A DNA stretch of 64,000 nt. Origin: Eubacterium sp. (GTDB lineage Bacteria; Bacillota; Clostridia; Lachnospirales; Lachnospiraceae). Location: the NCBI GenBank assembly GCA_021769425.1, contig JAETSX010000006.1, positions 62,001 to 126,000 on the forward strand. Direction: 5' to 3'. The first letter of the stretch is position 1. Every line of letters begins with the position of its first letter. Position numbers and translations under genes: made by a program. Under the pieces are notes generated by a model. That model was not told where the DNA came from and did not search any database. It worked only from the letters and a program-made list of their open reading frames with translations. This document shows, piece after piece, positions 1 through 64,000 of this stretch.

Positions 1-481
1 CAAAATAAATCTTTCCCACACTTGCCCGGTACACCCGGTCTTTCCATTCCACCTTAATATGATCGTTACGCTCTTCCTTGTCTAAAAGTTCCCTGGTAAT
101 GGATGGGAAAATAGTGGCGATGGACTTATGATATCCCTTGTCCTTTTCTGTAATGCGGGAAAATGCTTCATTCATCCACAAAATCTTACTGTTAAAATCC
201 AGCAGCGCATACGGGATCTCAAATTCGTTCAGCAGTTTCTTCTGAACCGTTCCATACTGGGTGGCAAAGCTGATTACCTCATTGCGCATGGCGGACTTAT
301 TGGCCAGGAAGATTCCCAGTACAATCAGAAAATACAATGCGGCAAATACAGAGACGCAGATTCCGGCAGTCCTGTCAAAATAGTATAAGGGGACATTCAT
401 CAGTACAAGTAAAACAGTCAGCATCAGGGGCCAGTACATATAATTCTTCAACGGGCCGCCCGGGTGGTTTTTTCTTTTCAT
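1..481 (-). CDS. gdpP: GdpP-type cyclic-di-AMP phosphodiesterase, N-terminal part
   Basis: I translated this reading frame directly. It is open through the left edge of the window, so only about 160 N-terminal residues are present. The protein starts with a basic segment, then two hydrophobic helices (about residues 15-32 and 40-60). A PAS-like segment follows (IPYALLDFNSKILWMNEAF and onward). Two helices plus PAS is the N-terminus of GdpP/YybT, which continues with a degenerate GGDEF and a DHH/DHHA1 domain that hydrolyses c-di-AMP; those parts lie outside. An in-frame TAA directly precedes the ATG, so the start is fixed. It has its own promoter, upstream at 581-609. Placement near rpsF-ssb-rpsR (normally followed by gdpP, rplI, dnaB in Firmicutes) supports the call. 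Confidence 0.8.
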   Translation of the reverse strand, partial: MKRKNHPGGPLKNYMYWPLMLTVLLVLMNVPLYYFDRTAGICVSVFAALYFLIVLGIFLANKSAMRNEVISFATQYGTVQKKLLNEFEIPYALLDFNSKILWMNEAFSRITEKDKGYHKSIATIFPSITRELLDKEERNDHIKVEWKDRVYRASVGKIYF

Positions 482-580
482 TTATTTTCCTACCTTTGTT
501 GTTCTCACTTATAGTTCAGGGTTCCGTTCTGCAAGGCCAGTGCAGGCATTTCTGTCTGCATTGCCCATTGCTTTCGTCAT

Positions 581-609
581 ATTATACCACTTCCTTGGAC
601 TTCTTACAA
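581..609 (-). promoter_or_regulatory. sigma-A promoter of gdpP
   Basis: On the minus strand, -35 TTGTAA (604-609) and -10 TATAAT (581-586) are separated by 17 nt, about 100 nt upstream of the gdpP ATG. It indicates that gdpP is transcribed independently of the exosortase operon before it. Confidence 0.7.
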
Positions 610-678
610 TAACCGTTTTCTGTCCTCTGTCCCTTACCGTTTTTCCAGAGTGATTGTTCACATGTCACTGTTCCGGGA

Positions 679-709
679 GGGGTTTCCGCACATTTTGTGC
701 AGAAACCCC
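679..709 (-). terminator. hairpin after the exosortase operon
   Basis: A 13-bp stem (GGGGTTTCCGCAC with GTGCAGAAACCCC, one mismatch) with a 5-nt loop lies 55 bp beyond the last gene of the operon. No U-tract follows on the minus strand, so it may be a weak or factor-assisted terminator, or an mRNA 3' end stabiliser. Confidence 0.4.
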
Positions 710-763
710 GAGTTTTCAGCGCAAAATCACACCTTTTGCGGTTTTCGCGCATCGCGGAGCGTA

Positions 764-2953
764 TTACCGGTCACGGAGTAAACTGTAACTTTCCAGATAC
801 TCCTGCAGAATATAATAAGACTGCTTCAGCCGCTCCCGATACCCGGGCTCCACCCATCCGTCCCAAGTGTATGAACCGCTTTTCCCGTCTGCTTCAAATT
901 GAATCTCATGTATGGATTCATAGGTAATTTCATCGTTGGCATACAAATCGGCAATGCGCATTTTTTCATTGGGTTTGGCAATATTCAAAAGCAGCCAGGG
1001 CAGCCGAACCTCTGTCACATTGCCCCTGATGCAGAAATCTGCCCGGGAATTGTATTCCGGAGACTGGGGATCTGCATTCCCATGGCGCAGCTTGCCGGTT
1101 TCTACCTGTTCCGTCTCCACCAATGTGCCGTCTGTCAGCAGCACCGGACGGTTCAGCATCAGATAGATGGGCGCAAAGGTATGATTTCCTGCATCCGCAT
1201 ACCCTTCCTTCACTTTTAACACTTCGTTGGAAGCATGCAGTCCGGTGGTATACAGCCAGTAATTCACATCATAATAAGGGTGCACCAACAGCCTGCTTTT
1301 TTCTTTCCCCTTGATTTCCAGTAAAAAATCCGCCCCGCCGTACTCCTCATTTCCCTGGTCTTCAATGGTATCTACGGCAATCTGCAGATTATCATTTTTG
1401 CCCCGGATCAGCAGATACACATAGGCTTCATCGCTTTTTACATACAGTTTTGTTTCCTCGTTTTCCAGTACAGGCTCCTCGCCTTCCCACTCCTCGTCCT
1501 TACCGTCCACAATGCACACTGCCGTCTCGCCGGGGTCAAAGGACAACAGCCCGAAAAACTGTTCGCTGGTCTGAACATCGCACCAGTAGGGCCGTACATC
1601 CGAATCTGTATAGTCCATGGTATTCCAGGTCCTTTTAAACCATTCATCCTGCCAGATAAACACAAAAGCCCCTGCACATTTCGTATCAATAATATCTGAA
1701 AGCATGGACACAATGGCGTTTCCCTGCTCCTCCTCTGTCAGCCCTCCCTGGTTGAATCCCGGTTCTTTGGCAAGATGGGTAATCCCTCTGGAAGCAGGCA
1801 CGCCAAACTCAGAGATTACCACCGGCATCGTATGATAGCTGTTCAAATCATTCAGATAATGTTTATAGGAATTGGGCGGATCATCCGCCAGCAATTCCGG
1901 CGCATAACGCATCATTTCCGGATAATAGGGATATACATGGTAAGATGCAAACATCCCTGCCTTAAATTCTGGCTTTGCCTTAATATGTTCCGCATCTACC
2001 GAAACTGCATCCTCCATCTCAGGATTGGGTTCTCCGGGATGAGAGAGCGGATCTGTCGTCACCCAGTTGGCAAACGATATGGGATGCTGCATCTGATACT
2101 GTTCCATCTCATAAGAAATGCAGGCATCCAGCCCGGAAGCGAGAAAAAACTCAAAGGGAGACGCATCCTCGGTAAACAGATACTCTCCCTCAAATACTTT
2201 CTTGTCCGGATTGGCGTCATTGGTGCCCATCACAAATTCCGGCTGCCATTCAATTCCCAAAATCCAGCCGCACAGATATTGGGATACATCCGCCGTATAA
2301 CTGCCGCTGGCATTGCCGGCCGCAGGCTCAATCACTGCATTTCCATGAACCACGTCCACAATAGTTCTGCACATTGCAATCCAGTCCTTTTCAATCTTTC
2401 CGTCTTCGGCATAGGCATCCTGAAGGCTGCTGATATCTTCTTCATTATTATAAACTCCCTGCATAAAATAAAGCGGAGACTCCGCCGTCTTATTGTATGT
2501 GGCCAGAGCATGATAAAATTCCGGCATTAAAATCGTATACACGCGGATGGTATCTGCATGCATTTCGCCGATCTGGCGGAACCATCTGAGATACTCATCC
2601 TCCGTGATTGCAAACTCGCCTGGAAACGCGCCTGGTTTTCCTGCACCGATATTCACGCCCACGGGCATCGTGTCCTGCCACCTGCCGTCCGCCCCATAAA
2701 CCTGAAATGTCTTTTCCCTGGTCCGAAAGGAATAATTCATCCCGCCTTCTTTGCACATGGGAAGGGTCTTCGCCTCTTCCCCGGACACATCAGAACCCTC
2801 TTTTGTTCCCTTTTCCGTTCCTTCCTTCGCCGGCTCTCTGCCTGAATCAACCGTCAGTTTGGGCTGATCCGAAGCGCACCCGCAGCACAGGCTTGCCGCC
2901 ATTGCAAACATCAAAACCCAACTGAATATCTTTCTTTTATGAAATCTCTGCAT
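764..2953 (-). CDS. lipoprotein with TIM-barrel glycoside-hydrolase-like domain and CBM9-like tail
   Basis: The start is placed at the ATG at 2953 (729 aa), which has GGAAGG about 7 nt upstream and opens a lipoprotein signal (hydrophobic run, then SLCCGC). The longer frame to 3058 has no visible ribosome site. The first 450 residues after the signal resemble a (beta/alpha)8 glycoside hydrolase. Conserved-looking acidic sites are GIEWQPE (acid/base candidate) and VISEFG (nucleophile-like), with HVYPYYPE and FVFIWQDEW as barrel strands. The tail carries DGKDEEWEG and beta-rich sequence, like the DGxxxDW repeats of the secreted protein encoded earlier in the same operon. No GH family is assigned with confidence. 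It is the last gene of the XrtG operon. A role in trimming or transferring the glycan made by the locus is inference. Confidence 0.6.
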   Translation of the reverse strand: MQRFHKRKIFSWVLMFAMAASLCCGCASDQPKLTVDSGREPAKEGTEKGTKEGSDVSGEEAKTLPMCKEGGMNYSFRTREKTFQVYGADGRWQDTMPVGVNIGAGKPGAFPGEFAITEDEYLRWFRQIGEMHADTIRVYTILMPEFYHALATYNKTAESPLYFMQGVYNNEEDISSLQDAYAEDGKIEKDWIAMCRTIVDVVHGNAVIEPAAGNASGSYTADVSQYLCGWILGIEWQPEFVMGTNDANPDKKVFEGEYLFTEDASPFEFFLASGLDACISYEMEQYQMQHPISFANWVTTDPLSHPGEPNPEMEDAVSVDAEHIKAKPEFKAGMFASYHVYPYYPEMMRYAPELLADDPPNSYKHYLNDLNSYHTMPVVISEFGVPASRGITHLAKEPGFNQGGLTEEEQGNAIVSMLSDIIDTKCAGAFVFIWQDEWFKRTWNTMDYTDSDVRPYWCDVQTSEQFFGLLSFDPGETAVCIVDGKDEEWEGEEPVLENEETKLYVKSDEAYVYLLIRGKNDNLQIAVDTIEDQGNEEYGGADFLLEIKGKEKSRLLVHPYYDVNYWLYTTGLHASNEVLKVKEGYADAGNHTFAPIYLMLNRPVLLTDGTLVETEQVETGKLRHGNADPQSPEYNSRADFCIRGNVTEVRLPWLLLNIAKPNEKMRIADLYANDEITYESIHEIQFEADGKSGSYTWDGWVEPGYRERLKQSYYILQEYLESYSLLRDR

Positions 2954-3038
2954 CTTTCTTCCTTCCAAATCCGTCGTTTCAACTCTGTCCCGTTTCAACC
3001 CTCTCAGGCCTGTCTTCTCAACTTGGGGCCTCCTCATC

Positions 3039-3521
3039 TTACCATTTTTCACTCTCATCGTTCATAATCTGATCCACCACATACTGCACCACGCCGGAAA
3101 TCCGCTCTGTCTGCTTTTTTCCAATCTGCTCGATAAAGTCCGGCTCGTTTCGGTGGCTGACAATATAGCTTCTGGTGGGCGTTTCGCTTCCCTCCACAGA
3201 AACCAGTTCTCCGCCGTGCTCCCGCAGCAATGTCTGAAGTTCCTCATTAAAGTGATCCGTCACATTTTCGATGGTGGGCACAATCAGATTAAAAGGCTCA
3301 ATCGTGTTCAGAATCTGATTCTGATATTTATCCAGATAACCCTCTATCAATGACTCAAAGGTACGGAATTCCACAAATTCCGTTCCGCTGACAATGATTG
3401 TAGTAATAAACTCCCAGGTATGGGGATGCGTCTGCCCCTGTTTTCCGTTGATAATAATATAGTGGTTCATATTCAGATACGATTTCAAACGATATTCCCG
3501 ATAAAGCTTTTCTTTCCTCAT
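3039..3521 (-). CDS. 6-pyruvoyltetrahydropterin synthase-like protein, exosortase-G associated (second copy)
   Basis: 160 aa. The start is the ATG at 3521, which overlaps the upstream stop as ATGA and implies translational coupling. The N-terminal region (NMNHYI, then THPHTWEF) has the spacing of the three zinc histidines of the QueD/PTPS fold (one His, then HxH). The product is longer and more divergent than true QueD, and none of the queuosine partners (queC, queE, queF) is nearby, so a pterin or deazapurine reaction cannot be assumed. PTPS-related proteins are known companions of XrtG in Firmicutes. Substrate unknown. Confidence 0.6.
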   Translation of the reverse strand: MRKEKLYREYRLKSYLNMNHYIIINGKQGQTHPHTWEFITTIIVSGTEFVEFRTFESLIEGYLDKYQNQILNTIEPFNLIVPTIENVTDHFNEELQTLLREHGGELVSVEGSETPTRSYIVSHRNEPDFIEQIGKKQTERISGVVQYVVDQIMNDESEKW

Positions 3522-4576
3522 GTGCCTGTCACCGCCTTCCAAAACTGTTCAAATTGCCGCTGATAACTTTCCGTATTATCTTCACAGTACAAATCTGCCA
3601 CGCCGCGTACCTCCCAGTTTTCCAAGGACTCAATAATCCTGCTGCTGACCTGCTTCTCATATCGGACAAAAATCAGCAGCACCCTCCTGTCATCCATGGA
3701 AAACCGCAGCGCACTGTTGTCCAAAACCACCTGCATATGCTCAAAAAATTCGTCCCGGGCCTCTGGCGTTTCTGTTTCAAATACTGCGAAATGCAGCGGA
3801 TGAGCCCCTCTTTCATCCAGAGTCCGTAAAAATTCGTCCAGCACCGTATGCTTAAATACACGTTTGCTGGCGCTAAAAGCATGTTCCCGCTTCAGCTGCT
3901 CATCCAATTGCTCCAGCTGCTGATTCTGCCAGATCACGCGTTCCTCCTGCCGGGCAATCCTGGCAGCCTGTCCGCTGATTTTTTTCGACATCACCATACT
4001 CAGAATAATCAAAAGGGCCAGAACCAGCGACAGAATAATAATAATGGAATTCCTGCATTCCAACAGAATATTATCCTCCAGAATCACCTTGTCATATGTC
4101 AGCAGGCAAATCCGGTACTGCTGGTTTCGCCAGTCAAAAATCATGCCGGAAGCAATAAACCGATCTTCATTCAGGTAAATAATCTGATGTCCCACCTGAT
4201 TTAACCCCAGACGGTTCAGAAAGGCGGCCGCCGAGTCGCTGGCGTAATAAGCGCCGTCCGTAAACCCTTTATAGCGGTTGGTTTCCGTAACGCTTTTTAC
4301 AAACAGAATGGAATCCTCTTTGCTGACCGTCCAATATCTGCTGGCCGTGGCATCCAGAGAACTGATAATGTCGGTAATATCCTTCTCCGTGGCGTCATCT
4401 CCCAGACGGTTAATTTCTTCCAGAACCACCTTAACGTAGCCGTCCTGCTCTGCTCCGTAAATCTCCAGAAACCTTGTCTCATAATTGTTCAATTGCCAGA
4501 TAATAAATACATCCGCTGCCATGGCAAAAAATACCACAAGAGCCGTTACAATGAAAAAATTAAATTTGCGTTTCAT
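3518..4576 (-). CDS. two-helix membrane protein with extracytoplasmic sensor-like domain
   Basis: 352 aa from the ATG at 4576; the first ATG at 4585 is too close to the AGGGA site. Helix 1 is at about residues 10-28. An extracytoplasmic domain of about 150 residues follows, then helix 2 (IIIILSLVLALLIILSMVM, about 180-198). Next come a coiled coil (RQEERVIWQNQQLEQLDEQL) and a cytoplasmic domain of about 120 residues. This is the architecture of a sensor kinase or diguanylate cyclase, but I see no H-box, HATPase or intact GGDEF. The segment ending MDDRRVLLIF could be a degenerate GGDEF beta-hairpin, at low confidence. It sits between the GT2 and PTPS-like genes, so it may regulate or scaffold glycan synthesis. 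Confidence 0.5.
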   Translation of the reverse strand: MKRKFNFFIVTALVVFFAMAADVFIIWQLNNYETRFLEIYGAEQDGYVKVVLEEINRLGDDATEKDITDIISSLDATASRYWTVSKEDSILFVKSVTETNRYKGFTDGAYYASDSAAAFLNRLGLNQVGHQIIYLNEDRFIASGMIFDWRNQQYRICLLTYDKVILEDNILLECRNSIIIILSLVLALLIILSMVMSKKISGQAARIARQEERVIWQNQQLEQLDEQLKREHAFSASKRVFKHTVLDEFLRTLDERGAHPLHFAVFETETPEARDEFFEHMQVVLDNSALRFSMDDRRVLLIFVRYEKQVSSRIIESLENWEVRGVADLYCEDNTESYQRQFEQFWKAVTGT

Positions 4577-4588
4577 ATGCTCCATTCC

Positions 4589-5953
4589 CTATTCGTAATT
4601 GACAGCTTTCCGCGCTCTCTTCAGCAGATTCAGCGGTTTTTTCGCCTCAGCCTTCAATTCCGCCTGAAAATCCTTCCGCTCGTCTGTCAGGGTGCGGGTC
4701 TTCCATGCGCTGTCCGTATTGATGCTGTTAATCACACCTGCAAACCGGATAAAAAACACTGCAAAATTAAAAAACGGAAGCAGCGGCGCCACATACCAGT
4801 GTTTACGGTAGTACCGTTTCAGCTCATCAAATTCCTTCAAGAAACCCACGGTGGAAAAATAATACAGATACCCGCTGATAATATATAGCAGGAAAATAAC
4901 GCCTGTGGAAATCAGAATCACCTTCGCCGAATAGTTCATGCACATCAGACAAATCAACGCCAGATACCAAATCAGCCGGGGAAATGCAAAGGTATGGTCA
5001 TACAACAAAGTCCGGACCATCACATTGGAAAATGTTTTACGCACTTTCAGATCTCTTTCCAAAAATTGATGGGACACCTCCAGGCTTCCCCGCTGCCAGC
5101 GCTGCCGCTGGGTGTAAAGCTTATTCACGCTTTCTATTGGGTCTACGCAGAAAATAGCATTTTCACAGATCTCCACCCGGATACGCTGGAGAAAACGCAT
5201 TTGAAATGTAATATTGGTATCCTCGCAAATGGTATCTGTATTGTAGAGCTGGGATTTCAGCACGGCAGACTTGCGGAATGCGGAAAAAGCGCCGGAAAGG
5301 GTGTAAATGGAGTTTGTCTCCGAAGCATAATTCCGGCCTGCCAAGAATGCCTGGGCATATTCCATAAACTCCATTTTGCGGAGAAGCCTTGCAAAAATAC
5401 CCTGATACTTCTCAATCATTTCCGGCATGGTGAGAATTGCGCCGGTCATACAGTCCACATCCTGACAGCTCTCAAATTTGCGCACCATATTGCTGATGGC
5501 ATGAGGCTCAAACTGCCCGTCGCTGTCCACATGGATGATGTATTTTCCGTCCGCATTAAACAATGCCAGATTCAGCGCACGGGATTTTCCCTGTTTGGCG
5601 TTCAGCCACTGCATCAACAAATCCGGATACAATTCCTGGCACCTGGCATAAACCTGAAAAGAATTATCTTTTCCCTGATTATTCACCAGAAAAATCCGCA
5701 TTTTATCATTGGGATAATCACTGTCATTGATGGAGCGGATACATTCCTGCAGGGAGCCCTCAGAATTGTACACCGGAATAATCAGAGTAATCTCCGGCCA
5801 GAGCACAGGATCCTCATATTTATGGGGAAACAGCTTTTTCTTAATCAGAATTGCCACACTTCCTATAGAGGGAATAATTTCCATCACCAGCGGAATGATA
5901 ATCCAGGCAGCCCAAAACAAGATTGAATTGAAAAAATTATTTATCACTGTCAT
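4589..5953 (-). CDS. GT2 processive-type glycosyltransferase, exosortase-G associated
   Basis: 454 aa. It has an N-terminal membrane helix and a GT-A domain with TLIIPVYNSEG, substrate DxD (HVDSDG, D143 and D145), acidic catalytic pair CED (E244-D245) and QRQRW (Q282-W286). Two or three C-terminal helices follow (about 325-375 and 405-425). DxD, ED and QxxRW together mark the processive cellulose/hyaluronan/poly-GlcNAc synthase class. No PilZ domain is present. The start overlaps the end of xrtG by 17 bp. A family of GT2 enzymes is known to travel with XrtG, and this fits it. The sugar donor cannot be read from sequence. Confidence 0.85.
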   Translation of the reverse strand: MTVINNFFNSILFWAAWIIIPLVMEIIPSIGSVAILIKKKLFPHKYEDPVLWPEITLIIPVYNSEGSLQECIRSINDSDYPNDKMRIFLVNNQGKDNSFQVYARCQELYPDLLMQWLNAKQGKSRALNLALFNADGKYIIHVDSDGQFEPHAISNMVRKFESCQDVDCMTGAILTMPEMIEKYQGIFARLLRKMEFMEYAQAFLAGRNYASETNSIYTLSGAFSAFRKSAVLKSQLYNTDTICEDTNITFQMRFLQRIRVEICENAIFCVDPIESVNKLYTQRQRWQRGSLEVSHQFLERDLKVRKTFSNVMVRTLLYDHTFAFPRLIWYLALICLMCMNYSAKVILISTGVIFLLYIISGYLYYFSTVGFLKEFDELKRYYRKHWYVAPLLPFFNFAVFFIRFAGVINSINTDSAWKTRTLTDERKDFQAELKAEAKKPLNLLKRARKAVNYE

Positions 5954-6536
5954 ATCGGAAGCTTCCCACCTTCTGTTTGATAATCTGCGGTTTCGTAAAC
6001 ACGTAAAAATATAGTATCACAGACAGCCCGTAGAACACAAACCGCCCGATAAAGGTATGGGCAATATGATACAAATCCACACCGCCGAAATAAATAATCA
6101 CGGAAATCACTGTTATTCGCAGGGCATTTGCCAGCGCCATTGCAACCACTCCCAGAACCCCCACATAGATCCGTTCATATACCGTATACACCCGATAAAA
6201 CATCAGCAGGGAAAGATATGCGATAATCTCAATAATCCCGGAGCACTCAAAATCAATTTTCAGTGAAATTACCCCTGCCGCTGATTCTATAAAAATAACG
6301 CCGTATTTATAATGCGCGCTGTAAATATCCCCGATTTTCCCGGGAAGACCTGCCAGAAGCGCCACAATCCTGGCCAAAGGCTGGGCAAGGATCGGCTGCA
6401 GAAACACCAGCATCAGAACAAAAGCTCCCGTACTTCCCACAAGAAAATGCCAGAAATTCAGTTTACTCTTATTAAGCACACGGAGAAGAAACAGCCATAT
6501 TGCCAACCCCGCCAAACCTGCTATATATTTTATCAT
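5937..6536 (-). CDS. xrtG: exosortase XrtG (membrane cysteine transpeptidase-like sorting enzyme)
   Basis: 199 aa, almost wholly hydrophobic with about six to seven helices. The exosortase/archaeosortase catalytic triad is present in order: Cys98 in FECSGI, Arg140 in ANALRIT, His160 in AHTFIGR. Exosortases are thought to cleave C-terminal sorting signals (motif, helix, basic tail) and pass the protein to a cell-surface acceptor; the Gram-positive XrtG subgroup is small and experimentally obscure. Its neighbours (GT2, PTPS-related proteins, large membrane protein, secreted protein with helix plus basic tail) are the usual XrtG companions. It is separated from the next upstream gene by 4 bp. 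Confidence 0.9.
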   Translation of the reverse strand: MIKYIAGLAGLAIWLFLLRVLNKSKLNFWHFLVGSTGAFVLMLVFLQPILAQPLARIVALLAGLPGKIGDIYSAHYKYGVIFIESAAGVISLKIDFECSGIIEIIAYLSLLMFYRVYTVYERIYVGVLGVVAMALANALRITVISVIIYFGGVDLYHIAHTFIGRFVFYGLSVILYFYVFTKPQIIKQKVGSFRYDSDK

Positions 6537-6540
6537 ATGG

Positions 6541-9000
6541 TTACCCCGCTTCCTTTTCAGACTTCTCTGACCGTTTCCGCCGATACAGAGTAAATACCGC
6601 CAGCAGAATCAGTCCCGTCAGGCTGACCAGCGTTCCGCCTTTCCGGTAAGGATGGGTAAAAGAAATCACAGTGGTTCCTGACTGGATATAGGTCAGATGA
6701 TTCTTTCCGTAAATCTTCCGGTTCGCCGCAAAACTGTCATGCCAGGCAAGGCCCGTATTAATATCATTTTCCTCTGTAATGAGCGTGATACTGTCCTGCT
6801 TATACTGAATTGTATACGGTATTATCTCACGCTTGGGCAGTTCATCCGAACTCAAATCCATGGCATGGCTCAAAAGCTTCCCCACGCCTTCATCCTGCGT
6901 CAGACTGTAGTAATAAGTCAGATTCAGGCCAATCATCACAATATTGTCATTTTCTACTGTTCCAAAAAACGGCAGCTCCAGATTGCCATCTTTCACCATT
7001 CCCCAGACATCATGCAAACCGTTTACATACACTGTGCTCCATTCCCGGTGACCATCGGGAAACAAATTGGTGTCCAGAACGCCGTCAATGGTATTCAGTT
7101 CGGGGTAGCCCTGGGAAAAAGAAACATCATGGCAGACTGCACCCAGAAAGCTCTGCTCTCTGCTGCCTCTGTCATCCGGAATTCCATCCGCCGCAATGAC
7201 AATCCGAACCCCCGCTTCACTTAAATCCACAATTAATTTTTCCGCATATGCCTTGTCATCATACGTAAATCCTGCCAGATAAATCAAATCATACTTCTGC
7301 AAATCTTCAAAAGTAAAATCATTCAGATTCCCGCTCTCTGTCTCCTCCACTGCCGGAAACTGGCGGGAAATCCCGGGCGCATCAGATCCGATGCCAATGG
7401 CCCTGTACTCCGCCGACGTTCCCCAATTTCCCTCAGCGGCCGCCAATTTATAAAACCGGTAGTTTTCATTAAAATCCACCAGTTCATAACCGACTCTGTT
7501 TGCCGCAATATCCAGACTGCGGACCGGATGCTTCCCGGGATTACTGATAAAATCCAGTTGAATGACAACTGTATCATTTCCAAGCTCCATACATCGGTCA
7601 AAGAGATAAAGATAATTTCCCTCTTCCAAGGCCCGATCTATCTGCTTAAAATTCGTCACGGTTACAGCCGCTTCTTCTGCCGCGCCATACGAGGTGGCCA
7701 CCGGCTCCCCATAACCGGTCATCAGATACGCGCTCATAGAACCAAGGCTGCTCTCATCCAGCAATGCCATCCTCTGCTCTGTCATCTCTTTTGCCTCATC
7801 AATCAATGCGGCGTCTGAATAATATGCCATCCGCTCTTCCGGCGCCGCCCCAGAGCGATTCCCCAGAATCAGCGGCAAAGAAGGCAGGGTATCCAGAACC
7901 AGCAGCCCTGCAAACAGCACAATCCAGCCTCGCTTCAAGGTATCCCAGACCAAAAATCCCAGCAAAATCATACACAATCCAATGGAAATAAAGCGAAGCA
8001 TCTGAAAATATTCCCCGCCCGGCAATATTTTCAATAACAGATAAAATGTCTCCGAACTGAATGCCAGAATCAGCATCCCGGTCCAAAATCCGGACATGGA
8101 TTTCTTTTTACTCAAAAAAATTCCAAAAACAGCCAGCAAAGCCGCAGCCAGTCCAAAATAAGCATCCACGCATCCCCGGTGCATTCGGGCGGCAGGATTA
8201 ATGGACAAAAATATACTCTGAAAGAAATCTGCCAGTCTCTCCAAACTGTTTGCAGAGGCTGTGCCGCCGGTCAAAGAGGGAATCAGCCAGAAGCCTGCCA
8301 CCAAATATCCCAGCGCTATTGCCAGAAATGCATACACCTGCTGCCGGCACTGATGATAAATCACCATATTTACAATAAAATACACGGTAAAGGCAGTTAA
8401 AATCATTCCCGCATAACTGGAATGACATAATACAAACAATGCAAAACAAACGGAAATCTTCGGCAAAAGATGCCAATTGCCTTCTTTCAGATAACTGTAT
8501 ACCCAATACACAAAAAGAGGAAGTATTGCAATACAGACAGATTTCGCCAAATCTCCCTCATAAAACAGCGTGCTTAAATTGTTGGGCATAAAAAACCATA
8601 AAACACCTAAAAACGCCCCGAAATAAGGACGTTCCAACTGAAATCCCACATATAGCCATGAAACTGCTCCTACAAAGAAGAGAATCATAACAAAAACAAG
8701 GAAACCGTCCATGGAACTGCCGCCCAGCAATTGGCAGCCGGCCAGCAGGTAAATTGGAATCGGAGCACAGTAACGCATCATCTCCATGCCGTTATACCAA
8801 AGAAAATCAAATGCGGGCCAGTAATCTCCCTTCTGAACCGCCCGATATAACACATCGCCCTGATAAAGATGTCCCAGCGTATCTTTTCCGCTGGGATAAA
8901 CGCCGCTGTTTCCCACAACCGCTGCAATTCCATATGCAGCCAACGCATAAAGAATGGGCATTAATAAAATCAGATAATACGACTTCCTTCTGTTTTTCAA
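6541..9000 (-). CDS. large polytopic membrane protein (PTPS-related / GT-C-like), exosortase-G associated
   Basis: The likely start is the TTG at 9000 (819 aa), with AGGAGG 8 nt upstream; the ATG at 9021 lies before that site. About residues 1-380 form ten or more helices. The first extracytoplasmic loop carries GKDTLGHLYQGD, reminiscent of the acidic loop of GT-C polyprenol-dependent glycosyltransferases. Residues of about 390-770 are soluble and extracytoplasmic, with a stretch (DLIYLAGF, GVRIVIAADG, ENDNIVMIGLN) that looks like a glutamine-amidotransferase-type Rossmann fold without an obvious catalytic Cys. A final helix with an RRKRSEK tail closes it. The family is annotated as PTPS-related membrane protein, although it has no PTPS fold that I can see. 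Confidence 0.65.
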   Translation of the reverse strand: MKNRRKSYYLILLMPILYALAAYGIAAVVGNSGVYPSGKDTLGHLYQGDVLYRAVQKGDYWPAFDFLWYNGMEMMRYCAPIPIYLLAGCQLLGGSSMDGFLVFVMILFFVGAVSWLYVGFQLERPYFGAFLGVLWFFMPNNLSTLFYEGDLAKSVCIAILPLFVYWVYSYLKEGNWHLLPKISVCFALFVLCHSSYAGMILTAFTVYFIVNMVIYHQCRQQVYAFLAIALGYLVAGFWLIPSLTGGTASANSLERLADFFQSIFLSINPAARMHRGCVDAYFGLAAALLAVFGIFLSKKKSMSGFWTGMLILAFSSETFYLLLKILPGGEYFQMLRFISIGLCMILLGFLVWDTLKRGWIVLFAGLLVLDTLPSLPLILGNRSGAAPEERMAYYSDAALIDEAKEMTEQRMALLDESSLGSMSAYLMTGYGEPVATSYGAAEEAAVTVTNFKQIDRALEEGNYLYLFDRCMELGNDTVVIQLDFISNPGKHPVRSLDIAANRVGYELVDFNENYRFYKLAAAEGNWGTSAEYRAIGIGSDAPGISRQFPAVEETESGNLNDFTFEDLQKYDLIYLAGFTYDDKAYAEKLIVDLSEAGVRIVIAADGIPDDRGSREQSFLGAVCHDVSFSQGYPELNTIDGVLDTNLFPDGHREWSTVYVNGLHDVWGMVKDGNLELPFFGTVENDNIVMIGLNLTYYYSLTQDEGVGKLLSHAMDLSSDELPKREIIPYTIQYKQDSITLITEENDINTGLAWHDSFAANRKIYGKNHLTYIQSGTTVISFTHPYRKGGTLVSLTGLILLAVFTLYRRKRSEKSEKEAG

Positions 9001-9036
9001 TGCCCATTCCTCCTGAATCATTTCTTTTTCGTAAAA

Positions 9037-11412
9037 TTATACCGCTGCTGGTATTAATTCATCTTTTTTTCGCTTTTTATACCATAACACAATGCCAACG
9101 GTAACCATGCAGACTGCCACTCCCGCAACCGGCCCTGTGGAAGCGCCTGCGGTGAAAATCCACTCCTGCCCAATCCGTCCGTACTGTGCAGCAATCTCCT
9201 TCAGACTGGTTGCATCCACACCCAGCTTCTCTGCAATCATCGGCAGCTCCAGATAATATTCCATTTCATCCTTCCCGTTTGTTCCGATGGTCATAATCAT
9301 TTTCCCGTAGATTTTATCCATATCATTCAGGTTACTGATATTTTGGGATTGCCCCCAGGCGTCCCGGGAAACTATATGATATTCGTATGTACCTTCCGGC
9401 AGGCCTGCCCGCTTGGGATTCCAATTAATCGTTCCGCTGGAGTCTGCCGTTACAAACCTTGGATAAAAAACCATGCTCTGATCTACGGAACCGCTTTTCA
9501 GACTTTCCGCGCTTTGATTAAATGCAATGGTAATGGCCTCTGTAAATTCCTGCCCGGCTTCCTGCAGATGCTGGGGCATATTCGTCACCACATGCCCATA
9601 CAGTTTCCCATCGCTGAAATACAGTGCTCCTTTGGCGTCAATCTGAGATTCCTGGGAGCCTGCTGTGGCATACTGGATCGTGCTGTGCCCGTAATCTTCC
9701 CAGTCCTGGTACTGGCCGTCAAAGTTAATTCCGTCAAAAAGATTTTCCAGATTATTTCCGCTGTCCGGCTGCAGATTCACAATACTGCCAATCAAAGGTT
9801 CTCCCTGATAAAGCCCAAAGGAAAGGCTTTCTCTGTACTTGGGAAGCTGATCTTTTGGAATGGCAATTTCCCATTCGCTTCCCACATAGGCAACCATGGC
9901 GCCGTTTACGCCTCTGACCTCCGGCGCTGTAGTTAACTGGATATCTGTCTCGTATCCCAAATCAGAGGTAATGGCAAACTTCCCGTTAGAATGGGTTCCC
10001 GCACCGGATGCATTGCTATCCTTGCCGTCTCTGATATAAATATAGAACCAGTCCCCGTCAAATACTGCCGCAGCCTGTGACAAACAACCGGTATGGGCGC
10101 TGTTTGGACAGGATGCATCTGTTTTAGCCACTGCCTTCCAATCCGCATAATTCCCATCAATGCTGATTCCTCCATAGACAGCCGGAAACTCTTCCTCGAT
10201 GGAATCACCGTTTAACTGCTCAATCTCTCCGGATGATATTGCAGTTCCCCCAAAAGTAAGGGTAAACTCCGCACTATGGAAAAAACTTACCGGAACTGCA
10301 AGTTCCACTGCATAAGGCCCCGGATTATTTCCGTGGGCTTCGTTCATTACCGCCGCTTCCGCTCCGGGAACATCGCCGAAGTAAGCATTCTTCACTTCTG
10401 CTCCTCCCTGCCATGCATTGACAGAAATTCCATTGCTTATGTCCGATACGCCGTCGGGATATGCAAACTGAAATTTATTTCTTGTGAAGTTATAATCCCA
10501 CTCTGTACTGGCGCTTCCTGTAAAACCAAGATACAGCATACTGCCGTCCGGGGAAAATGCCGCTTTCCAATAATCCACGCCGGAACCGGAACGCTCTGTC
10601 ACACCTGCCCAGTCAGACAGACTGCCGTCAATTGAAATACTGCCGCTTACGCTGTTATGAGCCGCAGAAGCTGCAACCGGATCTTCTCCTTTGGCTTCTT
10701 CCTTATTCTGTTCTTCTGTTTCTCCTGCCATCTGATCAGACTTGGAATCCTTATCTTCTGTATTATCACTGTCTGCTTCTGCGCCCTTTTCGCCATCCGG
10801 ATTTGCGCTTTCCCCGGCCGGATTCTGGACATCCTCTGTTCTTTCCGCCTGATCGCCGTCAGAGTTTTGCTGATTCCCGGCTTCTCCGGCCTGGCTGCCT
10901 GTTGGATTCTGGGCGTCTCCGCCAGCTTCACTGCCTGTTGGATTCTGGGCGTCTCCGCCAGCTTCACTGCCTGTTGGATTCTGGGCATCTCCGCCAACCT
11001 CACTGCCCGTTGAATTCTGGGCGTCTCCGCCAGTTTCACTGCCTGTCGGATTCTGGATGTCCCCGCTCCTTTCCGCCTCACTGCCTGCTGGATTCTGAGT
11101 GTCTCCGCCAACCTCACTGCCTGCCGAATTCCGGACGTCTCCGCTTCCTTCAATTCCGCTGTCCGGATTCCGCTGTTCTCCCGCCGGATTCTGACCGGAT
11201 GTCCTGGCATCCCTTGCCTGGCTGCCGTTAAGATCCTGCTGTTCTCCCGCCGGGTTCTGTTCCGGCGTCTGAGAATTGCCTGTTCCAACATTCTTCACAT
11301 TCTGAGACACATCATAACCTGATTCTGCCGCTGCGACAGGCAATCCTGATAATAACAGAGATACGGACAGTAACCCTGCCGCGGCTCCTCTGACAATCTT
11401 TCTTACTTTCAT
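9037..11412 (-). CDS. secreted repeat protein, candidate XrtG substrate
   Basis: 791 aa with AAGGGAGG before the ATG. It has a classic signal peptide ending LPVAAAES. Residues of about 35-215 are low complexity, built on a roughly 12-residue repeat (NPTGSEAGGDAQ and variants) and rich in Gly, Asn, Ser and Asp. Three beta-rich modules follow, each opening with a DGxxxDW motif (SIDGSLSDWAG, SIDGNYADWKA, NFDGQYQDWED), as in CBM9-like carbohydrate-binding domains. The C-terminus is a Gly/Ser/Thr-containing turn, one helix (about 763-780) and a KKRKK tail: the tripartite form of an exosortase sorting signal. I recall a Firmicute sorting domain (Firmicu-CTERM) being linked to XrtG but cannot verify the match here. 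Confidence 0.7.
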   Translation of the reverse strand: MKVRKIVRGAAAGLLSVSLLLSGLPVAAAESGYDVSQNVKNVGTGNSQTPEQNPAGEQQDLNGSQARDARTSGQNPAGEQRNPDSGIEGSGDVRNSAGSEVGGDTQNPAGSEAERSGDIQNPTGSETGGDAQNSTGSEVGGDAQNPTGSEAGGDAQNPTGSEAGGDAQNPTGSQAGEAGNQQNSDGDQAERTEDVQNPAGESANPDGEKGAEADSDNTEDKDSKSDQMAGETEEQNKEEAKGEDPVAASAAHNSVSGSISIDGSLSDWAGVTERSGSGVDYWKAAFSPDGSMLYLGFTGSASTEWDYNFTRNKFQFAYPDGVSDISNGISVNAWQGGAEVKNAYFGDVPGAEAAVMNEAHGNNPGPYAVELAVPVSFFHSAEFTLTFGGTAISSGEIEQLNGDSIEEEFPAVYGGISIDGNYADWKAVAKTDASCPNSAHTGCLSQAAAVFDGDWFYIYIRDGKDSNASGAGTHSNGKFAITSDLGYETDIQLTTAPEVRGVNGAMVAYVGSEWEIAIPKDQLPKYRESLSFGLYQGEPLIGSIVNLQPDSGNNLENLFDGINFDGQYQDWEDYGHSTIQYATAGSQESQIDAKGALYFSDGKLYGHVVTNMPQHLQEAGQEFTEAITIAFNQSAESLKSGSVDQSMVFYPRFVTADSSGTINWNPKRAGLPEGTYEYHIVSRDAWGQSQNISNLNDMDKIYGKMIMTIGTNGKDEMEYYLELPMIAEKLGVDATSLKEIAAQYGRIGQEWIFTAGASTGPVAGVAVCMVTVGIVLWYKKRKKDELIPAAV
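10890..11150 (-). repeat. 36-bp coding tandem repeat in the candidate XrtG substrate
   Basis: Imperfect units of 36 bp (12 codons), two adjacent ones nearly identical around 10908-10980. They encode the NPTGSEAGGDAQ stalk. Copy number is likely to vary between strains. Confidence 0.75.
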
Positions 11413-11437
11413 ATAAGTCCTCCCTTACAAGTTCATA

Positions 11438-11791
11438 TTAAAAAGTTTCTTCTGCGATTGCATAAACGCGCAAAGGCGTCTCACTGATCTCAAAACGGGC
11501 AAATCTCCAATGCTGCCGCTCCAGAGCCTCTTTCACCTTTGAATAAAAGACCTCTCCTAAATGTTCAATACTGGTATCTCCTTCAAACTCAGGAAAATCA
11601 TTGAGATACTGGTATTGATAAGGGCCGAACACCTGCTCTAACACAGAGTCCATGCTGGCAAATTCCAAAAAATCTTCCGCGATATGCCTTGCCACAATCT
11701 CAATCTCGATTAAATGCTGATGCTTGTGCTCTTCCTTTCCGTCAAAGCTGTGCTGCATGCATAAACGATACTTCAAACGATGGTATTTCAT
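11438..11791 (-). CDS. 6-pyruvoyltetrahydropterin synthase-like protein, exosortase-G associated (first copy)
   Basis: 117 aa, a usual size for QueD/PTPS. The ATG at 11791 is preferred (AGG about 8 nt upstream); the ATG at 11797 is possible. It has the zinc-ligand pattern CMQHSF then HKHQH, the basic strand RLKYRL, and a conserved-looking C-terminal ETPLRVYAI where PTPS enzymes carry their substrate glutamate. It is the first gene of the XrtG operon, directly after the promoter. The second PTPS-like gene near the end of the operon is divergent from it, so they may form a heteromer or act on different substrates. Confidence 0.65.
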   Translation of the reverse strand: MKYHRLKYRLCMQHSFDGKEEHKHQHLIEIEIVARHIAEDFLEFASMDSVLEQVFGPYQYQYLNDFPEFEGDTSIEHLGEVFYSKVKEALERQHWRFARFEISETPLRVYAIAEETF

Positions 11792-11848
11792 CTGCATCTA
11801 CCTGCCCATACTCACGACTATGCCTGATGTCATGTTTTTGTGAGTTAT

Positions 11849-11878
11849 ATTATATCACACCCTTTTTTACGCTTTCAA
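11849..11878 (-). promoter_or_regulatory. sigma-A promoter of the XrtG operon
   Basis: On the minus strand, -35 TTGAAA (11873-11878) and -10 TATAAT (11849-11854) are spaced 18 nt apart, about 55 nt before the first gene. No other convincing promoter is seen down to 764, and the genes overlap or lie within 90 bp, so it probably drives all eight. Confidence 0.65.
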
Positions 11879-11952
11879 TGTCAATACTGCGCATTTCAAC
11901 CAGGATTTTCCACATTTCGCAGGTAGTTTCTGGCATATCGTCCAAATTAGAC

Positions 11953-12145
11953 CAAAGTGGGCAAGCCCACCTCAACTTCCCTTGCACCTCAATCCCCGGG
12001 GATTGCACACTTTGCGCGCCGAGCACGGTCCCTTTAGCGACATCATACCTCTCGTGCGAGTGCGCATAATATTTTTATATCATAGAAAAGTCATAGACCT
12101 TAGCGCTTCACAGTAACAGGGGCTTTCCTATGATATAAAAAAGAC
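11953..12145. repeat. structured dispersed element, copy A1 (three hairpins)
   Basis: It holds hairpin 1 (AATCCCC/GGGGATT at 11991-12004, extended by GCAA/TTGC), a conserved core (about 12012-12066) and hairpin 3 (TTTTATATCATAG at 12073-12085 with its exact complement at 12128-12140, plus 4 bp after a mismatch). Copies A2 and A3 share the core and the pairing but not the stem sequences. The right arm of hairpin 3 overlaps the left arm of the rpsR terminator. Confidence 0.7.
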
Positions 12146-12179
12146 CAACTATCCGAAGATAATTGGTCTTTTTTATATC
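12132..12179. terminator. bidirectional terminator of rpsF-ssb-rpsR
   Basis: It has 17-bp perfect arms (GATATAAAAAAGACCAA and its complement) around a 14-nt loop, with A/T tracts inside the stem so that U-runs follow on both strands. It lies 36 bp beyond rpsR. Confidence 0.85.
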
Positions 12180-12214
12180 CTATATTATAATAAAATCCTG
12201 GACTATTCCAGCGC

Positions 12215-12478
12215 TTAATCTGTCACATAGGGCATCAGAGAAATATGTCTTGCTCTCTTGATTGCAACAGTAAGAGCTCTCTGGTGCTTTGCACAGTTCC
12301 CGGTAATTCTTCTGGGAAGAATCTTTCCTCTCTCAGAGATATATCTCTTTAACTTATTGGTATCTTTATAGTCAATCACATTATCTTTGCCGCAGAATAC
12401 ACAAACCTTTTTTCTTCTGCGCATTCCGCCTCTTCTCTTCATGGGAGAATCGCCTCTGTCTGTTTTATTATAAGCCAT
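12215..12478 (-). CDS. rpsR: 30S ribosomal protein S18
   Basis: 87 aa. It carries the S18 signature ([42 protein letters not shown] in two parts, HISLMPYV). It binds S6 and 16S rRNA in the platform of the small subunit. AGGAGGTAAATAAA precedes the ATG. It is third in the rpsF-ssb-rpsR operon, 17 bp after ssb. Confidence 0.97.
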
Positions 12479-12495
12479 TTTATTTACCTCCTGTT

Positions 12496-12939
12496 CTAAT
12501 TAAAGGGTAATTCTTCGTCAATCCCGTCCGGAATGTTCATAAATCCATCCCCGACTGCCGCACTGGGAGCAGGTCTGCCCACAGGCTGAAATCCTCCTGC
12601 CTGACTGTCGCTTGCGGCCTTACTCTCCGCGAATTCCTGCTCCTCCACAACAACATCTGTGGTATAGACCTTCTGCCCTTCCTGGTTGGTATAGCTTCCA
12701 GTCTGAATTCTTCCGGTTATGGCAATCTTGATCCCTTTGTGGAAATACTTTTCCGCAAATTCACCGGCTCTTCCAAAAGCAACGCAGTTGATAAAATCTG
12801 CTGTCTGCTGATCGCTGTCACGGCGGAACCTTCTATCTACTGCCAATGTATATCTTGCAACCGCTGTTGCGGATTCTCCCTGGGAGTAACGCACTTCGGG
12901 ATCTCTGGTTAATCTGCCCATCAGTATAACCTTATTCAT
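12496..12939 (-). CDS. ssb: single-stranded DNA-binding protein
   Basis: 147 aa. An N-terminal OB fold ([36 protein letters not shown]) is followed by a flexible Gln/Gly/Pro-rich linker. The acidic C-terminal tip ends EELPFN, the usual docking peptide for replication and repair partners. It lies between rpsF and rpsR as in other Firmicutes, with a GAGGAG ribosome site. Confidence 0.95.
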
Positions 12940-12956
12940 CTAATCTCCTCTTTCTA

Positions 12957-13253
12957 TTACGCCTCATCTTGTTTAACGCACAAGAACCGAAGCACATTGT
13001 CCATAATACGCACGCGCTTCTCTAACTCTGCCGGACAATCTGCCGGTGCATCGAACTGGATAAAGTAATAGAACCCTTCACGCATCTTCTGAATCTCATA
13101 AGCAAGTCTCTTCTTGCCCCATTCATCCACGTTGGTTATCTGGCCGCCGAAACGTGTGATATACTCTTTCGCTTTCTCTACCACTGCGGCTCTTTCTTCA
13201 TCCTCGATTTTTGCATTAACAACAAGAGCTAATTCATATTTGTTCATGCTCAT
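12957..13253 (-). CDS. rpsF: 30S ribosomal protein S6
   Basis: 98 aa from the ATG at 13253, which has a full AAGGAGGT 5 nt upstream; the longer frame to 13298 runs into the leader. Motifs MNKYELALVV, WGKKRLAYEIQK and GFYYFIQFDAP identify S6. It heterodimerises with S18, encoded two genes on. A hairpin with a CCG after it (13270-13296) may be the S6:S18 autoregulatory site. Confidence 0.96.
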   Translation of the reverse strand: MSMNKYELALVVNAKIEDEERAAVVEKAKEYITRFGGQITNVDEWGKKRLAYEIQKMREGFYYFIQFDAPADCPAELEKRVRIMDNVLRFLCVKQDEA

Positions 13254-13269
13254 CGTACCTCCTTCTGGT

Positions 13270-13296
13270 CTCCGGCCCTCAATCGCTGTTGAGAGC
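13270..13296 (-). promoter_or_regulatory. candidate S6:S18-binding leader of rpsF
   Basis: The transcript has a 7-bp stem (CTCTCAA with TTGAGGG, including one G-U) with a short loop, followed at once by CCGGAG, just before the ribosome site. Published S6:S18 leader motifs are a hairpin with an unpaired CCG mimicking the rRNA site. The match here is by eye. Confidence 0.4.
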
Positions 13297-13307
13297 AAGG
13301 ATAAATT

Positions 13308-13354
13308 ATTATATCACGAGATTTCATCTTATCACAACTTGTTTGTATTTTCAA
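13308..13354 (-). promoter_or_regulatory. promoter region of rpsF-ssb-rpsR
   Basis: There are two overlapping candidates. One is TTGAAA (13349-13354), 17 nt, TAAGAT (13326-13331). The other is TTGTGA (13332-13337), 18 nt, TATAAT (13308-13313). Confidence 0.6.
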
Positions 13355-13376
13355 GGGTTTTATCCAAAAAATATTA

Positions 13377-16300
13377 CTACATTTTTGCCTTGACACTCTT
13401 TTTCCCGCTCCAGTTTCCATAATACATTTTACCGTTTACTCTCTGATATGCCCGAACCTGAATATAATATTTCTTCTTTTTCTTCAGGTTTTTCAATGTC
13501 ACACTCTTTTTCTTTGCGCCGGCGGCTTTGACTGATTTGCCGGATTTCATGCTGCTCTTTTGAGAATAACGGATCTGATAGCCGGATACTTTAGAGAGTT
13601 TCTTCCAGCTCACTTTGCATTTTCTGCCCGATAGGGCTTTTACTTTTACTCCGCTGACCGTTTTCGGAATGACTGTAATTGTCACTTTTGCTTTTTTCAC
13701 CGCATATCTTCCGTCTGCTTTGGCCGTCACGGTAATCACTGCTTTTCCTACAGCAAGGATTCTTACTTTTCCTTTGGCATCCACCCTGGCGACCTTGGGA
13801 TTGTTAGAAGCATAAGTGAACTTTGCGCCTGTTGCAGAACGTGCATTCAATGAAAAACTCTTGCTTCCCAATATTTTTTTGAAAGATGTTTTCACGGTCA
13901 GCTGATGGGGTTTCAGCGTTCCCGGCTTCGATGTCCCCGGCTTTGCTGTGCCTGGCTTTTGAGTGTCCGGCTTCGATGTATCTGGTTTTGACGTATCTGG
14001 CTTCGGGTTTTCCGGATCTGGTTTTTGGCTTCCCTTCACCACCTGAATTCGGAATTCAGCCTTTTTGCCGCCGTCCTCTGCGGTCACAGTAAAGGTTGCC
14101 TTGCCGGCTCCCACTGCAGAGACAGCCCCTTTCTGCGTAATGGCTGCAACATTCTTATTGCTGGTGTCCCAGCTTATGTTCTTGTTGGTGGCGTTGGACG
14201 GAGATACGATTGCCGACAGCACAAAGGTTTCTCCCACTGTTACGGTTCCATTTTCTTTTATATTTTGGGGCGGTACAATTGTTATCTCCTCCACGGGCAC
14301 GATTTCTATTTTATCTGTCACTTCTATTTCAATTGCAGCGGTTTGATTTGTATCTTCCAATAACCAGGCTTCCACCTTTACCCTTCCTTTTTTCAGCGCC
14401 TTAAGGTTTCCTTCCTGATCCACTGCCGCCACATTGGGATTCTCTGACCACCATCGGAATTCTCCCGCATCCAGAATGTTTCCCTGTCCGTCGCTGCAGG
14501 ACAATTGCTGCGTCTCTTCCGTCTGCATCGTCTCCCTGCCGGAAATTTGAAAGCCGTTTATCTTTTCTTTTACCACAATCTTACAGGAAGCCTCCGCAGT
14601 TCCCGCCCGGACTGTTATCGTGCATTCCCCTGCATTCACTCCCGTTACCCGGCCCTTTGCAACAGTGGCCGTATTCTCGTCGGAGGATATCCACTGCAGG
14701 GCGGCATTGGCCGTTTTGGGCAAGACAGCCACTGCCGCTTTTATGCTCTGGCCGGTTCTCACGGTATAGCCTTCTTTCAGGAAACTCAGCCCTTCCACCT
14801 CTGCCGCAGCCGGAGAAAATATCATATTTTTACGGTTTGCATAATCTTCTGCGTAACTTCCCTTTATGCCGTATACGGTAATCTCTTCCGGATAAGAAAA
14901 TGCATTCTCCGCAATATTTACCGTATATTCCGGTATGGAAATATGTTTTAACCGGGTGCAATTTTTAAAGGCTTCGTTCCCGATGTCTGTAATGCCGTAC
15001 GGAATTACAAGATTGTCCAAAAAGGCGCAGCCTTCAAACAGGTTGGCCGCAATCTGCTCAAGGCCGGTGCTCAAATGCAGGTTTGCAATACTGGAGCAAT
15101 TGAGAAATGCGTATTTATCAATTCTGTAAACGCTGTCCGACATCTTTACTTCCGCAAGTTCCATGCAATTTTCAAAGGCATACGCTCCGATATAATCTCC
15201 CTTTAAGTCTGCTGCCGTCAGGCGTTTGCAATTCTTAAAAGCAGCGGCTTCGATTCCTTTGAATCCCTCCGGGAGAACAATGCTTTCTAATTTTTCACAG
15301 CCTTCAAAGGCGTTGCTAGAAATATATTGAAGGGCCTCCGGGAACTCAATTCCTCTTAAACTGGTGCAATTCTTAAATGTGCCGGCCGGAATCCCTGCTC
15401 TGTACTTGGGTAATTTCACCTCTGTCAGAAGGCTGCAGCCTTCAAATACACTGTCTGCCATACCTTTTACCGTATCAGGAAGTTCTATTTTTTCCAGGGA
15501 AGTGCAGTTTTGGAACGCCCATTTGCCAATAGACGTTAAATGATTAGACAGAGCCACATTCTGCAGGGAAGAGGCGTCTGCAAATGCTGACTCTCCGATT
15601 TCCGTCACGGAATCCGGAATGGTAACGCTCTCCAAATTGCCGCAATTTTTGAACAGGGAGCCGGCGACCTTCTGCATGCCGTCCGCCAGAGTAATCTCAT
15701 TTAAGTTTGCACAGCCAGAAAAGGGACTTTCTGTCAAAACAGTTGTCCACCCGTCATAATACAGCGGAACTTCTGCTGTATTGGGCGGGATGGTAACTGC
15801 CCTTAATGAGCTGCAGCCGGAAAACGCCTGGGTTCCCAGAATTTTTAACTTCTCCGGAAGATGAATTTCTGACAGATTACTGCATCCGCTGAACGCACGG
15901 CACCAGATTTCCGTTACGGAATCCGGAATGTCAATGCTTTCCAGGGAAGTGCAGTTCCGAAACGCCATCACATCAATTTTCGTCAGTGAATCCGGCAGAT
16001 TGACCTTCTTGAGAGAAGTGCAGGCATTGAAGGCATGAAGGCCGATATGAGTCACGGTATCCGGAATCGTAATTTCTTCCAGGCCTGCGCACCCGTTAAA
16101 CAGATTGGATGCTATTCTGGTTACGCCGCCGGCGAAGCGAACCTCCTTCAAATTATCACAGCCGTAGAACATCCCTCTCATTACGCCGTTATCCACCATT
16201 GCATGATAATCCGGAAAATAATCATTCTCCTTCAGATATTTATATATTTCCACGCGCTGCAGAGAATCACAGTCTCCGAAACATGCCGCTCCGTATTTTT

Positions 16301-18464
16301 CCAGATATTTGGGCAATATCAAATCCGACAGCCTGACACAGCCGTAGAAGGCTTCTTCCCCGATATATGTAATATCTTCACTTAAACGCATGGATGTCAA
16401 GCCGCAGTGATAAAAGGCCCGTTTTTGAATCTCGGTCACATATTTTGGTATTTCAACGCAGCTTAAGGAAACATCCTCCGCAAATAAATTTTCCGAAATA
16501 AACGTGTATTTTTTGTTCTCCGGCAGAACAACGTCCGCCAGGCTGCCGCAGCCGGAAAACGCTTCTTTTCCAATACTTTCCACTTTGTTTGGAACCACAA
16601 CGGAGCCTAAACTGCCATTGCCTTTAAATGCCTGCTCTCCAATGGCCGTTACCGAATATCCGTCCAATTCCTCCGGGATGATCAGTGCATACACGTTTCC
16701 GTAGTACTTTGTGATTGTTGCATGTCCTGCATCATCCAACTCATATTCAAATATTTTCACTTCCTCCGCAGGCGCAGGAAAGCACTGGCTTCCATAGGTG
16801 CCGGATGTGCCAAGCAGAGAGTAATATCCACGCTTTCCTACCCGTGAGCTGCTGTCCATCCTGCTGCATACGGATACATTTACACCGTCTTCAATATGAA
16901 AACACACTTTCACCGGACTGTTGTTTGCCGTATAGATGGGGATGGTTTCCTTCACCACCTGCTGTCCCGCCACATTGACGGAATAGCCGGCAACGGCATA
17001 CAGATAGGCGGGGAGATCCATGCACATCACCGGCTTTTTGCCGTCCGAATACACCTCCACATCCGGCGTGGATTTCACCCCCAGTTCCGCATATAAATTG
17101 CCGGATGCAACAGCCGGAATTGCAATTTCAAAAGATACCCTGCAGGCTGCCTTTAATTCCGCTTTCGCGGAAAAATGCCAGGAAGGAGTTGTAAAACTTT
17201 TGATTTTTCTCACGCTGCCGCCTGTTTTTTCGATGCCAGTGACAAAATCTGAGGACAGAGTAAGGGATGCAGATCCGTCTGCAGAATAAACCATGCTGAC
17301 CTGAATCTTACCCACTCCTGCAATATTTACATAGCCTACAGGGATGGTGAGGGATTTCTTTCCTGACAGGGTATAGCCCAACTGGGCTTTGCCGCTGACA
17401 GAAAACAGATAGCCGCTGCCGTCCATTTTATAATTTACCTGAATATTGCTGATGACACAGGATACCTTGCCGCCGCCCACATTCTTAGACAGCCTGATAT
17501 CTTTGACAGTTTTCTTCGCCCTTGCATCTGCATGGGAGGCAATTCCTTCTTCCCCTGCCGGCTCCTGTTCGTACTCCACATCCATAATAATATCATCCGA
17601 CGCAGGCACAAAGGTTCCCAAATCAGCTTCTATGACGCCCTGGGCATCGTAATTTTCCACTGTACTGTTATAATCCGCTTCCGCCGTCTCTATTTCAATC
17701 CCATCCGCTTCCGGAGAAATATTCACCGCCTGATAAGTATAGGCAATTCCATTGGAAAAAACGGCAAATATGTCTCCCGCAGACAGTTCTGCTCCCGGGC
17801 CGCCGTAAATTCTGACTGTATTTTCTCCCAGCTCTATCTCTGTTCCCTCCGGAATAACAATGACATCTTCTGCAAATTCGTATGTATTTTTATGATTCTC
17901 ATCTATCTTTGCATTGGCCAGAACCTGTTTTGCAAAATTAAGCATCCCAGTCTTTTCTTCTGATTTAATCGGCTTGTCCGGGCAGAATTCACCATTGATT
18001 AAATTCAGCCAGCCCTTGTCGACCGCAATCTGATCTTCTCCGGGATATTTTAAATCCCCGGTATCTTTCATCGTATATGAAAGATCTTCTTCCGATTCAT
18101 ATCCCAGGCAGAAATTCAGGGTCTGCGCGGCAAACTCCCGGGTCGCCGCCTCCTTGGGGCAAAATTCCTCTCCTGCCTCTAAGTCAATCACTCCGAAATT
18201 TACCGCTGTCATAATATCTTCGTAATAGGATGTTCCGGATTTGGACACATCCGTATAGTAATCGTCCGGCATCAGTCCGTCTTCAATTTTCATCTGAAAA
18301 GTCTCTTTCAGCAAATGCACCCATTCCTCCCGGGATACAGTATCTGCCGCCTGCGCCGTGCCTCCCTCTTTCCAGCAAATCATCTCTGCCGCAATTATCA
18401 GGCAGCCTATGAGAAAGGCTGGCTTCAGCAGAGAAAACCTTTTCTGCGTTCTTTTTTTCATCAT
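13377..18464 (-). CDS. giant secreted protein: SLH-like, leucine-rich (BspA-type) repeats, bacterial Ig domains, FN3
   Basis: About 1695 aa. Start ATG at 18464 or the adjacent ATG at 18461; AGGAGG spacing favours 18461. A signal peptide ends near GGTAQA. Residues of about 40-200 look like S-layer-homology repeats (REEWVHLLKE, TAVNFGVI, EAATREFAAQ, DKGWLN), which would bind the cell wall. From about 630 to 1200 there are some 20-plus LRR_5 units of the form AFxGCxSLxxVxxPxx. Next come Ig-like Big_2 modules (VTGVNAGECTITVRA, SAVGAGKATFTVTA) and a Pro/Lys/Thr linker of PDTSK/PGTxK units. A further Ig-like module and a C-terminal FN3-like domain rich in lysine (SGYQIRYSQ, KYYIQVRAYQ) complete it. 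BspA-type LRR proteins are adhesins in several mucosal bacteria; that role here is inference. Confidence 0.85.
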   Translation of the reverse strand: MMKKRTQKRFSLLKPAFLIGCLIIAAEMICWKEGGTAQAADTVSREEWVHLLKETFQMKIEDGLMPDDYYTDVSKSGTSYYEDIMTAVNFGVIDLEAGEEFCPKEAATREFAAQTLNFCLGYESEEDLSYTMKDTGDLKYPGEDQIAVDKGWLNLINGEFCPDKPIKSEEKTGMLNFAKQVLANAKIDENHKNTYEFAEDVIVIPEGTEIELGENTVRIYGGPGAELSAGDIFAVFSNGIAYTYQAVNISPEADGIEIETAEADYNSTVENYDAQGVIEADLGTFVPASDDIIMDVEYEQEPAGEEGIASHADARAKKTVKDIRLSKNVGGGKVSCVISNIQVNYKMDGSGYLFSVSGKAQLGYTLSGKKSLTIPVGYVNIAGVGKIQVSMVYSADGSASLTLSSDFVTGIEKTGGSVRKIKSFTTPSWHFSAKAELKAACRVSFEIAIPAVASGNLYAELGVKSTPDVEVYSDGKKPVMCMDLPAYLYAVAGYSVNVAGQQVVKETIPIYTANNSPVKVCFHIEDGVNVSVCSRMDSSSRVGKRGYYSLLGTSGTYGSQCFPAPAEEVKIFEYELDDAGHATITKYYGNVYALIIPEELDGYSVTAIGEQAFKGNGSLGSVVVPNKVESIGKEAFSGCGSLADVVLPENKKYTFISENLFAEDVSLSCVEIPKYVTEIQKRAFYHCGLTSMRLSEDITYIGEEAFYGCVRLSDLILPKYLEKYGAACFGDCDSLQRVEIYKYLKENDYFPDYHAMVDNGVMRGMFYGCDNLKEVRFAGGVTRIASNLFNGCAGLEEITIPDTVTHIGLHAFNACTSLKKVNLPDSLTKIDVMAFRNCTSLESIDIPDSVTEIWCRAFSGCSNLSEIHLPEKLKILGTQAFSGCSSLRAVTIPPNTAEVPLYYDGWTTVLTESPFSGCANLNEITLADGMQKVAGSLFKNCGNLESVTIPDSVTEIGESAFADASSLQNVALSNHLTSIGKWAFQNCTSLEKIELPDTVKGMADSVFEGCSLLTEVKLPKYRAGIPAGTFKNCTSLRGIEFPEALQYISSNAFEGCEKLESIVLPEGFKGIEAAAFKNCKRLTAADLKGDYIGAYAFENCMELAEVKMSDSVYRIDKYAFLNCSSIANLHLSTGLEQIAANLFEGCAFLDNLVIPYGITDIGNEAFKNCTRLKHISIPEYTVNIAENAFSYPEEITVYGIKGSYAEDYANRKNMIFSPAAAEVEGLSFLKEGYTVRTGQSIKAAVAVLPKTANAALQWISSDENTATVAKGRVTGVNAGECTITVRAGTAEASCKIVVKEKINGFQISGRETMQTEETQQLSCSDGQGNILDAGEFRWWSENPNVAAVDQEGNLKALKKGRVKVEAWLLEDTNQTAAIEIEVTDKIEIVPVEEITIVPPQNIKENGTVTVGETFVLSAIVSPSNATNKNISWDTSNKNVAAITQKGAVSAVGAGKATFTVTAEDGGKKAEFRIQVVKGSQKPDPENPKPDTSKPDTSKPDTQKPGTAKPGTSKPGTLKPHQLTVKTSFKKILGSKSFSLNARSATGAKFTYASNNPKVARVDAKGKVRILAVGKAVITVTAKADGRYAVKKAKVTITVIPKTVSGVKVKALSGRKCKVSWKKLSKVSGYQIRYSQKSSMKSGKSVKAAGAKKKSVTLKNLKKKKKYYIQVRAYQRVNGKMYYGNWSGKKSVKAKM

Positions 18465-18595
18465 TTCTCCTCCTGTCTTCCTATGTGTTTGTTTTAGCAT
18501 GCAGTAACTTTCTGTGTCCTTTTTGACGCTTCTTGATTCACCAATTCCCTCCCTTTTTATACATCTTTGGCTATATATTATATAGTAATAGATAT

Positions 18596-18624
18596 ATTAT
18601 ACTATAGCTATTGTTTTTTTACAA
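18596..18624 (-). promoter_or_regulatory. promoter of the giant LRR protein gene
   Basis: On the minus strand, -35 TTGTAA (18619-18624), 17 nt, -10 TATAAT (18596-18601). An AT-rich leader of about 130 nt follows. The rest of the 18465-18803 gap holds a half copy of the GTGTTTGAAAAAT repeat (18642-18660) and a terminator. Confidence 0.6.
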
Positions 18625-18641
18625 TTAGATTAATTTTTAAT

Positions 18642-18660
18642 GTATTTTTCAAACACGCTC
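18642..18660. repeat. half copy of the GAGCGTGTTTGAAAAAT repeat
   Basis: It matches the right arm of the full 99-bp element at 54893-54991. Another half copy lies at 20268-20280, beside a copy of the 78-bp palindromic repeat. Confidence 0.6.
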
Positions 18661-18722
18661 CAGCGAACCGTTCCTAATTTCGATGCACAGAAATTAATCA
18701 CTATACTCTGGGGCAACGCCAA

Positions 18723-18767
18723 AAAAATCGCTGCATCCCCATAAATACAAGGGATGCAGCGATTTTT
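18723..18767 (-). terminator. intrinsic terminator after the alpha/beta hydrolase gene
   Basis: It has 17-bp perfect arms (AAAAATCGCTGCATCCC and its complement) with an 11-nt loop and T-runs at both ends. It lies 37 bp beyond the stop codon at 18804. Confidence 0.85.
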
Positions 18768-18803
18768 CTTTTAGCATCTGCTACATTATAAGATTTGAAA
18801 TTT

Positions 18804-19877
18804 TCAGTCAGCGTTTCCATACAATTCTAAAAACTCTTTTATCGTATTATAATATGTATCCGGATCTTTCTCCTGGGCCTGCCCATGCCCGGCGCCTTCC
18901 ACAATCAGAAGTTCCTTCTCACAGGCGGCAGCTTCATACAATTCCCTGGACATCTGAACAGATATCATAGCATCTGAATCGCCATGAATGAAAAGGGTGG
19001 GCGTCCTGCTTTTTTTCACTGCTTCCAGCGCGGAAGCGTCTTTCAGGTTATATCCGCCCCGCAGCCGCAGCATCAGGCAGGCGGAATCCACCAGCGGAAA
19101 TGCCGGCAAGCCGAACCAGTCTTTGATTTTCTCCCCGAACATGGAATAAGCGTCTGTGTAAGCGCAGTCGGAGACCACAGCCTGTATCTGCTCCGGCAGT
19201 TCTTCCCCTGTCATCATTAAAGCCGTGGCCGCACCCATGGACTGGCCGTGAATTATAATCTGGGCTTCCTCATCCTGAGACAGTATATAATCGATCCAAA
19301 GCATACAGTCAAAGTGATCGGTCCAGCCCATCCCGATAAAATCTCCCTCACTCTCTCCCTGACACCGCAAATCCGGCACAAGAGCATGATAGCCCTGTTT
19401 GTGATACCAGTAAGCGAAAGGGTACATTTCCTCCTTCCAGCCGGTATAACCGTGAAGCAGAAGCGCCCATTTATGATTGTTCTTCCCGCCGCTTTCTGCT
19501 AAGCCAAAACTCCTTTCTTCTTCACCTGTTTTCTCCGTCAAAAATTCTTCCTCTGCCGGAAATTCCTCCGCAACCAGCCGATACCCATCTTCTGTTTCTG
19601 CAGAAAGCTTTTTATGTTCCGCTGTTTCCAGCCACTCATTTGTTTCCTTCAAGGCCAACTGCCGGTTTCCCTTAATATCCGAAGTCTGCACCTGAGCTGC
19701 ATAGCTTTCCTCTGTAATCCGTTCAAAAGCTTCTAATTTTTCCATAAAGGAAGGCACCAGCGCCGCGCTTACCAGAAAATTCACCAGAAGGATATAAAAG
19801 ATCAGCAGCAGGCACAAAAAAACGCCTGCCGCTTTTATTATTTTTTTCTTATTTCTCTTTTCTTTTGCTGTCTTCAT
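18804..19877 (-). CDS. membrane-anchored alpha/beta hydrolase
   Basis: 357 aa. A basic N-terminus and one helix (about 13-40) anchor it facing outward. The hydrolase fold has LLLHGYTGWKEE (oxyanion loop), GQSMG with nucleophile Ser213, HGDSDAM (Asp300 or Asp302) and GAGHGQ (His331). It resembles the BAAT/YqiA-like and Bem46-type serine hydrolases often annotated as peptidase or lysophospholipase. The substrate is unknown. Monocistronic, with a terminator directly after it. Confidence 0.8.
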   Translation of the reverse strand: MKTAKEKRNKKKIIKAAGVFLCLLLIFYILLVNFLVSAALVPSFMEKLEAFERITEESYAAQVQTSDIKGNRQLALKETNEWLETAEHKKLSAETEDGYRLVAEEFPAEEEFLTEKTGEEERSFGLAESGGKNNHKWALLLHGYTGWKEEMYPFAYWYHKQGYHALVPDLRCQGESEGDFIGMGWTDHFDCMLWIDYILSQDEEAQIIIHGQSMGAATALMMTGEELPEQIQAVVSDCAYTDAYSMFGEKIKDWFGLPAFPLVDSACLMLRLRGGYNLKDASALEAVKKSRTPTLFIHGDSDAMISVQMSRELYEAAACEKELLIVEGAGHGQAQEKDPDTYYNTIKEFLELYGNAD

Positions 19878-20044
19878 ATGTTTTGCCCTGTATCATATAA
19901 GAAATGCCATAATACTCTGTTCATCCTGCGAAGAATGCCAAACGGATGATACCATTTATTATAATACTTTTTCTGAAAGAATTCATCTGTTAAAAAATTC
20001 CTTTTCGTTTCAATACTTTGTTTCCTTTCTGCATTGGCGCCGAA

Positions 20045-20239
20045 TCAGTTTTCTTCTTTTTTCCGGATGCCTCTGGTATTTTTCTCTACCTGTTTTCTCG
20101 GAATCATAATCTGATGCCCGCATCCTAAACATTTCAAACGGAAATCCGCTCCCACCCGCAGCACCTCCCATTCAGCGCTGCCGCAGGGATGCTGTTTCTT
20201 CAGACGTACAATATCTCCTGTTTCAAATGGTATCGGCAT
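20045..20239 (-). CDS. DUF951 small zinc-ribbon-like protein
   Basis: 64 aa from the ATG at 20239 (AAGGAGG 6 nt upstream). It contains GDIVRLKKQHPCGSAEW and RLKCLGCGHQIMIPR, with Cys in CG and CLGC positions, as in the DUF951 family found throughout Firmicutes. The family often lies near ssb/rpsR or mscS-type genes and its function is unknown. Confidence 0.85.
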   Translation of the reverse strand: MPIPFETGDIVRLKKQHPCGSAEWEVLRVGADFRLKCLGCGHQIMIPRKQVEKNTRGIRKKEEN

Positions 20240-20310
20240 ATATTTCCTCCTTATTTTTCTGTGTATTATCAAACACGCTCCAGGATTACTGCGAAATCCT
20301 CCGGCTTTCA

Positions 20311-20360
20311 CAGCATGGATGGCCATGCGGCCCGCCGGACGGCAGGCTGAGCATGATGAG
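20311..20360 (-). repeat. copy of the GGGCCGCATGGCCATCC palindromic repeat
   Basis: On the minus strand it reads CATCATGCTCAGCCTGCCGT, then CCGGCGGGCCGCATGGCC. It matches the two tandem units at 33025-33178 and lies between DUF951 and the sirtuin gene. Confidence 0.65.
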
Positions 20361-20364
20361 AGGT

Positions 20365-21105
20365 TTACAATACAATTTTCCCAAATAATTCTCCAATGCT
20401 TTCCTGGAGAACCAGATCCGCCATGCTGTCTCTGGGGGTGGGCGTTTTGTTAATCAGCGCCAGCTTCTTTCCCTGATAGTAGTCTACAAGCCCGGCCGCC
20501 GGATAGACCGCAAGAGAGGTTCCGCCGATAATCAGCATATCCGCCTGGCTGATATAAAACACCGCTTCCTGAATGGTCTGATTATTCAGCCCTTCTTCAT
20601 ACAATACCACATCCGGCTTCAAATCACCGCCGCATTTCCCGCAATGGGGCACGCCCTTGCTGTTTAAGATATATTCCGCATCATAGAACTGATGGCAGGA
20701 TTCACAATAATTCCGGTGAACGCTTCCATGAAGTTCCAGAACCTTTTTGCTTCCGGCAAGCTGATGAAGACCGTCAATATTCTGGGTGATGACCGCTTTC
20801 ACCTTGCCTGCCGCTTCCAGTTCTGCCAATTTCTTGTGTGCCATATTCGGCTCTGCGTCCAGGCACAGCATTTTATTCCGGTAAAAACGATAGAATTCTT
20901 CTGGATTTTGCCTGTAAAAGGTATGACTTAGTATTGTTTCCGGCGGATAATCGTACTGCTGGTTGTACAGCCCGTCCACACTGCGGAAATCCGGAATTCC
21001 GCTTTCTGTAGACACCCCTGCGCCGCCGAAAAATACGATATTGTCTGACCCGGCCACCATATCCAGAAATTTTGCAATTTTTTCTTCCCTGTCCTGATTT
21101 GCCAT
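20365..21105 (-). CDS. cobB: NAD-dependent protein deacylase of the Sir2 family
   Basis: 246 aa from the ATG at 21105 (AGGGAGGG upstream). All sirtuin motifs are present: GGAGVSTESGIPDFRS, TQNIDGLHQLAG, catalytic His in ELHGSVH, two CxxC zinc pairs (CESC and CGKC) and GTSLAVYPAAGL. It removes acetyl or other acyl groups from lysines, using NAD. It appears to stand alone. Confidence 0.93.
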   Translation of the reverse strand: MANQDREEKIAKFLDMVAGSDNIVFFGGAGVSTESGIPDFRSVDGLYNQQYDYPPETILSHTFYRQNPEEFYRFYRNKMLCLDAEPNMAHKKLAELEAAGKVKAVITQNIDGLHQLAGSKKVLELHGSVHRNYCESCHQFYDAEYILNSKGVPHCGKCGGDLKPDVVLYEEGLNNQTIQEAVFYISQADMLIIGGTSLAVYPAAGLVDYYQGKKLALINKTPTPRDSMADLVLQESIGELFGKIVL

Positions 21106-21209
21106 GCTGATCCCTCCCTGATTGATATCATTAAATTCTCCTGTCTGTGTTATGTTACCATATTCTCTTTCGAAAAGGAAGCAGCTTTTGTGCAACAAAT
21201 GTTTCTACT

Positions 21210-21373
21210 TAACCTTCTAATGTTACTGTCCGCACCTACGGCGCTCACAGTAACGGAATCCGGCATATTGGAAGTTTGCCTGCGGCAAAATGCCGGATTC
21301 TTGGCAACGATTCTGCATTGGCCCCAGCAAAACAGCAAGTGTTTAGCTGGGGAGGGAACCGTAACCTTCTAAT
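21210..21373. repeat. 140-bp inverted-repeat segment flanked by a 12-bp direct repeat
   Basis: TAACCTTCTAAT occurs at 21210-21221 and again at 21362-21373. The segment between opens with GTTACTGTCC and closes with the near-complement GGAACCGTAAC, as in a small transposable element with target duplication. Its first 33 bp (21222-21254, arms GTTACTGT/ACAGTAAC) recur at 43108-43140. The right repeat overlaps the stop codon of the ABC permease. Confidence 0.55.
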
Positions 21374-22604
21374 TCCTCCGCAAAGCCTCAATGGGGCTTA
21401 ACTTTGCCGCTTTCCTGGCCGGATAAATGCCAAAGAACACGCCGATTCCGCAGGAAAACAGCGTCGCCCCCAGAATCGTGCTGGCCTTAATGCCGGGATG
21501 AATGGCGCTGCCCATGGAAACGCTCATCAGGCCGCAGGCCCCTACCGCTCCCAAAAGGCCCAGAAGAATGCCGATAATCCCACCTACAACCGTAAGAATC
21601 GCCGCCTCCGCCAGAAACTGCATCAGGATTGAAGAAGTTTTGGCTCCCAGGGACTTGCGGATTCCAATTTCCCTGGTACGTTCTGTCACAGATACCAGCA
21701 TAATATTCATTACGCCGATTCCCCCTACAATCAGGGAAATAGCGGCCACACAGGAAATAAATGTTGTTACGATGGCAAGCATATTATTCAATTCTGTGAC
21801 CATGTCCTGAAAACTCTGAATCTGATAATAATCCTCGCCGGCGCAGCGATGCCTGGTTTCCAATAAATGGATGATATTCCCTGCCACTTCTTCCCCGCTG
21901 ATTTTGTCATTTGCAAACACTGTGGCAGAGTAAAAGGAGTCGCTCTCCCACCCAAAATGCTCAAAAGAAGTGTAGGGCACATCCAGCGATACCGGCATTC
22001 CCTCATAGGTATAGCTGACGAATCCTCCATTTTCTTTCTGCTGAGTTACCCCTACAATCCGGTAGCTGCCGGCAATATCATTGATGGTTATCTCAATATC
22101 CATACCCACCACATCATCAGAACCGAACAATCGTTTTGCGTCGCTGTCTGTCAGCACACAGACACGGTTTCCTTCCTCCACATCAGCAGAAGTAAAATAG
22201 GAACCCCGTTTTATATTGTAATTCATGGATTTCTGCAGGTCTTCCGTCCCGCCGCTGAGCTGCACCGCAAATTCCCCTTTGCCGGTTATGGCGCTTCCCG
22301 AAGAACCGTCATTGGGCGTTACGCCGTCTACGCCCTCCAACTGCTCCCGGATGGCTGTCAGATCCTCCGGCGTAATCCATTCCCCTTCGTTCGCCGCATC
22401 CTCACTGCAATATACATTAATCTGACCGGTTCCCAGGTCTGCCACCTCTGAATTCATGGCATTGGCAGTTCCGTCACCTACGGACATTACCATAATCACA
22501 GAAGCGATTCCAATAATAATACCCAGCATGGTGAGGAAGGAGCGGCCTTTATTTGCAACAATGTTCTTAAATGCCATCTTGACATATTCCGCCATATTTC
22601 CCAT
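21369..22604 (-). CDS. MacB-type ABC transporter permease
   Basis: 411 aa. It has an N-terminal helix (about 20-42), a large extracytoplasmic MacB_PCD-like domain, and a FtsX-type core with three helices at about 275-400 (GGIGVMNIMLVSVTERTREIGIRKSLGAK in two parts is the family signature). It is third in a set with a membrane-fusion-like protein and an ATPase, 28 bp after the former. Such Firmicute MacAB-like sets export peptides or antimicrobials; the substrate is unknown. Confidence 0.9.
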   Translation of the reverse strand: MGNMAEYVKMAFKNIVANKGRSFLTMLGIIIGIASVIMVMSVGDGTANAMNSEVADLGTGQINVYCSEDAANEGEWITPEDLTAIREQLEGVDGVTPNDGSSGSAITGKGEFAVQLSGGTEDLQKSMNYNIKRGSYFTSADVEEGNRVCVLTDSDAKRLFGSDDVVGMDIEITINDIAGSYRIVGVTQQKENGGFVSYTYEGMPVSLDVPYTSFEHFGWESDSFYSATVFANDKISGEEVAGNIIHLLETRHRCAGEDYYQIQSFQDMVTELNNMLAIVTTFISCVAAISLIVGGIGVMNIMLVSVTERTREIGIRKSLGAKTSSILMQFLAEAAILTVVGGIIGILLGLLGAVGACGLMSVSMGSAIHPGIKASTILGATLFSCGIGVFFGIYPARKAAKLSPIEALRRN

Positions 22605-22632
22605 TCTAATACCTCACAATTGATACGATTTT

Positions 22633-24264
22633 TCAGTGTTCTGTTACGGTAATTAAATCCCCTTCTTCATGGCTCCCCGGATCTGCAATGACCTGTTCTC
22701 CTTCTTCAATTCCCTCCGTAATCTCCGCACATTCATCTGAAGTTACCCCTGTTGTAATCATACGTTTTGTCAAAACGCCGTCTTCACTGACCCAGCAGAA
22801 GGTGCCGTCTTTCCCGATATTAACTGCTTCAATGGGAAGAATTACCACATCTTTCGCCTCTGCCGCCAAAATCTTCACTTTGGCATCCACACCCAGGAAA
22901 ATATTGTCATCCGGGTGATCTAAATGCACCGTAGCCTGAATTCCCGCTGCCGCAACGGCCGCCTGATTAGTGCCTGCCGCCCCGTTTTCCGCAATCCGGC
23001 TGATACGGCTGACAGTTCCCTCATAGGTATTTCCCGCAAAAGTAATTTCTGCTTTCTGCCCCTCTTTTACTTTATCATAAACATTCTTGGACAAAGTGAC
23101 TTCTACATTTACATCATCAATGCTCTGCAGCGTAAAAAGCTGCATTCCCTGTGAAACAACAGCGCCTTCCAATACCTGTTTATCGGAAATAACCCCGTTA
23201 AATTCCGCAGAGATCCCCTGCTGTCCCTGTAAAATCAATTCTTCCAAAGACTGGCTTTCCAGTTCCGCCAGATTGTTATTGGTCTGCATCTGCGCCCTTG
23301 CCGCACCGCTTAAAGTCCCTGCATCTGCCTCTGCAATGGATTTCTGTCCCTCCAGCCTTGCCTGCAGATCAGCAAGCTCTGCCTGGGCGGCCTCCAGCCT
23401 CTGCTGCAATTCCGTTGTGCCGGCTCCTTCCGCCAAATCTGCGGATGGAGGCTGTACGGTTTCTGTCTGGCTGCTGAGTGTATTTACCAGTTCCTGGGCA
23501 GCCTCATAAGCGCCTTTTGTCTCTGCCAGTTTTTCATTTGCAAGGTTCAAAGCTTCCCTGGCTGCCTCCAACTCCTCTTCTTTTCCGGAAGCGGCCGCCG
23601 CATCGAAATTCACCTGCGCCGTCTGCTGTTCTATCATTGCTTTATCGTAAGCCGCTTTGGCTTTCTCCAATGCCTTCTGTGCCTTTTTCAGTTCCTTCTG
23701 CAACTCTTTCTGCTGCGCTAAAACTTCTTCCTGCTGGCGTTTTGCCGCTTCCTCTTTTTCCTTTGCCTCACCGGAAACAGCTGCTGTCAAATCTGCAATC
23801 TCCTGTTTCTTCGCATCTACCTGACCCTGGAGAGAATTTGCCTCAGCCTGTGCCTGCGCCTGCTTCACGGCAGCTTCATTGGATTTGTTTACCGAATCCT
23901 GATATCCAAGCTGGTTTGCTTTTACCGTAAGTTCTGCTTTCTGGTTCTGCTCTTCCAGATCTTTTAAGTTAAACGTCACCAGTTTCTGCCCTTCCTTCAC
24001 CAGATCCCCTGTTTGAAAATCTGCCGTCTCCACCTCTGCATTCACCGGAGAAAATATAGTTTTCTGCTGACCGCTGACTACCGTTCCATTGGTTTCTACC
24101 GTTTCTGACACATTTCCCTTTTCTACCGTTATGCTTTCCACCTTCATGGCATTTTTCATGGCTTCTTCCGCATTTTTCACGGAGTTTATTCCCATAATGC
24201 AGATAATTACCACGATAACTGCCGCCGGAATCACAATTTTCCATATTTTTTTGTGCTTTTTCAT
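22633..24264 (-). CDS. MacA/HlyD-like membrane fusion protein of an ABC efflux set
   Basis: 543 aa from the ATG at 24264 (GAGGG about 8 nt upstream). A start at 24312 overlapping the ATPase gene is also possible, with GGAGG upstream. It has one N-terminal helix, then a split biotinyl-lipoyl domain around a long coiled coil (about residues 150-370, very rich in Ala, Glu, Lys and Gln). A beta-barrel with TVSRISRIAENG and a C-terminal domain follow. The Glu-rich hairpin is longer than in Gram-negative MacA. It couples the permease to an extracellular path or lipid layer. Confidence 0.88.
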   Translation of the reverse strand: MKKHKKIWKIVIPAAVIVVIICIMGINSVKNAEEAMKNAMKVESITVEKGNVSETVETNGTVVSGQQKTIFSPVNAEVETADFQTGDLVKEGQKLVTFNLKDLEEQNQKAELTVKANQLGYQDSVNKSNEAAVKQAQAQAEANSLQGQVDAKKQEIADLTAAVSGEAKEKEEAAKRQQEEVLAQQKELQKELKKAQKALEKAKAAYDKAMIEQQTAQVNFDAAAASGKEEELEAAREALNLANEKLAETKGAYEAAQELVNTLSSQTETVQPPSADLAEGAGTTELQQRLEAAQAELADLQARLEGQKSIAEADAGTLSGAARAQMQTNNNLAELESQSLEELILQGQQGISAEFNGVISDKQVLEGAVVSQGMQLFTLQSIDDVNVEVTLSKNVYDKVKEGQKAEITFAGNTYEGTVSRISRIAENGAAGTNQAAVAAAGIQATVHLDHPDDNIFLGVDAKVKILAAEAKDVVILPIEAVNIGKDGTFCWVSEDGVLTKRMITTGVTSDECAEITEGIEEGEQVIADPGSHEEGDLITVTEH

Positions 24265-24292
24265 GACGGTTCCCTCTTGAGTTTTGCCTGAC

Positions 24293-24991
24293 TTAAAATT
24301 TTTCATTTTCATTATAATAATCCTCCACAATTCTGCCGTCCAAAATCCGAACTACCCGTTTTGCCTGTTCCGCAATATCGTTGTCATGGGTAATCAGAAT
24401 CACGCTTCTGCCTGAGTCATGCAGCCCTTTTAGAATCTCCATAATCTCCTGTGTGGAAGCGGAATCCAGATTACCGGTAGGCTCATCTGCCAGTATCACC
24501 GGCGGCTCTGCTGCAATGGCTCTTGCAATGGCCACCCTCTGCTGCTGTCCTCCTGACATCTCCGAAGGCTTATGATCCATGCGCTTCGCAAGCCCAACCT
24601 TTGTCAATGCTTCTTTTGCCAGCCTGTGCCGTTCCCCTTTGCCGATTCCCCGGTAAATCAACGGCAGTTCCACATTTTCAATGGCATTCAGATTTGCAAT
24701 CAGATTAAACCCCTGAAAAATAAATCCGATTTCCTGATTCCTTATTTCCGACAACTGGTTATCTTTCATAGTTGACACATCTCTGCCATTGAGATAATAC
24801 GTTCCGGAAGTTGGCACATCCAGACATCCCAGCATATTCATCAATGTAGATTTCCCGGAACCGGAATGCCCGATAATCGCCACAAACTCTCCCCGGTTAA
24901 TTTCCAGATTCACATGGTCCAGCGCGCGGACTTCATTTTCACCGGGGTTGTAGATTTTACACATGTCCTGAACCCTGATTAGATTTTCCAA
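24293..24991 (-). CDS. ABC transporter ATPase, MacB/LolD type
   Basis: 232 aa from a TTG at 24991 with GGGAGG 7 nt upstream. It has Walker A GHSGSGKST, Q-loop FIFQGFN, signature SGGQQQRVAIARA, Walker B VILADEPTGNLDS and H-loop LITHDND. First gene of the efflux operon. Two 9-bp direct repeats lie about 70 bp upstream and may bind an OmpR-type response regulator. Confidence 0.94.
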   Translation of the reverse strand: MENLIRVQDMCKIYNPGENEVRALDHVNLEINRGEFVAIIGHSGSGKSTLMNMLGCLDVPTSGTYYLNGRDVSTMKDNQLSEIRNQEIGFIFQGFNLIANLNAIENVELPLIYRGIGKGERHRLAKEALTKVGLAKRMDHKPSEMSGGQQQRVAIARAIAAEPPVILADEPTGNLDSASTQEIMEILKGLHDSGRSVILITHDNDIAEQAKRVVRILDGRIVEDYYNENEKF

Positions 24992-25060
24992 CCTGCTTCC
25001 TCCCTTTCCCAAGCTTTGTTTCTTTTATTTTATCAGCTATTTCTTAAAATAAAAATAAAT

Positions 25061-25080
25061 TTATCTTACACTTATCTTAC
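25061..25080 (-). promoter_or_regulatory. direct repeats upstream of the efflux operon
   Basis: GTAAGATAA occurs twice on the minus strand with an 11-bp period (25072-25080 and 25061-25069), the one-turn spacing typical of OmpR/PhoB-family operators. No response regulator gene is adjacent. Confidence 0.45.
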
Positions 25081-25195
25081 TTTTTCTTCCAACTTATACT
25101 AACGAATGCCATTGAAAAAAGGATTCAAAAAACTTTAATCTATTCCAATAATTTCCAATATCGACAAATTATTACTTTCCGCCCCGGGTTACACA

Positions 25196-25204
25196 TGGTA
25201 TAAT
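25196..25204 (+). promoter_or_regulatory. extended -10 promoter upstream of the dipeptidase
   Basis: TGGTATAAT fits the TGnTATAAT extended -10 motif; no good -35 is seen. The 97-bp inverted-repeat element that follows would lie in the mRNA leader. Confidence 0.4.
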
Positions 25205-25217
25205 TAACATATACTGC

Positions 25218-25314
25218 GGGGCTGTCGGGAAATGAACTTTATAGACAACATATGGTTTGGATTCAAAAGTTCCATACTATACATTGTGCAAGACAGTCAT
25301 TTCCCAACAGCCCC
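25218..25314. repeat. 97-bp element with GGGGCTGTCGGGAAATGA terminal inverted repeats
   Basis: The left end GGGGCTGTCGGGAAATGA and the right end TCATTTCCCAACAGCCCC pair over 18 bp with one mismatch. A second, partial copy lies at 54280-54337 and shares the inner CATAC(T/A)ATACATTGTG. Confidence 0.65.
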
Positions 25315-25359
25315 ATTTCTGCAATCAGCTCTTGTTCAAACTTATGGAGGCGACCGTTT

Positions 25360-26334
25360 ATGAAAATTATAGATATGCACTGTGACACCATTTCCCGCAT
25401 CTGCGGGGAACGAAACCGCGGCAAAAATGCCAGGCTCCGCAGCAATTCTTTTCAACTGGATTTGGAAAAAATGAAACGTTCCGGTTATCTGCTCCAAAAC
25501 TTCGCCATGTTTCTTGACACCGGAGAGACTGCTTCCCCCTATGAAGACTGCAAACAGCAGATACATATCTTTCAGGAAGAAATGAAGGAAAACCAGGACA
25601 TGATTGCGCCTGTCACTTCCTATGAAGAAATCCTTGCCAATGAATCCCAGGGAAAAATGTCTGCGCTTATGACTCTGGAAGAAGGAGAAGCATGTGAGGG
25701 CAGCCTGGAAAAATTAGAAGAATTCTATCAGCTTGGCGTCCGCATGATGACCTTCACCTGGAATTACCCCAACAGTCTTGGATTTCCCGGAGAGCCTGCC
25801 GCCAGCCGTCTGGCCCAGTCTCAGGGTCTAACTCATCTGGGCATGGAATTTCTGGAACGGATGGAGGCGCTTGGCATTATCCCTGATGTGTCGCATCTGT
25901 CTGATGCCGGAATCCGGGATTTGTGCCGGTTCGCCAAAAAGCCTTTCTGCGCCAGCCATTCCAATGCACGCTCCCTCTGCCATCGGGGCCGAAACCTGCC
26001 GGATGAACTGATCCGCGGCATCGCAGAACGGGGAGGCGTCATCGGAGCTAATTATTACGGGCCGTTCCTGACCGCTACCCCGGATGTTCTGGGCCGTTTC
26101 TACGGGTATGTCAGCGATATCGCCGCACATATCCGGCATATTGCAGACGTAGGCGGCATAGATTGTATTGGACTTGGTTCTGATTTTGACGGAATTGACA
26201 ATAACTTGGAATTGAAAAACTGCGGTTCTATGGGGTTGCTGGAACAGGAGCTGAAGAGAGTGGGATTTCATGAAGGGGAATTGGATAAAATTTTTTATCA
26301 AAATGTGCTGGCCTTTTATAAGGAAATGCTATGA
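25360..26334 (+). CDS. membrane dipeptidase (peptidase family M19)
   Basis: 324 aa from the ATG at 25360 (GGAGG 9 nt upstream). Zinc ligands fit renal-dipeptidase family members: DMHCDT (HxD), LTLEEGEA (bridging Glu), DVSHLS and CASHSNAR (His), and GLGSDFDGI (Asp). No signal peptide, so probably cytoplasmic, as in other bacterial members that cleave dipeptides including D-residue ones. Confidence 0.92.
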   Translation: MKIIDMHCDTISRICGERNRGKNARLRSNSFQLDLEKMKRSGYLLQNFAMFLDTGETASPYEDCKQQIHIFQEEMKENQDMIAPVTSYEEILANESQGKMSALMTLEEGEACEGSLEKLEEFYQLGVRMMTFTWNYPNSLGFPGEPAASRLAQSQGLTHLGMEFLERMEALGIIPDVSHLSDAGIRDLCRFAKKPFCASHSNARSLCHRGRNLPDELIRGIAERGGVIGANYYGPFLTATPDVLGRFYGYVSDIAAHIRHIADVGGIDCIGLGSDFDGIDNNLELKNCGSMGLLEQELKRVGFHEGELDKIFYQNVLAFYKEML

Positions 26335-26545
26335 AATATTTCTGGAATCGGAAATGGGGGAATACCCTTCCTCAGGTATAGGTTACTATTTTAGATGCCG
26401 ATGGAAATATTTCTGAAATCGGAAATGGGGGAATACCCTTCCTCAGGTATAGGTTACTATTTTAGATGCCGATGGAAATATTTCTGAAATCGGAAACGGA
26501 GAAATATCCTTCCTCAGGTATAGGTTACTATTTTGGATGCCAATG
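26333..26545 (+). repeat. three tandem copies of a 71-bp unit
   Basis: Copies start at 26333, 26404 and 26475, and a fourth begins at 26546. Copies 1 and 2 are nearly identical; copy 3 has drifted. The unit contains CCTCAGGTATAGGTTACTAT. The array starts two bases before the dipeptidase stop codon ends and fills the gap to the NlpC/P60 gene. Confidence 0.9.
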
Positions 26546-26578
26546 GAAATGAAGGAATGTAAAAGAAAGGGAAAATAA

Positions 26579-27574
26579 ATGTATACAGCGATTGTTACCG
26601 TTCCAAGTGCGTTTCTCTACGAGAATCCCTCTGCCGAAAGTATCTCGGATGAGCTTTTATCCGGGTGGATTGTGACGGTACAGCGCCAGCAGGGGAATTT
26701 TCTGGAAATCATTACCGATTATGGTTACGCCGGATGGTTGGATTGTTCGGCAGTCCGCAGGATTGCGCCGGAAGAATACTGCCGTCTGAATGACATCGGG
26801 GAACACAGTTATATGCCGGAGCCTTTGCCCTGCTTCCCAAATAGGCAGAAACCTGTTGGCAGAGCATTTTACCTGGGGACATATGCCAGAACATCAGAGG
26901 ACGCCACAAGCCCGGCTGTCCTTTGCAGAGGCATTACAGACATCCTGGAAGAGCCAAAGGTACAGTCCGCTATTGTATCTACTCTTTTTATGGGAAGCCA
27001 TGTGTCTGCTCTGGGCAGCCCCAGGGACGGGTGGCAGAAAATTCAAACAGCGGAGGGCGTCTGCGGATATGTCCCTGCTGTCTCTCTGCTGTTTTCTGAT
27101 AAAAACTTCTTCCCGGCTCATGCAGCGTACGGAGCCTCCCTTTCTCATTCTGCCGGAAAGATAAGAACAGGATCTTCCTGCTCCCAACTCCGGCAGGATG
27201 TGCTGAATTATGCCAAATCCTATCTTGGCGTCCAGTACCGCTGGGGCGGCAAAACCCACGCAGGAATTGACTGTTCCGGATTGACCTTCATGAGTTATTA
27301 CATATGCGGGATCATCATTTACCGGGATGCCGTGATTATGGAAGGATATCCTGTCCGGAAAATCTCCCTTTCCCGGATACAACCCGCCGATCTGCTCTAT
27401 TTTCCCGGACATGTGGCCCTGTATCTTGGAAAAGGCGATTATATCCATTCCACCGGAAATCTCTCTGCTTTTGGCTGCACCATAAACAGCCTGAATCCGT
27501 ATAGTCCTGTTTACCGTAAGGATCTGGCAGAAAATATCACCGCTGTGGGAAGTGTGTTCTGCGCTTTTGAGTAA
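26579..27574 (+). CDS. SH3-domain NlpC/P60 endopeptidase
   Basis: 331 aa. Two or three N-terminal SH3-like modules (about 1-60, 85-175) match the dipeptide-ligase/endopeptidase arrangement of YkfC-type enzymes. The C-terminal NlpC/P60 domain has YRWGGKTHAGIDCSG with catalytic Cys232, PGHVALYL with His278 and YIHSTG with His290. No signal peptide. YkfC-like enzymes cleave gamma-D-Glu-diamino-acid bonds in recycled muropeptides. Together with the dipeptidase upstream this suggests a murein-peptide recycling pair. Confidence 0.88.
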   Translation: MYTAIVTVPSAFLYENPSAESISDELLSGWIVTVQRQQGNFLEIITDYGYAGWLDCSAVRRIAPEEYCRLNDIGEHSYMPEPLPCFPNRQKPVGRAFYLGTYARTSEDATSPAVLCRGITDILEEPKVQSAIVSTLFMGSHVSALGSPRDGWQKIQTAEGVCGYVPAVSLLFSDKNFFPAHAAYGASLSHSAGKIRTGSSCSQLRQDVLNYAKSYLGVQYRWGGKTHAGIDCSGLTFMSYYICGIIIYRDAVIMEGYPVRKISLSRIQPADLLYFPGHVALYLGKGDYIHSTGNLSAFGCTINSLNPYSPVYRKDLAENITAVGSVFCAFE

Positions 27575-27579
27575 TATAT

Positions 27580-27660
27580 ACGCACCAAGCACATCTTCGA
27601 AGCAATATCTACCCCTTGTGCGAGTACCCCCGCTTCGCTGGGGCAGACTCTGCGCATCTT
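27580..27660. repeat. degenerate copy A4 of the structured element core
   Basis: CGCACCAAGCAC and TTGTGCGAGTAC resemble the core of copies A1-A3. It is followed by a small hairpin (CCCC and GGGG around GCTTCGC) between the convergent NlpC/P60 and cysK genes. No clear hairpin 1. Confidence 0.4.
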
Positions 27661-27690
27661 TATTCTTTATCTTTCCTGCTCATCTATCAA

Positions 27691-28617
27691 TTACCCAAAC
27701 AACGGAGTAGAAAAATACCTCTCCGCCGTATCCGGCAAAATCGTTACCACCGTCTTGCCTTTCCCCAGCTTCTTTGCCAGCTTCAATGCCGCCGCCACAT
27801 TGGTTCCGCTGGAAATCCCGCACATAATCCCCTCCTCTGCCGCAAGCCTCTTGGAAGTGGAAAGGGCTTCTTCATCTGTAATAATGCAGACTTCATCATA
27901 AATCTTCTGATTCAGAATCTCAGGAATCAAACCGTCCCCAATGCCCATCTGCAGATGAGTTCCAATGGAGCCGCCGGAAAGGATTGCCGCATGCTCCGGT
28001 TCCACTGCCCAGATTTCCATATCCGGATTCTTCTCCTTGATCGTCTCTCCTACTCCGGTAATCGTGCCGCCGGTGCCGATACCGGAACAGAATCCATGAA
28101 TGGGGCCGTCCGCCTGCTCTAAAATCTCAATGCCGGTCTTAGAGCGGTGCACCGCCGGATTGGCAGGATTTTCAAACTGCTGGGGCACAAACACCCGGGA
28201 ATCCTCCTTCGCCATAGTAAGAGCTGTCTGCAGGCATTCCTCAATACATGCGCCGATATTTCCATCATCATGAATCAGAATCACCTCAGCCCCATAGTGT
28301 TCCACCAGCTTGCGCCGCTCTTCGCTGACAGAGTCAGGCATAATAATCTTGGTCTGATAGCCCCGCACAGCCCCTACCAGCGCAAGGCCGATGCCCTGGT
28401 TGCCGCTGGTAGGCTCCACGATAATGGTATCCTCCTGTATCAGCCCTTTCTCTTCTGCATCCCTGATCATATTATAAGCTGTTCTTGTCTTAATGGAACC
28501 TCCCACATTAAGCCCCTCAAATTTCACCAATACCTGGGCGCTGTCCGGCTCCGGCATACGATTTAAGCGGATTAACGGAGTGCCTCCCATGGCTTCCAAT
28601 ATATTATTATAAATCAT
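27691..28617 (-). CDS. cysK: cysteine synthase (O-acetylserine sulfhydrylase family)
   Basis: 308 aa. A fold type II PLP enzyme: PLP lysine K43 in GGSIKTRTA, TSGNQGIGLA loop, phosphate loop GIGTGGTITGVG, and C-terminal CGISSGTNVAAAL with ILPDTAERY. It makes cysteine from O-acetylserine and sulfide. The lysine motif reads SIKTR, where the enteric type has SVKDR, and the asparagine loop reads SGNQG rather than SGNTG, so a subfamily with another acyl or sulfur partner is possible. AAAGGAT ribosome site and a strong promoter. Confidence 0.88.
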   Translation of the reverse strand: MIYNNILEAMGGTPLIRLNRMPEPDSAQVLVKFEGLNVGGSIKTRTAYNMIRDAEEKGLIQEDTIIVEPTSGNQGIGLALVGAVRGYQTKIIMPDSVSEERRKLVEHYGAEVILIHDDGNIGACIEECLQTALTMAKEDSRVFVPQQFENPANPAVHRSKTGIEILEQADGPIHGFCSGIGTGGTITGVGETIKEKNPDMEIWAVEPEHAAILSGGSIGTHLQMGIGDGLIPEILNQKIYDEVCIITDEEALSTSKRLAAEEGIMCGISSGTNVAAALKLAKKLGKGKTVVTILPDTAERYFSTPLFG

Positions 28618-28665
28618 AATCTCATATCCTTTCTATATCCCCACGAAAAGGGAAATATCTATAAA

Positions 28666-28694
28666 ATTATAATATGTATTCTTTGGAATTACAA
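28666..28694 (-). promoter_or_regulatory. sigma-A promoter of cysK
   Basis: -35 TTGTAA (28689-28694), 17 nt, -10 TATAAT (28666-28671), with about 45 nt of leader. No T-box or SAM riboswitch fits in the short leader. Confidence 0.7.
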
Positions 28695-28722
28695 CAACAT
28701 TTCTTTGAATTTTACCGCATAT

Positions 28723-29289
28723 TTATGGATTTAACACATTCATAACTTGTTGATATTTGTTTCTGTAATGCTTTTTACTTTTATCAGACAGCTTATCAAA
28801 ACTTCGCTCCAATTTATCCTTCACAAACTGCCTTCCTTCTTCCATACCCATTCCTCTTCTTGAATATGCCAGATACAATAAACTGGGAACACTGTCAAAA
28901 TGGGAAATGGCATCTGCATCCGCAACACAAATTTCTTCTATACTGCTTTTTTCAAGGCACACGCTTCCCCTGTGATTTCTGATACATTTCTGAACTAACG
29001 CTATTTTAGATTCCTCATAAGAAAGATTTTGCAACAAATCATATGCCATTTCTGCACCATAAATGTGATGCTCCTCATATAAACTGCCATCTGTAATAGA
29101 AGCAATATCATGTAACCATGCTGCAACCATTACTATTTCTTTATCTGCACCATATTTCTCAGCTAATAATGCACCATTTTTTACAACGGCTTCCGTGTGA
29201 TAGTAGCACCCCATTCCAAATATATTTGCAGGCTTTTTACATCTTGCAAGTATTTCTTTTTGTAAATATTCTAAAATATCTATTCTCAT
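28723..29289 (-). CDS. HD-domain phosphohydrolase
   Basis: 188 aa from the ATG at 29289, 7 nt after GGAGG; the ATG at 29295 is inside that spacing. HD-domain metal ligands are visible: His in YYHTEAV, WLHDIAS (HD), EEHHIYGA, and Asp in VADADAISHF. It resembles YfbR/YedJ-like predicted HD hydrolases of unknown substrate. Base composition is more AT-rich than its neighbours, with Ile, Lys and Tyr enriched; acquisition is possible. Confidence 0.8.
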   Translation of the reverse strand: MRIDILEYLQKEILARCKKPANIFGMGCYYHTEAVVKNGALLAEKYGADKEIVMVAAWLHDIASITDGSLYEEHHIYGAEMAYDLLQNLSYEESKIALVQKCIRNHRGSVCLEKSSIEEICVADADAISHFDSVPSLLYLAYSRRGMGMEEGRQFVKDKLERSFDKLSDKSKKHYRNKYQQVMNVLNP

Positions 29290-29332
29290 ATTCATCCCTC
29301 CACTTACTTAATTTTCTACAACTTTTTTATAA

Positions 29333-29523
29333 CCAAGTCCACATCAACTCCCTTAACCCCTCACTCATGAGGGGCTTGGACACTTTGCCGCACCGAGCAT
29401 GGTCGCTTTTGCGACATCATACCTCTCGTGCAAGTGCGCATCCTCGCGGAGCGTTTTTCTTTCATAGGAAAGCCATATACTTTAGTGCTTCACAGCAACA
29501 AGGTCTTTCCTATGAAAGAAAAA
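29333..29523. repeat. structured dispersed element, copy A2 (three hairpins)
   Basis: It holds hairpin 1 (CCCCTCA/TGAGGGG at 29357-29374, outer CCAAG/CTTGG), core 29387-29441, and hairpin 3 with perfect 19-bp arms (29454-29472 and 29505-29523). Loop 3 is shared with A1 (CTTCACAG). It fills the gap between the HD gene and the tRNA. Confidence 0.75.
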
Positions 29524-29574
29524 AAGACATTATCAACGGATTCTACTATCCCTTGACAATGCCTTCTCCTAAGA

Positions 29575-29649
<75 letters not shown>

Positions 29650-29661
29650 TTGACATTTCTT

Positions 29662-29690
29662 ATTATATTCCAACTTTATGAAAATGTCAA
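29662..29690 (-). promoter_or_regulatory. consensus sigma-A promoter of the tRNA
   Basis: Perfect TTGACA (29685-29690), 17 nt, perfect TATAAT (29662-29667), ending 12 bp before the mature 5' end. Confidence 0.9.
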
Positions 29691-29715
29691 ATATTTTCTG
29701 ATACCTTTTTCCCAA

Positions 29716-30990
29716 CTACTGAATCTGATAATTTTTAAAGCTCCGGTAACTCCAGGCTGCCAACCCCGCCGTCAGAATAAGATACAGAACCGGAACCCAC
29801 TGAAAAAAGTAAAAATAATGGTTCCCGACGCAAAGGAGCTGATGGGCCGCCACGCCTCGGGGATAATACATAGACGTAGGAAAACTGCATACCAGCATAT
29901 ACAAAAAACGGGAATCCCCCACCATATTAATCAAAAAAACGGGGGCAAAGATAAACACAAAGCATACAATGATCACGCCAAAGGGCGTTTTCATCTTAGC
30001 GGAACAAAACATCACGATCATTGCCGTCATACAGGCAGCCAAAATACAGCAGCCTGCAGTGATTCCCAGAAATCCCAGCAGATTTACCGGAAGATTCAGA
30101 TAAAACCCTTCAACGCATACCTGGATTGGCAGGTTCCAGCCGCTGAGTCCGTAAACCGCCTGGATCTCCAATAAGAATATCACAGAAAACCCCAAAGCGG
30201 CGAATACGGTAAAGGATATTCCTGCCAGAAGCTTCGCCCAAATCAGCTTATTTTTCCCATACCGGGAAGACAGCGCCAGAGCGTCCATACGGGAGGTATG
30301 TTCTCCTGCAAACACAGGGGCAAGGATAATTGCCACTGCAAAAGCCAGAAAAATAAAATTCGGCGTCTGCATCCGGAAATAATTGTCAAACCCCAGCATA
30401 TTTCCATAAGCATAGGGGGTTTTTATCTTCTCATTTTCTTTCTTATGAAATGCAATTTCCCCTTGGGAAAGTTTCTCTTTCTGAAAAATATTTTCCATCA
30501 TCCTGCTGCGGAATTCATAAAAATTTGTCCCGTCCACCTCCTCCGTGTCTATGTTATGGTTTCCCATCATCGCCAATAGCGTATCCAGATTATGGTACGG
30601 GGCATATGCCTTATAGTATTTTTTCCAATATTCCGCCTTATTTTCTGCATTTTCCCAGTTATCACGCAGCCCCGCCTTATTTTCTGCATTCTCCCAGTTA
30701 TCGCGCAGCCCCGCCTGATTATCAGAGAATTCCGCCAAATCTTCCCGGCCCTTTTGAAAAAATTCCTGGTTCAGTTCTTTTATTTCCAGGCTCTCCAACG
30801 CCTCCCGCTCCTGTTTTACAATATGATAATGGCTGTCTACCTTCTCTCCGTCAATATAATAGTTCCCTGCGGCGCCGCTGACGCCGGAAAACAGTACCCA
30901 CAGCAGGACCACGCCTAATGCAATCCAGGTGGACCGTTTCAGGAAAATTTTTTTATATTCATATCCTGTTAAATCCCATAACTCTCTCAT
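29716..30990 (-). CDS. ABC-2 type transporter permease
   Basis: 424 aa. One helix near the N-terminus is followed by a soluble extracytoplasmic stretch (about 45-200). About five more helices follow (205-225, 250-275, 300-345, 350-370, 395-415). It is the last gene of the ECF-sigma-controlled ABC operon, 102 bp after the ATPase. In the loop a 13-residue block (AGLRDNWENAENK) occurs twice in tandem, a recent 39-bp duplication. Confidence 0.85.
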   Translation of the reverse strand: MRELWDLTGYEYKKIFLKRSTWIALGVVLLWVLFSGVSGAAGNYYIDGEKVDSHYHIVKQEREALESLEIKELNQEFFQKGREDLAEFSDNQAGLRDNWENAENKAGLRDNWENAENKAEYWKKYYKAYAPYHNLDTLLAMMGNHNIDTEEVDGTNFYEFRSRMMENIFQKEKLSQGEIAFHKKENEKIKTPYAYGNMLGFDNYFRMQTPNFIFLAFAVAIILAPVFAGEHTSRMDALALSSRYGKNKLIWAKLLAGISFTVFAALGFSVIFLLEIQAVYGLSGWNLPIQVCVEGFYLNLPVNLLGFLGITAGCCILAACMTAMIVMFCSAKMKTPFGVIIVCFVFIFAPVFLINMVGDSRFLYMLVCSFPTSMYYPRGVAAHQLLCVGNHYFYFFQWVPVLYLILTAGLAAWSYRSFKNYQIQ

Positions 30991-31092
30991 TTGCCGAACC
31001 TTCTTTCTGACCTAATATATTTCACTTTGAGACAGCAGCTCACGTTTTCACTCACGGACATACTTACTTATAGAACTTGATTTCCCTGGTTT

Positions 31093-31980
31093 CTATTCGT
31101 ATGGCTGCTCGCCGCTTCCCTGATCTGCATCGCTGAAATAATAAAGATACAAATCTTCCAGTGAGGCTTCCACAGAAACAGCCGTTTCCGCCGGTTTCTG
31201 CCCGCATACCAGACGCAGAAACGTTCCGTTTTGTTCTTCCCGGACATTTAATGCATCATACCGGGCGGTCAGTTCTGCAGCCGTTTTGCTGTCTACCGTG
31301 CATTCCCAGACCTTTCCGTCAATGGCCTGTATGATTTCCTTAAGGCTGCCCTGATGAATCATGGCGCCGCTTTTCATCACCAGAATTACATCTGCAATAT
31401 ACTCCACATCCGACACAATATGGGTGGACAACAGCACAATCCTTTCATTGCCCAGCCTGGAAATCAGGTTGCGGAACCTGACCCGCTCCTTGGGATCTAA
31501 TCCGGCGGTAGGCTCATCCAGCGCCAGGACTTTCGGATTATTCAGCAATGATTGGGCAATGCCCAGCCGCTGCTTCATTCCACCGGAAAATGTTTTGATT
31601 TTCTTCTTTGCCACATGGGATAAATCCGTCAGTTCCAGCAATTCCAGAGATTTTTCCCTGGCCTGCTTTTTCGGAATTCCTTTTAAGGACGCCAGATACA
31701 TCAGAAAATCCATGGCAGAAAAATCAGGATAGTATCCAAATTCCTGGGGCAGATATCCCAGGATATCCCGGTAAGCCTCCTCTTCCACTTTCATGCCGTC
31801 GTAGAGGATTTCCCCGCTGTCCGGCTTTAATACTCCGCACATCATGCGCATTAATGTGGTTTTTCCTGCTCCGTTTGCTCCCAGAAGCCCGTAGACCCCC
31901 TTTTTCAGGGAAAGGGATACCCGATCCACTGCCAGTTTATTCTTATATTGCTTCGTTACTCTGTCTAAAATTAATTCCAC
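31093..31980 (-). CDS. ABC transporter ATPase
   Basis: 295 aa from a GTG at 31980 (GGAGGG 6 nt upstream). It has Walker A GANGAGKTT, Q-loop YLPQEFGYY, signature FSGGMKQRLGIAQ, Walker B VLALDEPTAGLDP and H-loop LLSTHIVS. It belongs to the CcmA-like exporter ATPases with a C-terminal extension. It pairs with the permease downstream and probably also with the membrane protein upstream. Confidence 0.93.
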   Translation of the reverse strand: MELILDRVTKQYKNKLAVDRVSLSLKKGVYGLLGANGAGKTTLMRMMCGVLKPDSGEILYDGMKVEEEAYRDILGYLPQEFGYYPDFSAMDFLMYLASLKGIPKKQAREKSLELLELTDLSHVAKKKIKTFSGGMKQRLGIAQSLLNNPKVLALDEPTAGLDPKERVRFRNLISRLGNERIVLLSTHIVSDVEYIADVILVMKSGAMIHQGSLKEIIQAIDGKVWECTVDSKTAAELTARYDALNVREEQNGTFLRLVCGQKPAETAVSVEASLEDLYLYYFSDADQGSGEQPYE

Positions 31981-32054
31981 TTTAATCCCTCCATTCCGCT
32001 GATAAGCCAAAGACAGCTTTCAGTTCCTTTTCCTCAATCGAGCAGATACAAATT

Positions 32055-32200
32055 GCAGTTTATCCTTTCCATCGGCATAGGCAGATTGCAGTTCTTCCTT
32101 TCCATCGGCATAGGCAGATTGCAGTTCCTCCTTTCCATCGGCATAGGCAGATTGCAGTTTATCCCTTCCATCGGCATAGGCAGATTGCAGTTCTTCTCTT
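32055..32200. repeat. 33-bp tandem repeat, four full units
   Basis: Units start at 32055, 32088, 32121 and 32154, with a partial one at 32187. The unit contains CCATCGGCATAGGCAGATTG. The minus strand stays open across it (11-residue units NCNLPMPMER), and a TTG-initiated frame of 65 codons (32034-32231) overlaps the preceding gene by 31 bp. Its ribosome site is too close to the TTG, so I do not call it a gene. Confidence 0.9.
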
Positions 32201-32953
32201 TCAACCGGTCAGAAACAGGCTGCGGCTCCAATTCTCCGCTTCATGGCAGATTTGCCAGATCTGTTTCGCCAGAATTGCCGCAAATGCAAAAAATACAATC
32301 AGCCAAACATAAAACGCCCCATTCCCATGAACTGTTTCCTGAAAATTTCCTGCCGCCAGGCCGATTCCGCAGAAAAACAGACCCAGAGCGCAGCAATACC
32401 AAACACCGTCCCTGCCCTTTGTGTATTTTTCAATCTGAAAAGCCAGCGCACAGGTGCACAGCCAGGGCGTCATCAGATAAACGGCTCCCCGAAATATGCT
32501 GATCCGTTCATACCGCACAAGAAAAGGAAGCGCTGAGATAATCAGAAGAAAATCCGCCCCGCCTATGGCCCCCATCCGTATCAGCAATATCTGCTGCAGG
32601 TTGTGTTTTGCCGACATTTCCAGTTCTGCCATCCCATACACGCCGGAGCGGAAGGTTTCTGTCACCGCCAGCGCTGCAAGCAGCGGCATAACCGCTGAGA
32701 CGCACCAGAGCATTCCGTAATCCTCTGCGCTTTGCCAGTAACCGTTTCCAAACGCCAGAGCAGCGGCAACCAGCAGCAGCGACAAAATCCAGACAAACTT
32801 GCGGATATAGCCAATCTGAACTGCTATCGTTTCCAACGGACCAGATTTTGGGTAAGAAAGCTCCCTCAAAAACTCTCCTTTTCTCTGAGGCGCAGGGGCC
32901 GGATAAAGCTGCCGCATTTCTTTTTTTATCTGAGATTTCGAAACATTTGACAT
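32201..32953 (-). CDS. six-helix membrane protein of an ECF-sigma/ABC operon (possible anti-sigma)
   Basis: 250 aa. About 45 cytoplasmic N-terminal residues (SKSQIKKEMRQLYPAPAPQRKGEFLREL) precede six hydrophobic helices. AAGGAGG ribosome site. It is the first gene after the ECF promoter at 32974-33006 and precedes the ABC ATPase and permease. A soluble N-terminus on a membrane body suits an anti-sigma factor for the sigma encoded just upstream, but no ZAS or other known anti-sigma motif is seen. A second permease is the alternative. Confidence 0.5.
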   Translation of the reverse strand: MSNVSKSQIKKEMRQLYPAPAPQRKGEFLRELSYPKSGPLETIAVQIGYIRKFVWILSLLLVAAALAFGNGYWQSAEDYGMLWCVSAVMPLLAALAVTETFRSGVYGMAELEMSAKHNLQQILLIRMGAIGGADFLLIISALPFLVRYERISIFRGAVYLMTPWLCTCALAFQIEKYTKGRDGVWYCCALGLFFCGIGLAAGNFQETVHGNGAFYVWLIVFFAFAAILAKQIWQICHEAENWSRSLFLTG

Positions 32954-32973
32954 TCTGAGTTCCTCCTTCTGTT

Positions 32974-33006
32974 ATGATTAACGTTTAAAATCAGCAGCAT
33001 GTGTCA
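32974..33006 (-). promoter_or_regulatory. ECF-type promoter of the ABC operon
   Basis: TGACACA (33000-33006), 15 nt, ACGTTAATCAT (32974-32984). The same two blocks at the same spacing precede the sigma gene itself; the spacer sequences differ. This shared pattern is strong evidence for recognition by that sigma factor. Confidence 0.75.
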
Positions 33007-33024
33007 GAAAAACAGAATGCTGTT

Positions 33025-33178
33025 TTCATAATAAATTCCCATCATGCTCAGCCTGCCGTTTGACGGGCCGCATGGCCATCCTTACTATGGAAGTCAGAGA
33101 CTTTCATAGTAAACTCCCATCATGCTAAGCCTGTCGTGCGACGGGCCGCATGGCCATCCTACTATGGAAGCCAAGGGC
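33025..33178. repeat. two tandem 78-bp palindromic units
   Basis: Each unit has outer arms (CTTTCATAGTA/TACTATGGAAG) and an inner GC-rich palindromic core (GACGGGCCGCATGGCCATCC), so each folds into a long hairpin. They lie directly after the sigma gene and before the ECF promoter. A third copy is at 20311-20360. Confidence 0.8.
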
Positions 33179-33180
33179 TT

Positions 33181-33669
33181 TCATACTAACATCTTCTTCA
33201 GCCGCCGCAACGCTTCCCGCTCCATCCGGTATTCACTGCTTCGGGACAACCCGGTAATATTACAGATTTCCCTGACGGAAAGCTCATTGACATACCGCAG
33301 CAAAATTAATTCCTGCATTTCTTCAGGCAGTTTTTCCACTGCCATCTGCAGATGAAGGGCTGTTTCCACTTGTTCCATGGGATTATCTGATAACTTTTCT
33401 GCTAACACTCGGCTGCTGCTGCAATCCTCCTCTGTAAACGCTTCCCCGGCCAATTCTCTCCGTTCCGGCTTCCGGTAGAAATCAATGCACAGGTTTCGGG
33501 CAATGGTATAAAGATAAGCCAGCTGCTTGCCCCGGTGCACATAAGAAGTCTGGGCAAAATACCGAAGAAAGGTCTCCTGTGTCAAATCTTCCGCCAGGCA
33601 GCGGTTATTTACTTTGAAATAGCAGTAACGGTAAATCTTATCGTACTGATCGCTGATGTCTAAAGACAC
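33181..33669 (-). CDS. ECF-type RNA polymerase sigma factor
   Basis: 162 aa from a GTG at 33669 (GGGGG 8 nt upstream). Region 2 is YDKIYRYCYFKVNNRCLAED, then LTQETFLRYF and YLYTIARNLCIDFYR. Region 4 is LPEEMQELILLRYVNELSVREICNITGLS, written here in parts (LPEEMQELILLRY; LSVREICNITGLS), with its helix-turn-helix. It activates its own promoter and that of the ABC operon, as inferred from the duplicated promoter sequence. No zinc-finger anti-sigma follows. Confidence 0.92.
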   Translation of the reverse strand: MSLDISDQYDKIYRYCYFKVNNRCLAEDLTQETFLRYFAQTSYVHRGKQLAYLYTIARNLCIDFYRKPERRELAGEAFTEEDCSSSRVLAEKLSDNPMEQVETALHLQMAVEKLPEEMQELILLRYVNELSVREICNITGLSRSSEYRMEREALRRLKKMLV

Positions 33670-33688
33670 AGAAAAACCCCCTTTCAAA

Positions 33689-33721
33689 ATGATTAACGTT
33701 CTGCATTCCCAAAATGTGTCA
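33689..33721 (-). promoter_or_regulatory. ECF-type autoregulatory promoter of the sigma gene
   Basis: TGACACA (33715-33721), 15 nt, ACGTTAATCAT (33689-33699), 20 bp before the GTG start. Its -35 abuts the U-tract of the upstream terminator. Confidence 0.75.
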
Positions 33722-33767
33722 AAAAAAGCTTTCGCTGCGATGGCTTTTATAGCCATTGTGCGAAAGC
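33721..33767 (-). terminator. intrinsic terminator after the beta-helix surface protein gene
   Basis: Two stacked stems (GCTTTCGC/GCGAAAGC and ATGGCT/AGCCAT) with a small internal loop are followed on the minus strand by seven T. It lies 215 bp beyond the stop at 33982. Confidence 0.75.
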
Positions 33768-33981
33768 CTTTTATCTATTATGCTGTTTTCTTTCAATTCC
33801 GCTACTCTCTTTTGCAATTCTGGCGCCATTACTATTACTCCGGCAGTTAAATATGGCAGAATTTTACGTAGGATAAATTTTCATCTGCAAGGCGGAGTAA
33901 TATTCAGCTTTCATCTGAGTTAAGCTTATCATACACGATTAAAATATCTTAAAAGTATGTGTTGATTTCGTTAAGAGCCAG

Positions 33982-36900
33982 CTATTTTCCATATACCTTT
34001 TTCCATTCCACGTCCACGCTCTTTCCCATACTGTGGTAATATAACAGAAACAGAAAAATCACCGCCAGCCCCAGGATTCTTCTTAAGCTGCCGCCCTTCT
34101 TTGCCCAGGACACCAGCCGATGAATGATTTCTTCTTTTTCCAGTTCCGTGATTCCGTTCTCCCCCTGGAAATATAACAGCAAATAACTGAATCCTGCAAT
34201 CATGGCAATGGTGGCGTAAACCTGCACATGCAGTGTGTCTCCCGTCTTCGGTTCCCCGCCCAGGGGCTTGCCCGGCTCTCCAGGTCCGTCTGGCATTGGA
34301 TTGTCCGGAATCTCCGCCGGCACATCCCTCTTCCCATTGATCTTCAGGGTAATTTCTGCCGCGCTCTCATTCCCGGCATGATCCGCCGCCTCCACCCGAA
34401 GGGTGTGTTTCCCTTCTCCCTCAATTTTCACGGTAAAATCATACTCTTCCACAAAGCTTTCTGCAAAATCCTCTTCCGGGAGAGCCTTTTTCTTTCTTTC
34501 GTCCAGTATGTAACGGATTCGGGAGATTCCTCCTGTCACATGGCCTTCCATGTCATCCTTTACCGTAACTTTCACTTCCAACGGCTTCCCGCCGGCAGTT
34601 TCCTTCGTGTTGGAAAAATAGATTTCCGGGGCATTGTCCTCCACAATTATCCCGCCGCCTTCCGCTGTAAGGGTTTTCCTGGCTGATACGTTCCCGGCAT
34701 GATCGATACAGGTCAGGTATACTTTCCCCTTGAATTCCTCCTCAATGGCGAACCGAACTTCGTATTTCCCGTGCTCCGCCCGCTTCAGCATTCCCCTGAT
34801 CAGAGCAGCAGAGGTTCCGTAAGCCGCCAGGGTATCCGCCAAGGCATGGATTTCCTGAAACTGCGCTTCCCCATCCTTTTCCGTCCCGTCCTCGGACACC
34901 AGCAGATATTCCGCCTTTGCCAGTCCGCTTCCTTCCTCCACTACCGGCACAGTGACGATCAGATCCTGCTTCTGAATAATCCAGGCCAGGAAGTTCTGAT
35001 AGCCTTTACTGAAAGCGGCTTCCCCAAGAGCCGGAGCCAGCTCGTCCGCCCATTTTGCGTAAAGGGTAGTGTGCATTTCTCCTGTGTTGTTCTCCACCGG
35101 TCTGTCAAAATCCCACAGAGCCTCCTCCATGCCTTTATCCTCCAGATACCAGCCCTTGAAATTATAGCCAGTCCGAAAGGGATCGGACACCTTTTCCAGA
35201 AGTTCCCCGTACCGGATCTTCTGCGGGGCTGGAGCAGCTCCGTAGCCTCCATTTAAGTTAAAATCTATTTCGTAAATGTTTCTGTCGTAATATAATTTTA
35301 ATATCAGGCTTCCATCCGCTTCTACGTTCCCTTTTGGTTTTCCGTAAGGGTGGGAGAGATTTACTGTAAACCCAACGTAAGTTTTCGGCTGTGCTTCTTC
35401 TTGCGCACCTACCGTTCCGGTGAGATATTCCGTGTCATCGTCCATTCTGGTGTATTCCTCTCCCGTCAGGTTTTGACAATAATGCTCCACCCGATAAGAA
35501 GCTGTTTCCGGGCCGGAGGGTTCGGGGCTGACGGAAACTTGCTGCCAGACTGCGTAGAGTAACGTGTCCTGTTCCAGCGTCCCTGCAGCGCCGGCTTCAT
35601 ATGCAGTTCCTGACCCGTCCGGAGAAGTATTCCATCCCACAAAAGTATACCCTTCCCGGCAGATGGCCGGGGCAAAGGTAAATTCCGGAAACTCCTGGGT
35701 CACTTCCTGGTGGACATTGGCATAACCGGGCTTTGTCTCCGGATCCGGTACGGCATTTCCTCCGTTGGGGTCGTAGGTGAGGGTGATATTTTTCCCATAG
35801 ATTCCGTAATATTCCGTAAGTGATTCACTGAGATTGCAGGTTCCCTGTTCCGGAAGGCTGACTTCATGGCCGGTTCTGCTGACGCTCCAGCCCAGAGGTT
35901 CCCAATCATGGAAGTCCTCAAGGAACGGGGCGGTAACAGTCCCTTCTATAGCCGATTCATCCTCTGTAGCCATTTCTGTCCGAATCTGCATCGGATCCCC
36001 GGAATAGAAATTTGCAAGGAAAGTCCGTTTCCCTCTTTCCTGATATACCGCATATAAAACCGTGTCATCCGTTATTTCCAAGGTATCTCCTGGTTGGTAC
36101 AGGGGAATCTGGCTTCCCTCTTGGCCGCTCCAGCCCAGGAAGTCATAACCTTCTCTGGCGGGACCTTCTTCTATGGTAAACACTGCCTTCTGATATCCGA
36201 TTTCCTCTTTATGCACATTAGCGCAGCAGATCTCTGATTCCGGGGCCGGCCCGTGTTCCTCATTGCCCACATCGTAGGAAAGGGTAACTTCCCGCCGATA
36301 GATTCCATAATATTTTCTGATGGCTTCTGTCAGGATACAGGTTCCATTTGTTCCAATATCAGCGGTGTATTCCGAAGAGCTTTCACTCCAGCCCAGGGGC
36401 TCCCATCCCGGAAAACTCTTTAATGCCGGAGCTTCCATGGTCCCCTCTATAACGGGTTTCTCCACCTCCCTTTCCTCACGGACAGGTTCTGAAGGCTCCG
36501 GGCCGCCGGAATAAAAATCTGCAAAAAAAGTTTTATATTCTGTTTCTGCCAGATAAATCTCATTGTTGTCCTCATCCAGTCTCAGAGCCCATCTCTTACC
36601 GCTTTCCCCAACGTCCGCAAAAGACATATTCTTCCTGTCCTCTTCCGTCAAACGGTAGCCTCCTGTGCCTTTTGCAATTACATAATGCTCCGCCGCCTCC
36701 AGGTAAACTGTTACGGGATCACGCAGGGTTTCGTTTATCATAATCTTCCGGGGCATTGCGTTTTGAGAATCCAAGTAAATGCCGTCCACACCGGATTTTG
36801 TCCCATCCCCGCAGAATTTCACATCCCCGGACATTTCAAAATGAGTTTCATACGCCGCTGCGCCTTCCGAAGAAAGGCAGGCCCCTCCGCTTCCCGCATA

Positions 36901-38775
36901 TTTCTCAGAGGTGCATGAATTCCCCTGAAAGGTTACCCCGGACAAATACGTTTCTGTTCCCGCAGTATTGCAGTGAAAAATGGCGCCGCCGGCATTTGTG
37001 GCGATATTTCCGGAAATCTCCCCTCCATTGATATACAATTTTGACCCCTGATTATAAATCGCTCCTCCATTCACTGCACTGCACTGCTGAATCTTACAGC
37101 TCTCATTGATATTCATTGGACGAGTGGCAGAACCGCAGTCAATCGCCCCGCCGTTTCTCCCTGCAGAACAGCGCGAAATGGTACAGCCCTGGAAATCTGC
37201 GGTTACATTCCATATTGATACTGCTCCCCCATTCCCTGCTGCGCTGCAATCTTCAATATTGCAGCCTTCGCCTAAGATTAAGTTAACAGCATTACCGTGA
37301 ACCGCTCCTCCATTCCCATCTGCAGAACAGTGTGAAATGGTGCACTTTAAGAGTTTTATCGTTGCATTGTATAAATGTGAGTCAATTGCCCCTCCATCGC
37401 CATAACCAAGCCCCTTTACCGCCCGGCAGTTTTCAATCCGGCAGCCATTGTCCAAGATTAACGTACAATCTTCACTGCAATAAGCCGCTCCTCCCTCACT
37501 TGCCGTACAGTTTGAAATGGTACAGTCCAGGAGTTCTGCCCTTGCGCCGGTATTCCAAAACAAGTAAACCGCTCCTCCATATCCGGCTACAGAGCCTGGC
37601 TTTGAGGGCGCTCTGGTATGGCAGTCCTGAATTTTGCAGCCAGCTTCCACTTTTAGAGCTCCACTGACCATTATCATGGCATAGGAAGTTTCCAATCCTT
37701 TGCCGTCCAGCGTTATTCCCTGTATGGTCAGGGTAGCTCCTTGCTTTACCCTTATTTCTACTCCTGTGTTTCCTCTTGCGATGGTTCCTTTGCCCCGAAT
37801 TGTAACATTTCCATTTATGTATAGTGTATCATTTATGGTCAGGGTAGCTCCTTCCTCAATCACAAGATTCCCGCCGAATAAGGTTTTTCCCTGATCCCAG
37901 GAGGTATCTTTGGCAATGACAATATCCTCAGAGGCAGGGGAAATCAAAAATTCCCGATTCTCTGGTTCTCCGCCATATTCTATCATTTCTTCTATTTCTT
38001 CTACTTCCTCTGTTTCTCCTGCCGTCCTGGATCTAACTTTCCTTCTCTGAGCAGCCGATTCCCTGCTTTCCACTTCTCCCTGGGAACCTTCTGTATTTTT
38101 TACTGTAACCTGAATTTCAGGTAATGGCACACCTTCCGCCAGCACATACTGTTCCGGCAAAACCGGAGTAAAATCATAGATCCCTTCTGTCTCTGGATCA
38201 TAAGCCGGGGCGCTGCTCCAGGTAATATTTTCGATAATAACAGTTTCCGCCTGACTTGCATTGACGCCTGACTCCGGGACTTCTAACGTATCCGATTCCA
38301 GTTCCGGGACTTCTAACGTATCCGATTCCAGTTCCGGGACTTCTAACGTATCCGATTCCAGTTCCGGGACTCTGGCCGCGTCCGGTTCTGGATCGGGAGC
38401 CGGAGATTCCGGAAAAGGTTCCGGGGCCGCCCCCTGTATTTCAAAACCGTTCCCCGGCAGAACTAAAGGTTCCGGATCCCCGGCAGGTTCGTTTTCCAGA
38501 GGAATGCAGACCACTTCCAGCGTCTCCGGCAGATTCAGATTATCCATGGGCGTCCCCGGTTCCAGGGTCTGGCGCTTTAACTCCTGAGATAAATCCAAAA
38601 AGGACAGGATTTGCTTTTGCGGTTCTTCCGCCTGCACTTCGGAACCAAAATATTCCGCCGGCAATGACACCAGCAGCAGACAGACGCAGAGCAGCGCCGA
38701 CAAAAGTTTCTGCTGGATGGGGTGACGATTCCCGGGAGGAAATTTTCCGGAAAGGTTATCGCTTGCTTTGCTCAT
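33982..38775 (-). CDS. giant surface protein: parallel beta-helix, InlB-type repeats, PKTGD sorting-like motif
   Basis: 1597 aa from the ATG at 38775 (AAAGGAG upstream). A signal peptide ends near SEVQA. A Pro/Glu-rich region includes three identical PELESDTLEV units. Residues of about 300-700 form a right-handed beta-helix of polymorphic-outer-membrane type, with repeating CTISxCSAxxNGGAI-like rungs. After that are several InlB_B/Listeria-Bacteroides repeats (REGYTFVGWNTSPDGSGTAY), a cadherin- or Ig-like segment, then EPKTGDTL and a helix. The protein continues for about 70 residues with a second helix near its end, unusual for a sortase signal, which normally stops after a short basic tail. 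Anchoring by a class-B or other sortase is inference. Confidence 0.82.
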   Translation of the reverse strand: MSKASDNLSGKFPPGNRHPIQQKLLSALLCVCLLLVSLPAEYFGSEVQAEEPQKQILSFLDLSQELKRQTLEPGTPMDNLNLPETLEVVCIPLENEPAGDPEPLVLPGNGFEIQGAAPEPFPESPAPDPEPDAARVPELESDTLEVPELESDTLEVPELESDTLEVPESGVNASQAETVIIENITWSSAPAYDPETEGIYDFTPVLPEQYVLAEGVPLPEIQVTVKNTEGSQGEVESRESAAQRRKVRSRTAGETEEVEEIEEMIEYGGEPENREFLISPASEDIVIAKDTSWDQGKTLFGGNLVIEEGATLTINDTLYINGNVTIRGKGTIARGNTGVEIRVKQGATLTIQGITLDGKGLETSYAMIMVSGALKVEAGCKIQDCHTRAPSKPGSVAGYGGAVYLFWNTGARAELLDCTISNCTASEGGAAYCSEDCTLILDNGCRIENCRAVKGLGYGDGGAIDSHLYNATIKLLKCTISHCSADGNGGAVHGNAVNLILGEGCNIEDCSAAGNGGAVSIWNVTADFQGCTISRCSAGRNGGAIDCGSATRPMNINESCKIQQCSAVNGGAIYNQGSKLYINGGEISGNIATNAGGAIFHCNTAGTETYLSGVTFQGNSCTSEKYAGSGGACLSSEGAAAYETHFEMSGDVKFCGDGTKSGVDGIYLDSQNAMPRKIMINETLRDPVTVYLEAAEHYVIAKGTGGYRLTEEDRKNMSFADVGESGKRWALRLDEDNNEIYLAETEYKTFFADFYSGGPEPSEPVREEREVEKPVIEGTMEAPALKSFPGWEPLGWSESSSEYTADIGTNGTCILTEAIRKYYGIYRREVTLSYDVGNEEHGPAPESEICCANVHKEEIGYQKAVFTIEEGPAREGYDFLGWSGQEGSQIPLYQPGDTLEITDDTVLYAVYQERGKRTFLANFYSGDPMQIRTEMATEDESAIEGTVTAPFLEDFHDWEPLGWSVSRTGHEVSLPEQGTCNLSESLTEYYGIYGKNITLTYDPNGGNAVPDPETKPGYANVHQEVTQEFPEFTFAPAICREGYTFVGWNTSPDGSGTAYEAGAAGTLEQDTLLYAVWQQVSVSPEPSGPETASYRVEHYCQNLTGEEYTRMDDDTEYLTGTVGAQEEAQPKTYVGFTVNLSHPYGKPKGNVEADGSLILKLYYDRNIYEIDFNLNGGYGAAPAPQKIRYGELLEKVSDPFRTGYNFKGWYLEDKGMEEALWDFDRPVENNTGEMHTTLYAKWADELAPALGEAAFSKGYQNFLAWIIQKQDLIVTVPVVEEGSGLAKAEYLLVSEDGTEKDGEAQFQEIHALADTLAAYGTSAALIRGMLKRAEHGKYEVRFAIEEEFKGKVYLTCIDHAGNVSARKTLTAEGGGIIVEDNAPEIYFSNTKETAGGKPLEVKVTVKDDMEGHVTGGISRIRYILDERKKKALPEEDFAESFVEEYDFTVKIEGEGKHTLRVEAADHAGNESAAEITLKINGKRDVPAEIPDNPMPDGPGEPGKPLGGEPKTGDTLHVQVYATIAMIAGFSYLLLYFQGENGITELEKEEIIHRLVSWAKKGGSLRRILGLAVIFLFLLYYHSMGKSVDVEWKKVYGK
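38272..38370 (-). repeat. 30-bp coding repeat, three units
   Basis: TTCTAACGTATCCGATTCCA recurs at 38281, 38311 and 38341 with an exact 30-bp period and no changes, encoding PELESDTLEV. The identity implies very recent expansion. Confidence 0.9.
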
Positions 38776-38863
38776 CTTATTACACTCCTTTCTCACACCA
38801 TCACAACCATATGTTGTGGAAACCTACCATATCCCAATAGCGCCATTCTTCTTTTCTCTTCTG

Positions 38864-38958
38864 GAGCATGTTTGAAAAACGCCCCAGCGGCAAGCGCAAA
38901 AAACATTCCGTTTCATGCCGGATTGCTGAGAGCATGTTTGAAAAACGCCTCAGCGGCA
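38864..38958. repeat. two partial copies of the GAGCATGTTTGAAAAAC repeat
   Basis: Copies start at 38864 and 38930, each followed by GCC(C/T)CAGCGGCAAGC. They match the arms of the 99-bp element at 54893-54991 with a G-to-A change. Confidence 0.6.
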
Positions 38959-38974
38959 AGCCCCCGCCAAGTTT

Positions 38975-39499
38975 CTACTCCTGCTCCGTTTTAACAACAG
39001 CAATCTCCGTATCTCCTTTTTCTGCGCATTCCAGCGCTGCCGCCGCCAGCCTGCAGAAATTCCCGCCGGAGGAAGAAGCTCCTGCGATCATATCAATATC
39101 ATCTGCACTCTGCTCCTCCAACAATTCTGCTGCATAAGTTCTGGTATACCGGTTAGGATATGTGCCGGTAACAGGGTTCATGTTTTTCATATATGCATTA
39201 TCCCATGCTTTGATAAAACCGCTTGCGTTTTGGGCATTAAACTCCACGCTTACAATCTTATTGTCCATTACGCAAATCTTAACATATTCTTTCCATCCAT
39301 GGGAATACTCGTCCATCATTGCCGTATAATATCCATCTTTCCATTTTCCATCTGCTTTTTTGCCGCCGCAGCCGGAAACCAAAATCGCTGTGCAGACCAG
39401 GAAGCATCCGAGAAAAAGCCTGTAATTTATCCGAAAACACGGTAATTGTCCAATCATAGACGCTGCAGAATTCATCGTGTTCTTTTTCTTCTTTTCCAT
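38975..39499 (-). CDS. FMN-binding-domain lipoprotein
   Basis: 174 aa with AAGGAGGG before the ATG. It has a helix and lipobox ILVSGC at about residue 44. The mature part is one FMN-binding-like domain (DGYYTAMMDEYSHGWKEYVKI ends at a strand; VEFNAQN; ADDIDMIAGASSSGG). GASSSG occupies the place of the (S/T)GATxSS motif in which ApbE attaches FMN through Thr or Ser. It directly follows the chemoreceptor gene with one base between, suggesting a joint redox- or ligand-sensing role. Confidence 0.75.
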   Translation of the reverse strand: MEKKKKNTMNSAASMIGQLPCFRINYRLFLGCFLVCTAILVSGCGGKKADGKWKDGYYTAMMDEYSHGWKEYVKICVMDNKIVSVEFNAQNASGFIKAWDNAYMKNMNPVTGTYPNRYTRTYAAELLEEQSADDIDMIAGASSSGGNFCRLAAAALECAEKGDTEIAVVKTEQE

Positions 39500-39500
39500 C

Positions 39501-41459
39501 TTATCTGTCCCTCCTTAGCCGGAACTGCCCGGAAATATGCTGCAGCCCTTCTGCCTGCTTATGAAGCTTCTGGCTGGCTGTAGTGCTTTCATAACTGGAA
39601 TCCAGGTTCCGCTGCGCCACATCACTGATCTGCTCAATCTGTTCCGCCATATTTTCCAAAGACTCTTTCTGAACGCTTACCGATTCTTCCAGCCGTTTCG
39701 TAATATCCGTCATCTTACTGGTTACCTCATTGATATCATCAAAAGATTCCGCCGCCTGCTTTGCATAAACCACACCATTTTCAATGGCCTTCAGGGAACT
39801 TCCGATCACCTCAGAAGCATGTTTTGCCGATTCCGTGCTCTGAGCTGCAAGCTCCCTGACTTCAGAGGCCACCACTGCAAATCCTTTTCCTAATTCCCCT
39901 GCCCGGCTGGCTTCCACAGAGGCATTCAGCGCCAGCATATTTGTCTGGGCTGCAATATTTTCCAGAATCCTGTTCACCTTGGTAATCTCCAGAGAATTGT
40001 CGTTAATATCCTTCATTGCCTTTAACAGATTTTTCATGTTTGCATCCCCGGTGTCCATACTTGCTTTCGCTCTCTCCATTAGCTCACCGACCGCTTTGGT
40101 GTTATGAGCCACCTCAGAAATATTTTCTTCAATAGCTTTGGTTTCCTCTGTCAGAACCATCAGGGAACTGGACTGTTCACTGGATCCTGTATGTACCTGC
40201 ACTGCGCTTTCCGATACAATCCCTGCTGTTTCCAGCACCTGTTTGGAAGAATCCTGCACCGACATCAGCATTTGGCTTAAAGAAACAATAATCCTGTTTA
40301 AGGATTCCTTCATAATTACAAAATCACCGTTGAATTCGCCTTCCACAGACACATCAAAATCTCCCTCTGAGATGTTGGAAAGAATCTTGGACAGTTCAGA
40401 AATATAGCCATTAATGCTGTCCACCGTATTGCTTAAGGAGGCAGAAAGCACCTGTGTTTCATCCTTTGCCCTGCTGATCTTTGTAGGGGTCTTTAAATCT
40501 CCGTTGGCCAGAAGCTCAATCCGATTGGTAACGCCTTTCAGAGAATTTTTGATCTTGGAAGCATAAGCAATCGTATATAATCCCGCTACAAACAGAATCC
40601 CCAGTGTTATATAAATTCCCAGCATAATGCTGTCGTTGGCGGGCCCCATAAAATCACTCCTTGGAACAATAATTGCAAGATACCAGTCTGTTCCGTTGAT
40701 GGAAACATAACTAATCAGCTCCGTATCTCCTTTAACTTCATAAGCCATCACTCCCGTTTCTCCGGAAACCACTTTACTCTCTATTGCATCGGCTTTGACA
40801 TATTCTGCCAGGTCTGCCTGTTCCCGAACCAGTTCGGTATTCCTGTGCCCCATAATGCGTCCCTCTGCATTCACAATAAAAGCCTCTCCATTGGCGCTGA
40901 TATTGACGCTGCTCAGCACATCGCTTAATATATCATAATTATAGCTTCCAACCAGATAGTAATTCAGCTCACCGTCTGTATTTAAAATCGGAAGCCCTAC
41001 TGCAAGTTCCAGCATATCTCCATTTTCATAAATATCGTCAATGACCATATTCTGGGTCTCCTGGAGAAGAGGAAATAATTTTCTCTCCTTCAATGTCCCC
41101 GGGCATTTCGCATCGCCCTGATACAGGTTTCCCTCCGCATCATACAGGCCAAGCCAGGCAAACTCAATTCCCGCCTGGGCATTCTCCAATACAGCCTGCT
41201 TCTCCTCCCGAGAACTGTCCGGATTGGTAATAACTCTATTTTCCCCTATCATAAAAATCCGGTCTGACAGCATATGCAGATTGCCCTCTAAATTCTGGGA
41301 AGCTGTCTTCGTCATGGACGGAAGTACGTCAGACAATACACTGTCTGTCAATGACCTCATAGAACGTGCCATCAACACAACAAATACCACTGCCAGACAA
41401 ATCATCATAAGATCCGTATTGAACAGTATCCGCCCGCTAATACTCCTTTTTGCTTTCAC
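39501..41459 (-). CDS. methyl-accepting chemotaxis protein
   Basis: 652 aa from a GTG at 41459 with AGGAGG 8 nt upstream; the ATG at 41477 precedes that site. Two helices (about 20-40 and 270-292) bracket a Cache-type periplasmic domain ([28 protein letters not shown]). Then come HAMP ([14 protein letters not shown]), a second HAMP-like stretch ([14 protein letters not shown]) and the signalling hairpin with [20 protein letters not shown] and EVRELAAQS. No chemotaxis or flagellar gene lies nearby except the DUF327/YaaR gene. It is co-transcribed with the FMN-binding lipoprotein. Confidence 0.93.
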
Positions 41460-41625
41460 TTTTTGTTCCTCCTGCATTACTTCTCTAATTTTAATCTAAA
41501 CTTCTTTCTTAATTTTACTACGGAATAATTTGAAATTCAATACAACAATTACTTTCCCTTTTACTCTTTTTTCAGTATACTATGAGTAAGAAGTAAACTT
41601 ACAACAATGATAAAAGGAGCAGCGT

Positions 41626-43089
41626 ATGTCCAATAATATTTTTTACACCTTTCAGAAATCAGCTTATCTGGATCAAAAATTGCAAACCTATGCAGAAAAT
41701 GATTATTATCCTTTTCACATGCCCGGCCACAAACGTACAGACAAGCTGGATTTTCCAAACCCTTACTCCATTGACATTACGGAGATCGACGGGTTTGACA
41801 ACCTGCACCATGCAGAAGGAATTTTAAAAGAAGCGCAGATGCGGGCTGCTGATATTTTCGGTGCAAAAGCAACCTTCTATCTGATTAATGGCAGCACCAG
41901 CGGCATTTTAAGCGCCATCAGCGCCGCCCTTCCCCCAAAGGGCACGCTTCTGATGTCCAGAAACAGCCATAAGTCCGCTTATCATGCTGCATATTTAAGA
42001 GAACTGGAAACAATCTATCTGCTTCCTGCCGCTGCAGAATTCGGTATTTCCGGCTCCATTCCGCCTGCCTATGTTGCACAGGCGTTAAATGATTTTCCGC
42101 AGGCAGGGGCCGTATTCATTACCTCACCTACTTATGACGGCGTTGTATCTGATATACAGTCCATTGCTGACCTTGCCCATGCCAGGGGAATTCCTCTGAT
42201 TGTAGATGAAGCCCACGGAGCCCATTTTGCCTTTTCCAGGCAATTTCCTTCCCCTGCCTTAAAATGCGGCGCGGATATTGTAATTCAAAGCCTTCACAAG
42301 ACTCTGCCCTGCCTGACTCAGACAGCTTTGCTCCATGTGAATTCCAATCTGACAGACATAAGCCTCATCAAACGTTTTCTTGACATATACCAGACCAGTT
42401 CCCCCTCCTATCTGCTGATGGCTTCCATGGAACGGTGTATTCGGTTTATGAAGGAAGAAGGCGCCGGATATCTGGCAGATTTCACCAATATGCTGCAGAA
42501 ATTTTATCAAAAAACAGAACGTCTGCAGCATTTAAAAGTTTTTCAAAAATCTTTCTGTCCGCCGGAAGTGTGTTTTGACCATGATTTTTCAAAAATATTA
42601 ATTTCTGTGGGAACCACCGGTCTTACAGGAAAAGAGCTGTATGATATCCTGCTTCAAACCTATCATCTGCAGATGGAAATGTCCTCCGGCCATTATGTCA
42701 TTGCCTTAACCTCCATGATGGATTCAAAAACCGGTTTCCAGCGGCTTTTTTCCGCACTGGATGATATTGACCATAAGTACCATGCATCTGAATCGGATCA
42801 TCCGAAAAAACTGCTGACAGCCGAAATGATTTACCAGATGCCCAAGCCCAGCATGTCCATCTCCGCCGCCATCAATCAGACCTCGGAACTGCTGCCTTTA
42901 AAAGCCTCCACCGGCCATACCAGCCAGGAGTACATTTACCTGTATCCGCCCGGAATTCCGTTGGTTGCCCCCGGGGAAATTATGACAGGGAAGCTGCTGG
43001 GCACTATTTCCCAGTGCCAGAAGCAGGGGTTGTCTGTGGTGGGTCTGAGTGATATGGAAAACAATCGGATTAAAGTGGTGAAACTGTGA
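41626..43089 (+). CDS. Orn/Lys/Arg decarboxylase family protein (YaaO-like)
   Basis: 487 aa. A PLP aspartate-aminotransferase-fold decarboxylase lacking the N-terminal wing of the inducible enteric enzymes: HMPGHKRTD, NGSTSGI, VDEAHGAHFAF, and Schiff-base lysine K225 in SLHKTLPCL. The C-terminal domain carries LYPPGIPLVAPGE. The amino acid used is not certain. In Bacillus the homologous yaaO heads the same gene run, which continues here with a kinase, yaaR, holB and ricT. Confidence 0.88.
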   Translation: MSNNIFYTFQKSAYLDQKLQTYAENDYYPFHMPGHKRTDKLDFPNPYSIDITEIDGFDNLHHAEGILKEAQMRAADIFGAKATFYLINGSTSGILSAISAALPPKGTLLMSRNSHKSAYHAAYLRELETIYLLPAAAEFGISGSIPPAYVAQALNDFPQAGAVFITSPTYDGVVSDIQSIADLAHARGIPLIVDEAHGAHFAFSRQFPSPALKCGADIVIQSLHKTLPCLTQTALLHVNSNLTDISLIKRFLDIYQTSSPSYLLMASMERCIRFMKEEGAGYLADFTNMLQKFYQKTERLQHLKVFQKSFCPPEVCFDHDFSKILISVGTTGLTGKELYDILLQTYHLQMEMSSGHYVIALTSMMDSKTGFQRLFSALDDIDHKYHASESDHPKKLLTAEMIYQMPKPSMSISAAINQTSELLPLKASTGHTSQEYIYLYPPGIPLVAPGEIMTGKLLGTISQCQKQGLSVVGLSDMENNRIKVVKL

Positions 43090-43107
43090 ACTAATACTGC
43101 AGAAATA

Positions 43108-43140
43108 GTTACTGTTCACACCTACGGCGCTCACAGTAAC
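43108..43140. repeat. 33-bp hairpin repeat GTTACTGT...ACAGTAAC
   Basis: Perfect 8-bp arms flank CACCTACGGCGCTC. The same 33 bp, with two changes, start the 140-bp element at 21222. Confidence 0.65.
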
Positions 43141-43235
43141 GGAAATATTTCTTTTGCAATTTTCCACCACCTATACTATACTATAAAAGGGCTTTTTTAC
43201 AGCCCGGAAAATAAACGGATATATAAAGGAACATC

Positions 43236-43823
43236 ATGGGAAAAATATTTTGCTTAATGGGAAAAAGTTCCTGCGGAAAAGACACCATCTACAAAAGAAT
43301 TTTATCGGACGCCTCCCTTCCCTTAAAAACACTGATACCCTATACCACCCGTCCCGCCCGGGACGAAGAAACAAACGGCGTGGAATATTATTTTTTAACA
43401 GACGAAGAACAGCAGCAGCTTGCCCGTCAGGGGAAAATTATTGAACTGCGCGCTTACCACACCGTTCACGGCATATGGAAATATTTTACCGTTAACGACC
43501 ACCAGATCAATCTGGAGCAATACCACTATCTCATTATCGGGACACTGGAATCTTATCTTAAATTACGGGACTATTTCGGAAGGGACTCCCTGGTTCCTTT
43601 GTACATTGAACTGGAAGACGGAGAACGGCTGCAGCGTGCCCTGAACCGGGAACGGATACAGTCGCACCCGAAATACAAGGAGCTTTGCCGGAGGTTTCTG
43701 GCAGATGATCAGGATTTTTCCCGTGAAAACCTGAAACAGGCAGATATTGCCATATCCTTTGTCAATGATGATCTGGACGGCTGCATCCGGAAAATTATTT
43801 CTTATATACAGGCAAATATGTGA
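43236..43823 (+). CDS. guanylate-kinase-like protein
   Basis: 195 aa. The P-loop reads GKSSCGKDT and is followed by PYTTRPARDEETNGVEYYF, the GMP-binding signature of guanylate kinases (Ser, Arg and Tyr contacts). C-terminal lid residues are RRFLADDQDF. The P-loop differs from the usual GPSGVGKST, so the enzyme may be specialised. It occupies the place of tmk in the Bacillus gene order. AAAGGA ribosome site. Confidence 0.8.
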   Translation: MGKIFCLMGKSSCGKDTIYKRILSDASLPLKTLIPYTTRPARDEETNGVEYYFLTDEEQQQLARQGKIIELRAYHTVHGIWKYFTVNDHQINLEQYHYLIIGTLESYLKLRDYFGRDSLVPLYIELEDGERLQRALNRERIQSHPKYKELCRRFLADDQDFSRENLKQADIAISFVNDDLDGCIRKIISYIQANM

Positions 43824-43869
43824 ACCGCCTGTTTCAAAAAACGGCTGCATCCGAAGTTTACTCTGCCTT

Positions 43870-43960
43870 TATACTCACGAGCATACTTATTTGCCAAATC
43901 ATTTGCTTTTTTCTCAAAGCTATGAACGCTCTTCTGCCAATGATTTCGCTCATGGGTATA
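43870..43960 (-). repeat. 93-bp palindromic element, copy B1 (reverse)
   Basis: It has the terminal inverted repeat TATACTCACGAGC / GCTCATGGGTATA and the inner blocks TTTGCCAAATCATTTGC and CCAATGATTTCGC. It is the reverse complement of copies at 46441-46533 and 53530-53622. Confidence 0.8.
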
Positions 43961-44038
43961 ACTTTACAATACAGCGGAAAAAGCCGATAATAACATTGTA
44001 ATATCTGAATACGCAAAAACAGAGAGGCAGGTGATTCC

Positions 44039-44479
44039 ATGGCGCTCAAAGTAGATTCCGTCAATGCACTGCAGCCGGTGGAAGCGGCGCAGCAGACAGA
44101 AAAAGGCGACGGAAGTTTCAAATTTACCCTGGCAAGCCAGGTGGAAGAGGCTGAATTACAGGAGAAATTAAACGGCCTGATGAACGAGATTACTGCTCAG
44201 GGCGAAAAACTCTCCCAACATATGGATATCCGGGATATGAAGAAATACCGGGAACTGGTAAAAGATTTTCTCAACGAGGTTGTGAACCGATCCCACAAAT
44301 TTTCCAGAGAGAATTTTTTAGACCGCAGAGGACGCCACCGGGTATACGGAATTGTTAAACTGGTGGATAAGAATCTGGATGACCTTGCCAGCGAACTGGT
44401 AAAGGACGAGAAAGACCATCTTACAATTTTAAGCAAAGTAGGGGAAATCCGGGGACTGCTTTTGGATATCTCCACTTAA
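44039..44479 (+). CDS. yaaR: YaaR family protein (DUF327)
   Basis: 146 aa. Motifs [35 protein letters not shown] (in part) and [19 protein letters not shown] identify DUF327. It lies immediately before holB as in Bacillus. A helical soluble protein of unknown function, found mostly in motile Firmicutes. Confidence 0.9.
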
Positions 44480-44501
44480 TTTACGGAAATGAGGAATGAT
44501 T

Positions 44502-45491
44502 ATGGCAGGCTTTTCAAGCATTATCGGACACGAACAAATCAAAGAACACTTACAGAATGCAATTTCCATGGATAAAATCAACCATGCCTATATTTTTAAC
44601 GGGCCGGATAAATCCGGAAAAATGATGCTGGCCAAAAGTTTCGCAATGGCTTTGCAATGCCAGCAGAAAGGCACGGAAGGCTGCATGGCCTGCCATTCCT
44701 GCAAACAGGCATTGTCCGGCAACCACCCGGACATCCTCTATCTGCAGCATGAAAAACCCAATGCCATTTCCGTAGATGACATACGAAAACAAATCAACAG
44801 CGATATTGCTGTAAAGCCCTACGCATCCCCTTACAAAATATATATCATTGATGAGGCGGAAAAGATGAACCAGCAGGCACAGAACGCACTGCTAAAAACC
44901 ATAGAAGAACCTCCGGCTTACGCTGTGGTTCTGCTGTTAACTGCCAATGCGGATTCTTTTCTCCCGACGATTCTGTCCCGTTGCATTACACTGAATTTAA
45001 AGGCAGTGGCAGATGATAAAATACGTTCTTTTCTGATGAAAGAATACCAGGTCCCGGACTATAAAGCGGATATCTGCACCGCATTCGCCCAGGGAAACGT
45101 TGGGAAAGCAATTCAGCTGGCAGGCTCGGAAGATTTCAATGAGATCAAAAATCTGGCCCTGCAGCTGTTAAAGAGAATCAAAGAAATTGAATTGTACGAA
45201 ATGATGGAATCCATCAAGCAAATCAGCAATTATAAGCTGGAAATCAACGATTATTTCGACATTATGACAATTTGGTACCGAGATGTGCTGTTTTACAAGG
45301 CCACCTCAGATGCAAATCATCTCATCTTCCGGGATGAGGTTTATAATATAAAAAAGCAGGCGAGCAAAAGTTCCTATGAAGGAATCGAAAACATTATCAA
45401 AGCATTGGACAAGGCGAAACAAAGACTGAATGCCAACGTGAACTTCGAGCTGGTAATGGAATTGCTGCTGCTGACAATAAAGGAGAATTAA
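44502..45491 (+). CDS. holB: DNA polymerase III delta-prime subunit
   Basis: 329 aa from the ATG at 44502, which has GAGGA 6 nt upstream (44496 is too close). Clamp-loader AAA fold: FSSIIGHEQIKEHL, degenerate P-loop NGPDKSGKM, zinc cysteines CQQKGTEGCMACHSC, IIDEAEKMNQQAQNALLKT, and sensor-1-like LTANADSFLPTILSRC. It opens the clamp loader for beta-clamp loading. Confidence 0.93.
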   Translation: MAGFSSIIGHEQIKEHLQNAISMDKINHAYIFNGPDKSGKMMLAKSFAMALQCQQKGTEGCMACHSCKQALSGNHPDILYLQHEKPNAISVDDIRKQINSDIAVKPYASPYKIYIIDEAEKMNQQAQNALLKTIEEPPAYAVVLLLTANADSFLPTILSRCITLNLKAVADDKIRSFLMKEYQVPDYKADICTAFAQGNVGKAIQLAGSEDFNEIKNLALQLLKRIKEIELYEMMESIKQISNYKLEINDYFDIMTIWYRDVLFYKATSDANHLIFRDEVYNIKKQASKSSYEGIENIIKALDKAKQRLNANVNFELVMELLLLTIKEN

Positions 45492-45494
45492 ATT

Positions 45495-46394
45495 ATGATA
45501 AAAGTCGTTGGAGTCAGATTCCGCACCGCCGGAAAAATCTATTACTTTGACCCCCGGAATTATGAAATCTCCCTGGGAAGCCATGTCATCGTAGAAACGG
45601 CAAGAGGCGTGGAGTTCGGCACCGTTATGATAGCTCCAAAGGAACTGGAACCGGAACAGGTGGTTCAGCCCTTAAAGCCCGTGATCCGCGTCGCTACGCC
45701 GGAAGACGAAAAAACCGAAGCCAACAACCGCCAGAAAGAAAAAGAGGCTTTTAAAATCTGCCTGGGCAAAATCCAAAAACACAAGATGGAGATGAAACTG
45801 GTGGACGCAGAATATACCTTTGACAATAATAAGCTGCTGTTTTACTTTACGGCAGACGGACGCATTGATTTCCGGGAACTGGTGAAAGATTTGGCCTCCG
45901 TATTCCGCACCCGCATTGAACTCAGACAAATCGGCGTCCGGGATGAAACCAAGATTCTGGGAGGCATCGGCATCTGCGGAAGACCTCTCTGCTGCAATAC
46001 ATTTCTGGCTGAATTTGCGCCGGTATCCATTAAAATGGCAAAGGAGCAGAATCTTTCCTTAAATCCTTCCAAAATTTCCGGCGTCTGCGGCCGGTTGATG
46101 TGCTGTCTGAAAAATGAAGAGGAAACCTACGAATATTTAAACAGCCGCCTTCCCCATGTGGGAGATTTTGTTACCACAGATGACAAATTAAAAGGGGAAG
46201 TGCACAGCGTCAATGTGCTCCGGCAGACCGTTAAAGTACTGGTGGAAGTGGACGATGAAAAAGAAATCCGGGAGTACAAGGTGGAACAGCTGAGATTCAA
46301 ACCCAAACGGAAAAAAGAACATTTAAAACTTTCCGCAGAAGAATTAAAAGAATTATCCGCCCTGGAAGACAAAGGGAAATCTCAGATTGATTAA
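45495..46394 (+). CDS. ricT: RicT/YaaT, PSP1-domain protein
   Basis: 299 aa. The PSP1 C-terminal domain has CGRPLCC and CGRLMCC, the cysteine clusters that bind [4Fe-4S] in the Bacillus RicAFT complex. That complex acts with RNase Y in mRNA maturation. It starts 4 bp after holB. The lysine-rich C-terminus (KPKRKKEHLK) is ordinary for the family. Confidence 0.94.
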   Translation: MIKVVGVRFRTAGKIYYFDPRNYEISLGSHVIVETARGVEFGTVMIAPKELEPEQVVQPLKPVIRVATPEDEKTEANNRQKEKEAFKICLGKIQKHKMEMKLVDAEYTFDNNKLLFYFTADGRIDFRELVKDLASVFRTRIELRQIGVRDETKILGGIGICGRPLCCNTFLAEFAPVSIKMAKEQNLSLNPSKISGVCGRLMCCLKNEEETYEYLNSRLPHVGDFVTTDDKLKGEVHSVNVLRQTVKVLVEVDDEKEIREYKVEQLRFKPKRKKEHLKLSAEELKELSALEDKGKSQID

Positions 46395-46440
46395 TGCATG
46401 ACAGATGACAGCCCGGCTGCTTTGAAACTGGCTGAGGTTT

Positions 46441-46533
46441 TATACCCGTGAGCGAAATCATTTGCCAGATGATTGTTCATAGCTTTGAGGAAAAAAGCAA
46501 ATGATTTGGCAAATAAGTATGCTCGTGCGTATA
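46441..46533 (+). repeat. 93-bp palindromic element, copy B2
   Basis: TATACCCGTGAGC at the left and GCTCGTGCGTATA at the right; inner GCGAAATCATTTGCCAGA and AGCAAATGATTTGGCAAATA. It lies between ricT and trmN6. Confidence 0.85.
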
Positions 46534-46611
46534 ATATGGCAGCCTGGCCCCCTCTGAACCGGCTGGCGTTTTAAATATGACAGGCTCTCGTATTTATAAA
46601 GGAGTTAATTT

Positions 46612-47349
46612 ATGGCAGTTGAACTTTTAGAAGAAGAACGTCTGGATGAGCTTCACCGAAACGGATATTTCATCATCCAGAACCCCAGGAAATTCTGTTT
46701 CGGCATGGATGCCGTCCTCCTTTCCGGCTTCGCTAAAGTCAAACCTGGAGAAACCGTACTGGATTTGGGTACCGGCACCGGAATTATCCCTATTTTGCTG
46801 GAAGCCAAAACCAAAGGAAAACACTTTACCGGACTGGAGATTCAGCCGGAAAGCGCAGATATGGCACGGCGCAGCGTAGCCTACAACCATTTAGAAGACA
46901 AAATTACCATAGAAATCGGCAATATCAGAGATGCTTCCGGGCAATTCGGAGCATCTTCTTTTCATGTAATAACCACTAATCCGCCTTATATGACAGACCA
47001 TCACGGCCTGACTAACCCTAACGAAGCCAAAGCCATTGCCCGCCATGAGATTCTCTGTAATCTGGAGGACGTTATCCGGGAAAGTTCCCGGCTGTTAAAA
47101 CCCCAAGGGCGGTTCTATATGGTGCACCGTCCCTTCCGGTTGGCTGAAATTATGGTATTGATGCATCAATACGGCCTGGAACCAAAACGGATGAAATTGG
47201 TGCATCCCTTTGTGGACAAAGAACCGAATATGGTCCTCATTGAAGGGCTTCGGGGCGGCAATCCCAGGATTACCGTGGAAAAGCCCTTGATTGTATATAA
47301 AGAGCAGGGCGTTTATACGGATGAGATTTATGAGATTTATGGGTATTAA
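46612..47349 (+). CDS. trmN6: tRNA1(Val) (adenine(37)-N6)-methyltransferase
   Basis: 245 aa. Class I SAM methyltransferase with VLDLGTGTGIIPIL, acidic GLEIQPE and the N6-adenine motif NPPY in VITTNPPYM. It matches YabB of the Bacillus yabA-yabB-yabC run. It methylates A37 of tRNA-Val by family knowledge. AAGGAG ribosome site. Confidence 0.9.
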   Translation: MAVELLEEERLDELHRNGYFIIQNPRKFCFGMDAVLLSGFAKVKPGETVLDLGTGTGIIPILLEAKTKGKHFTGLEIQPESADMARRSVAYNHLEDKITIEIGNIRDASGQFGASSFHVITTNPPYMTDHHGLTNPNEAKAIARHEILCNLEDVIRESSRLLKPQGRFYMVHRPFRLAEIMVLMHQYGLEPKRMKLVHPFVDKEPNMVLIEGLRGGNPRITVEKPLIVYKEQGVYTDEIYEIYGY

Positions 47350-47516
47350 GATTCCTATTAATTTCTTTCTGTAGAAGAAGCGATGGAAAAGGCTGCACAA
47401 CATGAAGCAATTAATCCCGCTATTGATAAAAGATTTCAGCTATGCTAATATCAAATTACCCAAAAACATCTCCGGAAAGATAAAAATTCTTCAAATATAT
47501 CAGAAAGGAACACACT

Positions 47517-48362
47517 ATGCAAGGCAAATTATATCTGTGCGCCACCCCCATTGGCAACCTTGAAGACATTACTTTAAGAGTTCTCCGTGTTCTGAAAGAA
47601 GTGGATTTAATCGCAGCGGAAGACACACGCAATTCTCTCAAGCTGCTGAATCATTTTGATATCAAAACCCCCATGACAAGCTACCATGAATACAACAAAA
47701 TCGAAAAAGCATACCAACTTGTGGATAAAATGCAGAAAGGCCAGAACGTTGCATTGATCACAGACGCAGGAACTCCTGGCATTTCCGATCCCGGAGAAGA
47801 TCTGGTGCGCATCTGCCAGGAATCCGGCATTGCAGTAACCTCCCTGCCGGGAGCGGCTGCCTGCATTACCGCCTTAACCATATCCGGCCTTCCTACAAGA
47901 CGTTTTGCCTTTGAAGCCTTTCTTCCCCGGGAGAAAAAAGAACGTGCCTGGATCCTCTCATTGCTGAAACAGGAAACCCGCACGATGATTCTCTATGAAG
48001 CCCCTCATCATCTTCTGAAGACTTTGGAAGAATTGTACGAAGCGTTAGGTGATCGCAGCATTACCCTCTGCCGGGAGCTTACCAAGAAATATGAGACTGT
48101 CTTTATTTCCACTATTTCCGGCGCAATTTCCCATTATCAAAAGGAAGAACCCCGGGGAGAATTTGTCCTGGTAATCCAGGGCAAGAGCCTCCGGGAAATC
48201 CAGAAGGAGCAGCAGGAAAGCTGGGAGAACCTTACGTTAGAGGAGCACATGAACCACTATGAAAACCAGGGCATTCCCAGGAAAGAAGCCATGAAACTTG
48301 TAGCAAAAGACCGGGGCGTTTCCAAACGGGAAATATACGGAAAATTGCTGGAACATTCATGA
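47517..48362 (+). CDS. rsmI: 16S rRNA (cytidine(1402)-2'-O)-methyltransferase
   Basis: 281 aa. Tetrapyrrole-methylase-fold enzyme: LYLCATPIGNLEDITLR (part), AAEDTRNSLKLL, LITDAGTPGISDPG, SLPGAAACITAL and GLPTRRFAFEAFLP. It matches RsmI (YabC), which methylates C1402 in the decoding centre. AAAGGA ribosome site. The 167-bp gap before it holds no intact gene. Confidence 0.95.
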   Translation: MQGKLYLCATPIGNLEDITLRVLRVLKEVDLIAAEDTRNSLKLLNHFDIKTPMTSYHEYNKIEKAYQLVDKMQKGQNVALITDAGTPGISDPGEDLVRICQESGIAVTSLPGAAACITALTISGLPTRRFAFEAFLPREKKERAWILSLLKQETRTMILYEAPHHLLKTLEELYEALGDRSITLCRELTKKYETVFISTISGAISHYQKEEPRGEFVLVIQGKSLREIQKEQQESWENLTLEEHMNHYENQGIPRKEAMKLVAKDRGVSKREIYGKLLEHS

Positions 48363-48389
48363 AACCTGCTGCAAAGGAATGGTGAAAAT

Positions 48390-50042
48390 ATGAAAGAACG
48401 CAAAAAGCTTGCAATCGGCATACAGAATTTTCGCAGCCTGCGGGAACAACATGCCTACTATGTAGATAAAACGCAAATGATAGAAGAATTTTTAGAATCC
48501 TGGTATCAGGTTACGCTTGTTACCAGGCCCAGACGTTTTGGAAAAACACTGAACATGTCTATGTTGGCAGAATTTTTAGACTGTACGAAAAATTCCCGTT
48601 CCCTTTTTACGGCAACAAAAATCAGTAATAGCTATGTCATGCGGGAACTAAACAGCCACCCGGTAATTTTTCTTTCTTTCCTAAACGTAAAAGGTGACAC
48701 CGCCGAAGAACTATTATATCAACTGGAACTTGCCATAAAAGAAGAATATGAAAAATTTCTTTTCCTTACCCAGAAAGAATCTTTGCCGGAAATAAAGAAA
48801 AAAGCATTCAGGCAGATTTACGAATGCTTATGCCAGACAGGAGACAGCATCCAAAAAAAGAACTATCTCAGCCATGCAATTACAGAACTATGCCAGATAT
48901 TAGAAATTTATTACGGGAAAAAAGTATATTTTCTTCTGGATGAATATGACACTCCTTTTATTTCCGCCAACTCCGGCGGCTATTATCATAAAGTGCGGGG
49001 ACTTCTTTCCAATATGCTCAGCTCGGCACTGAAAGGCAACCCAGCTCTGCAAAAAGCTATGCTGACCGGAATTCAAAGAGCCGCAAAGGAAAATATTTTT
49101 TCCGGATTGAATAATCTGATTGTCTGCACCGTAAAAGATCCGGAATATACGGACTGTTTCGGTTTCTCGGAAAACGAAGTGCAAAATCTGCTGAGATATT
49201 GCAATGCAGAATTTTCAAACGAGGTGAAACACATGTACGATGGATACCTGTTCGGAAATACAGAAGTGTATAACCCATGGTCCATCACCTGTTATGCCGC
49301 TAGAAAAAAACCGGAACCTTATTGGGTAAATACCAGTGAAAATACCATGATTAAGCAGGCCCTTGCACAAAGGGAAAAATTTTTCTTTCAACAATATGAC
49401 ACTTTAATAGAAACAGGAACGGTAAACGTCCACGCTGAATTATCCACGCCCTACTATGAAAATCCCAGTGATTCCTCTCTCTGGGGGCTTTTTATCAATG
49501 CCGGAATGGTGACCATTCAAGAAGAACTGGAAGATAATTTTTATAAACTGCGCATACCGAATTATGAAGTATGGAAAGCATATCAGGAATTGACAGCATT
49601 TTATCTGCAGACAGATGAAAACCACTTCTCTTCTATGCTGCGGTATCTGCGCACAGAAGCTATGGAAGAATTTGCCGAGGAATATCAGTGGATTTTCTTA
49701 CATTTACCCTCTTACCATGATTTGAAAGATGAAAACAGCTGTCATATGATGATGCTTGGTATGTGCGCTTTTATGCATCCTTACTACAATATAGACAGCA
49801 ATCGGGAACATGGCATGGGCAGAAGCGATATCAGGCTTTTTGCAAAAAAACCCTGTTTTCCACATATAATCCTGGAATTTAAATATGCCGAAAACGAAAA
49901 GCAAAGCCTGGAAAAATTGGCAGAGGAAGCGATTGCGCAAATAAAAAGCAAAAAGTATGATACCGGAATGCAGGGTACGGTATATTATGTCGGCCTTGCG
50001 CACTGGGGGAAAAATGCCAAAATAAAATGGGAAAAGGTTTAA
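48390..50042 (+). CDS. AAA-ATPase-like protein with PD-(D/E)XK nuclease domain (DUF1703)
   Basis: 550 aa. N-terminal AAA-ATPase_like domain: YYVDKTQMIEEFL, P-loop-like VTRPRRFGKTLNMSML, Walker B YFLLDEYDTPF, and GLNNL. The C-terminal nuclease fold has GRSDIRL and ILEFKYAE as the D...ExK core, then AIAQIKSKKY. The family is highly expanded in anaerobes (Clostridia, Bacteroides) and its role is unknown; mobile-element or defence roles are speculative. It starts 28 bp after rsmI. Confidence 0.88.
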   Translation: MKERKKLAIGIQNFRSLREQHAYYVDKTQMIEEFLESWYQVTLVTRPRRFGKTLNMSMLAEFLDCTKNSRSLFTATKISNSYVMRELNSHPVIFLSFLNVKGDTAEELLYQLELAIKEEYEKFLFLTQKESLPEIKKKAFRQIYECLCQTGDSIQKKNYLSHAITELCQILEIYYGKKVYFLLDEYDTPFISANSGGYYHKVRGLLSNMLSSALKGNPALQKAMLTGIQRAAKENIFSGLNNLIVCTVKDPEYTDCFGFSENEVQNLLRYCNAEFSNEVKHMYDGYLFGNTEVYNPWSITCYAARKKPEPYWVNTSENTMIKQALAQREKFFFQQYDTLIETGTVNVHAELSTPYYENPSDSSLWGLFINAGMVTIQEELEDNFYKLRIPNYEVWKAYQELTAFYLQTDENHFSSMLRYLRTEAMEEFAEEYQWIFLHLPSYHDLKDENSCHMMMLGMCAFMHPYYNIDSNREHGMGRSDIRLFAKKPCFPHIILEFKYAENEKQSLEKLAEEAIAQIKSKKYDTGMQGTVYYVGLAHWGKNAKIKWEKV

Positions 50043-50050
50043 ACGAACCA

Positions 50051-50129
50051 CTGCCGGAGTATAGATTAATTCTCCGGCAGAACCCTTACATTAGGAACCG
50101 TTGCTAAAAGTTACTTTTGAACAGTTCCT
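50051..50129. terminator. two hairpins between convergent genes
   Basis: Hairpin 1 is CTGCCGGAG/CTCCGGCAG (50051-50080). Hairpin 2 is GGAACCGTT...AAAAG with its near-complement (50094-50129). Neither has a strong U-run, but they separate two convergent genes. Confidence 0.45.
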
Positions 50130-50167
50130 TAGTCTGAACTATTTGGGAAACATTCAGCAATAATTCT

Positions 50168-51964
50168 TCACCCTTCATAAAACTCCGGCAAGTATTTTTT
50201 CAGAATAGAAAAAGGCGCGGTTCCCATTTTCATTAACGCACTGTGAAATTGATAGTCGCTGTAATCTTCTTTATATTTATCCATGGCATATTCCCTCAGA
50301 TTCAAGAATTCCAGATACCCCACATAATACTTCAAATAATGTGCAGGCTCTTCTACAATTAATTGATAGATATCCTGAATTACACTCTTATTCGTAATTT
50401 GATAGGATGCAAAAAAGTCAACGGTGTCCCTCAATGTCCACCCATCATGATGAATTCCCAAATCAGCGCTAGCATACAGACTCAGCAGGGCAGACTGATT
50501 TTTCTGCAGAAAAGCAGCCACATCTCTGTCCACGTCTGCATAATAGAAAGACTGCATTTCCACATAAGTTGCCCACCCTTCTGCATAACCGCTGCTGCCG
50601 AACAAACTTCGGATCGGCTCTAATCCACAGCTTCGTTCCATTACATTCTGGTAGAGATGCCCCGGAAACCCCTCATGGGCCAGAGTAGTGTAAAGTTCCA
50701 TTTTTTTATCACCCTTTGATTTATTGATGTAAATGCAATTCTGAGAAATATCATCAATCGGCGGCGTAAGGTAAAAAGCAGGAGCCGTATATTCCTCCAG
50801 GGACGGATGTACCGCTTTTACGGAAAATGACACTGCAGGCGGTGATGGAAAATCCTTCTGCATCTTACCCTGCAAATCTTTCAAAATCAGTTCCGGTTCC
50901 TCGGTGGGAAGCTGGTAATTTTGGCATTTCTGACCGATATCCGGATGGGCTTTTGCAATGCCTGCCAAATCTTCCAAATCCTGTTTTCGCTGATCCTTCA
51001 CCTGCTCCTGCATTTCCTCCACTGACAGATCAGAGCCAGTGGTATCCTGAACCAGATATTCATAGTATTCTTTTCCTCCCGGCAGCCCGCACAAACCGCC
51101 GGAATTTTTACCGGAACCTTTCAATGCAGATAATTCTTCTGACAACCGCTGATAAGCCGGTATCAAATCCCCTGTCACAACCTGCCTGTTTTGCACTTTA
51201 TACTGCTCTGCCTGTTCCGGTGTCAGAAACGCGGCTTGATCCACACGGTCATCAAAGGTAGAAAGGAGATAATTGCTCTCTGGATTTTCCACAAAACTAC
51301 TGCATTGCGCCACAATATCATCCACTGCGAAATCTGCCATAAACAGCCCCAGTTCTGTCTTTTTCTTTTCCACCTCCATAATCTGCTCAAACAGCTTTGG
51401 CGTACCGGATAACAATTCCAGATAATCTTCGATATCTTTTTCATCATAAAAAGTATATTCCGCCAGCAGTACCGGAAGCTGAGATTGAAATCCCGTAGAA
51501 GGCCTTAAAATTTCCTCATGCAGATGAAACTTGCCCGCCGGAATTTCCTTTTCGATATAATCCATAAGAATATCATAAGTCATTTGCTGAGAAACGGTCA
51601 AATCCTTTTTATTGAATTTCTTCAGAATTTCCTGCCAGTTTTCCAATATAGCCGATGTTTCATTTCCTTCGCCGGCAGATATCCTGCCATATGTAACCTT
51701 ATAATCCTGAATGCCATAATTCTCCGGATGGGCCAGATTATAGTGCATATTCAATGTACTTGCCGTAACTTCCGCCCTGAAAATCTGATTCATATAAGCA
51801 GAAAAATCTTCCCTGCTTCCCGCCTCACTCCCGCATCCCGCCGAAAAACACATCAATATGGCAAGCGCTGCCATCAATATTCTGTTTTTTATATTTTCCT
51901 TCCGTAACCTGAACCTCTCACCGAAAAAATTTTTTCCCATACCAAAAAGCACTTCCTGCGGCAT
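50168..51964 (-). CDS. DUF885 lipoprotein, putative zinc metallopeptidase
   Basis: 598 aa if it starts at 51964; 51940 is also possible. Signal segment ending CFSAGC, so a lipoprotein. The family motif LAHEGFPGHLYQN carries the metal-ligand His and catalytic Glu, and YAEGWATYVE supplies a further Glu. DUF885 proteins resemble M32-like carboxypeptidases by fold; activity is largely untested. Monocistronic. Confidence 0.85.
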   Translation of the reverse strand: MPQEVLFGMGKNFFGERFRLRKENIKNRILMAALAILMCFSAGCGSEAGSREDFSAYMNQIFRAEVTASTLNMHYNLAHPENYGIQDYKVTYGRISAGEGNETSAILENWQEILKKFNKKDLTVSQQMTYDILMDYIEKEIPAGKFHLHEEILRPSTGFQSQLPVLLAEYTFYDEKDIEDYLELLSGTPKLFEQIMEVEKKKTELGLFMADFAVDDIVAQCSSFVENPESNYLLSTFDDRVDQAAFLTPEQAEQYKVQNRQVVTGDLIPAYQRLSEELSALKGSGKNSGGLCGLPGGKEYYEYLVQDTTGSDLSVEEMQEQVKDQRKQDLEDLAGIAKAHPDIGQKCQNYQLPTEEPELILKDLQGKMQKDFPSPPAVSFSVKAVHPSLEEYTAPAFYLTPPIDDISQNCIYINKSKGDKKMELYTTLAHEGFPGHLYQNVMERSCGLEPIRSLFGSSGYAEGWATYVEMQSFYYADVDRDVAAFLQKNQSALLSLYASADLGIHHDGWTLRDTVDFFASYQITNKSVIQDIYQLIVEEPAHYLKYYVGYLEFLNLREYAMDKYKEDYSDYQFHSALMKMGTAPFSILKKYLPEFYEG

Positions 51965-52013
51965 ATTCCTTTCATTTTATGTCCGCCTTTCCTCCAATAT
52001 GCAAAATAACCCA

Positions 52014-52042
52014 ATGACAATCAAACACAAATATGATATGAT
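52014..52042 (+). promoter_or_regulatory. promoter of mgtE
   Basis: -35 ATGACA (52014-52019), 17 nt, -10 TATGAT (52037-52042). The leader of about 65 nt is too short for an M-box magnesium riboswitch. Confidence 0.45.
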
Positions 52043-52111
52043 TTTTTATGGTAATAATACCTAAAGTAAATGACATTGATCCATCACAAAAACAAAAAAG
52101 GAGGGATACCC

Positions 52112-53509
52112 ATGGGAACCACAAACAACATGAACCTGGACGACTTAGACTTCACAGACATGGAAATCGAAGAAATCCACCGCTTAGCCGAAGAACTGTT
52201 AGAACAACGAAAGTATTCCCTGCTCAGGCAGATGTTAAGCAACCTGAATTCTGCCGACATCGCCCTTCTTTTTGATGAGATGGACAAAAAGGAAATTCCC
52301 TTGCTCTACCGCCTGCTTCCCAAGGAAGAGGCCGCAGACAGCTTTTCCTATATGAGCCGTGAAATGCAGAAAACTCTGATTAACACCTTAACTGACCGGG
52401 AACTGCGGGCCGTAATGGATGATATTTTCCTGGATGACACCGTAGATATGATAGAAGAAATGCCTGCAAATGTAGTGGCGAGAATCCTCCGCAATACGGA
52501 CGAAGAAACAAGAAAAATGATCAACCAGGTGCTGAACTACCCAAAAGACAGCGCCGGCAGCCTGATGACCATCGAATACGTCAATATAAAAAAAGAAATG
52601 ACCGTAGGCGCAGCCATCAACCGCATCCGCCGCACGGCCGTAAACAAAGAAACGGTCTATACCTGCTATGTGACAGAACACCGCAAACTGATCGGCATGG
52701 TATCGGTAAAAGACCTGCTGATGGCGGAAGACTCCATGCAGATTGAAGATATCATGGAAACTAACGTGATTTCTGTAGACACCCATGAGGATAAAGAAGA
52801 AGTTGCAAAAGTATTCAACAAATATGATTTTCTGGCAATTCCGGTGGTAGACCGGGAAGAGCGTCTGGTGGGAATCGTCACCTTTGACGACGCCATGGAC
52901 GTTATGCAGGAGGAAAATACCGAAGATATCACCAAAATGGCTGCTATGACCCCCACGGAGGACAATTATTTCAACACCTCTGCTTTTTCCCATGCCAAAA
53001 GCAGAATTGCCTGGCTGCTGTTTTTGATGTTATCCGCTACGGTAAGCGGTTCCATTATCACCCATTATCAGGAATCTTTCAAACTTTATCCACTTTTAGT
53101 TTCCTTTATCCCCATGCTGACCGGAACCGGCGGAAACTGCGGCTCCCAAAGCTCCACTCTGATGATCCGGGGGCTGGCGCTGGATGAAATTAAATTTAAA
53201 GACATTTTCAAAGTGATGTTTAAAGAATTCCGCATTGCGCTTTTGGTAAGCGCCGTTCTGGCCGTTGTAAACGGGCTTCGGATTTATATTCAATATGGGG
53301 ATTTACAGATGGCTGTTGTAATTGCCCTGGCGTTAATCGCCATTGTGATTTTATCGAAATTTATCGGCTGCAGCCTGCCGCTGATTGCAGAGCATATCCA
53401 TCTGGATCCGGCATTGATGGCCGCCCCTTTGATTTCCACCATTGTGGATATCTGCTCTATTCTGATTTATTTTAAAATTGCCACGATTGTTTTGCATATT
53501 GCTGTCTGA
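52112..53509 (+). CDS. mgtE: magnesium transporter MgtE
   Basis: 465 aa from the ATG at 52112 (AGGAGGG upstream). The MgtE_N domain (LLEQRKYSLLRQMLSNLN, in part) is followed by two CBS domains (MSVKDLL-type segments around VTEHRKLIGMV and DREERLVGIV). The connecting helix leads to a five-helix membrane domain with MLTGTGGNCGSQSS, the pore signature. Cytosolic magnesium closes the channel through the N and CBS domains. Confidence 0.95.
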   Translation: MGTTNNMNLDDLDFTDMEIEEIHRLAEELLEQRKYSLLRQMLSNLNSADIALLFDEMDKKEIPLLYRLLPKEEAADSFSYMSREMQKTLINTLTDRELRAVMDDIFLDDTVDMIEEMPANVVARILRNTDEETRKMINQVLNYPKDSAGSLMTIEYVNIKKEMTVGAAINRIRRTAVNKETVYTCYVTEHRKLIGMVSVKDLLMAEDSMQIEDIMETNVISVDTHEDKEEVAKVFNKYDFLAIPVVDREERLVGIVTFDDAMDVMQEENTEDITKMAAMTPTEDNYFNTSAFSHAKSRIAWLLFLMLSATVSGSIITHYQESFKLYPLLVSFIPMLTGTGGNCGSQSSTLMIRGLALDEIKFKDIFKVMFKEFRIALLVSAVLAVVNGLRIYIQYGDLQMAVVIALALIAIVILSKFIGCSLPLIAEHIHLDPALMAAPLISTIVDICSILIYFKIATIVLHIAV

Positions 53510-53529
53510 ACTTGTATTACTCCGGCGGT

Positions 53530-53622
53530 TATACCCATGAGCGAAATCATTTGCCAGAAGATCGTTCATAACTTTGAGGAAAAAAGCAAATGATTTGGCA
53601 AATAAGTATACTCGTGAGTATA
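53530..53622 (+). repeat. 93-bp palindromic element, copy B3
   Basis: TATACCCATGAGC at the left, CTCGTGAGTATA at the right, about 90 percent identical by eye to copy B2. It lies between mgtE and its terminator. Confidence 0.85.
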
Positions 53623-53636
53623 AATATTTTGGAAAA

Positions 53637-53680
53637 AGCCGTCGGAACATGGAAAGTTTTCCGGCGGCTCTTTCTTTTAT
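53637..53680 (+). terminator. terminator of mgtE
   Basis: AGCCGTCGGAA pairs with TTCCGGCGGCT (one G-U), an 11-nt loop, followed by CTTTCTTTT. Confidence 0.75.
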
Positions 53681-53798
53681 TACCCAGGCTGTGAAATATT
53701 CTATATCCGTATCCGAAACGGCCCTGCCTAACGCAATTTTTTCCAAAACTGATTTCCTATGACAGCCCTCAGAAAGGCGGACTTATCCACATCCGATA

Positions 53799-54230
53799 TC
53801 AGCTCTTTTTCTGTTCCGCCAAAATATCCACCGTCCTTTGATCCAACTTCCCCTGAAAAAATTTATCCAGAACCTTCTGAAATGCCTTACAATCCGGCTC
53901 TGCCAGCAAAAACAAAGTCATGGAAGATTTCAGTTTCCTGTCATCCGGCCATCCCATCACATATGCTGCATCATCCGATTCTGTTTCCAGAAGCGCCTGG
54001 GAAATCTCAAGGAGGCGGCTCCTTAAAACATCATTTTTCAGATATTCTTTTGCCTCTTCCATGTCCCGGATTGCGTAGTACTGGGCCGTTTCGCTGTATC
54101 CAAGCCCTGCAATCTGAGGGAATATGTACCACATCCAATGGCTTCTTTTCTGTCCGTTTTGTATTTCCTGCAGAGCTGTTTTGTATGAATGCCGCTGTGC
54201 AGTCAGAAAACGCTCCAATCCTTCTTTCAT
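53799..54230 (-). CDS. DUF1810 family protein
   Basis: 143 aa. It has the family landmarks LERFLTAQ, ALQEIQNGQKRSHWMWYIFP, FPQIAGLG, YAIRDMEEA and VMGWPDDRKLKSSMTLF. Members are small cytoplasmic alpha-helical proteins of unknown function (calpastatin-like by old annotation). No partner genes. Confidence 0.88.
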   Translation of the reverse strand: MKEGLERFLTAQRHSYKTALQEIQNGQKRSHWMWYIFPQIAGLGYSETAQYYAIRDMEEAKEYLKNDVLRSRLLEISQALLETESDDAAYVMGWPDDRKLKSSMTLFLLAEPDCKAFQKVLDKFFQGKLDQRTVDILAEQKKS

Positions 54231-54279
54231 GCTTGCTCCTTTCCGGAATTAAGATTTACCCATGATAGATACCCATGAT

Positions 54280-54337
54280 GGGGCTATCGGGAAATGACAG
54301 ATTTCATACAATATACATTGTGATTTGTTTCGTAGCA
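54280..54337. repeat. partial copy of the GGGGCTGTCGGGAAATGA element
   Basis: GGGGCTATCGGGAAATGACA at the left and CATACAATATACATTGTG inside match the 97-bp element at 25218-25314. The right terminus is lost. Confidence 0.6.
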
Positions 54338-54386
54338 CAATTATTTACCAAACATTCCAGCAAATAAATATAAGAATTTTAATATT

Positions 54387-54827
54387 TTATTTCCCGTATC
54401 CTCGAAAAAATCCGCTCAGATTCTGCAATGCCTGCACCAGCACCTCCACCTGCTCCTCATTCATTCCCTTCAAGGTTGCCTGTACCATTTCGTCATGAAA
54501 CTTCTCATGATGGTCATAAGCCCTCTCCCCTTTTTTGGAAAGGGAAATCAAAACCACACGCCGATCCTCTTCGCTGCGCACCCGGTTCACATACCCCTTT
54601 TTCACAAGGTTATTAATGGCAATCGTCAAAGTCCCCACCGTCACCGACAGCAGTTTCGCCACTGCTGACATGCTTTTGCCCTCTCCCTTCCCAATTGCTT
54701 CTATCACATGCATATCATTATTGGAGATATCCTTGAACTCTTCTGTGATAATCGCTTTTTCTTCGATATCCATAATTTCATTGAAAAGCTTTACCAGAAC
54801 CTCATTGATTGTATTGTAATGATTCAC
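54387..54827 (-). CDS. MarR-family transcriptional regulator
   Basis: 146 aa from a GTG at 54827 with AAGGAGGT 7 nt upstream. Winged helix: MSAVAKLLSVTVGTLTIAINNL (in part), KKGYVNRVRSEEDRRVVLI. The form (NEVLVKLFNEIM start, EEDRR wing) resembles FabT-type regulators of fatty-acid genes, but no fab genes are near. It is divergent from the sugar operon. A TTTGAT-N11-ATCAAA dyad overlaps its -10 region. Confidence 0.9.
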   Translation of the reverse strand: MNHYNTINEVLVKLFNEIMDIEEKAIITEEFKDISNNDMHVIEAIGKGEGKSMSAVAKLLSVTVGTLTIAINNLVKKGYVNRVRSEEDRRVVLISLSKKGERAYDHHEKFHDEMVQATLKGMNEEQVEVLVQALQNLSGFFRGYGK

Positions 54828-54856
54828 AGGAATACCTCCTTCTTTCAACTTTGCTT

Positions 54857-54879
54857 TTTGATATTATACCACAATCAAA
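54857..54879 (-). promoter_or_regulatory. dyad over the MarR gene promoter
   Basis: TTTGAT (54857-54862) and ATCAAA (54874-54879) flank a TATAAT -10 (54863-54868 on the minus strand). It looks like an autoregulatory operator; FabT sites use TTTGA/TCAAA halves but with closer spacing. Confidence 0.4.
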
Positions 54880-54892
54880 CTGCGGTATGCTA

Positions 54893-54991
54893 GAGCGTGT
54901 TTGAAAAATCATTCCCGCCATCTGCGCCAAGGCATTCACCAGACCTCTCATCTGATACCTCCGTAGCGCAAAGTATTTTTCAAACACGCTC
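54893..54991. repeat. 99-bp element with GAGCGTGTTTGAAAAAT terminal inverted repeats
   Basis: Perfect 17-bp terminal arms (left 54893-54909, right 54975-54991) surround about 65 bp. Partial copies or single arms occur at 18642, 20268, 38864 and 38930. No open reading frame inside. Confidence 0.85.
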
Positions 54992-55076
54992 AACTTTTCC
55001 CCCTACACCCCTTATTTTTTATGCATACTGCACAAAAAATCATTTGCTAAATTATGAAAAAGGTAAAATTTGATTT

Positions 55077-55093
55077 TATTTACTAAGTAAATA
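55077..55093 (+). promoter_or_regulatory. palindromic operator of the sugar operon
   Basis: TATTTACT A AGTAAATA is a perfect 17-bp palindrome. A degenerate second copy (TATTTACT A ATTAATA) starts 23 bp on, inside the promoter spacer. It is not a catabolite cre box. Confidence 0.6.
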
Positions 55094-55122
55094 TTGATTT
55101 ATTTACTAATTAATATTACAAT
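55094..55122 (+). promoter_or_regulatory. promoter of the sugar operon
   Basis: -35 TTGATT (55094-55099), 17 nt, -10 TACAAT (55117-55122). The -35 abuts the palindrome, so a repressor bound there would block polymerase. Confidence 0.55.
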
Positions 55123-55157
55123 ATTTTTACCAAAACAAATGTGGAGGAGGAAATACT

Positions 55158-56405
55158 ATGAGAAAGAAATTAGTAGCAATGTTAATTCTTGCAATGACAG
55201 GAACCATGTTCTTAGGCGGCTGCGGTTCAGACGGCGGCAACAGCGGCGGCAGCGGAGACGGCAAAAGCGGCGGCAAAGTTAAAATCCGTTTTGCATCCTG
55301 GGACGAAGCAGAGGATGTGGACGCACAGCAGGCAGCCGTAGACAAGTTCAACGATGCACACGACGACATTGAAGTAACCCTGGAAGCATACGGCGGAGAG
55401 TTCGACACCAAAATCAGCGCCGGAATGGGTTCTAACGATATGCCGGACGTGATGTACATGTGGAACTACCCCGCATACTCTCAAGGATTGGAGCCTCTGG
55501 ATTCCTACATTGAGAAAGAAGGAGATGACTACAAGAAGAACTTCTACGATACCCTCTGGAATTATAATTCCTATGACGGAAGCACCTACGGCATCCCAAT
55601 CGGATTTACCACACATGTACTGTTCTATAACAAAGACATTTTTGCAGAAGCAGGAATCGACGAGCCTACCAATGACTGGACCTGGGAGGACGTAAAGGCG
55701 GCATCTAAGACTATCACTGAGAAATGCGACGGCAAGAAGGGATTTTCCTTCCAGATGAAGCCGGACCCCTATGACTATGAAATGTACCTGTGGAGCAACG
55801 GGACAGCTTATGTCGATGAAAACGGCCAATTAGAAGGCAACCTGAACTCCGATAAAGCCAAAGAGGTATTCCAGATGTTCCAGGATATGGAGAAAGACGG
55901 CTCCGCAGTTGCAACAGAAAAGAGCGGCACTGACGAATTCCGCGCCGGCAACACCGGAATGTACGTTTACGGCTCCTGGTCCATCAACACCTTAAAAGAA
56001 GACGGCGTAAACTTCGGCGTGGTAAATATCCCGTCCTTCGGAAGCCAGCCTTCTATCAGTATCTTAAGCTCCTCCGGAATCTCCATGTCCAAGGACAGCA
56101 AGAACAAAGAAGCTGCATGGGAATTCATTAAATTCTGGACCAGCGAAGAGATGAACAAGGAAAGAATCGGCATGGAACTTCCGGTACTTTACTCTGTAGT
56201 AGAATCGGAAGGCATTATGGAACAGCCAGAATACGCACCTTTCTATACCATGCTGGAACAGAGCTCCGACTATACGCCATCCAATTTTATTTACGAGAGC
56301 TGGTCTGAATTGTCAGAAAACCTTTCTCTTTCCTTTGAGCGGGTATTCAACCCCAGCGCAATGGAAAATGTATCTGATGTACTGGACGAAGCTGCACAGC
56401 AGTAA
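55158..56405 (+). CDS. sugar ABC transporter substrate-binding lipoprotein
   Basis: 415 aa. Lipoprotein signal with lipobox FLGGCG, then a Gly/Ser linker. Family-1 binding protein: VKIRFASWDEAED, ISAGMGSNDMPDVMYMW, GIPIGFTTHVLFYNKDIF, NTGMYVYGSWSINTL. GGAGGAGG ribosome site. The first gene of a five-gene carbohydrate operon. The ligand is probably an oligosaccharide, given the GH2 and GH65 partners. Confidence 0.93.
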   Translation: MRKKLVAMLILAMTGTMFLGGCGSDGGNSGGSGDGKSGGKVKIRFASWDEAEDVDAQQAAVDKFNDAHDDIEVTLEAYGGEFDTKISAGMGSNDMPDVMYMWNYPAYSQGLEPLDSYIEKEGDDYKKNFYDTLWNYNSYDGSTYGIPIGFTTHVLFYNKDIFAEAGIDEPTNDWTWEDVKAASKTITEKCDGKKGFSFQMKPDPYDYEMYLWSNGTAYVDENGQLEGNLNSDKAKEVFQMFQDMEKDGSAVATEKSGTDEFRAGNTGMYVYGSWSINTLKEDGVNFGVVNIPSFGSQPSISILSSSGISMSKDSKNKEAAWEFIKFWTSEEMNKERIGMELPVLYSVVESEGIMEQPEYAPFYTMLEQSSDYTPSNFIYESWSELSENLSLSFERVFNPSAMENVSDVLDEAAQQ

Positions 56406-56432
56406 AGTTACCCCGATAGGAGGGATTGAGGG

Positions 56433-57368
56433 ATGAAGCAAAAACGTATATCCAGGAAAGCGATTCCGTACCTCTTTATTTTGCCATGGATCATCGGCTT
56501 TCTTGTATTTACCATCGGCCCGTTGATATTCTCCCTGATTATGAGTTTCTTCAACTGGCCTCTGGCAGCCGACCCGGAATTTGTGGGGTTTGGCAATTAT
56601 ATTGAAATGTTTACCAGCGACAAGCAGTTTTTCAAATCACTGACCATCAGCTTGAAATATGCAGCTATTTTTGTACCGCTGAATATGATTATTGCATTAT
56701 TTCTGGCAATGCTGATTACACAACCGGTCAGGGGCGTTAAGGTTTTCCGTACCATTTTCTACATCCCCACCGTTATATCAGGCGTGGCAGTATCCATTCT
56801 CTGGGGATGGATACTGAACGGAGATTACGGAGTACTGAATTATCTTCTGTCCCTGCTTGGCATTGAAGGTCCCAAATGGCTGGTGGACCCCGCCTGGGCA
56901 ATCCTTGCGGTTATTATCGCCAGCGCCTTTGGGGTAGGAAGTATGATGCTGATTTTCTACACGGATATTAAAAATATCCCCATTGATGTATACGAAGCGG
57001 CCACCATTGACGGCGCAAACCCGGCAAGGCAGTTTTTCAGCATTACTCTTCCGATTATTACGCCAACTATTTTGTTTAACCTGATCACCTCCATTATCAG
57101 TTCCTTCCAGCAGGTAACGCTGGTAATGCTTCTGACCGGAGGAGGGCCTTTGAAATCTACTTATTTCTATGGCCTTTACACATACAATAACGCATTCAAG
57201 CATCATAAGCTTGGATATGCAAGCGCCAATGCCTGGGTAATGTTTATTATTATCCTGTTCCTTACCGCACTGGTATTCAAATCGTCTTCTGCATGGGTAT
57301 TCTATGAATCAGAAGCCGGAGGCGTGGCAAAGAAAGGGAAAAAATCAAAACGGGGAGGGAAACGCTGA
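56433..57368 (+). CDS. sugar ABC transporter permease (MalF/UgpA type)
   Basis: 311 aa, six helices, with the ATPase-coupling EAA loop YEAATIDGANPARQFFSITLP (written in part: EAATIDGANPARQF). AGGAGGG ribosome site. Its stop overlaps the next gene's start (TGATG). No ATPase gene is in the operon; a shared MsmK-type ATPase elsewhere is expected. Confidence 0.95.
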   Translation: MKQKRISRKAIPYLFILPWIIGFLVFTIGPLIFSLIMSFFNWPLAADPEFVGFGNYIEMFTSDKQFFKSLTISLKYAAIFVPLNMIIALFLAMLITQPVRGVKVFRTIFYIPTVISGVAVSILWGWILNGDYGVLNYLLSLLGIEGPKWLVDPAWAILAVIIASAFGVGSMMLIFYTDIKNIPIDVYEAATIDGANPARQFFSITLPIITPTILFNLITSIISSFQQVTLVMLLTGGGPLKSTYFYGLYTYNNAFKHHKLGYASANAWVMFIIILFLTALVFKSSSAWVFYESEAGGVAKKGKKSKRGGKR

Positions 57369-58189
57369 TGAAAATGTCTAAAGTCTCAAAAACTATTATT
57401 TACATCCTGCTTGGGATTATGGCGCTGTACTTCCTGTCACCCTTTGTATACATGCTGTTTACGGCATTTAAGACAGAAGCAGAAGCAGTGGCTTATCCGC
57501 CCAAGCTGTTTCCGGACAAATGGCTCTGGCAGAACTTTGTAGACGCCTGGAACGCACAGCCTTTCGGCACCTTCCTGTGGAACTCCCTGTTGGTTACCGT
57601 CGGAACTACCGTTGGGCAGGTAATTTCCTGTTCCCTGGTGGCATATGGATTTGCCCGGTTCAACTTCAAGGGTAAAAATGTGCTGTTTATGGTTCTTTTA
57701 TCCACCATGATGATTCCCTGGGATGTTACCATGATTCCCCAGTACATGGAATTTAAAATGTTTGGATGGATTAATACCTTAAAGCCGCTGATTATACCGG
57801 CATGGTTCGGTTCCGCCTACTACATCTTCCTGATGAGGCAGTTTTTGATGGGCATACCGAAGGATTTTGAGGAAGCGGCCCGGATTGACGGCGCCAACGC
57901 CTTCCAGATTTACTGGAAAATCTTTATGCCGATTCTGAAACCATCCTTGATTTTAGTAGGCGTTTTGAATATGATTAGTGTATGGAATGATTACCTTGGG
58001 CCATTGATTTTCTTACAGGACAGAAGCAAATATACCCTGGCTCTGGGACTTGCAGCATTTAAGGGAGTTCATGAAACACAGATTATCCCCATGCTCTGCA
58101 TTACCATTATCATGATTATACCGCCAATTATTATATTCATCATTGCCCAGAAATACATTGTGGAGGGCACAAGCGGATCGATTAAATAA
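57368..58189 (+). CDS. sugar ABC transporter permease (MalG/UgpE type)
   Basis: 273 aa, six helices, EAA loop EEAARIDGANAFQIYWKI. It forms the heterodimeric channel with the preceding permease, to which it is translationally coupled. Confidence 0.95.
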   Translation: MKMSKVSKTIIYILLGIMALYFLSPFVYMLFTAFKTEAEAVAYPPKLFPDKWLWQNFVDAWNAQPFGTFLWNSLLVTVGTTVGQVISCSLVAYGFARFNFKGKNVLFMVLLSTMMIPWDVTMIPQYMEFKMFGWINTLKPLIIPAWFGSAYYIFLMRQFLMGIPKDFEEAARIDGANAFQIYWKIFMPILKPSLILVGVLNMISVWNDYLGPLIFLQDRSKYTLALGLAAFKGVHETQIIPMLCITIIMIIPPIIIFIIAQKYIVEGTSGSIK

Positions 58190-58197
58190 ATTATTAA

Positions 58198-61290
<3,093 letters not shown>

Positions 61291-61337
61291 TCTCAATGAA
61301 AAAGTTTTATTCGGAAACGGACGGCAATTGAAATATA

Positions 61338-61463
61338 CAGATGGCGATTAATTATCGCCATCTGCGCCGAGCACGGCCGCTTTACGGCATATACATATTC
61401 GTGCGAGTGCGCATCCCCCGGAAGTCTATATATTTGGCAGTTTTTAATCGCCAAATATATAGA
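61338..61463. repeat. structured dispersed element, copy A3 (three hairpins)
   Basis: Hairpin 1 is CAGATGGCGAT/ATCGCCATCTG (61338-61364), core about 61362-61413, hairpin 3 TCTATATATTTGGC with its exact complement (61425-61463). It sits inside the carbohydrate operon, in the GH2-GH65 gap, where it could affect mRNA processing. Confidence 0.7.
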
Positions 61464-61497
61464 AGCAAATATTTTAGCAGAAAGAAAGGAGACTCCA

Positions 61498-63822
61498 TTG
61501 AACACTCAATTTTCAGAAAAACTTCAGGAATATTTAAGCAGCGGCCAGTGGATGGTGATGCAGGACAATTACAACCCTTATGAAAATCTTAAATACGAGA
61601 GCCTGTTTTGCTTAACCAATGGATACCTGGGCGTCAGGGGAAGCCATGAAGAGGGCGCTGTAAGAAGCATTCCCTGTACTTATATCAACGGCGTCTTTGA
61701 CAAATCAGAGACATTTATGCGGGAACTGGCAAATATGCCCAACTGGCTGACCCTTAAGCTCTATGTGGAAAAAGAATTAATCGGGATTGAGAACTGTGAG
61801 ATTCTTTCCTTTACGCGGGCGCTGAATATGCAAAAAGGCTGCCTGGTAAAAAGCGTCTGCCTCCGGGACCGGAAAGGCCGGGAAACCAGAGTGGAAAGCG
61901 TCCGTTTTATCAGCCGGGCACATGTGCACCGTATGGCAATCCGGCTGTATGTAACGCCTTTAAATTACAGCGGAATCATCGAAATTGAAAATATCATTGA
62001 CGGCGCTGTTATTAACTTCTGCGACGCGCCCCGGTTTAAGGTAAAACACACTTATCTGACCAGAAATGAAGCGTTGGACGAAACAGGCGCATATCTGGAA
62101 GTTGCCACCAGAGACAATCATCTCCATGAAGGCTGCGGCACATTGGTTCAGGTGATTCAGAATAAAAAGGATGCGGTCAAAACTCATGTGTTTCATGATT
62201 TCGGAGAACAGGCTGTGGAATTTCTGGATTTTGACGCATGTCAGGGTGAAACTGCAGAGCTTACCAAATATGCCGTTATTTTTACCGAACGTGAAGTTAA
62301 AAAAGAAGCATTAAAAGAAACCGTTCAAAAAGAAATGAAAGATTTTCTTGAGACAGGGTTTGAGGCAGAATTTGCACTGCACCAGAACTCCTGTAAAGCC
62401 CTCTGGAGAGAAGCGGATATTCAAATTGACGGAGATGAGGAACTGAATAAAGCCATCCGCTTTAACATCTTCCATCTGATGAATACCGCCAGCGAATCGG
62501 ATTCTCACATAAATATCGGAGCAAAGCTTCTCCACGGTGAAGAGTACGGCGGACACGCTTTCTGGGACACAGAACTCTTCATGCTGCCGTTTTTCGCCTA
62601 TACATTCCCGGAAAAAGCCCGCAGACTGGAGACCTACCGTTATCATCTGCTGGACGCAGCCCGGGGAAATGCCAAAAAGAACGGCTTTCAGGGAGCGCAA
62701 TATCCATGGGAGTCTGCAGACGACGGCACAGAACAATGCCCGGACTGGACCATTGAGCCGGACGGAACCTGTTACCGCTGCTACGTTGCCGACTATGAGC
62801 ATCATGTAACGGCAGCCGTTGCATTCGGCATTGCCAACTATGTGAGAATCACCAACGACACCGATTTTCTCCTGCATATGGGAGCTGAAATTCTGATGGA
62901 AACGGCAAGATTCTGGATGAGCCGCTGCCAGTATATCCAGGAAAAAGACCGCTACGAGATTCACAAGGTCACAGGCCCTGACGAGTGGCATGAGCCGGTA
63001 GACAACAATGTTTACACCAATTACCTGGCAAGGTGGAATCTGCGTTATGTAATTGCCCTGGCAGAATCGTTGGAAAAAGAACATCCAGAGGATTACAAAG
63101 CCCTTGCCCAAAAAATATGCCTGACAAAAGAAGAAATCGCTTCCTGGCAGCAGGTACAGGGGAAAATTTATCTTCCCAAAAAAGAGGGCACACAGCTTTT
63201 AGAGCAGTTTGAAGGATATTTTGATTTAAAAGAAGTTCTCATTGAAAAATATGACGAAAACGACTGGCCCATCCGGCCGGAAGCCTTAAAAACCACAAAA
63301 ACAAGCCAGACACAGATTATCAAGCAGGCGGATGTGGTAATGCTTCTGCATCTTCTGGGAGAAGAATTTGACGAAGAAACCACCAGGCTGAATTACAGCT
63401 ATTACGAAAAACGCACCATGCACGGTTCTTCCCTGAGTCCCAGCATTTATGCTATTATGGGTCTTAAAGTAGGCGACGCATCCAAAGCTTACCGTTATCT
63501 GCGGCGGGCGGCATTTTTAGACCTGGTGGATCTTCAGGGCAATACAAGAGAAGGCATCCATGCGGCAAATGCCGGAGGCGTATGGCAGACTGTAGTTTTC
63601 GGTTTTGCAGGCTTATCCACAGACGACGCCGGAAAGCTGCACATCAACCCGAAGCTGCCAAAAGAGTGGAAGGGCCTGACTTTCCGTATTCACTGCCCCG
63701 AAAGCTGGCTGCAAATCCACATTGACGCTGAGCAGCATGTGGATATCACAGTTCTGGACGGAAAAGAAGTGGATATCTTTGTCAATAGTATGCCTGTAAA
63801 AGCGCAAAAATCAAATGCCTGA
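61498..63822 (+). CDS. glycoside hydrolase family 65 disaccharide phosphorylase
   Basis: 774 aa from a TTG at 61498 (AAAGGAG 7 nt upstream). GH65 layout: N-terminal beta-sandwich (1-270), (alpha/alpha)6 barrel (320-690) and C-terminal beta-sheet. General acid Glu496 lies in TGPDEWHEPVDNN. GHAFWDTELFMLPFF, and the phosphate loop RTMHGSSLSPS, are conserved. GH65 enzymes phosphorolyse alpha-glucosides (maltose, trehalose, kojibiose, nigerose) to beta-glucose 1-phosphate. Which one is not readable here. No beta-phosphoglucomutase gene is seen before the window ends. Confidence 0.92.
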   Translation: MNTQFSEKLQEYLSSGQWMVMQDNYNPYENLKYESLFCLTNGYLGVRGSHEEGAVRSIPCTYINGVFDKSETFMRELANMPNWLTLKLYVEKELIGIENCEILSFTRALNMQKGCLVKSVCLRDRKGRETRVESVRFISRAHVHRMAIRLYVTPLNYSGIIEIENIIDGAVINFCDAPRFKVKHTYLTRNEALDETGAYLEVATRDNHLHEGCGTLVQVIQNKKDAVKTHVFHDFGEQAVEFLDFDACQGETAELTKYAVIFTEREVKKEALKETVQKEMKDFLETGFEAEFALHQNSCKALWREADIQIDGDEELNKAIRFNIFHLMNTASESDSHINIGAKLLHGEEYGGHAFWDTELFMLPFFAYTFPEKARRLETYRYHLLDAARGNAKKNGFQGAQYPWESADDGTEQCPDWTIEPDGTCYRCYVADYEHHVTAAVAFGIANYVRITNDTDFLLHMGAEILMETARFWMSRCQYIQEKDRYEIHKVTGPDEWHEPVDNNVYTNYLARWNLRYVIALAESLEKEHPEDYKALAQKICLTKEEIASWQQVQGKIYLPKKEGTQLLEQFEGYFDLKEVLIEKYDENDWPIRPEALKTTKTSQTQIIKQADVVMLLHLLGEEFDEETTRLNYSYYEKRTMHGSSLSPSIYAIMGLKVGDASKAYRYLRRAAFLDLVDLQGNTREGIHAANAGGVWQTVVFGFAGLSTDDAGKLHINPKLPKEWKGLTFRIHCPESWLQIHIDAEQHVDITVLDGKEVDIFVNSMPVKAQKSNA

Positions 63823-63854
63823 ACTACACACATTCAGAAAGGAAGGTTAAAATC

Positions 63855-64000
63855 ATGAAAAAATATCTTGCAATTGCCGGCCTGATTGCCGTTACAGTTA
63901 TTTGGGGAGGCGGCTTTGTAGCCAGTGATATAGCTCTGGAAAGCCTTCGTCCCTTTCAGATCATGGCAATCCGGTTCCTGCTGGCTTCTGTTCTGATGGG
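63855..64000 (+). CDS. DMT-superfamily transporter (EamA type), N-terminal part
   Basis: I translated this frame directly; it is cut by the window end (48 codons visible). It starts MKKYLAIAGLIAVTVIWGGG and continues FVASDIALESLRPFQIMAIRFLLASVLM. WGxxF in the first helix and the R-x-P-F-x-x-x-x-x-R-F block are typical of EamA drug/metabolite transporters. AAAGGAAGG lies upstream. Substrate unknown. Confidence 0.8.
   Translation, partial: MKKYLAIAGLIAVTVIWGGGFVASDIALESLRPFQIMAIRFLLASVLM

Follow-up and report, generated by a model that had tools for sequence, protein, structure and literature searches.

The block at positions 764-11878 of the window (the whole 64,000-nucleotide stretch of Eubacterium sp. 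DNA analysed here) is a new copy of the exosortase G (XrtG) system catalogued in NCBIfam, with all four of its models (TIGR03110, TIGR03111, TIGR03112 and TIGR04145) above cut-off in one operon-like unit. In our estimate the chances are about even that its products form one membrane machine, which would make and export a surface polysaccharide and finish one dedicated partner protein, CTERM. The sequence-only reading had taken the block for an exosortase-G locus; the matches of XrtG and its partners bear this out, although the system is already catalogued and not of a new kind. Its idea of a polymer synthase combined with a protein sorter in a monoderm is a fair one.

The block consists of eight tightly spaced or overlapping ORFs between rpsR and gdpP. 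Their positions were checked in the window, and all eight were found on the minus strand, as first described:

12136..12175, minus strand: rpsR transcription terminator, an 18-bp hairpin plus U tract (T-run) between the ribosomal operon and the block
11849..11878, minus strand: predicted block promoter, TTGAAA-18-TATAAT with a TG extension before the -10
11438..11797, minus strand: PTPS1, one PTPS-fold domain that has the zinc histidines but lacks the catalytic Cys/Asp
9037..11412, minus strand: CTERM, secreted Firmicu-CTERM protein, predicted XrtG substrate
10895..11144, minus strand: CTERM linker repeat, a 36-bp tandem repeat encoding part of the N-terminal linker
9037..9150, minus strand: CTERM sorting tail, with STGP motif, hydrophobic stretch and basic end
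6541..9021, minus strand: MEM, 826-aa PF10131 membrane protein with a large C-terminal part
5937..6536, minus strand: XrtG, exosortase G; Cys98/Arg140/His160
4589..5953, minus strand: GT2, XrtG-associated processive-type family 2 glycosyltransferase
3518..4585, minus strand: SENS, sensor-like membrane protein
3039..3542, minus strand: PTPS2, PTPS-fold domain with zinc histidines and Glu but without the catalytic Cys/Asp
764..3058 (ORF; probable gene 764..2953), minus strand: TIM, lipoprotein, variable accessory gene

The predicted promoter (11/12 consensus matches) is the top site within positions 1-13500, and the hairpin after rpsR is strong (-22 kcal/mol, z -6.6; none of 200 shuffles equally stable); a single promoter for the whole block is therefore likely. 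An Rfam search of positions 1-13500 returned nothing above the gathering score, hence no known riboswitch in this region. In a survey of the genus, the block was present in 21 of 29 genomes and the rpsR-gdpP gap was empty in 4 of the 8 non-carriers. The block is thus accessory at this site within the genus, as had been proposed, but among the loci examined only those of this genus and its near relatives lay between rpsR and gdpP; 14 further Lachnospiraceae loci from the family sample had neither gene within the fetched ~10 kb on each side (less at contig ends).

XrtG reaches 176.1 bits against TIGR03110 (curated cut-off 102.75) and 51.3 bits against the exosortase/archaeosortase signature TIGR04178 (cut-off 23), whereas the EpsH/PEP-CTERM exosortase model TIGR02602 gives 16.8 bits, below its cut-off of 105.55. 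It is the one XrtG found in this genome, and the triad Cys98, Arg140 and His160, recognised at the outset as intact, is invariant in 20/20 sequences (from the window and the 19 relatives closest to it). In three of ten distant loci (L089, L090 and L091) XrtG scores 94-98 bits, under the cut-off. GT2 scores 607.9 bits against TIGR03111 (cut-off 363.95). Its DSD (143-145), ED (244-245) and QRQRW (282-286) motifs are invariant in the same 20 sequences and correspond to DxD, ED and QxxRW, which we take to be the signature of processive GT2 enzymes of the PgaC/IcaA, cellulose and hyaluronan synthase type; the PgaC/IcaA equivalog TIGR03937 itself yields 117 bits, below its cut-off of 422.3. MEM matches PF10131 with 400.5 bits (cut-off 26.4) and, in the loop 45-51, retains Asp47 in 19/20 and His51 in 18/20. 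PF10131 presumably belongs to the GT-C clan, and MEM is probably a GT-C-type glycosyltransferase; a PDB sequence search with MEM found no relatives.

The description of the next protein as a secreted repeat protein overlooked its Firmicu-CTERM sorting domain (TIGR04145, 108.5 bits, cut-off 50), which marks it as the predicted XrtG substrate. CTERM is the only Firmicu-CTERM protein found in this genome. By eye, it comprises a signal peptide, a low-complexity linker of ~200 residues, three IDGxxxDW modules and a C-terminal AGxSTGPxxG-TM-Lys/Arg tail, whose AG and STGP are invariant in 18/18 near sequences, window included. A CBM9/DOMON-like sugar-binding nature of these modules, suggested by the IDGxxxDW motif, was set aside, as neither Pfam nor profile comparisons brought any solid match. 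One CTERM-module profile pair, at 98.8% over 34 columns, was discarded as an overlap of two cuts and not evidence. A PDB sequence search with CTERM returned noise only.

XrtG occurs in 16 of the 250 genomes of our Lachnospiraceae family sample, and in all 16 CTERM lies within 2.6 kb of xrtG (15 above cut-off, one at 36 bits), with one weak match in the other 234; the pairing is one-to-one. General sorting with many substrates is unsupported in this sample, since further CTERM-model matches outside xrtG loci (38.4 bits for a second ORF in G066, 21.7 bits in G133) all fall below the cut-off of 50. TIGR03112 is above cut-off in 16/16 XrtG genomes and in 0/234 others (four weak matches there), and PF10131 exceeds 80 bits in 15/16 (the 16th locus sits on a 7.7-kb contig) and in one of the 234. 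In 17 of 19 near loci, seven of the genes occur together and follow the same order; L012 and L015, the remaining two, are short contigs and were left out of the gene-order count. The co-occurrence claimed for eight genes therefore holds for seven, but the eighth, TIM, is variable: present in 12/19 near loci (one cut by the contig end), with a remnant in one more, it lies outside the core of what had been called a complete system. L018 and L055 are apparently the same genome, as are the window and L056, so that counts spanning the two sets are in part dependent. The gene order of the block varies between lineages.

PTPS1 and PTPS2 score 71.8 and 117.3 bits against TIGR03112 (cut-off 69.35); with these values XrtG, GT2 and the PTPS proteins all exceed the cut-offs of their respective models. 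Both belong to Pfam family PF01242, as do QueD and 6-pyruvoyl tetrahydropterin synthase, but reach only 24.6 and 19.6 bits against the QueD model TIGR03367 (cut-off 89.25). We aligned 43 PTPS domains, namely the two window proteins, those from 5 of the 19 near loci and all E 1e-3 matches in ORFs of L041-L054 and L082-L093. In E. coli numbering, we assume Cys27 and Asp70 to be catalytic and His16, His31 and His33 to be zinc ligands in QueD/PTPS. Cys27 and Asp70 are each found in 0/43 domains. On the other hand, His31 and His33 are kept in 42/43 by script count, and His16, offset in the alignment, is kept by eye in 42/43, L045 being ambiguous. The window proteins thus share with QueD/PTPS the family, the zinc histidines and the anchoring Glu, and we rejected a QueD-type enzyme because the catalytic Cys and Asp are missing from all 43. 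For PTPS1 the PDB sequence search turned up a single weak PTPS hit (2oba, E 0.059), for PTPS2 only noise.

SENS and TIM had no curated family above cut-off in the family-model scans. The membrane layout of the "sensor-like membrane protein" stands (by eye: TM, extracellular part of ~125 aa, TM, coiled coil, small cytosolic domain), but the sensor role has no support beyond this layout; a PDB sequence search returned noise only. A GGDEF origin of the cytosolic domain looks plausible by eye but scores weakly in profile comparisons: E 0.89 for the window SENS against a small GGDEF model that we built, hhalign probabilities of 0.1% (window type), 1.8% (mixed) and 14% (position-equivalent proteins), and, for one position-equivalent protein, E 0.025 against PF00990, below cut-off. 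L023 was left out of the SENS alignment, where the choice of start gave a false short ORF. As for TIM, the alignments with most relatives begin at residue 31-42 (with two of them at 16), and the ATG at 2953 is preceded by a GGAAGGAAG stretch, so that the gene probably starts there and not at 3058. Glu235 in GIEW and Glu382 in SEFG are invariant in 12/12 sequences, and a DGxxxEW module lies at the C-terminus. TIM is a possible glycoside-hydrolase-type barrel: in a scan of glycoside hydrolase clan A the protein itself had no match, its homologue in L084 gave a weak E of 0.019 with GH113, and a 33% homologue in L098 gave E 8e-4 with GH72, below cut-off. The PDB sequence search with TIM found no relatives.

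Several of these proteins are fused in other genomes. A PTPS domain forms the N-terminus of MEM (PTPS1-MEM fusion) in 5/16 Lachnospiraceae and 7/10 distant loci, and in two relatives PTPS2 is fused with a SENS-like protein of the same layout and place, the PTPS domain at the end. To our knowledge, such fusions to MEM or sensor, combined with loss of the PTPS catalytic residues and retention of the zinc histidines, are apparently new. CTERM is fused to MEM in three complete ORFs and one partial, and to XrtG in four distant genomes (L090 and L091, with cut or odd ORFs, were excluded from complete-fusion counts). Exactly these four CTERM-XrtG fusions carry Asn in place of Cys98 and retain Arg and His, but have neither the motif glycine nor the basic tail; unfused L085 keeps both Cys98 and the sorting tail. 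A plasmid search with the fused XrtG matched E. eligens through the XrtG half only. Overall, position 98 is Cys in 23 and Asn in 4 of 27 sequences (29 rows minus L092, the window counted once); L092 (G377, 23.6 bits, another exosortase) was excluded from residue counts and tree. This coupling of fusion, Cys98 to Asn change and disrupted tail also appears to be new, as far as we know. XrtG is predicted to cut the C-terminal sorting tail; the coupled loss of Cys and tail bears on this only indirectly. The fused Cys-less proteins form one clade (support 85/84), and fusion and Cys loss look like one evolutionary event; the coupling consequently has one independent instance and may reflect a change of function. 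With dN/dS of 0.10-0.14 in three pairs, the fused Cys-less XrtG remains under purifying selection. The three forms of the CTERM module are homologous (E 1e-17 to 1e-43). The distant modules are linked to the window CTERM weakly by sequence, and mainly by gene position and layout: they score 15.5-19.4 bits against TIGR04145 (cut-off 50) in 4/6 proteins, with no match in L086 and L088, and at most 26% in profile comparison with the window modules.

Beside the directly observed gene content, order, co-occurrence, pairing, domain fusions, residue conservation and coupled Cys/tail loss of the fused clade, we infer a one-substrate machine with the CTERM module working at the synthase; its ligand, its polymer, every enzymatic step and the way CTERM is finally linked are predictions. 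GT2 would polymerise and export the chain, and MEM would add or transfer a sugar on the outer side of the membrane, the donor probably being lipid-linked. The non-catalytic PTPS domains may serve ligand binding or assembly, PTPS1 in connection with MEM and PTPS2 on the SENS/GT2 side, to which SENS would relay an outside cue. Secreted CTERM would be held by its C-terminal tail until XrtG cuts it via Cys98 at the (S/T)G motif, and its sugar-binding-like modules would remain at the membrane afterwards, next to the synthase. The comparison suggests that CTERM is a fixed part of the machine and not general cargo. Four MEM-CTERM loci keep Cys98 and tail though the module is already tethered, so that cutting must do more than place the module at the synthase. 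A bolder version, tentative and, taken as one joint claim, rather improbable, would make XrtG as much a synthase subunit as a protease, its only substrate being a built-in sugar-handling module of the synthase. Upon cutting, this module would become attached to the growing glycan or to the lipid that carries it; in one clade the module would have been welded to XrtG, giving a selected, Cys-less pseudo-exosortase; and the paired PTPS domains would represent a novel type of ligand receptor, or of ring-forming scaffold, controlling the synthase, possibly through c-di-GMP or a pterin.

The same retention of Cys and tail in MEM-CTERM fusions, where tethering is unneeded, fits ligation over anchoring, and could mean that XrtG is a transpeptidase that cuts CTERM as cargo and joins the new C-terminus to the GT2/MEM polysaccharide or a lipid-linked sugar, yielding a conjugate. 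We consider this unlikely: in the loci examined XrtG comes with a processive-type GT2 and in most cases also with a MEM-type protein, yet the fused clade dispenses with Cys and stays under selection, and we know of no XrtG ligation product. For EpsH/PEP-CTERM, sorting has been proposed to be linked to exopolysaccharide (PMC1569441). A lipid might instead replace the CTERM tail, as with archaeosortase A, the polysaccharide genes modifying or needing the anchored protein. The TIGR04178 match of XrtG would fit, as would Haloferax ArtA, whose processing accompanies C-terminal lipid attachment (PMC7157517, text seen in part); this nevertheless seems distinctly doubtful, for no phospholipid-synthesis gene occurs in the 20 locus and neighbour proteins scanned (a minority of neighbours), and glycosyltransferases recur. 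That the genes are merely linked and do separate jobs, such as PTPS in cofactor synthesis, would suit the lineage-dependent order and the swapped eighth gene but is highly improbable in view of the near-perfect co-occurrence, the repeated fusions and the catalytic residues lost in the 43 PTPS domains compared.

XrtG, CTERM, GT2 and a PTPS gene are annotated together on plasmids of [Eubacterium] eligens and Lactococcus lactis (pBV60). The window block differs from the NCBIfam system in its two PTPS genes, SENS, the TIM lipoprotein and the rpsR-gdpP site, and in the L. lactis system a diguanylate cyclase gene and an EAL gene lie upstream, with a TIGR03766 glycosyltransferase at the place of MEM. 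The L. plantarum system has CTERM, Xrt and two XrtG-associated glycosyltransferases, as in the window, and its transcripts are over-expressed in interferon-inducing, self-aggregating strains; in the portions of that paper available this is a transcript correlation, with no xrtG mutant reported and PTPS unmentioned in the main text (PMC12854382). EpsH/PEP-CTERM likewise combines a Cys/Arg/His membrane enzyme, a motif-TM-basic tail and polysaccharide genes but, according to the accessible text, is Gram-negative with a median of 8 substrates per genome (PMC1569441), against one substrate and a monoderm host here. In the Lactobacillus acidophilus gts operon, which raises EPS, a PgaC/BcsA-like GT2 is accompanied by a small membrane partner and by a nucleotide receptor that lacks catalytic activity; this receptor is a degenerate EAL protein and no exosortase is mentioned in the text consulted, making it a functional parallel only (PMC6123363). 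Among the literature matches listed, judged partly by title or start of abstract, none reports an experimental XrtG function. The comparison gives the idea of "sorting plus glycan" sharper terms: one substrate, one residue on which catalysis would depend, and a Cys-less clade as natural control. It also suggests that, in gut bacteria and lactic acid bacteria, polysaccharide synthases include PTPS-fold domains with no catalytic role.

The sequence-only reading had claimed eight same-strand genes for the exosortase G (XrtG) block between rpsR and gdpP. All eight ORFs are real, lie on the minus strand and are tightly packed. The following signals accompany them:

12175-12136, strong terminator-like hairpin, 3′ of rpsR
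11878-11849, promoter-like site of the block, best match within 1-13500, 3′ of the rpsR hairpin
609-581, promoter-like site of gdpP, its own

A single transcript would likely span all eight genes. XrtG, the glycosyltransferase GT2 and both PTPS-related proteins score above the curated cut-offs of their models; so does a predicted Firmicu-CTERM substrate (CTERM; TIGR04145), which had not been spotted. The large membrane protein MEM matches PF10131 with 400 bits. In the host genome (97% complete), one XrtG, two TIGR03112 proteins and one CTERM protein (a second listed row is a repeat within its ORF) were found, all in the block, and QueD was not found over its cut-off there or in 20 relatives. 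Elsewhere, the window encodes a surface protein of 1707 aa, containing BspA-type leucine-rich repeats and Big_2 and fn3 domains, directly upstream of rpsF (13377-18500, minus strand), a 1604-aa protein with Listeria-Bacteroides repeats (33982-38796, minus), a 550-aa AAA-ATPase_like and PDDEXK_9 protein (48390-50042, plus) and, at 55158-61290 (plus), a lacZ-type protein of glycoside hydrolase family 2 (58210-61290) with an extracellular solute-binding protein (55158-56405) nearby.

Scanning bacterial genomes gave 19 near loci; one is labelled Agathobacter, and the other 18 carry the labels Lachnospiraceae, Eubacterium or Petralouisia. The order PTPS1-CTERM-MEM-XrtG-GT2-SENS-PTPS2 (SENS being the sensor-like membrane protein) is identical in 17, the remaining two being 5-7 kb contigs, and both rpsR upstream and gdpP downstream are present in 11. 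The suggested co-occurrence of eight genes holds for seven; the eighth, encoding the TIM-barrel lipoprotein (TIM), is variable: it occurs at 12 of the 19 loci (one cut by the contig end), with a remnant in locus L020. Four loci without TIM carry a GT2 with 41-42% identity, along its whole length, to a GT2-GtrA protein of L050, at the TIM place in L013, L014 and L021 and upstream in L024; TIM and such a GT2 were together in none of the 19. The GT2-GtrA protein of L046, L050 and L053 matches PF00535 and PF04138, a pairing which we take to be that of polyprenyl-phosphate sugar synthases. In two distant genomes, not far from the XrtG genes, a TIM homologue (530 and 532 bits) has another PF10131-like protein as its neighbour (L084 1964-7025; L087 14709-19501).

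Within the genus sample, XrtG was found in 21 of 29 genomes and gdpP in all 29. Among the eight genomes without XrtG, four of which are at least 90% complete, rpsR and gdpP are 76-194 bp apart in four (L095, L096, L100, L104), and in L094 the interval measures 0.9 kb and retains PTPS1 residues 2-19 along with fragments of TIM, which we read as a deletion scar. rpsR was not found near gdpP in L097 and L099, and other genes occupy the interval in L098 (1624-10314: VTC, DUF4956, CotH, a TIM-like protein with 33% identity and a weak GH72 match, HEAT, and a glycosyltransferase of family 2); this polysaccharide-like block shares its site with the XrtG block but differs from it. Downstream of rpsR, the carriers G255 and G256 each bear a divergent XrtG block, at 49-50% identity. 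The G256 block (L103) is flanked by rpsR and gdpP; its GT2 was matched over the first 42 codons only and MEM not at all, so that it is apparently a decayed copy. From these layouts, the block is therefore accessory and sits at a site that this genus reuses. The earlier view of the site stands to that extent, but does not extend to the family sample's 14 remaining Lachnospiraceae loci, where the fetched stretch showed neither rpsR nor gdpP.

In the family sample of 250 genomes, XrtG occurs in 16, all with CTERM at most 2.6 kb from xrtG; elsewhere CTERM gave one weak match (G133). TIGR03112 exceeds its cut-off in exactly these 16 genomes (weak matches in four others), and PF10131 exceeds 80 bits in 15 of them and in one other genome (G224), with weak matches in 17 further ones. 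The XrtG model matched 13 of the 398 genomes of the phylum sample, 9 over the cut-off: these comprise another exosortase (G377), G000 and G180, and ten distant XrtG, three of which, at 94-98 bits, fall short of the 102.75-bit cut-off.

PTPS1 is fused to MEM in five of the 16 family loci (L044, L045, L046, L050 and L053; PTPS part degenerate in L045), and the membrane protein at the SENS place ends in a PTPS2 domain in L041 (SENS model 15 bits) and in L044 (SENS model unmatched; layout judged by eye). At L048 (10435-13311), the fusion partner of GT2 is a sulfatase-family domain (PF00884), which may be a transferase of phosphoglycerol or phosphoethanolamine serving the polymer. L045 has a YfhO-family membrane protein (PF09586, 602 bits; 5708-8308) between GT2 and PTPS2, the SENS place of the window. 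PTPS-MEM fusions recur in 7 of the 10 distant loci (L082, L084-L089). In nine of these ten (all except L091), a CTERM-like module was assigned to one of three mutually homologous forms: MEM runs on into it and a PVPxLG-TM-basic tail (L082, L088, L089 and the partial ORF of L090), it is fused to the XrtG N-terminus (L083, L084, L086, L087), or it is a separate protein (L085). By sequence, kinship with the window modules is weak: of six proteins, TIGR04145 matched four at 15.5-19.4 bits, and L086 and L088 gave no match.

In all four CTERM-XrtG fusions the catalytic Cys98 is replaced by Asn, with Arg and His kept; Cys98 is present in every other XrtG row of the alignment. At the fusion junctions, PFPxxxK stands instead of PIPILG/PVPxLG and runs into the first XrtG helix, so that neither the motif glycine nor the basic tail remains. 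The four fused XrtG form one clade, with support of 85/84 versus L085, under the tool's starred level, and of 100/99 when only the rows of the compared groups count. Identity among members goes down to 56%, and dN/dS of the XrtG part is 0.10-0.14 in three pairs (L086, differing in length, was left out). The Cys-less XrtG with its attached module is thus selected and presumably works. Fusion and Cys loss were probably one event. On the simplest reading, Cys98 would act on the CTERM tail, CTERM would be the only substrate, and sorting would leave the module in place at the XrtG/synthase site. In the MEM-fused lineage, Cys and tail persist though the module is already tethered, which favours a chemical role of the cut, for example ligation. 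Haft 2012 probably treats the XrtG models. In open-licence literature (title and abstract start), none of the matches listed dealt with XrtG function, with fused XrtG or with exosortases lacking the Cys, which is weak evidence of absence. The literature drawn on includes PMC12854382, PMC8951740, PMC7157517 and PMC1569441; PMC6533708 offers a single table entry of no use here.

We compared 43 PTPS domains from XrtG loci with E. coli QueD. Of these, 42 keep His31 and His33; Glu110 is present in 40 and replaced by Asp in three. The first zinc His, offset by the aligner, was placed by eye in 42. Cys27 and Asp70 occur in none, and His71 aligns in two. The domains are probably not enzymes of the QueD family; from the loss of catalytic residues and the fusions, we infer a binding or assembly role.

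The Lactococcus lactis conjugative plasmid pBV60 (L107 4413-10691) carries, in one same-strand run, diguanylate cyclase-EAL-CTERM-xrtG-GT2-PTPS-TIGR03766. The annotated cyclase has an intact GGDEF motif and lies with the EAL gene just upstream of CTERM, in this one record. No GGDEF ORF adjoins xrtG in 28 locus stretches and L024, the three matches to the small GGDEF model all lying elsewhere. The comparisons do not support a GGDEF origin of SENS. Control of the block by c-di-GMP is no more than a lead, for which the Lactobacillus acidophilus gts operon offers a parallel (PMC6123363).

The window locus is another copy of an already known XrtG system; its interest is raised because the comparative findings make the function of that system testable.
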